Origin: a virus
DNA length: 27,277 nucleotides
Reading direction: 5' to 3' (one strand)
Virus record (IMG/VR): IMGVR_UViG_3300035181_001189
Coordinates: 1 to 27,277 of that record
Shown here: positions 1 to 27,277 of the stretch, one piece after another
Position numbering within the stretch: position 1 is the stretch's first letter
Layout of the letters: each line of letters starts with the position of its first letter
The notes under the pieces: generated by a model
Told to the model about the DNA's origin: nothing
Database searches by the model: none
The model's input: the letters and a program-made list of their open reading frames with translations, nothing else
Position numbers and translations under genes: made by a program

Positions 1-895
1 AGAATTTACCCCAAACTCTCGCTAAACCTTCTTTAGAATATGCAATAAAATATTTTCTTACCCAGTTTTGTGCTGGTCTATTAATCTCTTCCCAAGTTAA
101 TTCTTCTGTTTCAACATCTGAAGGTAGTTTAACAATGTCTTTATTTTCTTCAAGACAGTTATCCCTATTATCTGTTTCATAATACCAATACCAAACTCTA
201 TAGTTGTTGTTTTGTACTGATCCAAAATCAAATCTACCTCCCGGAACATTGGCTAAATGTATAACTTTAGTTCCGGCTTCACCAGCGGTAATTCTGTATG
301 TTAATTCACCACCAATGATTCTATTTTTAATGTTTCTGTCTTGCATCCTTAAAAGTAAGTCGTAAGCCGGCATCATAAAGAACGAACCTGACTGACCAAC
401 TTGAGCGAATCCACCAACACCACCAAATCCGACACCACCAAGTCCACCGAATCCACCTAAGAACGGGTCAACAACAGAGTCGGATAATTCAGCACGTGTG
501 AACCATAATAGTTCGTTTATTTCACGGCCAGCAGGAATAATATAGTTTTGTTGATTTCTAACTAAGTCAAAGGACGCTTTTTTCAAAACGTTTGGCCCAT
601 TTGCTTGTAATCCGACTATTTTTGAGTATGCGTATGAGTATTGGGTTTCGAAATCTAAACTTCTTGTGGTAAAGGCTCGGGTTAACGATTGTGTATCAAG
701 ATCGATACCAACTAATGATGACCATTGTGACTCAATTAACCAATCACTTACGAATTGTTCATATTCAGATAACGATAACTCTAAAAAAGTATCCATTTGT
801 TCTTCGGTTAGTTCAACCGCACGACCAGGCATACCTAAAAGGTGAAGTACTTGCGTATATAATTTTTCTTTATGTTCTTGTGTTATAACAGCCAT
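1..895 (-). CDS. Partial virion structural protein (neck or head-tail region suspected)
   Basis: An open frame runs leftward from the ATG at 895 to the window edge without a stop, giving 298 codons; the C-terminus is missing. The product begins MAVITQEHKEKLYTQVLHLL. It carries a very glycine-rich stretch at about residues 143-165 (GGFGGLGGVGFGGVGG), followed by MMPAYDLLLRMQDRNIKNR and GGELTYRIT. The mix of tryptophan- and tyrosine-rich beta segments and a flexible glycine loop suits a capsid-connector or neck protein, and it lies close to the tail genes. This assignment is inference; no enzyme motif was seen. The leader is A-rich with no Shine-Dalgarno, and a TATTTATT motif lies 13 bases upstream, as for the other structural genes. 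It is divergent from the gene at 935. The reading frame is certain; the function is not. Confidence 0.8.
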   Translation of the reverse strand, partial: MAVITQEHKEKLYTQVLHLLGMPGRAVELTEEQMDTFLELSLSEYEQFVSDWLIESQWSSLVGIDLDTQSLTRAFTTRSLDFETQYSYAYSKIVGLQANGPNVLKKASFDLVRNQQNYIIPAGREINELLWFTRAELSDSVVDPFLGGFGGLGGVGFGGVGGFAQVGQSGSFFMMPAYDLLLRMQDRNIKNRIIGGELTYRITAGEAGTKVIHLANVPGGRFDFGSVQNNNYRVWYWYYETDNRDNCLEENKDIVKLPSDVETEELTWEEINRPAQNWVRKYFIAYSKEGLARVWGKF

Positions 896-896
896 A

Positions 897-928
897 TTTG
901 TTTTTTTAAATAAATATCTGTATCTTTT
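897..928 (+). promoter_or_regulatory. Putative host-type (Bacteroidota) promoter
   Basis: TTTG at 897-900, a 20-base spacer and TATCTTTT at 921-928 match the published Bacteroidota housekeeping pattern (-33 TTTG, -7 TAnnTTTG, spacing about 19-21) except for the last base. The ATG at 935 follows only 6 bases after the -7 box, so the message would be nearly leaderless. The segment 908-928 matches 24931-24951 at 19 of 21 positions, which supports a shared function. Confidence 0.5.
909..916 (-). promoter_or_regulatory. Putative late promoter element TATTTATT
   Basis: TATTTATT reads leftward, 13 bases before the ATG at 895. It belongs to the TATTTAT group found upstream of mainly structural genes. 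It lies inside the spacer of the rightward host-type promoter 897-928, so the two would interfere. Confidence 0.4.
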
Positions 929-934
929 ATAATT

Positions 935-1804
935 ATGGAAAAAGAAAAAATAGAATATTCTATGGATGACATTGAGATTTTCAAATATGTTTTATCCACC
1001 GACGAATTAAAACGTATTATTGTTGATTCAATAAACAATTCAATAAAATCAAAATTTGAACCTTTAGGTAGAATGATAAGTCGAATAAGAAAAGATGGGT
1101 CATTATATTATGGTTTAGGTGTTTTAAATTCAGACGGAAATCTTGAATGGGGTGACCTTAATAGATTAAATACTAACTACACCGGATTAAATATGCTTAA
1201 AAATGAGATTAATCTTTTATTGAGAAAAAATGAGCGAAAAGATAGAATAGTGTTTAGAAAGAATTTGGAATCTGAATTTATTATTCCGGAATTATTAAAA
1301 ATACAAAAATATTCCGAAGAATTTAAGGATGATTTATATAATGAAGACTCAGTTTTTTATAAAAATCTAATTAATTCGATGAATAAAATATGGGAGTCAG
1401 GAAAAAAATATTCGAGTCATTTTTCAAAAAACTTTAAAACTTTTTTTCCAACGGCAGTTAGTTCATATGATAATGATACCGAAAAAGGTGATAGTGGTGA
1501 TATGTTTGATGGTGTGGATGTTATATTATATTTCAATGTAGATAAAACAAAACAAAGAACATTTCAAGTTAAAAAAATTAATAAGATAGAAATAAACGAT
1601 GACGGGAATTATTGTGTGTATGTGTCTATGCTTTTAAAAAAATATAGAAACGTAAACGCTTTTGTTTTTTATGACAATGATTTCGTCTATATATTTAAAA
1701 TAAATATTGATAAAATAACACAATTTAAAGGGGACGAAAATACTTTTGTATTTGATTCTACGTTATTTTTAAGTAAAATATTATATAATGACGACAATAA
1801 CTAA
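935..1804 (+). CDS. Uncharacterised protein with a possible PD-(D/E)XK nuclease core
   Basis: The product has 289 residues and was not recognised as a named family. The N-terminal half is charged and helical. The C-terminal half reads as alternating beta strands and contains GDMFDGVDVIL (about residues 188-198) followed by TFQVKKI (209-215). The order D192/D195, then Q211-V-K213 on the next strand, resembles the D...(E/Q)xK active site of PD-(D/E)XK nucleases. That is a hypothesis from the motif only. The ATG at 935 directly follows a host-type promoter, suggesting early expression, unlike the structural gene on the other side of the gap. It overlaps the next gene by 17 bases, so the two are probably co-transcribed. 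The frame is AT-rich like its neighbours. Confidence 0.8.
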   Translation: MEKEKIEYSMDDIEIFKYVLSTDELKRIIVDSINNSIKSKFEPLGRMISRIRKDGSLYYGLGVLNSDGNLEWGDLNRLNTNYTGLNMLKNEINLLLRKNERKDRIVFRKNLESEFIIPELLKIQKYSEEFKDDLYNEDSVFYKNLINSMNKIWESGKKYSSHFSKNFKTFFPTAVSSYDNDTEKGDSGDMFDGVDVILYFNVDKTKQRTFQVKKINKIEINDDGNYCVYVSMLLKKYRNVNAFVFYDNDFVYIFKINIDKITQFKGDENTFVFDSTLFLSKILYNDDNN

Positions 1805-2000
1805 AACATTAATAGACATCTTCGTACTGTGTTCCAAGAATAAAGTTAACCTGATTATGCAAAAAGAAGGTGAACAAAATTATGCCACACTTATTTTACA
1901 CGAAAATAAATTGGTGTTAAATTTACCAAACGAAGATGACGAAAAATTGGAGACACTATTATCCAATAAATTAGAGGACTTAAAGGATATCTTTGAGTAG
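1788..2000 (+). CDS. Small hypothetical protein, 70 residues
   Basis: The start codon overlaps the end of the preceding gene by 17 bases in another frame, typical of translational coupling in a phage operon. The product has a hydrophobic beta/alpha N-terminus (TLIDIFVLCSKNKVNLIMQ) and an acidic C-terminal helix (NEDDEKLETLLSNKLEDL). No family was recognised. The 3' end overlaps the tail end of the convergent helicase gene by 21 bases. It could be a small partner of the nuclease-like protein, but nothing in the sequence proves this. Confidence 0.6.
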   Translation: MTTITKTLIDIFVLCSKNKVNLIMQKEGEQNYATLILHENKLVLNLPNEDDEKLETLLSNKLEDLKDIFE

Positions 2001-3731
2001 TTCTTTACTAAAACTCTCGGAATATTCACCGTCTCCCATTACCTGATCTATAATATTCTTTTTTCTTTGAAGGATATTATAAACGATCATTTCTATTGTG
2101 TTTTCAAACACCGGATAATAAACAAGAACACAGTTTTTTTGTCCATATCTGTATGCTCGGTCTTCGGCTTGTGAATGATCTGAGGGTACAAAAGATAAGT
2201 CGTTCATAATAACAACTTCCGAAGCGGTCATAGTAAATCCAACACCAGCCGCTTTTATGTTACCTATTAATATCTTTACCTTGTCATCCGATTGAAATCG
2301 ATCAACACTTTCTTGTTTTTTAAGTTTAGTCATTTGACCATTTACAATGACACAGTTTTTTTTGTACTTATCCTGTAACATCTGTAAACTCATTGTAAAA
2401 TTGGTGAATACAATCACTTTTTTACCCTGTTCAATGAATTTATCAATTAATTCACAAGTATACGGTATTTTCTCAATGGCAATTAGTTGTCTAACTTTCA
2501 TTAAACGATTTAAAGTAACCGGGACACTTTCTTTGTCCTTGTTATCTGCCGTAATACGCATAAAATCCTCTATTTCCTGATCATAGAATGTGTTCTTTAG
2601 TTCTAGGAATACCGGGGTAATAATTTTCTCCGGGAGATCTAGTACATCGGTTTTCATTCTTCGTAATACAACATTTTTAGTTCTTTCTCTTAACTCATCT
2701 AAGTGGGTAGCACCACCGGTGTTCCATACTTTTCTTTTTTCAACCTTGAACTGGTAACCGCCACAATATCTACGAACATAACCCTGCCAATTTAAAGTAA
2801 TTGGTGATCTTACAATTCTTAGAAGGTTAAAGTAGTTAATTGGTCTTGAAGTCATTGGTGTTCCGGTCAATAACCATACTTTTGGTATCTCTTCAAGTAT
2901 ATCATTTAATAGTTTTGTTCTTTGTGCAGTTGTGTTGGAAATATAATGAGCTTCGTCAACAATTGCCAGATCAAAGTGTTCGTTCATAATTAATTTATAA
3001 GCGTCACTTTCTTCACTAGTCTCGGTTGTATGAAAATTCTTTAAAATATCATAATTTATGATATAATAGTCAAAGGTTGATCCCCATTTTGTTCCTTCGA
3101 TGATTAAAATCTTTTTTCTTGTATAAATCTCGATTTCTCTCTTCCAATTGATTTTTAATGACGCAGGACAAACGATTAGTACTTTCTTAACGTCCAACTC
3201 TAATGAAGCCACAACCGCTGTCGTGGACTTTCCCAGACCCATATCGTCAGCTAAAATGAACCTATCGTTGGCTAATAATTTAGGAACGGCTTCTTTTTGG
3301 TGAGATAATAGTGGTCTTACTGAATATTTTTCGAAGTCTATTTCTTTTTTGTATTGTTTTTCGGGTTGAACCACGGCAAATTTAGGCAACCACATTGCGT
3401 ATAATTTATCTTTTTCATAAATTTTACCCCAAACGTGATATGCTTTGTCCGTTTCACACAAAAGTTTTTCAATCCATATTTTTGTGGGTGGTGACGGTAA
3501 TAGTCTTTGTTCCATTAACGTTTCACCAAAACCTTCGACTATATCAACATATTTTCTAGCCACTTTAGGTATAGTTGATTGGTATGTAACAACATATTCC
3601 GCTTGCGGTCTAGTTAATTTGAATTTTATTGCTTTTTCAAACCTTAATTTCCATTCTAATAGTTGATTATTCGATCCTGTATATTGATTTAAAATTTCTC
3701 TTGCTTCAACTTCTAGTATTTTCTTCTCCAT
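1980..3731 (-). CDS. SNF2-family DNA helicase/translocase
   Basis: The 583-residue product has the full two-lobe SNF2 helicase core: Walker A DDMGLGKST at residues 162-170, motif Ia CPASLKINW at about 188-196, DEAH box at 259-262 (IVDEAHYIS), TGTP motif III at 289-292, and in the second lobe QAEDRAYRYGQ, the arginine-finger motif VI typical of SNF2 proteins. The compact size and lack of accessory domains resemble SMARCAL1-like annealing helicases. It probably remodels forks or recombination intermediates, a role filled in T4 by the unrelated-looking UvsW, and so would work with the UvsX and SSB encoded at 25-27 kb. It runs against the flanking genes; TATATTTT lies 4 bases before its ATG. About 140 N-terminal residues before the core are unassigned. 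Confidence 0.93.
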   Translation of the reverse strand: MEKKILEVEAREILNQYTGSNNQLLEWKLRFEKAIKFKLTRPQAEYVVTYQSTIPKVARKYVDIVEGFGETLMEQRLLPSPPTKIWIEKLLCETDKAYHVWGKIYEKDKLYAMWLPKFAVVQPEKQYKKEIDFEKYSVRPLLSHQKEAVPKLLANDRFILADDMGLGKSTTAVVASLELDVKKVLIVCPASLKINWKREIEIYTRKKILIIEGTKWGSTFDYYIINYDILKNFHTTETSEESDAYKLIMNEHFDLAIVDEAHYISNTTAQRTKLLNDILEEIPKVWLLTGTPMTSRPINYFNLLRIVRSPITLNWQGYVRRYCGGYQFKVEKRKVWNTGGATHLDELRERTKNVVLRRMKTDVLDLPEKIITPVFLELKNTFYDQEIEDFMRITADNKDKESVPVTLNRLMKVRQLIAIEKIPYTCELIDKFIEQGKKVIVFTNFTMSLQMLQDKYKKNCVIVNGQMTKLKKQESVDRFQSDDKVKILIGNIKAAGVGFTMTASEVVIMNDLSFVPSDHSQAEDRAYRYGQKNCVLVYYPVFENTIEMIVYNILQRKKNIIDQVMGDGEYSESFSKELLKDIL

Positions 3732-3735
3732 ATAT

Positions 3736-3766
3736 AAAATATAACCTTTTAGATTAAATATTTAAA
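3736..3766 (-). promoter_or_regulatory. Putative host-type promoter of the helicase gene
   Basis: Reading leftward, TTTA (3766-3763), a 19-base spacer and TATATTTT (3743-3736) approximate the Bacteroidota promoter, with one mismatch in each box. The ATG at 3731 lies 4 bases downstream, so the transcript would be essentially leaderless. Confidence 0.35.
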
Positions 3767-3767
3767 G

Positions 3768-3774
3768 TATTTAT
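3768..3774 (+). promoter_or_regulatory. Putative late promoter element TATTTAT
   Basis: This is the TATTTAT motif, here only 5 bases before the ATG at 3780, the closest spacing of the group. It is divergent from the helicase promoter in the same 48-base gap. Confidence 0.3.
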
Positions 3775-3779
3775 TAAGT

Positions 3780-4292
3780 ATGGAAAACAAACTGCCAATC
3801 ACGAGAATAAATAAGTTTTTCGGTCAACAAGACTTCGATTTAGATATCCAAATGGGTAAAGAATATTTACACGGTGATATTAATATGAAACTCGTTTTAT
3901 ATAGAGTTGATAGAGCAAGAACCGAAAAAGACGATGTTTATGCCGAAATAGGTAAAGATGAAATTAAATTCTTTCCACCAATTGAAATAAACGGTATTGT
4001 AAGAGCCGATGGACCTAAAAATTCTTCGTACAAATCAGGAATGGAACGTTACCTTGAACCCGGTAATATGACTTTTTCGGTATATATCTCTCATTTAACT
4101 GAATTAAACGTTGATATAAGATACGGTGATTACGTCGGGTATCCTGAATCTGAAACAAGAATGAGATATTATACTGTATCGAATGACGGTAAGGTAGTGT
4201 CGGATAATAAACATAGTCATTTTGGATTTAAGCCAGCATATAGAACAATAACTTGTGTTCCGGTACAAGAAAACGAATTCAGGGGGGTATAA
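3780..4292 (+). CDS. Putative virion (neck/connector-type) protein
   Basis: The 170-residue product was not recognised with certainty. It is beta-rich with few helices and contains the tyrosine- and glycine-rich stretch DIRYGDYVGYPESETRMRYY, then HSHFGFKPAYRTITCVPV near the C-terminus, the style of phage connector or adaptor proteins. It heads the rightward group that leads into tail completion and sheath genes, which is where T4-like phages place neck genes. Its stop codon overlaps the next start (TAATG at 4290-4294), so the next gene is translationally coupled. There is no Shine-Dalgarno before the ATG. Structural role is inferred from position and composition only. Confidence 0.7.
   Translation: MENKLPITRINKFFGQQDFDLDIQMGKEYLHGDINMKLVLYRVDRARTEKDDVYAEIGKDEIKFFPPIEINGIVRADGPKNSSYKSGMERYLEPGNMTFSVYISHLTELNVDIRYGDYVGYPESETRMRYYTVSNDGKVVSDNKHSHFGFKPAYRTITCVPVQENEFRGV
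4281..4287 (+). promoter_or_regulatory. Unusually strong ribosome binding site AGGGGGG
   Basis: AGGGGGG lies 4 bases before the ATG at 4292 and decides that start. Most other starts here have only A-rich leaders, so this gene may be translated by a different mode or need reinitiation help at the TAATG overlap. Confidence 0.55.
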
Positions 4293-4702
4293 TGAAAATA
4301 ATATTGAGTGAACAACAATATGATAATCTATTAACTGAAGTTATTCGTAACTCGGAAGTGAGAACCGATATGGATTCGATTATGTCCGTTGCTGAAGGTA
4401 AGAGAGGTGTAGGGTTCATCACCCTTTACCCGGATTCGAGAATGTCGCATATTGCGGAAAAAATGATTGAAGATAATGATTTACGTATGGTTAGATGTCC
4501 ATCAAGACCAATTAATGTTGTTATTTATAGACCCAAATCTAGAAAAGACGCAATGGAGCTCGTGTCGATAGCAGAAAAATATAACGGATATTTAGCATAT
4601 AACGCAACTGAAGAAGATTCCAGAAGGATCGGTCAGTTGTTATCATACCACGAAGACGATATTAACGACTACATTAATCGTACAGGTAAATATAAGAGAT
4701 AA
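4292..4702 (+). CDS. Hypothetical protein, 136 residues, in tail-completion operon
   Basis: The start was set at 4292 rather than an upstream in-frame ATG at 4253. The 4292 ATG overlaps the previous stop as TAATG and is preceded by AGGGGGG at 4281-4287, one of the few strong Shine-Dalgarno-like sequences in the window. The product starts MKIILSEQQYDNLL and looks alpha/beta, with a helix-strand alternation through residues 30-120 (FITLYPDSRMSHIAEKMIED, then NVVIYRPKSRKDAMELVSIA). No catalytic motif was recognised. Its place between putative neck and tail-completion genes suggests a virion or assembly role, but this is context only. Confidence 0.7.
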   Translation: MKIILSEQQYDNLLTEVIRNSEVRTDMDSIMSVAEGKRGVGFITLYPDSRMSHIAEKMIEDNDLRMVRCPSRPINVVIYRPKSRKDAMELVSIAEKYNGYLAYNATEEDSRRIGQLLSYHEDDINDYINRTGKYKR

Positions 4703-4713
4703 AAATTATTATA

Positions 4714-5967
4714 ATGGCAATAGGTAAAAGAAAAAACGACATAGATGTTCATCATCACAAAGAACTAACAGGTAGAAGGCAAGAATTATTGGATAGAATA
4801 ACTGAAGCGGATAGTTATCTACCGGATTCAATTTTACACGATGATCTAGACCTTGGTATGCTTGAGTTCGTGAAAGAAAATCTAAAGGTTATATCCGATG
4901 GTGTTCAAATACCGATTGTTCCTAAAATTTTAACCATCCAAAGATGGGGTGAAATGGCGAATAACTGGAATTTTAGTGATGAAGACGGTAACTTTAAATT
5001 ACCATTTATTGCTGTTGTAAGAAAACCTGATGTTCAACCCGGAACTAATCCTTTCGTTCAAAGAACCATACCGGATAGAAGAACTTTTCACTACGCCACA
5101 GTTAAAACGTGGAACGGTAATCAAATGGGTGCTGATGTATATAAAATACCTCAACCAACTGCCATTGATATTAGTTACGAAATTATTATTGTTTGTCAAA
5201 AATTAAGAGACTTAAATAAATTCAATAAATCTGTATTACTAAAATTTTCATCAAGACAGGCTTATACATCAGTAAAAGGACATTATGTTCCTATTATTTT
5301 AGATAAAATTGACGACAACTCACCAATTGATTCTATTGATGGTCGTAGATTTTATATGCAAAACTATGATATGACAATGTTAGGTTTTCTTATTGATTCG
5401 GACGAGTTTGAAGTTAAACCAGCAATTAGTAGACTATTTTTAATGACGGAAATATCAAACGAAATGGCTTCCGTTAAAAAGTCGTATAAAGCGAGTGTTG
5501 ATATTTCGTGTATAAGATTTGTCGGTGATGATATTCATACGGCATATAGTGTCGGTGAATCCATCGGGTATCTTTTTTACGTGACTGTTAATGGTCTAAT
5601 CCAACAAAGAGACGTAGATTATTATCATATTGCAGGAACATCAAGAGTTATTTTTCCATCACCGCCAGGCACTGGGGACATTATTTTAATCTGTTATCAC
5701 GCAATGTCTAGTGGTAATTTCCTTAATGATGCCGGAGCACCTATTACACTTTCAAATGAATATTTTACATATCCAGATGGAGGATCATTATTAATAGTCC
5801 TTGCACATAACATAGATAGTGTTGTTCATTTAGAAATTAATGGTTTAATTGAAGAAGAATCATATGGATATGTAATTACGGGACCAAATGAAATAACATT
5901 AACGTCACCCCCACCAACAGGAGAGGGTAATATAGCGGTAGTTGGTGTAACATATTTCTATCAATAA
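4714..5967 (+). CDS. Putative tail completion/sheath-stabiliser protein with C-terminal beta repeats
   Basis: The product has 417 residues. The first ~270 contain AIDISYEIIIVCQKLRDLNK, a helix-strand region and RRFYMQNYDMTMLGFLIDSD, an alpha/beta architecture plausible for a tail terminator such as T4 gp15. It is followed immediately by the sheath gene after a small regulator. Residues ~270-417 hold two related beta units: FYVTVNGLIQQRDVDYYHIA...VIFPSPPGTGDI and VVHLEINGLIEEESYGYVIT...ITLTSPPPTGEGNI. The shared pattern V-x-(V/I)NGLI(Q/E)(Q/E)-x(4)-Y-x-I-x(5)-I-x(3)-SPP-x-TG-(D/E) is common in phage fibre and decoration modules. The terminator role is inference; the duplication is directly visible. 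There is no Shine-Dalgarno; the start is 11 bases after the previous stop. Confidence 0.7.
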   Translation: MAIGKRKNDIDVHHHKELTGRRQELLDRITEADSYLPDSILHDDLDLGMLEFVKENLKVISDGVQIPIVPKILTIQRWGEMANNWNFSDEDGNFKLPFIAVVRKPDVQPGTNPFVQRTIPDRRTFHYATVKTWNGNQMGADVYKIPQPTAIDISYEIIIVCQKLRDLNKFNKSVLLKFSSRQAYTSVKGHYVPIILDKIDDNSPIDSIDGRRFYMQNYDMTMLGFLIDSDEFEVKPAISRLFLMTEISNEMASVKKSYKASVDISCIRFVGDDIHTAYSVGESIGYLFYVTVNGLIQQRDVDYYHIAGTSRVIFPSPPGTGDIILICYHAMSSGNFLNDAGAPITLSNEYFTYPDGGSLLIVLAHNIDSVVHLEINGLIEEESYGYVITGPNEITLTSPPPTGEGNIAVVGVTYFYQ

Positions 5968-6123
5968 TTATTCTCCGTATAAATCGGTTTTCTTTTGTTT
6001 ACAGTTTTCATCGATCCATTTTTCTAAAACTTTATAAATTTTAGTTCCGTTGGCGTCGCAATAAGATTTTAACTTATTGTGGTGTTTTTCACTTATTTTC
6101 ACGTTTTTCATCTTGTTCTGCAT
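5968..6123 (-). CDS. Small ribbon-helix-helix-like DNA-binding regulator, 51 residues
   Basis: A 52-codon frame including stop runs leftward from ATG at 6123 to TAA at 5968, filling the gap between two rightward genes and abutting the stop of the upstream one. The product begins MQNKMKNVKISEKHHNKLKS and continues with YCDANGTKIYKVLEKWIDEN. A short strand (VKIS), a helix, a turn at NGT and a second helix match the ribbon-helix-helix (Arc/MetJ-type) layout in both size and order. Such proteins usually bind short direct or palindromic repeats as dimers and regulate their own promoter. A repeat cluster of that type lies directly upstream at 6131-6160. It could regulate itself and the divergent sheath gene. 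Family assignment is by pattern only. Confidence 0.65.
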   Translation of the reverse strand: MQNKMKNVKISEKHHNKLKSYCDANGTKIYKVLEKWIDENCKQKKTDLYGE

Positions 6124-6126
6124 ATT

Positions 6127-6134
6127 GAAAGATA
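6127..6134 (-). promoter_or_regulatory. Possible -7 box of the small regulator gene
   Basis: TATCTTTC reads leftward and lies 3 bases before the ATG at 6123, like the -7 boxes near the nuclease-like and helicase genes. No TTTG was found at the expected -33 distance, so the promoter may be weak or need an activator. Confidence 0.3.
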
Positions 6135-6160
6135 TTAAAGGATATTTTAAGATAATTATC
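6131..6160. promoter_or_regulatory. Candidate operator: GATA repeats at 10-base spacing
   Basis: GATATT (6131), GATATT (6141) and GATAAT (6151) start exactly 10 bases apart, one helical turn. The last is part of a perfect 10-base palindrome GATAATTATC (6151-6160), followed by another TATC at 6161. A flanking inverted repeat TATTTTAAG (6143-6151) / CTTAAAATA (6172-6180) encloses it. The cluster overlaps the likely promoter of the small regulator gene and sits upstream of the sheath gene. Confidence 0.5.
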
Positions 6161-6205
6161 TATCTTTTCCCCTTAAAATACGGAAATCTTTCATAAAAAC
6201 AAAGA

Positions 6206-6212
6206 TATTTAT
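6206..6212 (+). promoter_or_regulatory. Putative late promoter element TATTTAT for the sheath gene
   Basis: The context is GATATTTATGAATAAG, 39 bases before the ATG at 6252, leaving a purine-rich A-dominated leader. The same GATATTTAT core recurs at 23957. Confidence 0.45.
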
Positions 6213-6251
6213 GAATAAGAATAAAAATAAAAAAAAAATAAATAACAACCA

Positions 6252-9083
6252 ATGGCAAATTCAAACAAAATTTTCGTTTCACCGGGTGTATATACATCGG
6301 AGAAAGACTTAACATTTGTTGCACAAAGTGTCGGAGTAACAACATTAGGATTAGTAGGTGAAACTTTAAAAGGACCTGCGTTTGAACCTATGTTGATTAC
6401 CAATTTCGACGAGTTCAAAACATACTTTGGAACAACAACACCTGAAAAGGACGGTATAGGTAATCCTAAATATGAACTACCGTATAACGCAAAATCATAT
6501 TTACAGGAATCCAACCAATTATTCGTAACAAGAGTACTTGGATTAACCGGATATAAACCTAACAAAACATTTGGTATTACTACAATTGGTGGCGTAACTT
6601 ATACAGGTACAACAACACCGGCACAAAATACCGGAACAATGGCACCAACAAGCGGTATTACAGGTAGTACATTTTATCCTGAATTATCAGGTAAAATGGC
6701 AACAACAGGTGATAGTGTAACAAATTGGATTTTAAGTGGTACTCCATACGCACAAGACGATTGGTTTACAATTGGTTTAGTTCCAGATACATTAATAACA
6801 GGGTTAACCGGAAAGAGAATTACAGGTCCTATTGGTGATAATAACAATCAGAATTGGTATAACTACTATTTCAACGGAACAAATGCTTTGTATTCATATC
6901 TTTTTGTTTACGCTAGTGGAACATCAACATTTACAGTTACAAGATTTACATATGTTGCGGCTGTAAATAATTTTGAAAATTTAACAGTTGCGGCATTAAG
7001 ATCAAGAGGGAAATATACAGGGGAAACTTTAAATTTAGAAGTAACTGCAAACACAGGACTTACAATGTCATCAACAACATTAACAACAAACCCATTGGGT
7101 GAGTTTACTCTTAATGTTAACGGTCTTACAAGTGGAGCAAAAACTTTTACTTGTGCTTTAGACACAACATCATCAAAATATATGACAAAAGTTTTGGGTG
7201 TTAATGTTTATGATAAAGATGAGGCAGAATATCCGGTATATGTTTATGAAATTTATCCTAATCTTGTAAAATCATTATATGAAAGTGGTTTAATAAGAGG
7301 ATTAAAAGTAACTCCGGTATATCACTTAACTGGTAATGATTTTCTAACACAATGGGAAACTCCTTCTTCACCGATGGTTGTTTCTGAAGTTCGTGGTGGA
7401 AACGTTGCTGACTTATTCCAAATTCTTACAGTATCAGACGGTGATGCCGCTAATACACAGGTAAAAGTAACTATTATGAACATAAACTTAGATTCGGGTG
7501 AATTTGATGTGATGGTTCGTGATTTCTACGATACAGACGATAATATGGTTGTATTGGAGAAATATTCAAGATGTTCTATGAATTCGGAATTACCGGGTTA
7601 CGTGGCTCTAAAAATAGGTACTGTTGATGGTGAATATGAATTACGTTCAAAATTCATTATTTTATCTATGGCTGATGGTCATCCAACAGACGCAATTCCT
7701 GCAGGATTTAAAGGATTTGTTACAGATACACTAACAACATCTGTATTAGGTGGACTTAGATATAAAACTGATTTTTATGTTGCTGGTGATGAAACCGGTG
7801 CTTACGATACTTTTGGTGAACCCGTTTTAGCAGCAAGAACTGAAAGTTTCAAAAAAGTTTCTCTTGGTTTATCTTCAACAGTAGGGTATGATAGTGATAT
7901 ATTCAAATATAAAGGAATTAACGCAGATGCGGTAACAACAGGTTTCCACTTGTCAGTAAACGCTTCAACAATCACAGGTGTAACCAACACAGGTTTTGCT
8001 TACGATACAACTCCATATGATTTAGAAGGTCAAACCGGAACAGATAATAAATTGGAAAACATAAACTATCGTAAATTCACCTTGGCTCCGTCCGGTGGTT
8101 ACAATGGATGGGACATTTACAGAAACGTAAGAACAAATACCGATGGTTATATTTACGGTAAAAAAACTTACATTTCAGGTAACACTAACAATGGTGGTGT
8201 TTTCAATGTAAACGTTCCAAACTCTGACTATTACGCATACCTATTGGGTATAGAAACATTCGCAAATCCTGAAGCGGTTAACATTAACATCTTCGCAACT
8301 CCGGGTATCAACTACCAAGATCACGGATCATTGGTAACACAAACAGTTGATATGATTGAGAATGATAGAGCAGATTCACTTTATATCATAAATTCTCCTG
8401 GTCCTACAACAATCACTACCGCACAAGATGCTGTTGATAGTTTAGATACCGCGAATATGGATACTAACTATTCAGCAACCTTCTGGCCTTGGATACAAGT
8501 TAGAGATAGTGATAACTCAACACAACTATATCTTCCTCCAACAGGTGAAGTACTTAAAAATCTTGCTTTAACTGATAACGTAGCTTATCCTTGGTTCGCT
8601 ACCGCAGGTTATTCGAGAGGTCTTGTAAGTTCAATTAAAGCATTTAAAAAACTTACACTTGATGAAAGGGATACTCTATACAAATATAGAATCAACCCAA
8701 TCGCTACTTTCTCCGATACCGGTACTATAATTTGGGGTAACAAAACCTTACAAGTAAGGGAGTCAGCACTTGATAGAATTAACGTAAGAAGATTACTATT
8801 AAGAGCAAGAAAACTTATTTCAGCGGTTGCCGTTAGATTACTGTTCGAACAAAATGACGAACAAGTAAGAAACGAATTCCTAAGATTGGTTAACCCTATC
8901 CTAGAAGCAATTAAGAAAGAAAGAGGTTTATACGATTTCCGTGTAACTGTTTCCAATGATCCTGAAGATATCGATGCTAACACATTGAGAGGTAAAATTT
9001 ACATTAAACCAACAAGAAGTTTGGAATTCATTGATGTAGAATTTATTATCACACCAACAGGTGCATCATTCGAAAATATCTAA
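6252..9083 (+). CDS. Contractile tail sheath protein (gp18-like)
   Basis: The N-terminus FVSPGVYTSEKDLTFVAQSV with following GLVGETLKGPAFEP is the classic sheath opening. The C-terminal ~170 residues, including INVRRLLLRARKLISAVAVR, NEFLRLVNPILEAIKKERGL and FIDVEFIITPTG, form the conserved sheath domain that packs on the tube and links subunits. The protein forms the contracting outer tail cylinder. At 943 residues it is much longer than T4 gp18 (659). The extra length lies in the threonine-, glycine- and asparagine-rich middle (about 110-700), probably surface-exposed domains. The start has an A-rich leader without Shine-Dalgarno. A terminator follows at 9093-9128, so the very abundant sheath message ends separately from the tube gene. 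Confidence 0.95.
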   Translation: MANSNKIFVSPGVYTSEKDLTFVAQSVGVTTLGLVGETLKGPAFEPMLITNFDEFKTYFGTTTPEKDGIGNPKYELPYNAKSYLQESNQLFVTRVLGLTGYKPNKTFGITTIGGVTYTGTTTPAQNTGTMAPTSGITGSTFYPELSGKMATTGDSVTNWILSGTPYAQDDWFTIGLVPDTLITGLTGKRITGPIGDNNNQNWYNYYFNGTNALYSYLFVYASGTSTFTVTRFTYVAAVNNFENLTVAALRSRGKYTGETLNLEVTANTGLTMSSTTLTTNPLGEFTLNVNGLTSGAKTFTCALDTTSSKYMTKVLGVNVYDKDEAEYPVYVYEIYPNLVKSLYESGLIRGLKVTPVYHLTGNDFLTQWETPSSPMVVSEVRGGNVADLFQILTVSDGDAANTQVKVTIMNINLDSGEFDVMVRDFYDTDDNMVVLEKYSRCSMNSELPGYVALKIGTVDGEYELRSKFIILSMADGHPTDAIPAGFKGFVTDTLTTSVLGGLRYKTDFYVAGDETGAYDTFGEPVLAARTESFKKVSLGLSSTVGYDSDIFKYKGINADAVTTGFHLSVNASTITGVTNTGFAYDTTPYDLEGQTGTDNKLENINYRKFTLAPSGGYNGWDIYRNVRTNTDGYIYGKKTYISGNTNNGGVFNVNVPNSDYYAYLLGIETFANPEAVNINIFATPGINYQDHGSLVTQTVDMIENDRADSLYIINSPGPTTITTAQDAVDSLDTANMDTNYSATFWPWIQVRDSDNSTQLYLPPTGEVLKNLALTDNVAYPWFATAGYSRGLVSSIKAFKKLTLDERDTLYKYRINPIATFSDTGTIIWGNKTLQVRESALDRINVRRLLLRARKLISAVAVRLLFEQNDEQVRNEFLRLVNPILEAIKKERGLYDFRVTVSNDPEDIDANTLRGKIYIKPTRSLEFIDVEFIITPTGASFENI

Positions 9084-9092
9084 TATTGAGAG

Positions 9093-9128
9093 AAGTACCT
9101 TGGATAACTTTCTGAGGTACTTTTTTTT
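9093..9128 (+). terminator. Intrinsic terminator after the sheath gene
   Basis: AAGTACCT (9093-9100) and AGGTACTT (9115-9122) form an 8-pair stem with a 14-base loop, running into eight T residues (9121-9128). It sits 10 bases after the sheath stop codon. Confidence 0.85.
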
Positions 9129-9170
9129 AATTTTTCCCCAGTAGCCTAGAGCAAATAAAAAAAAATGAAA

Positions 9171-9210
9171 ATTGAAAAAAATTGAAAAAAATTGAAAAAA
9201 ATTGAAAAAG
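9171..9210 (+). repeat. Four tandem 10-base A-tract repeats (ATTGAAAAAA)
   Basis: ATTGAAAAAA occurs four times head to tail, the last copy ending in G, with a related ATGAAA just before. A-tracts repeated every 10 bases are in phase with the helix and are known to give intrinsic DNA curvature. Confidence 0.85.
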
Positions 9211-9222
9211 CTCATATTTAAT

Positions 9223-9344
9223 CTAGAACTAGATTATAGAACTAGAATAAAAGTACTAGAATAAAAGCACTAGAATAAATAAATATATTATACTAGAACT
9301 AGAATACTAGAGCTAATAACCAGAACTAGAACCAGAGCAACTAG
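9223..9344. repeat. CTAG-centred repeat cluster (ACTAGAA units)
   Basis: CTAG occurs at 9223, 9229, 9242, 9256, 9270, 9293, 9299, 9307, 9326 and 9341, plus an outlier at 9146. Three consecutive 14-base units of the form ACTAGAATAAAAGY begin at 9241, 9255 and 9269, the third degenerate. Flanking these are tandem hexamer-like CTAGAA copies and degraded CCAGAA/CCAGAG forms. The unequal spacing excludes a CRISPR. Function is unknown; iteron-like binding sites are the simplest reading. Confidence 0.8.
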
Positions 9345-9426
9345 GTGGAAAAAATAACGAAAAAAAATGACAATATCAAATCTTTTTTAAAAATAACCAA
9401 TTTTTTTTAAATTTTGTAATAGTGTA

Positions 9427-9434
9427 TATTTATA
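9427..9434 (+). promoter_or_regulatory. Putative late promoter element TATTTATA for the tube gene
   Basis: The context TGTATATTTATAAGAAAG lies 35 bases before the ATG at 9470, with an A-rich leader free of Shine-Dalgarno. The spacing is close to that of the sheath gene, which fits two highly expressed tail genes. Confidence 0.45.
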
Positions 9435-9469
9435 AGAAAGAAATAAAACTAAACTAACAACAATACGAA

Positions 9470-9958
9470 ATGGCAGACCTATTAATGAAAATGCCCGTTC
9501 CATACGAGCCAAAAAGACAAAATAGATTCATCGTGAGATTTCCTTCTTCGATGGGAATCAACGAATGGTATGTAACGTCAGCGGCTAGACCTAATGCTAA
9601 AATAAATGCAACAGAAATTCCATTTCTAAATACATCAACATTCGTTGCTGGTAGATTCAATTGGAATGAAATAAGAGTAACTTTCAAAGACCCAATCGGA
9701 CCATCAGCCGCACAAGCACTTATGGAATGGTTTCGTCTACACGCAGAATCAGTAACAGGTAGAATGGGGTACGCCGCAGGATATAAAAAAGATATAGAAT
9801 TAGAAATGCTAGACCCTACGGGTGTTGTAGTAGAAAAATGGATTCTTCAGGGTACTTTCCTTACCGATATTAACTTCGGTGAATTAGATTACTCAAGAGA
9901 CGACATCGCAACTATCACAACATCACTAAGAATGGATCGTTGTATTCAAGTATACTAG
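9470..9958 (+). CDS. Tail tube protein (gp19-like)
   Basis: The 162-residue product matches the size of T4 gp19 (163 residues) and follows the sheath gene as in T4-like phages. The opening PYEPKRQNRFIVRFPSSMGI, the middle WNEIRVTFKDPIGPSAAQAL and the ending YSRDDIATITTSLRMDRCIQ show the tube-fold pattern of two beta sheets, with a loop and helix (ALMEWFRLHAES) between them. It polymerises as the inner tail tube through which DNA passes. The gene sits between the repeat region and a strong terminator and has its own TATTTATA element, so it appears to be a single-gene unit. Confidence 0.94.
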   Translation: MADLLMKMPVPYEPKRQNRFIVRFPSSMGINEWYVTSAARPNAKINATEIPFLNTSTFVAGRFNWNEIRVTFKDPIGPSAAQALMEWFRLHAESVTGRMGYAAGYKKDIELEMLDPTGVVVEKWILQGTFLTDINFGELDYSRDDIATITTSLRMDRCIQVY

Positions 9959-10010
9959 TATTTTTTGTTTATCAAATCATTCTATATTAAATTTACATAA
10001 GACTGTAATT

Positions 10011-10048
10011 ATCCCTCGCATAACCATTTATGTGAGGGATTTTTTTTG
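10011..10048 (+). terminator. Intrinsic terminator after the tube gene
   Basis: ATCCCTCGCATAA (10011-10023) pairs with TTATGTGAGGGAT (10028-10040) in a 13-pair stem with one G-T wobble and a CCAT loop, followed by a run of T (10040-10047). It is strong and well placed, about 50 bases after the tube stop. Confidence 0.9.
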
Positions 10049-10090
10049 GGAAACTTTACTTTGTGATAGTTATATGTTAAATTTAAACTT

Positions 10091-10840
10091 ATGGAAGAAT
10101 TTAGAATTGACCCAACAATCGCGTATGATGTAGTTGAACTACCAAGTAGAGGAATACACTACGCAAGTAAAAAGAAATCATTCAAAGTGGCTTATTTAAC
10201 AGCCGCAGATGAGAATATTTTATCATCACAAAACCTAATCCAATCAAACGGTGTTATTCCGGAACTTCTAAAACGAAAAATTTTAGATAGGGATATTACT
10301 TTTGAAGAAATTGTGGAAGAAGATAAAGAAGCAGTATTAATCTTTTTACGTAACACAGCATTCGGTTCAGAATACACAATGAATCTAACTGATCCAAAAA
10401 CTAAAGAACCGTTTGTTCATATTGTTGATTTATCAACAGTTAAGATGAAACCATTTGATTTAGTTGCCGATCCAAATGGTGAATATAAATTTTTCTTACC
10501 AAAAACAAAGGCGGAGATTACTTTTAAATTCATCACCCAAACACAAGAAGACGAATTAGATAAACTAAAAACAAGTTGGAACGGTCTTGGTGTCGCACCA
10601 ATCGTCACAAAAAGATTAGAAATGATGATTAAATCAGTCGCAGGAAACAGAGATATGATGCAAATTCATAATTTAGTCGAAAATATGCCAATAACAGATT
10701 CACAAGATTTTAAAAAGTTTGTGAGTGAAAATAAACCGGGGTTGGATTTAACCCAAACTGTTATCGCCCCATCCGGAGAAAAGGTCCACATTGAAGTCGG
10801 ATTTGGGGTAGAGTTTTTTCGACCTTTCTACGGAATATAA
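10091..10840 (+). CDS. Tail assembly chaperone, gp26-like (short form)
   Basis: The 249-residue product resembles the T4 baseplate/hub family around gp26 (Pfam T4_baseplate). It has an N-terminal VVELPSRGIHY, then KVAYLTAADENILSSQ and a middle helix-rich domain (EIVEEDKEAVLIFLRNTAFG), ending VEFFRPFYGI. It sits directly before the tape measure gene, the position of tail chaperones such as lambda G. The reading frame overlaps a downstream +1 frame that lacks an ATG and encodes a conserved-looking gp51-like tail; the shift would occur at the TTT-TTT-C near 10814. The start at 10091 follows an A/T-rich leader with no Shine-Dalgarno. I am confident in the gene and fairly confident in the family. 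Confidence 0.8.
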   Translation: MEEFRIDPTIAYDVVELPSRGIHYASKKKSFKVAYLTAADENILSSQNLIQSNGVIPELLKRKILDRDITFEEIVEEDKEAVLIFLRNTAFGSEYTMNLTDPKTKEPFVHIVDLSTVKMKPFDLVADPNGEYKFFLPKTKAEITFKFITQTQEDELDKLKTSWNGLGVAPIVTKRLEMMIKSVAGNRDMMQIHNLVENMPITDSQDFKKFVSENKPGLDLTQTVIAPSGEKVHIEVGFGVEFFRPFYGI

Positions 10841-10970
10841 AAGGGGTCAATTAAACGAAATTCTGTTCTTAATAAAAAAAGGGTTTTCGTACTCTGATTT
10901 AATATCTATGCCTGTGTTTGTTAGAAGATACTATATACAGTTTATTCTCGAAGGTGAAAACGTTAGTTAA
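10812..10970 (+). CDS. gp51-like C-terminal extension, probably reached by +1 frameshift
   Basis: This frame opens at 10812 just after a TAG and ends at TAA 10968-10970. It has no ATG, GTG or TTG before residue conserved-looking GFSYSDLISMPVFVRRYY; the first ATG is that methionine itself. Shifting +1 after TTT at 10817-10819 (the Phe tRNA can re-pair on TTC) gives a continuous protein of 243 + 49 = 292 residues. The 49-residue part reads DLSTEYKRGQLNEILFLIKK and then GFSYSDLISMPVFVRRYYIQ, resembling the short gp51-type proteins next to gp26 in T4-like phages. An alternative is a separate gene using a rare start such as ATT or CTG after AAGGGG at 10841-10846. Confidence 0.6.
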   Translation, partial: SFFDLSTEYKRGQLNEILFLIKKGFSYSDLISMPVFVRRYYIQFILEGENVS

Positions 10971-10972
10971 AC

Positions 10973-10980
10973 TATTTATT
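10973..10980 (+). promoter_or_regulatory. Putative late promoter element TATTTATT for the tape measure gene
   Basis: The element begins 2 bases after the stop of the gp51-like frame and lies 16 bases before the ATG at 10997; TAAATAAG follows it. Confidence 0.35.
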
Positions 10981-10996
10981 GTAAATAAGAATCGTT

Positions 10997-12874
10997 ATGG
11001 GTGATGAAAAAGATGGTATATCAATAAAGGCTATAGAATATTTGTTTAGTAAAAATCAAAGTGGCTGGTTAAAAGAAACTGAAGGAGTATTCAATAGTAG
11101 AAGCGAATCTATTAAAATGTTCGAGAAATATTCGAGCAAAACAAATAAAGTAGATCTTTCAGGTTTACCGCTAACACCAGAGAAAACTTTTGGTGTTGGA
11201 GATGTTATTCGTGGTATTTTAAAGTCACAATCTGGAAAAGATAGTGGCACATATCCCGGAGAATTTATTAAACTAGAAGATGGTATGAATCTTTTCTTTA
11301 ATAAAACAACCAACCAATTATCAAGTCTTAAAGGAATTATCAGTAATTTTCTTTCAAAATCATTTCAACAAGTAACATTAGCATTTGAAGAACAATCGGA
11401 TTTACTAACAGAAATTAACACAAAAACAGGATTAACGGGTAAATTATCTGAGGGGTTCAGAGCCAATATAATAGAAACTTCGGTTTATGCCGCTGGGTTA
11501 GAAGTTTCATTTGGTGATCTTTCCGAATCTATGTCAAAAATATTAGTGGATTCCGGAAGATTTAAAATTATGAGTTCAGAAACAATGAATAAAATAGTTT
11601 TAATGAGTAAAGTTGGTTTTGATAATATGACAGAAGCGGCTCAATCTGTTAGTGAATTTCAAAAAGTATCTATGGGTGCATCTGATGCTATGGAAGCGGT
11701 TAATAAAACCGTAACAAGTTCCTTACAATTAGGATTAAATGCAAAGGTAACAACAAAAGACCTAACAGCAAATATAGGTAAATTAAATACATACGGATTT
11801 AAAGATGGTATTGAAGGTCTAAGAAAGATGGTTCAACAGGCACAAGCATTAAAAATGGATTTAAACGAATCATTTAAACTTGCCGAAAAAGTTATGGACC
11901 CAACAGATGCTTTATCATTATCAGCAAACTTACAGGTTATCGGTGGAGCGTTAGGAGATTTTAACGATCCAATTAAAATGATGTGGATGGCAACAAACAA
12001 TGTTGAAGGATTACAAGATGCATTAGTTGGTAGTTTAGAAAGTTTAACGACATTTGATGAAAAATCCGGAACATTTAAAATTGTTGGTGCGGATTTAAGA
12101 CGAGCAAGAGCAATGGCAGATCAGTTTGGGATGTCATTACAAGAAGCAAGTAACCTTGCAATTCAAGCGGCACAGAGAACATCCGCCGCGACCGATATGA
12201 TGTCTTCAGGTCTTGTTTTTGATAACGAGGAAGACAAAGAATTCCTAACCAATTTAGCACAAATGAAAAATGGTAAAATGGTTATTGAAGTTCCTGAAGA
12301 TTTAAAACGAAAATTCGGTTCAACAGACATTGTTTTAGAAAAACTAACATCCGGACAAAAAGATGATATTCTAGCAATGAGAGAACAATTTAAAAAACTG
12401 AATGCCACAGATATTGCAGAACAACAAGTTAACGCAATAAAAAACATTGAAAGACTTGTTTCATATCTTGCGGCTAGAGGAAGAGCGGAAGTTGGTAACA
12501 GAGTATATCCGGGAGTTAACAACGCCGTAATGGAACAGTTAAACACATTAAAAGGTTATAAAAATTTGATTGAAAAAGGTATTATAACTTCTTCAGACGA
12601 ACTTGAAAATTTTATAAAAACGATGTTCAGTGCTGGTAAAAATGAAATACTTAATCTAAATCAAAACAATAAACCAAAAGCGTTACCCGTTCCTGTTGAA
12701 CCAACACAGAAAGAAAAACCATTACCTCCTGTTCCAACGAAAGAAGTATCAGAAAAAAACATAACAGTTAGTTTTAATTCTGACGCTACGATGGACACAT
12801 TCAAAAGAGCGGCATACAATGAATGGTTAATTAATAGTCCAGACGCAAAATCATATTTATTTAATGAAGCATAA
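10997..12874 (+). CDS. Tail tape measure protein (gp29-like)
   Basis: The 625-residue product is almost wholly helical, alanine/lysine/serine-rich and low in cysteine, as for tape measure proteins, and is close in length to T4 gp29 (590). Segments such as NKIVLMSKVGFDNMTEAAQS and AVNKTVTSSLQLGLNAKVTT are long amphipathic helices. A proline-rich linker at about residues 556-585 (KALPVPVEPTQKEKPLPPVP) precedes a short C-terminal domain. Position right after the gp26/gp51-type chaperone supports the call. It would fix tail length inside the tube and leave ahead of the DNA. The stop overlaps the next start by one base (TAATG), coupling it to the nuclease-like gene. Confidence 0.85.
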   Translation: MGDEKDGISIKAIEYLFSKNQSGWLKETEGVFNSRSESIKMFEKYSSKTNKVDLSGLPLTPEKTFGVGDVIRGILKSQSGKDSGTYPGEFIKLEDGMNLFFNKTTNQLSSLKGIISNFLSKSFQQVTLAFEEQSDLLTEINTKTGLTGKLSEGFRANIIETSVYAAGLEVSFGDLSESMSKILVDSGRFKIMSSETMNKIVLMSKVGFDNMTEAAQSVSEFQKVSMGASDAMEAVNKTVTSSLQLGLNAKVTTKDLTANIGKLNTYGFKDGIEGLRKMVQQAQALKMDLNESFKLAEKVMDPTDALSLSANLQVIGGALGDFNDPIKMMWMATNNVEGLQDALVGSLESLTTFDEKSGTFKIVGADLRRARAMADQFGMSLQEASNLAIQAAQRTSAATDMMSSGLVFDNEEDKEFLTNLAQMKNGKMVIEVPEDLKRKFGSTDIVLEKLTSGQKDDILAMREQFKKLNATDIAEQQVNAIKNIERLVSYLAARGRAEVGNRVYPGVNNAVMEQLNTLKGYKNLIEKGIITSSDELENFIKTMFSAGKNEILNLNQNNKPKALPVPVEPTQKEKPLPPVPTKEVSEKNITVSFNSDATMDTFKRAAYNEWLINSPDAKSYLFNEA

Positions 12875-13191
12875 TGGATAATTCATCAAAAATATACCTT
12901 ATAAAAAACGCTGAGGAAAGTTATTATAAAATTGGTGTAGGTAAAAACCCTAAACAAAGGTTAAAACAACTTCAAACAGGTTCACCTGCGGGGTTGATTT
13001 TAATAGAAACATTTAATACAGAACACGCTTATAAAATCGAAAAGGCTCTACATAGAAGATATTCACACCTAAAGAAAGAAGGTGAGTGGTTTAATTTTTC
13101 AATAGTGGAGCAATGTGAGTTTTTAAACATATGTAAAACTATCGAAAATTCGATTAAGACTTTGGTGGAGAGTGGTAATGTTTTTATATAA
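12874..13191 (+). CDS. GIY-YIG-like nuclease (T5orf172/MUG113 type)
   Basis: The 105-residue product has KIYLIKN at 6-12 in place of GIY, YYKIGVGKNPKQRLKQLQTG at 17-36 with Arg29, then a helix with Glu56 and His60 (YKIEKALHRRYS) and the closing GEWFNF at 70-75. This order (Y...YKIG...R...E..LH..Y...GEWF) is that of small stand-alone T5orf172/MUG113 GIY-YIG-type proteins, common in phages. It could be a homing-type endonuclease, or a repair or host-takeover nuclease. It sits between tape measure and baseplate genes, has no structural feature, and overlaps the tape measure stop. It looks like an insertion into the tail operon. No group I intron is visible near it. Confidence 0.8.
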   Translation: MDNSSKIYLIKNAEESYYKIGVGKNPKQRLKQLQTGSPAGLILIETFNTEHAYKIEKALHRRYSHLKKEGEWFNFSIVEQCEFLNICKTIENSIKTLVESGNVFI

Positions 13192-13205
13192 AATCTTTAA
13201 CCGGC

Positions 13206-13213
13206 TATTTATT
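13206..13213 (+). promoter_or_regulatory. Putative late promoter element TATTTATT for the first giant baseplate gene
   Basis: The element lies 14 bases before the ATG at 13228 and after the stop of the nuclease-like gene, so the baseplate operon could restart transcription here independently of that insertion. Confidence 0.35.
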
Positions 13214-13227
13214 GAAAAAAGAAAATA

Positions 13228-16200
13228 ATGCCAACATATCTAGATTTTGATTCTACAAGACAGTTTAGAGATTTTATAATAGGTAAAACACTAAATGTTG
13301 AGAACGGTCCACAGACCTTTACCTCTGCAAATTACATTGAACATAGTTTAAATGATTTTCCTGACATAGATCCGGGGGACGTTACAACTAATTTGAGTTC
13401 AGAATTACTTCAAACACAAAATTCAAACATCTTTAAACCAATCGAATATATGGTAAAGGATACTCTTGAGGTTTTACCGAGAAGAGCAAATCTTCACTTA
13501 TACCCATATTTTCAAACAGGACAGTATCATAATTTAATTGGTATTTTAATTAATGATAACTACGATACTGAATCAGAGTTATTTAAGTTCGCGGCACAAA
13601 ATATAAAAGAAAACCCTGAAGGTCCGGTACAAGCAAGAATAAGACAAAATCTTTATACCGCAACAGTAGGTAGATTAAATATACTTGACGCATTACAAGG
13701 TAATACAGCAACAGCAGTTAATTTATTAACCGGTAAACAACCATTAATAGAATACAATAACAAAATTACCGTGGCGAAAACATTACCCGGTAAAGTTATT
13801 GATTTTGCACAAACAATAGCGGGAGTTGAATTTCCTTGGGCAGAAATTCCGGGGGATTATTTAAGTAACCCGAGATCACCTGATGCACCAATGTCAGCCA
13901 TAAGTTTTCTTGGTGCTTTTTTTGGTATAAATAAAAGATCAAAATCCGATATAAAACCGTCCGATTTATTCATACAATATATGGGTAGTGGACAAAAACA
14001 GGTTTTATTCGATAATTTATCGTTCTCAAAGTACGCACCTAACTATACCACAACAGCAAGAAACCAAAACACATCTAAAGTTTTTAATTTTGTTAATAAT
14101 GTAGCACAAGGAGTACGAAACGCTCTTGGTATCGAAGCACCTGCCGGTGTTTCATATATTGGTGACGATAGATCGAATGATGTTAAATCCGCAATGAACG
14201 ATTTAACGGATATGCCACTTAGAAGTAGTTATTATTTAGGTTTAATGTTTGATGATGTTCAAACAAATTTACTTCATAAAGATAAAAACATTGGTGAAGG
14301 TGGCGGTTATGGCGGAAAATTAACGTGGATTAGTTCTAAATCTAGAAACAAACTTGGAGCAAATAACGCTGAATATGGATCTGAAAGTTCACAATACGAG
14401 GAAACCCTATCAACTAAATTCACATTTAGAGAAGATTCACTTCTAGGATATACACAAAATATACTAGAAATGTTACCGACAGATGGTGGAGCATCACGTT
14501 CACACGTTGCTAACGCTATTGATCAAACAAGTAGAGTTTTTAGGGACGGTGATTTAGTAATGTCACGTGGTTCTGCGGTAAAATATGTAGACAAATTCAC
14601 TGGTGAAGAAAGTGGTGTTGAATATTGTAGGGTATGGACAAAAGATAGATCATATTCGAATAATTCCGATTTAATGAAAAAAACTGGATTAATAAGAAAA
14701 TCTGAAGCGTCCGTTTTAAGTACACCGTATAATCTTAACATATACCCAAACTCCAACGGAAATGGTGATTTTGATAGTTCTTCAACGAATATAGTGCCAG
14801 AAAAAGATGGATTTTATGCTAAAAAATATATGTTTTCATTAGAAAACTTAGCGTGGAGATCATCTAATACTCCGGGATTTACTTATAATGATTTACCATA
14901 TTGTGAAAGAGGAAATAATGGGGGTAGAGTAATGTGGTTTCCGCCATATGATTTAAAAATAAGTGAACAAAATAGTGCAAGATGGTATGAAAATGAGTTT
15001 TTAGGTAGACCCGAACCAATTTATACATACCAAAATACAACAAGAGCGGGTACAGTATCTTTTAAAGTGATTGTGGATCACCCGAGTATATTAAACCTAT
15101 TGGTTAGAGAAAAGTTTAAAGGAATGTCAGATGAAGAATCTGATAATTATATAAACGCTTTTTTCTCGGGATGTGAAAACATAGATTTCTATGGTTTAAT
15201 AAGAAAATATGTAACATTATCACAAGACGATATCCAAAGAATAATAGATTACTTAAACGCAAGTAATTCGGCACAAACTATCACAAAATATAAGTCAGTA
15301 CTTGAACCGGTTAAAGATAGTAATGCTCCTGAAGCGGTTAAAAATACTGGTGGTGACGTTACAACGGTACAAAACAACACAACAACGATTAAAGAAATCT
15401 TATATTTTAATAATGATATTCCTAAACCATCCGGGGGTGAATTATACGGTGAGGATTACGAAACAACATATCAACAATATTTAAACTCCGAGTATGACTA
15501 TGTAGCACAATTAAAACAAGGGTTAAATGAATGGTACAATAAAACTACGATTTGGTCACTTGAGCAACAAAACGATCAGTTAAATTTATATGGAACGTCA
15601 TCTAATTATAGACCAGCATCAAGTGTTACTGGAAAAACTGTTGACGAAATCCAAATTAATGCGTTTGCGGAAATGAAAGATCATCACGATAGATATTCAA
15701 CCCAAATGGCATTATTAAAAAATGAGTTAGATAATAAAACAGTACAAAAAATATCTATAAACATAGAGTCGGCAACATCTGCTGTGGCTGACGACAAATA
15801 TAATCATAAATTATCATACAGAAGAAGTGATAGTATTATAAAAGATATAATAAATAGAATTAAAGCAACCGGAGCCGCATCACCTACAATTAAATGGCCA
15901 GAAACAAGCGTAAAAGAAACTAACAGTTCAACGATAGATAAACTACCCGAAATATCTTTTAAAGATTTGGGTTATAGTTTCGATGGTACAGTTTCATTCG
16001 GGCCAATTAGTAATCTTGGTGAACAATCAAAAAATGGACAGGTAAATTATAAGAAAAATATTGACTGTCACGAAAGAGTATTTAAAACATCTACTCTATT
16101 AAAAAAGACATCACCGCTGGCATTTTATTGTAGAGAATCTACAGTTACGGTTGTTTATGAATCCAAACCGATTCAACCCGGTACGGCATCTATTCCTCCC

Positions 16201-17928
16201 GGACAAGATACGCCAGAATTACGTAAAGTAACACTTATACAAGAACAAGTACCAAAAGCAAATAAAAAACCTCCATTGGATGAACTTAAAAGAATTGTAA
16301 TGAAAGTGTTATCAGAATGTTATTACTTTAAAAAATTGGAAGAGGACTCACCTATTGCTTTTAGTTCATTAAAAGAAAAACTTAGATATTTCCACCCAGC
16401 GTTTCACTCGATGACACCTGAAGGTTTAAATAGTAGGTTAACATTCTTAAATCAATGTGTAAGACCCGGAGACACAATTCCAATTAAAGGTATTTCAGAT
16501 GTAAACGATTTAAACGCAAGAAACACTACCTTTGGTCCTCCGCCTATTTGTGTTTTAAGAATAGGTGATTTTTATCATTCAAAAGTCGTTGTAAGAGATA
16601 TGAATGTTACATATGAAGAAGGACTTTGGGATTTAAACCCTGAAGGTATAGGTGTTCAACCAATGATTGCTAATGTTACAATGCAAGTTAACTTTATCGG
16701 TGGACACGGATTAGAAAAACCCGTTGAACTGTTACAAAATGCTCTAACATCCAACTTTTACGCAAATACTGAAATGTATGACTATAGAGCAACTGCAACT
16801 GAAGATAAAACTAAATTTACTAAAGAATTTTTAGGAGATTTAATAAAACCCCTACAATCACAACTTATACCACAAACGGATACAAAGTCATCAAATAATA
16901 TTAAGGAAGGAACATACATTGGGACATTAACAACCGAGGGAACTTCACAATTTTTAAGTTATGACGATCTTATTGGTAATGTGTTTACAACCACGTCAAA
17001 TTATTTTAATGGACATAAAGTAACGATGGAAAACATCACAAATTTGTATGGTTATAAAATTGCAAGTATGTTCTTCTCACCAACTTATAGAGAAGTTAAT
17101 GTTTTTGATGTTCAGACTGGTGCTGGTGTATTACCATTAACAATAATGGGACAATATAAGAAAAATAACGAATTATTCACTATCGCAAATGATTTCGCAT
17201 ATTCGATGGATCAAAAAATTAATACCACAAATATTAGTATTTTAATGGGGTTAGATAAAGATTTTGGTGATCCGATTATTAAAAAATCAGAAGAATTTTT
17301 AAAACCATACGTTAAATCCGAAATAAAAAGTATCCTTGAAAAAATACCAAATAATAAGGATATTAAATATGTAGAAAAAGTTAGAGGTGAATTTACCAAT
17401 AATTTAGATAAACTGAATTTCATTATTGAAGTTGGTTATGACGGTAAAATACTTCCCGATAACGTTTATTCAGGAGCAACGCTTTCCGGTTACACTTATC
17501 CTGATCTTTATGATAAGTATAAAACTTGTATTTCATACGCTCAGGACAATTTTAGTAAACTAATGGAAGGATTAGATACATCTATTACATTTAATAAAAA
17601 CTTAGTCATTACTGATGAATTATTAAGTGAGTTTTTATCTATTCTACTAACAAGTGGTGGTATATTAAGTGTTTATTCTAAAGACAAAACGATATTCAAT
17701 GAAAGTGTTATGAAAAAAATCACAAAACGAGTAAATAAATTTGTGGTTACAACACCGGCAATATCACCAAAAATAGGAAAATATCCAACGCCAAAAGATA
17801 ATACCAAAAAAAGTTATCTTATTTCAGATAATAGTCACGTGTTTACGGACACACAAAAAACAAATTTAACAAAAATAATGTCGTCTAGAGTTGATTTAGC
17901 GGTAAAATTAAACTATTATAAACAATGA
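13228..17928 (+). CDS. Giant baseplate/tail structural protein, 1566 residues
   Basis: No full-length family was recognised. Two regions look tail-specific. At about residues 575-630, WFPPYDLKISEQNSARWYEN and TTRAGTVSFKVIVDHPSILN suggest a tube-like or LysM-adaptor beta domain. At about 1100-1180, FYHSKVVVRDMNVTYEEGLW with ANVTMQVNFIGGHGL and LQNALTSNFY resembles the beta core of tail-tube initiator or hub-adaptor proteins. The remainder is mixed, with charged linkers near 690-760. Position after the tape measure and before gp53-like and hub-like genes supports a baseplate role, possibly joining tube and hub. It is far longer than any single T4 tube initiator (gp48, gp54). The stop overlaps the next start (17925) by 4 bases. 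Confidence 0.75.
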   Translation: MPTYLDFDSTRQFRDFIIGKTLNVENGPQTFTSANYIEHSLNDFPDIDPGDVTTNLSSELLQTQNSNIFKPIEYMVKDTLEVLPRRANLHLYPYFQTGQYHNLIGILINDNYDTESELFKFAAQNIKENPEGPVQARIRQNLYTATVGRLNILDALQGNTATAVNLLTGKQPLIEYNNKITVAKTLPGKVIDFAQTIAGVEFPWAEIPGDYLSNPRSPDAPMSAISFLGAFFGINKRSKSDIKPSDLFIQYMGSGQKQVLFDNLSFSKYAPNYTTTARNQNTSKVFNFVNNVAQGVRNALGIEAPAGVSYIGDDRSNDVKSAMNDLTDMPLRSSYYLGLMFDDVQTNLLHKDKNIGEGGGYGGKLTWISSKSRNKLGANNAEYGSESSQYEETLSTKFTFREDSLLGYTQNILEMLPTDGGASRSHVANAIDQTSRVFRDGDLVMSRGSAVKYVDKFTGEESGVEYCRVWTKDRSYSNNSDLMKKTGLIRKSEASVLSTPYNLNIYPNSNGNGDFDSSSTNIVPEKDGFYAKKYMFSLENLAWRSSNTPGFTYNDLPYCERGNNGGRVMWFPPYDLKISEQNSARWYENEFLGRPEPIYTYQNTTRAGTVSFKVIVDHPSILNLLVREKFKGMSDEESDNYINAFFSGCENIDFYGLIRKYVTLSQDDIQRIIDYLNASNSAQTITKYKSVLEPVKDSNAPEAVKNTGGDVTTVQNNTTTIKEILYFNNDIPKPSGGELYGEDYETTYQQYLNSEYDYVAQLKQGLNEWYNKTTIWSLEQQNDQLNLYGTSSNYRPASSVTGKTVDEIQINAFAEMKDHHDRYSTQMALLKNELDNKTVQKISINIESATSAVADDKYNHKLSYRRSDSIIKDIINRIKATGAASPTIKWPETSVKETNSSTIDKLPEISFKDLGYSFDGTVSFGPISNLGEQSKNGQVNYKKNIDCHERVFKTSTLLKKTSPLAFYCRESTVTVVYESKPIQPGTASIPPGQDTPELRKVTLIQEQVPKANKKPPLDELKRIVMKVLSECYYFKKLEEDSPIAFSSLKEKLRYFHPAFHSMTPEGLNSRLTFLNQCVRPGDTIPIKGISDVNDLNARNTTFGPPPICVLRIGDFYHSKVVVRDMNVTYEEGLWDLNPEGIGVQPMIANVTMQVNFIGGHGLEKPVELLQNALTSNFYANTEMYDYRATATEDKTKFTKEFLGDLIKPLQSQLIPQTDTKSSNNIKEGTYIGTLTTEGTSQFLSYDDLIGNVFTTTSNYFNGHKVTMENITNLYGYKIASMFFSPTYREVNVFDVQTGAGVLPLTIMGQYKKNNELFTIANDFAYSMDQKINTTNISILMGLDKDFGDPIIKKSEEFLKPYVKSEIKSILEKIPNNKDIKYVEKVRGEFTNNLDKLNFIIEVGYDGKILPDNVYSGATLSGYTYPDLYDKYKTCISYAQDNFSKLMEGLDTSITFNKNLVITDELLSEFLSILLTSGGILSVYSKDKTIFNESVMKKITKRVNKFVVTTPAISPKIGKYPTPKDNTKKSYLISDNSHVFTDTQKTNLTKIMSSRVDLAVKLNYYKQ

Positions 17929-18248
17929 GCAATCAATATTTTGACAGATACCAGTTTTTCGAAGAAAACGGGACATTTAAAATAATTCCGGGTATTGAAA
18001 TACCGATAAAAACTACGGATAAGTATCTTATATACAAAAAAGGTAAAGATAGACTCGATAAATGGTCACAGGAGAATTATAACACTCCGTATTGTGGATG
18101 GCTAATTTTATTGGCTAACCCGTTAGCGGGTAGTCTTGAATTTAAAATTCCAGATAACTTTGTGTTAAGAATACCATTTCCTTTGTTACCTAGTTTACAA
18201 GATTACAGAAGTAAAGTAGAAGAATATAAAATGTATTATGGGGAGTAA
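17925..18248 (+). CDS. gp53/LysM-like baseplate protein
   Basis: The 107-residue product contains KGKDRLDKWSQENYNTPYCG followed by WLILLANPLAG and FVLRIPFPLLPSLQDY. This is the recurring phage-tail LysM-type pattern (DRLD..S...Y.TP..WWLIL.AN...IP.G..LRIP), as seen in T4 gp53-like wedge proteins and tail LysM proteins. It probably binds tube, hub or wedge components at the baseplate. It is nested between two giant baseplate genes, overlapping the first by 4 bases (ATGA) and the second by 11, so all three are translationally coupled. Family call is by motif; whether it is the true gp53 orthologue is uncertain. Confidence 0.75.
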   Translation: MSNQYFDRYQFFEENGTFKIIPGIEIPIKTTDKYLIYKKGKDRLDKWSQENYNTPYCGWLILLANPLAGSLEFKIPDNFVLRIPFPLLPSLQDYRSKVEEYKMYYGE

Positions 18249-21200
18249 AAAAACAACATCTAACGATATTTTAGTAAAGGTCGATCAAAATAATCTTATT
18301 TATATCGAACCTAATACTGTAGTATCTAATGGTGTCATACAACAAAGACAAGTTGAACCCGAAAATTTGGTTATGTATGTTAATTTAGAGGCGGATCTAA
18401 TACCTAGAACCGTACTTATATCGGGAAACAAAACAAACACCCTAACATCAATCGCCAAGGGGACATTAAATTTTTTACAAAATAAAAACGGTAAGGATTA
18501 TGATGCTACTTGGACCGATGCATATACAACAATCGAAGAAAGTAAAAATAAAGACGGCAAAGGAAAAGGAGTATTCTCTCAATCTGACACATCAGGACAA
18601 AATTTTGGTATTGAAAGTGTAGATATCAAAGTCGCCGGAGCAAATTTTATACCACAAGTTAATATTAGGTTTATTGATGTTAGAGGGAAGACATTATTTG
18701 AATCCCCGGAAAATTCACCATATAAAGCCTTTTTCCATTTACCTTGGCCGGTTTATTATTTAACCGTTAAGGGGTATTATGGTAAAGCTATCAAATACAG
18801 ATTACATATGGTTAGTTTTAGTTCAAAATACAACGCATCAAACGGTAATTTTGAAATTGATACTAAATTTGTTGGATCAACATACGCTTACTTAAACGAT
18901 ATATCGTTGGACGCTATTTTTGATGCTCCCTATATGTACGCAATCGAAGGTACAACAGGTGCTACTTATAATGAAAAAACAGGATATCACGAATTAAAAT
19001 TAAAAAAATCAAGTAGAGGATATGAAGTCTTAACATCTGTATATAGTGAATATAAACAAAAGGGACTTTTACCAAAAGATTTTCCCGTTAAAACTTTACG
19101 TGAAATTACGGTTATAGCAAAAAGACTAAATAAAATTTTGGAAGGACAAATCTTTAGCCAAGTTGTTGATCCAAAAGTTTTAGCAGGAATAAAAGAATTT
19201 GAAGATTTAATTTATGGATTTCAAGACGCAATTTACTCTTGGCAGTCAAAACATTTAAGTGGGGAAAAATCAAACAATCTATATTACCAATCTGGAGAAG
19301 GTAGAAATAGTACAAAATTTATTACCGGAGCAACAACAAATGGTACATTAGAGTTTTTAATAAAACAGTATTCGGATAAAATAGTAGGAAATCAAGCATT
19401 TGGTACAGGAAGATCAAATACCGTATTATTAAGAGATAAATTACCAATCGTACCAATTTCATTTAATAATTTACAAAAAATCGATGATTTTTATAATACA
19501 TCTGGCACAACAGTTTTAGTTGATTTCACAAAGATCACAAAAGAAATCGATAATATTATAAACATATTTAAAAAACAACAAGAAACGATTGAAAATGCCA
19601 TTGAAACAAAAATGAACGATATTGTTATGGACCCAAAAAAAGGTAAAGGTATTGGATTTCAACCGACAATACGTAACATAATTGGTGTAGTATTAGCAAA
19701 TGCCGATACATACATTCGATTAATGAAAGAAGTTCACATAAAGGCGTTCCAAAGAGCAGAAGACAGAAAAAAAATATTAAAAAATATTAGTACCGATAGT
19801 TTTCCAAACGATGCAATTTATCCTTGGCCTGAAATTAAAAAAACTGCCGCAGGAGATAAACAAAATGTATTGGTTTATCCTGCTAGTTTGGATATGGTTA
19901 ATAAATTAAATTCGGACGATCCATCATTATGGCCTGAAATAGAGTTCGTTGAAAATTTCTTTTCCGTAGCAACAAAAAAATCCGACCCTTTAACAGAGAA
20001 AGAAGGTACATCAGAATCCGTTAATTATATATTTGAAGACACAGACGAAAAAATTGATAGTAAAAATATAAGTACACTAACCTATTTAACTGGGTTATCA
20101 CCTTATTATAATAAATCCGTTAGTTCTATCCTTTATGAAATATGGGAAAGAGCGAAATATATTACGACGGTTGATTCGTTTAATTTAGAGACAGTAAAAG
20201 AATTAGCGTTATTAGAATTTGTTAATCTTTCGGATAGAATAAGTGAAGACTATGATATTATTGAGATTTTAAAAACAATAGACTCTCCACGGGCTTTACA
20301 AGATAAAATGAGTGGATTTTCTCCTTTTGAGAGATATCCGTACTACCAAGATCAATTACCAACAGTTCCATATATTGTTGATGTGTTAAATAACGATTTT
20401 AAGGTAGAAAAATATGTAAAAACTACCAACACGAGCAACCAAGAAGATGGTTTTACTAATTTAATACAAAATTTAAAGGATTATGTTTCTGAAGACTACA
20501 GAACAAGGATTTACCCATTTAATTCGCCAACATACTTAGATTATCTTAAAATATCTGGATTTACAAAATCACAGTTAGATTTAGGTGGGATGTTAGGATT
20601 AAAAACAAATGACGCATTTATTAGTTCACCGATTGATAGTAAAATGTGGATAAAAAAAACTAATGATGTTTCAAACTTATTTACAAACACATTTGAAATA
20701 GATGGTGAATACAAACACATTTTAAATACACCATATTTCCATAAACAATTATTTGAAGATTTCGATAACCAAAAAATCATTGGAAAATATAGTAGTTCAG
20801 CTTATCTTCTTTTAAATTCATTACCATTTAAGGATTTAGATGAAACATTAACATATGACGGTAAAACAACACTAATGTCGTCAATGTTTAGAGAAGTTGG
20901 TGCTAGCCACTTTATTCCTTATCATTTAATGTTAAAATGGGGGTCAATATACCACAGATATAAAACATATCTGTTGGAAGGTGTTGATATAATAACAGGT
21001 ATCACAACACCAATAAACGGAAATCTATATTTTGATGATTATTCTGGTAGAACCTATAATTTTACCATTGACGAAGAACCATTTGGTCCCGTACCTTATA
21101 GTGTTGTAAGAACAACTGGCACAACACACAATAATATTGGTCTTAATCCTTTTTATCACGATGTTTTTCATCAAATCGTTAATGGATATGCGTTTTATGA

Positions 21201-23943
21201 TCAACCAGCAATGTCTGGAACAACAAGTTATGCAAATACCATAACAAATAACGCCACTAAGACTTATTATAAAAATATGACTGGTGGATTGGCTTGGACA
21301 TCATTTATTGATAATTCAAAATTTGACGCAATAGATAAAAGATTTACTTTATTACCAAGTAACGGTTATAAAAACTACACTAATATTTCCGGGTATGATA
21401 ATGATGAACAGGAAAACTATAGAATCATATGGAATGATGGTTACGATACAATTGCACCTATATATAGTGGTAAAACATTCCCTACATATAACCAATACTT
21501 CAGAGATATAGATAATGTGTACACTTTATCTGATAATAACAACAAAGTAATCGATTTAATCGCAACATTTAAACCAGAAATATTGGACGTATTCGAGCAA
21601 GCGTTCATAGACTTTTCTACAGAACAATTAAACGAAGAAATTCCATATAAACCTTACGATGTTTCGTTCACTTCGTTCCAATCCTTATTAAAAGGTATTG
21701 TTTCTGTTACTAAGGACACTAATGATAGTATAGATATAGCAGAACTAATTTCATCTATAAAAAGTAGACAGGAACAAGGATTAAAAGATATAACAACAAA
21801 AATTCTTAGTCCAGATAACTTAATAAAGTTAACATTGGGTAATCCGAAAGAAATTAATAGTTATTTATTAGGTGGATTAACCAACACAGATGTTCAAACA
21901 TTCTATGCTGGGGCGTTCGATGAGGGACAGATAGTACCAGATAATTTAGATTTAATAGAATTATATTTAGGTGAAGATACATCTCCATATTCATACCAAA
22001 ATTTCTTCAGGACTTTTGGTATACAATTAAATGAAGAAAACATTAAAAGATTCAGATTCCTTATTTATACATATGCTGGATATGTTCAGTCAGAGTTAAT
22101 TGATAATGCTGACGCATTTAGAAAATACTTAATTGATAATGTTATCAATAAAAATTCAGGATTTAGTCCAATTACTGCTACGCCAACAGGATCATTTGAT
22201 GTTGGTGGTAATACACAAAGATTAAGTGATTTTTTAACTATAATGATAAATAGATTTTCTAAGTTACAAATAGATAAAAACACAAAACGATTAACTATCA
22301 GTAGAGGTTTTAATGATGATATCATTAAACTTGAACAGTATAACTTCTTTAAATCTTTCAATGACAAATGGATTGCTGGTAATTCTATCGGGCAAAGAAC
22401 ATTAATGGAAGAATTCTTATTTTTAGATAAAGCGAATAAAGATATTGGTGATAAAGTATTCCTTGATATGGAAAGACTTGTTTCAATCATCGAACAAAGA
22501 AATAAGAATAAACTAAATTTATATTCACTTATAAATGTCATAATAAAAGATACTGGTTTCGATATTAGAGCGTTACCCGCTTATGTTAATTTTTATGGTA
22601 CAAACTTTAATAATAATGGACGAACAGTCCCTTCAAAATCGGTAGCCAAAAATATATTTGGTACATTTTTAGAGGTGGACACACAGGATTCTATGCCAAA
22701 AATCATTCTGCAATATGTAGGAGCGAATTCGAAACATCCAAATAGGAGAGATATAGATAAAAACGCTAAATTCCCGGACGATAGTTTTGATATTTCTAAT
22801 GTTAACAATAATCCCCTTGTGGTAGTTGGTCCCGATGTCTTTAGAAACACAGATTTTTCTAAGTCTAATAAAGTCGTAGCTTTTGAGGTCGGTTTTGGTG
22901 ATCAGAACCAATCCATATTCAAAGGATTGGAATTAGATCAAACATCAATTAAAAACACATCAGAATCATTCCAAGTAATTGAACGTTTAGGTAATTCAGA
23001 GACGGGATCCAGCGTTTCACAGATAGATATTGGATTATTTGACATTTATAGACAAGCATCCTACACTTGTGGTGTTACTACTATGGGTAATGTAATGATA
23101 CAACCAACTATGTTCTTTTATCTTAAAAATGTCCCATTGTTTAGAGGTTCATATTGGATCACAGAAGTTAGTCATAGTATTAAAATGACTGGCATTGAAA
23201 CCACATTTAAAGGATCTAGAATTCCGATGCAGTCATTACCCGACCCATCAGAATCATTCTTAGCGAGTTATAGAGCATTGTTTGATAAAATAACTAAAAA
23301 AGCCATTGCAAAAGTTAAAGATGAAAATTTACGATTAAATAGTCCGGGCAATACTGAACGAGTATTTCAAGATGCTGATGGTGTGTCATTCACGACTGAT
23401 ATGGGGAAAAAACTCATATCAGGTGAAAGTATACTTACACAAATGGGTATTAAAGAATATGGAATACCTTATAATGGATATAATAACGAAAAATATATAC
23501 AATTAGTAAATTTTAACGGTGGCGAATGGTTAAGAGCGGTTGCAATTGAAATGGATTCAAAAGACTATAAAATAGATAGTAAAATGTCAATGTCATTTAT
23601 TTCTAGGTATAAAGATATTTTTGGTAATAGTACAAATGTATTGTGGGAGAATATTTCTAATAAAACAAAACAGTTAGATTTTTATTCAACTAAATTTGAT
23701 CATTCTCTATCACCTAATACTATAATGAGAGAATATCCGTATACAGTATTTTTGAATCCTAATAAACCAAATACTCCGGTAGAATTCAAAACAAATATAG
23801 ATGTACCAAATTTGAATTTTACGGGACCTGTAAATAATGGACCTAATTTAGATGGATACGGAATAGCAATGTCGAGTTCATTAATGACAAAATTAGATAT
23901 TTATAACGGTGATGTTATATATTTCAAATTAAGAAAAGAATAA
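18238..23943 (+). CDS. Giant baseplate hub-like protein, 1901 residues
   Basis: This is the largest gene in the window. Near the N-terminus, GIESVDIKVAGANFIPQVNI, then LPWPVYYLTVKGYYGKAIKY at about residues 165-195, form a beta-rich domain. At about 1595-1665, DIYRQASYTCGVTTMGNVMI and VPLFRGSYWITEVSHSI plus TTFKGSRIP match the hub pattern (G.p.i.pg....l.nvp.f.G.Y.I..v.H.i....T.f...R) of gp27/gpD-type hub proteins. The closing ~30 residues, GYGIAMSSSLMTKLDIYNGD, look like a small beta barrel. Between lie ~1300 residues of unassigned mixed structure. It may replace several T4 wedge/hub proteins with one chain. The ATG at 18238 overlaps the previous gene; no alternative start is better. Structural role likely; details inferred. 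Confidence 0.78.
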   Translation: MGSKKTTSNDILVKVDQNNLIYIEPNTVVSNGVIQQRQVEPENLVMYVNLEADLIPRTVLISGNKTNTLTSIAKGTLNFLQNKNGKDYDATWTDAYTTIEESKNKDGKGKGVFSQSDTSGQNFGIESVDIKVAGANFIPQVNIRFIDVRGKTLFESPENSPYKAFFHLPWPVYYLTVKGYYGKAIKYRLHMVSFSSKYNASNGNFEIDTKFVGSTYAYLNDISLDAIFDAPYMYAIEGTTGATYNEKTGYHELKLKKSSRGYEVLTSVYSEYKQKGLLPKDFPVKTLREITVIAKRLNKILEGQIFSQVVDPKVLAGIKEFEDLIYGFQDAIYSWQSKHLSGEKSNNLYYQSGEGRNSTKFITGATTNGTLEFLIKQYSDKIVGNQAFGTGRSNTVLLRDKLPIVPISFNNLQKIDDFYNTSGTTVLVDFTKITKEIDNIINIFKKQQETIENAIETKMNDIVMDPKKGKGIGFQPTIRNIIGVVLANADTYIRLMKEVHIKAFQRAEDRKKILKNISTDSFPNDAIYPWPEIKKTAAGDKQNVLVYPASLDMVNKLNSDDPSLWPEIEFVENFFSVATKKSDPLTEKEGTSESVNYIFEDTDEKIDSKNISTLTYLTGLSPYYNKSVSSILYEIWERAKYITTVDSFNLETVKELALLEFVNLSDRISEDYDIIEILKTIDSPRALQDKMSGFSPFERYPYYQDQLPTVPYIVDVLNNDFKVEKYVKTTNTSNQEDGFTNLIQNLKDYVSEDYRTRIYPFNSPTYLDYLKISGFTKSQLDLGGMLGLKTNDAFISSPIDSKMWIKKTNDVSNLFTNTFEIDGEYKHILNTPYFHKQLFEDFDNQKIIGKYSSSAYLLLNSLPFKDLDETLTYDGKTTLMSSMFREVGASHFIPYHLMLKWGSIYHRYKTYLLEGVDIITGITTPINGNLYFDDYSGRTYNFTIDEEPFGPVPYSVVRTTGTTHNNIGLNPFYHDVFHQIVNGYAFYDQPAMSGTTSYANTITNNATKTYYKNMTGGLAWTSFIDNSKFDAIDKRFTLLPSNGYKNYTNISGYDNDEQENYRIIWNDGYDTIAPIYSGKTFPTYNQYFRDIDNVYTLSDNNNKVIDLIATFKPEILDVFEQAFIDFSTEQLNEEIPYKPYDVSFTSFQSLLKGIVSVTKDTNDSIDIAELISSIKSRQEQGLKDITTKILSPDNLIKLTLGNPKEINSYLLGGLTNTDVQTFYAGAFDEGQIVPDNLDLIELYLGEDTSPYSYQNFFRTFGIQLNEENIKRFRFLIYTYAGYVQSELIDNADAFRKYLIDNVINKNSGFSPITATPTGSFDVGGNTQRLSDFLTIMINRFSKLQIDKNTKRLTISRGFNDDIIKLEQYNFFKSFNDKWIAGNSIGQRTLMEEFLFLDKANKDIGDKVFLDMERLVSIIEQRNKNKLNLYSLINVIIKDTGFDIRALPAYVNFYGTNFNNNGRTVPSKSVAKNIFGTFLEVDTQDSMPKIILQYVGANSKHPNRRDIDKNAKFPDDSFDISNVNNNPLVVVGPDVFRNTDFSKSNKVVAFEVGFGDQNQSIFKGLELDQTSIKNTSESFQVIERLGNSETGSSVSQIDIGLFDIYRQASYTCGVTTMGNVMIQPTMFFYLKNVPLFRGSYWITEVSHSIKMTGIETTFKGSRIPMQSLPDPSESFLASYRALFDKITKKAIAKVKDENLRLNSPGNTERVFQDADGVSFTTDMGKKLISGESILTQMGIKEYGIPYNGYNNEKYIQLVNFNGGEWLRAVAIEMDSKDYKIDSKMSMSFISRYKDIFGNSTNVLWENISNKTKQLDFYSTKFDHSLSPNTIMREYPYTVFLNPNKPNTPVEFKTNIDVPNLNFTGPVNNGPNLDGYGIAMSSSLMTKLDIYNGDVIYFKLRKE

Positions 23944-23958
23944 TACAGTTTCTTTTGA

Positions 23959-23966
23959 TATTTATA
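23959..23966 (+). promoter_or_regulatory. Putative late promoter element TATTTATA
   Basis: The context TTTTGATATTTATATAAG lies 15 bases before the ATG at 23982 and shares GATATTTAT with the sheath promoter region. Confidence 0.4.
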
Positions 23967-23981
23967 TAAGAAAAATACATT

Positions 23982-24179
23982 ATGGAAAAGAACATCGATC
24001 AAACACTTAACGATTTTTTAGGAAAAACAACTAATGTTATATCGCCAGACGGTTCAGAAGAAAAAGTTTGCGACATAACAACAGGCGAATGCTATGTTAT
24101 AAAAACCAAAGATGGTTTAGTTGAAAGAATAAATAAACAATTCATTACCGAAGACGGTAGACAATTATTACAGGACTAA
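23982..24179 (+). CDS. Small hypothetical protein, 65 residues
   Basis: The product reads as an N-terminal helix (DQTLNDFLGK), a beta hairpin (KVCDITTGECYVIKTKDGLV) and an ending FITEDGRQLLQD. The two cysteines flank a tight TTGE turn and could form a pair. The hairpin plus GLVER...TEDGR pattern has the look of a conserved small phage protein, but I cannot name its function. It has its own TATTTATA element and is separated by 4 bases from the next gene, so both probably share a late transcript with the baseplate genes. An accessory or scaffold role is possible. Confidence 0.65.
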   Translation: MEKNIDQTLNDFLGKTTNVISPDGSEEKVCDITTGECYVIKTKDGLVERINKQFITEDGRQLLQD

Positions 24180-24183
24180 TATT

Positions 24184-24909
24184 ATGTTAGAAAAGAAACT
24201 ACAAGAAGAGTTAAATCGTTACAACCAAATTAACAAATATGGTAAAACGATGATTATGGAGCAAAATGAGCCATTACCACCTACACCACCAGCAGGAGGC
24301 GAACCACCAGCGGGCGCAGGATTACCACCTGTACCCGGAGCGGGTGCCGATCCAATGGCAGGTGAAACTCCACCTGTAGATGCAGGTGTACCACCTACAG
24401 AAATGGGTGCAGATGCCGGAGCACCACCAGCAGAAGGTGAAGCAGAACCACCGGTAGAACCATCGGCTGACGATACAACTGAAGAAATCGACATTACTGA
24501 TTTGGTTGATATGACTAAAAATATCAAACAACAGTTAGACGCTAAAAACGACGAGAACTCATCTGTTATACAGAAAATGGACGGAGCTTTCTCGAAACTA
24601 TCGGAATTGGAAGCCAAATTAGGACAAATGGATAGTATTATATCTAAAATAGATGAACTTGGTAGTAAAATTGAACAAATGAGACCACCAACACCTGTTG
24701 AAGAACTTAATATGAGATCATTAGATTCATATCCGTTTAATCAAAAGCCAGGTGAGTTCTTTTCACAAAAACAACAAGAAATGAAAGCCTCGGGTAAAAA
24801 CGAATATGTTTTAACTAAAGGTGATGTTGAAAATTACGGAAAAGAAGAAATTGCGCAATCTTTTAACCCTGAAGAAGACGAACAAGAATCAGATCCCACT
24901 AGATATTAG
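24184..24909 (+). CDS. Pro/Gly/Ala-rich acidic protein with central coiled coil
   Basis: The 241-residue product has three parts. Residues 1-27 are a basic helix (LEKKLQEELNRYNQINKYGK). Residues ~28-95 are low complexity, rich in P, G, A and E with no positive charge (PPTPPAGGEPPAGAGLPPVP, PPVDAGVPPTEMG), a likely disordered linker. Residues ~100-165 hold heptad-like helices (KMDGAFSKLSELEAKLGQMD, then ISKIDELGSKIEQM), a probable coiled coil. The acidic C-terminus ends DEQESDPTRY. No enzyme motif is visible. Its place between hub and SSB genes, next to a small protein, allows a late structural, scaffold or inner-head role; this is a guess. The G+C of the linker is locally raised because of its proline/glycine/alanine codons. 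Confidence 0.7.
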   Translation: MLEKKLQEELNRYNQINKYGKTMIMEQNEPLPPTPPAGGEPPAGAGLPPVPGAGADPMAGETPPVDAGVPPTEMGADAGAPPAEGEAEPPVEPSADDTTEEIDITDLVDMTKNIKQQLDAKNDENSSVIQKMDGAFSKLSELEAKLGQMDSIISKIDELGSKIEQMRPPTPVEELNMRSLDSYPFNQKPGEFFSQKQQEMKASGKNEYVLTKGDVENYGKEEIAQSFNPEEDEQESDPTRY

Positions 24910-24920
24910 TAATTAATTGT

Positions 24921-24952
24921 TTTGAAGAAAAAATAAATTGCTGTATCTTTTG
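24921..24952 (+). promoter_or_regulatory. Host-type (Bacteroidota) promoter upstream of the SSB gene
   Basis: TTTG (24921-24924), a 19-base spacer and TATCTTTTG (24944-24952) fit the -33 TTTG / -7 TAnnTTTG consensus of Bacteroidota closely; this is the best match in the window. Start of transcription is expected near 24957-24960, 100 bases before the SSB start and before a terminator. Confidence 0.6.
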
Positions 24953-24991
24953 ATATAAGAGTAAGTTACAATTATTTTTAAAAAAACATTG

Positions 24992-25019
24992 AGTCAGATT
25001 TCACTATCTGACTTTTTTT
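24992..25019 (+). terminator. Intrinsic terminator in the SSB leader
   Basis: AGTCAGAT (24992-24999) and ATCTGACT (25006-25013) form an 8-pair stem with a TTCACT loop followed by seven T (25013-25019). It lies after the host-type promoter and before the SSB gene, so it ends upstream late transcripts or acts as an attenuator. Confidence 0.85.
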
Positions 25020-25062
25020 GTTTATATTTTACACATATAACAATAATTAATTAATCCAAATT

Positions 25063-25929
25063 ATGGGAACACTAGCAGAAAATGTACTGGCTCAGTACGA
25101 GAAAAACAAACAAGCCGCAAGCGGTAATTCAAACAAAGTATCTCAAGAAGAGAGGCTTAAAAAGTACTTCACCACAATTCTTCCGAAAGGAACAAAGGAT
25201 GGTGAACGAAGAATCAGAATCCTACCTACAAAAGACGGATCATCGCCTTTTATTGAGGTTTACCTCCACGAAATTCAGGTGGATGGAAAGTGGGTGAAAT
25301 TATATGACCCACAACAAGACGGTAAGAGATCTCCTCTTAACGAAGTAAAAGATAGTTTAATGGCGACCGGTCTTGAATCGGACAAAGAGTTGGCGAGAAC
25401 ATATCGTTCACGTAAGTACTACATCGTTAAACTGATTGACCGTGAAAACGAACAAGACGGGCCTAAATTTTGGAGGTTTAAACACAACACCAAAAGTGAG
25501 GGTGTTCTTGACAAAATTTTCCCTATTTTCCGTAACAAAGGCGATATCACCGACCCGGTTACAGGACGTGACCTAATTCTTACTCTATCATTATCAAAAT
25601 CAGGTAACGGTAAAGAGTATACCACTATTAACTCCGTAATGCAGGAAGATATTGGTCCATTACATACTGACCCTGCAAAGGCTCAGGAATGGATTGACGA
25701 CGATCTTACTTGGAACGACGTTTACGCTAAGAAAAGCGAAGAATATTTGGATCTTGTTGCCAATGGTGAAACACCAAAATGGGACAGTAACCTTAAAAAA
25801 TTCGTCGCTGAAGGACAGGTCACATCGACCACAACAGGAGAGGCTAATGTTGGTAATACCGGCACACCTCATACTGAACCTGAAGATCCACAAACCGACG
25901 CAGAGCCGGACGACGATCTACCATTTTAG
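25063..25929 (+). CDS. gp32-like single-stranded DNA-binding protein
   Basis: The 288-residue product has T4 gp32-like layout: a basic N-terminal arm (LAENVLAQYEKNKQAA), a core beginning ERRIRILPTKDGSSPFIEVY with DGKWVKLYDP and PKFWRFKHNTKSEGVLDKIF, and an acidic tail. It should coat single strands during replication and recombination and work with the UvsX encoded next. Two differences from T4 gp32 are visible. The core has no cysteine, so the gp32 zinc site is absent. The last residues are DDDLPF, the tip typical of bacterial SSB that recruits partners, unlike the gp32 tail. T4 gp32 has 301 residues. A strong hairpin terminator follows at 25943-25993. Confidence 0.9.
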   Translation: MGTLAENVLAQYEKNKQAASGNSNKVSQEERLKKYFTTILPKGTKDGERRIRILPTKDGSSPFIEVYLHEIQVDGKWVKLYDPQQDGKRSPLNEVKDSLMATGLESDKELARTYRSRKYYIVKLIDRENEQDGPKFWRFKHNTKSEGVLDKIFPIFRNKGDITDPVTGRDLILTLSLSKSGNGKEYTTINSVMQEDIGPLHTDPAKAQEWIDDDLTWNDVYAKKSEEYLDLVANGETPKWDSNLKKFVAEGQVTSTTTGEANVGNTGTPHTEPEDPQTDAEPDDDLPF

Positions 25930-25942
25930 TTGAGAGTACCTG

Positions 25943-25993
25943 ACGGTAACTTGGACACTTACTTGGACATTGTGTCCAAGTTACCGTTTTTTT
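25943..25993 (+). terminator. Long perfect-stem terminator after the SSB gene
   Basis: ACGGTAACTTGGACAC (25943-25958) and GTGTCCAAGTTACCGT (25972-25987) form a perfect 16-pair stem with a 13-base loop, followed by T (25987-25993). The stem is longer than usual and is itself built around TTGGACA repeats. Confidence 0.85.
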
Positions 25994-26020
25994 AGCATAA
26001 AAAGAGTTCAGCTTGGACAT
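25951..26020. repeat. TTGGACA repeats between SSB and UvsX genes
   Basis: TTGGACA occurs in direct orientation at 25951-25957, 25963-25969 and 26013-26019 and inverted as TGTCCAA at 25973-25979. One copy lies in the terminator loop and one 15 bases before the UvsX ATG. The pattern goes beyond what the terminator stem needs and could be a protein- or RNA-binding site. Confidence 0.6.
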
Positions 26021-26034
26021 AGACACAACACATT

Positions 26035-27021
26035 ATGGCAATTAAGAAAAAAGAAATAGAAGATTATACTAGCAAATATTCGTCAAGTACAAAATATAAA
26101 GAATTAAGTTTTTATGACTGTGGAGAAGCGTTTTGTAACGCTTGTGGACTACCTGGTCCGGTTAAGGGGGGCATAACAATGCTTTTGGGTCATACTAACA
26201 CATCGAAAACAACAGCGATGATATTATCAGCGGTCGATGCACAGAAAAAAGGTGATCTTCCTGTTTTAATTATAACAGAAAAAAAATGGAGTTGGGAACA
26301 CGCTGTTGAACTTGGATTTAAAGCATCAAAAGACGCAAACGGTGAATGGAAAGGGGATTATATTTTTAATGATTCTTTTGATTATATTGAACAAGCAACT
26401 GATTTTGTGAACACTATTATTGATGCTCAGGAAAAAGGTGAAATTCCACGATCAATTGTATTTTGTTGGGATAGTATCGGATCAATACCTTGTAAAATGA
26501 CATATGAAGGTAAGGGTGGAAAGATGCACAACGCATCCGTATTAGCGGACAAAATTGGTATGGGTCTTTCATCAAGAATTTCTAAATCGAAAAAAGAAGA
26601 ATATCCATATTATCTTACATTAGTAATAGTTAACCAACCTTGGGTTGATTTACCGGACAATCCTTTTGGTCAACCGGAAATTAAGGCAAAAGGTGGTGAA
26701 GCCATTTGGCTAGCATCATCTTTGGTGTTTCTATTCGGTAATCAGAAAAAAGGCGGTATAAATCACTTAGATGCACAGAAAAACGGACGAAAAGTTTCAT
26801 ATGGAACAAGAACCAAAATTTCTATTATAAAAAATCACGTCAATGGTTTAGGTTATAAAGACGGTAAAATCATTTCTATTCCACAAGGATTTATTGAGGA
26901 CACAAAAGAAGCTGTCGAAGAGTATAAAAAACAATACTCGGAGTATTGGAATTCAATTCTTGGTGGTGGTACAGGTGATTTTGAAGTAATTGAAGCAATA
27001 AGAGACGAAGAAGATCTTTAA
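26035..27021 (+). CDS. UvsX/RecA-like recombinase
   Basis: The 328-residue product has a RecA-type ATPase core. GGITMLLGHTNTSKTTAMIL contains the P-loop at residues 52-60 with Ser where most P-loops have Gly (SKTT), as in T4 UvsX-type variants. Walker B is IVFCWDSIGS at about 141-150. KAKGGEAIWLASSLVFLFG matches the RecA region after the second DNA-binding loop. It would drive strand exchange for recombination-dependent replication and repair, on filaments formed in competition with the SSB encoded upstream. It lies 41 bases after the SSB terminator. No host-type promoter was found in the leader; a TTGGACA copy lies 15 bases before the ATG. Confidence 0.9.
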   Translation: MAIKKKEIEDYTSKYSSSTKYKELSFYDCGEAFCNACGLPGPVKGGITMLLGHTNTSKTTAMILSAVDAQKKGDLPVLIITEKKWSWEHAVELGFKASKDANGEWKGDYIFNDSFDYIEQATDFVNTIIDAQEKGEIPRSIVFCWDSIGSIPCKMTYEGKGGKMHNASVLADKIGMGLSSRISKSKKEEYPYYLTLVIVNQPWVDLPDNPFGQPEIKAKGGEAIWLASSLVFLFGNQKKGGINHLDAQKNGRKVSYGTRTKISIIKNHVNGLGYKDGKIISIPQGFIEDTKEAVEEYKKQYSEYWNSILGGGTGDFEVIEAIRDEEDL

Positions 27022-27029
27022 TATTTATT
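27022..27029 (+). promoter_or_regulatory. TATTTATT element before the exonuclease gene
   Basis: The element begins at the base after the UvsX stop and lies 21 bases before the ATG at 27051. It is the only TATTTAT copy here that precedes a DNA-metabolism gene, so it weakens a strict late-only reading. Confidence 0.25.
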
Positions 27030-27050
27030 CACGAATAACACAATAAATCA

Positions 27051-27277
27051 ATGCCTACTTTAGCAGTTGATGGTAACAATTTACTTACGATTGGTTTCTT
27101 TGGTCTTAAAAACCACTTCTATAAGGGAAAGCACATTGGAGCACTCTATCATTTTATCAATACTCTTAGGAGATCTTTTGATACACATCAATTAGATAAA
27201 ATATGTGTATTTTGGGACGGTGAGGAGTCAACATCCCAGCGTAAGAAAATTTACTCTCATTATAAGTCAGGAGTAAA
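27051..27277 (+). CDS. Partial 5'-3' exonuclease (FEN/T4 RNase H-like)
   Basis: The frame opens at ATG 27051 and is cut by the window edge after 75 codons. The visible part starts MPTLAVDGNNLLTIGFFGLK, with the metal-binding Asp7 in a beta strand, then a helix (GALYHFINTLRRSF) and ICVFWDGEES followed by RKKIYSHYKSG. D...(N)LL and the later FWDG...R...Y..YK(S/A)G pattern are hallmarks of FEN-type 5' nucleases, including T4 RNase H and the N-terminal part of Pol I. It would remove RNA primers or process DNA ends. Placement right after UvsX suits a recombination-repair role. The C-terminal part with the other metal ligands is not in the window. Confidence 0.85.
   Translation, partial: MPTLAVDGNNLLTIGFFGLKNHFYKGKHIGALYHFINTLRRSFDTHQLDKICVFWDGEESTSQRKKIYSHYKSGV

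Follow-up and report, generated by a model that had tools for sequence, protein, structure and literature searches.

A gene located ahead of the probable tape measure gene of a T4-type contractile-tail module very probably contains a programmed +1 frameshift, through which a single gene would yield two tail-assembly chaperones, of 249 and 292 aa. The module is carried by an IMG/VR virus fragment, analysed here over its whole length of 27,277 nt (the window). A shift of this kind had been put forward in the initial annotation of the window, and is now supported by the conservation of the site, by the presence of a UUU_CGN motif with a rare codon in the A site, by frozen Phe codons and by purifying selection on the tail. 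There are no protein or ribosome-profiling data, and the occurrence of the shift, its efficiency and the long protein product are inferred.

Organization of the tail module

The features discussed in this work are collected in Table 1.

Table 1. Features of the tail module and of the proposed shift site, in coordinates of the window
Feature	Coordinates	Strand	Evidence or remarks
Tail sheath (gp18-like)	6252..9083	+	phrog_23, 2e-64
Tail tube (gp19-like)	9470..9958	+	phrog_4542, 2e-26
Short product in frame 0, T4 gp26-like, putative hub assembly chaperone, 249 aa	10091..10840	+	PF12322, phrog_150, AF2
Proposed long product by +1 shift, gp51/GT-like form, 292 aa	10091..10970	+	Conceptual translation, hhalign
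GGG-GTN upstream of the shift site	10805..10810	+	Possible SD-like or other stimulatory element
+1 open frame with gp51-like tail, 52 codons, no start before the core	10812..10970	+	Conservation, dN/dS, AF2
Shift site TTT-TTT-CGA (TTT_TTT_CGN)	10814..10822	+	TTTTTTCGN invariant in 66/66; UUU_CGN motif; rare CGN
Probable tape measure gene, 625 aa	10997..12874	+	Conserved neighbour in relatives; name from position only

The gene order fits the earlier placement of the frameshifted gene before the tape measure, but the 625-aa product had no Pfam or PHROGs family match and the identity of the latter gene relies on its position alone. At 943 aa, the tail sheath is unusually long, and a large insertion precedes its conserved sheath domains at 663-933. 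An ORF coding for a GIY-YIG/T5orf172-type (MUG113) endonuclease-like product (12874-13191) is situated between the presumed tape measure gene and the next large gene; this ORF may be a mobile insertion, because relative L008 lacks an ORF of similar size at that position. The tail region also includes two very large ORFs (13228-17928 and 18238-23943; 1566 and 1901 aa), for which we found no PHROGs match and no significant Pfam match.

Overlapping frames and the proposed shift site

Re-reading of the frames bore out the coordinates, the GAG-TTT-TTT-CGA overlap and the product sizes of the initial annotation. In frame 0, GAG (10811-10813), TTT (10814-10816), TTT (10817-10819) and CGA (10820-10822) are followed by CCT TTC TAC GGA ATA and the stop codon TAA (10838-10840). 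Starting with AGT at 10812, directly after a TAG (10809-10811), the +1 frame stays open until TAA at 10968-10970, and reading TTTC (10817-10820) as a single Phe step leads to a product of exactly 292 aa, versus 249 aa for frame 0. The motif TTTTTTCG was found only once on the + strand of the window, and there are only three in-frame TTT-TTT pairs across its 12 main ORFs. As had been noticed before, no ATG, GTG or TTG occurs in the +1 frame of the window ahead of an ATG (near 10906) that is already within the conserved core.

Conservation in three clades

A search of viral contigs identified 72 relatives of the window gene. Leaving out those that were too short, the 66 full-length sequences (65 close relatives plus the window), which correspond to 41 distinct genes, all keep TTTTTTCGN at the end of frame 0 together with an open and conserved +1 tail. 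Whether relatives retain TTT-TTT-C and the missing start, a point raised in the initial annotation, had a different answer for each: the former is kept in 66/66 sequences, but a total absence of upstream starts was seen in the window and in 7 of the 41 distinct genes. Most of the others contain an upstream TTG in the +1 frame, and one contains an ATG, although these starts are not conserved.

Two further clades, of 71 and 65 distinct genes, were gathered using as queries Microcystis phage Mel-JY01 and Flavobacterium phage immuto, respectively; the proteins of these clades are 24-32 % identical to that of the window. All 136 distinct genes have a +1 site and tail in the corresponding position, with sites TTT-TTT-TGG-CC (97 genes), TTT-CTT-TGG-CC (29), TTT-CTA-TGG-CC (4), CTT-TTT-TGG-CC (3) and a TAC variant (3), and with tails that start FFGL or nearly so. 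Bacillus phage SP-15 (TTT-TTT-CAC) and Streptococcus phage vB_SagM-GXN1 (TTC-TTT-CGT) share this +1 arrangement. Annotations of isolates list the +1 tail as a small hypothetical protein of its own, with an internal or upstream start, as in loci L074 (4854-4964, immuto35A_232) and L075 (4728-4964, WWT39326.1). Searching bacterial genomes with the window's own protein did not retrieve close relatives, whereas a search with an alignment of the distant clades returned 13 matches, about half of them titled Flavobacteriales; the relatives point to a host of the window in this order. The TTT-TTT-T site and the +1 tail were also kept in the 12 later loci recovered from bacterial genome assemblies, all with a short -1 frame.

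This conservation rules out a sequencing error, and the probability that the overlap reflects a sequencing or assembly indel in a continuous gene is negligible: we found no point in its favour, more than 170 distinct genes, taken from assemblies and isolates that are independent of each other, share the arrangement, and at no locus of the three clades are tail and hub gene in one frame.

Codon-level constraint and possible stimulators

The nucleotide sequence of the site shows constraint at the level of codons. Synonymous diversity at both Phe codons was 0 in the window and Mel types, and 0 and 0.12 in the immuto type, compared to upstream means of 0.36 (window), 0.48 (Mel) and 0.42 (immuto). 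Upstream stretches of five codons with diversity as low as that of the site were absent from the Mel (0/264) and immuto (0/234) clades and scarce in the window clade (5/237). The Arg codon following TTT-TTT is CGN in 41/41 distinct genes, versus 20 of the 344 Arg codons upstream in the same genes; in the main ORFs of the window, CGN accounts for 41/235 Arg codons. The YTT codon is followed by T or C, a condition for re-pairing, and an AGA codon would block the +1 move, because tRNA-Phe re-pairs only if the next base is U or C. UUU_CGN is, besides, a recognised +1 motif of influenza A PA-X and of amalgaviruses (PMC5052127). It should be considered that these counts of conservation and codons derive from related sequences and are not independent trials, and that +1 coding itself limits some of these bases.

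The Gly codon three codons upstream of the site (-9; 10805-10807 in the window) is GGG in 41/41 distinct genes, compared to 12 % of Gly codons elsewhere, and the equivalent codon of the immuto type is GGG in 43/64 (9 % elsewhere). In the window clade, GGG-GTN as a whole is fixed. A role of this element at the nucleotide level is likely, since the +1 frame of the window does not encode protein at this point, a TAG being located after it. Shine-Dalgarno-like stimulators of frameshifting are known in prfB, and GGG-GTN could be an untested stimulator of that type. No RNA structure was found 3′ of the shift site (z 0.52).

The same tail frame might be entered in two other ways. A -2 shift, as known in phage Mu, would lead to a product of 293 aa, with one extra Phe, and the run of six T would allow a tRNA to re-pair two bases back; we consider it very unlikely, because half of the immuto-type clade has TTT-CTT or TTT-CTA, which pair poorly after a -2 move, and still has the tail in the same frame, and because a +1 shift agrees with the presence of a conserved and rare CGN in the A site. 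Transcriptional slippage, in which the RNA polymerase drops one base on the homopolymer and part of the mRNAs encode the fusion, is compatible with the six T of the window and with the seven present in most genes of the other clades. It appears highly unlikely, however, as the run is broken in 34 of the 65 immuto-type genes (TTTCTT or TTTCTA), where the +1 frame is still used, and as it leaves the CGN codon and the logic of Phe re-pairing unexplained. A +1 shift of the ribosome accounts best for these sequences.

The short product and the tail

The initial description of the 249-aa product as gp26-like was supported directly, with a score only just above the cut-off for PF12322 (25.4 vs 24.5 bits), a match to phrog_150 (5e-7) and an AF2 model (pLDDT 89) whose best viral structure matches include T4-like baseplate hub assembly proteins. 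A role of this product as a chaperone is inferred.

The tail is a real protein part under purifying selection: dN/dS in the stretch coding only in +1 was 0.37 in the window clade and 0.16 and 0.24 in the other two, with values of 0.22, 0.11 and 0.16, in the same order, for the hub part. Modeled separately from the frame-0 product, and not as a fused protein of 292 aa, the tail was predicted by AF2 as three helices (pLDDT 90.8), the first of which starts at the FF common to both frames. The tail of the window alone did not match any family, and those of its relatives showed only weak matches, to the hub assembly catalyst family phrog_634 (0.007; 4/40), DUF6760 (0.003; 4) and Phage_TAC_13 (0.03; 1), which hint at a wider C-terminal motif shared by tail chaperones. 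DUF6760 occurs in contractile injection systems; it was not found in control genomes. A search of solved structures by sequence returned no match, and a structure search with the tail returned no significant one, although a 57-aa protein of the T4-like Aeromonas phage PX29 superposed at 0.8 Å over 44 columns (E 3.1). Likewise, none of the solved tail chaperones matched significantly in fold, that of HK97 (2ob9) being at rank 20 (E 2.5).

Alternatively, the tail could be a separate small protein produced from a non-standard start or by reinitiation, as annotated in some relatives. This possibility would be in line with the unconserved upstream TTG codons of many relatives, with the gp51 of cyanophage S-PM2, annotated from an ATG, and with a tail of Vibrio phage K474 that has its own ATG (see below). 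Nevertheless, it is very unlikely for the window, where a TAG lies two bases before the T run and there is no start until the ATG deep in the conserved core; in addition, the starts are unconserved and the shift site is conserved, and the predicted first helix begins at FF. The +1 frameshift is retained as the probable origin of the tail.

Homologs in T4 and in cyanophages

In phage T4, genes 26 and 51 are separate and on opposite strands. Either product is covered for the most part by matches to PF12322 and phrog_150, and the C-terminus of gp51 additionally matches phrog_634. By these matches gp26 and gp51 are paralogues, gp51 consisting of a gp26-type domain plus a C-terminal tail, so the short and long products of the window would correspond to gp26 and gp51, respectively. 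The initial annotation was thus right in that the two are separate in T4, but not in its view of the window gene as a fusion of two different parts, since T4 gp51 already contains both.

The annotated gp51 of cyanophages is short (57 aa in S-PM2), and those of cyanophages and marine vibriophage were described as lacking the first ca. 200 residues and retaining only the C-terminus, without mention of a frameshift (PMC3037559). We found that, in cyanophages as well as other relatives of T4, this short gp51 is encoded in the -1 frame of gp26; the heptamer before it is T_TTT_TTC in all but one of the 53 distinct loci (52/53), the exception having T_TTT_TTT. In S-PM2 (L243:472-1364) and in loci L244-L323, gp26 ends in NNT-TTT-TTC and gp51 follows in the -1 frame; this layout is also present in phages of Acidovorax, Vibrio (VH7D), Agrobacterium, Pseudomonas, Stenotrophomonas and Aeromonas. 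A conceptual -1 fusion of the cyanophage genes aligned end-to-end with T4 gp51, through the junction (99.4 %, E 6e-22). To judge from these sequences, Kyanoviridae seem to use a -1 frameshift that has not been annotated, and several of the annotated starts of cyanophage gp51 may be false. Separate initiation of gp51 is excluded less firmly here than in the window: the first possible start is 10-19 nt past the site in 25/53 loci, and only 3 have none within 60 nt.

Two loci depart from these layouts. The tail of Vibrio phage K474 (L335, 2223-2405) has an ATG of its own, where stop and start codons overlap, and lacks a slippery site, possibly a derived state without frameshift. In the distant homologue LR756511 (L240, 3001-3959), TTT-TTC-TTC precedes a tail-like segment in the +2/-1 frame, which shares ca. 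100 nt with the end of frame 0.

The description of the tail as gp51-like is supported only through intermediates. A direct comparison of the window tail with T4 gp51 aligned at the right place without reaching significance (E 0.079), but successive comparisons link the window tail with the Mel-JY01-type tail (probability of 98.3 %), the latter with the cyanophage tail (95.6 %), and this with T4 gp51 (95.9 %). The long form of the window also aligned with the cyanophage gp26-gp51 fusion across the junction (hhalign, 89.9 %, E 1.7e-6). A quick tree of the hub domain separated +1 and -1 genes with a single change (branch support of 99), with both T4 genes on the -1 side; the root is not known, several branches are long and finer points are unsure.

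Comparison with known recoding systems and proposed mechanism

A close parallel is lambda G/GT, also a gene before the tape measure with a short form and a rarer long one, whose C-terminal tail is in another frame and is reached by recoding near the 3′ end. It differs in that the lambda shift is -1 and that the window gene would serve the hub of a contractile, T4-type tail; there is no detectable sequence kinship between them. The window gene thus appears to work like G/GT, yet its +1 polarity places it outside the lambda-type -1 class. A probable +1 shift, of the same polarity, is attributed to the tail chaperone of the archaeal myovirus HSTV-2 (cited in PMC5009743). The influenza A PA-X and plant amalgavirus sites share an identical UUU_CGN with a rare Arg codon in the A site, but belong to unrelated viruses that use eukaryotic ribosomes (PMC5052127). 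In cyanophage gp26 and short gp51, the Phe-Phe pair seen in the window likewise precedes a tail in a different frame, but this is the -1 frame and the site is T_TTT_TTC, a canonical -1 heptamer, whereas T4 has a gp26-type domain and a C-terminal tail of the same kind distributed over two genes instead of one gene with a shift. A two-gene chaperone without frameshift, with short and long forms that share a domain, exists in phage 0305phi8-36 (gp143/gp144; PMC2147016) and is the state that we propose for T4.

In the mechanism that we propose, most ribosomes would terminate at 10840, producing the 249-aa gp26-like form. A minority would pause with tRNA-Phe on UUU 10817-10819 and the rare CGA Arg codon waiting; that this is the Phe codon that slips is an inference. 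The tRNA-Phe would then move one base forward, from TTT (10817-10819) to TTC (10818-10820), and reading in +1 to 10970 would add a helical tail of 49 residues, for a total of 292 aa. The binding partners are likewise inferred, by comparison with lambda G/GT: the region shared by both forms would bind the tape measure and hub parts, while subunits of the tail tube or hub would be recruited by the tail present only in the rarer form. In T4, two paralogous genes would encode these two forms, as gp26 and gp51.

In lambda, the G:GT molar ratio is crucial and neither protein is found in the virion; the 2016 review that states this also considers the tail-chaperone frameshift widely conserved in long-tailed phages "except T4" (PMC5009743). 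T4 gp51 is also absent from the particle and its function is unknown (PMC3004832). This parallel, together with the existence of a two-gene precedent without frameshift, is the reason to propose gp26/gp51 as the G/GT of the T4 group. We consider it probable that the hub chaperone of the T4 supergroup is a G/GT-type frameshift gene whose shift, located at one and the same Phe-Phe pair, is +1 in the lineage of the window and -1 (T_TTT_TTC) in cyanophages as well as other relatives of T4; that a single reversal of polarity left the product unchanged; and that T4 replaced the shift with paralogues 26 and 51. As part of this joint reading, the frameshift would have been overlooked because the tail is short and has no start. 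We found no report of a gp26/gp51 frameshift in the open literature, a search that did not cover subscription papers.

Phages of the T4 branch had been regarded as lacking such a shift. If our interpretation is correct, the T4 group is no exception to the use of frameshifted chaperones, and its short and long forms are gp26 and gp51, hub chaperones whose function is given as unclear; the replacement of the shift by genes 26 and 51 would explain why T4 seemed the exception. The annotation would be corrected in the many phages where the tail was missed or given a false start, and UUU_CGN would gain a conserved use in phages. These homologous genes would also constitute a natural experiment, with a +1 shift, a -1 shift and gene duplication as alternative routes to one and the same fusion.
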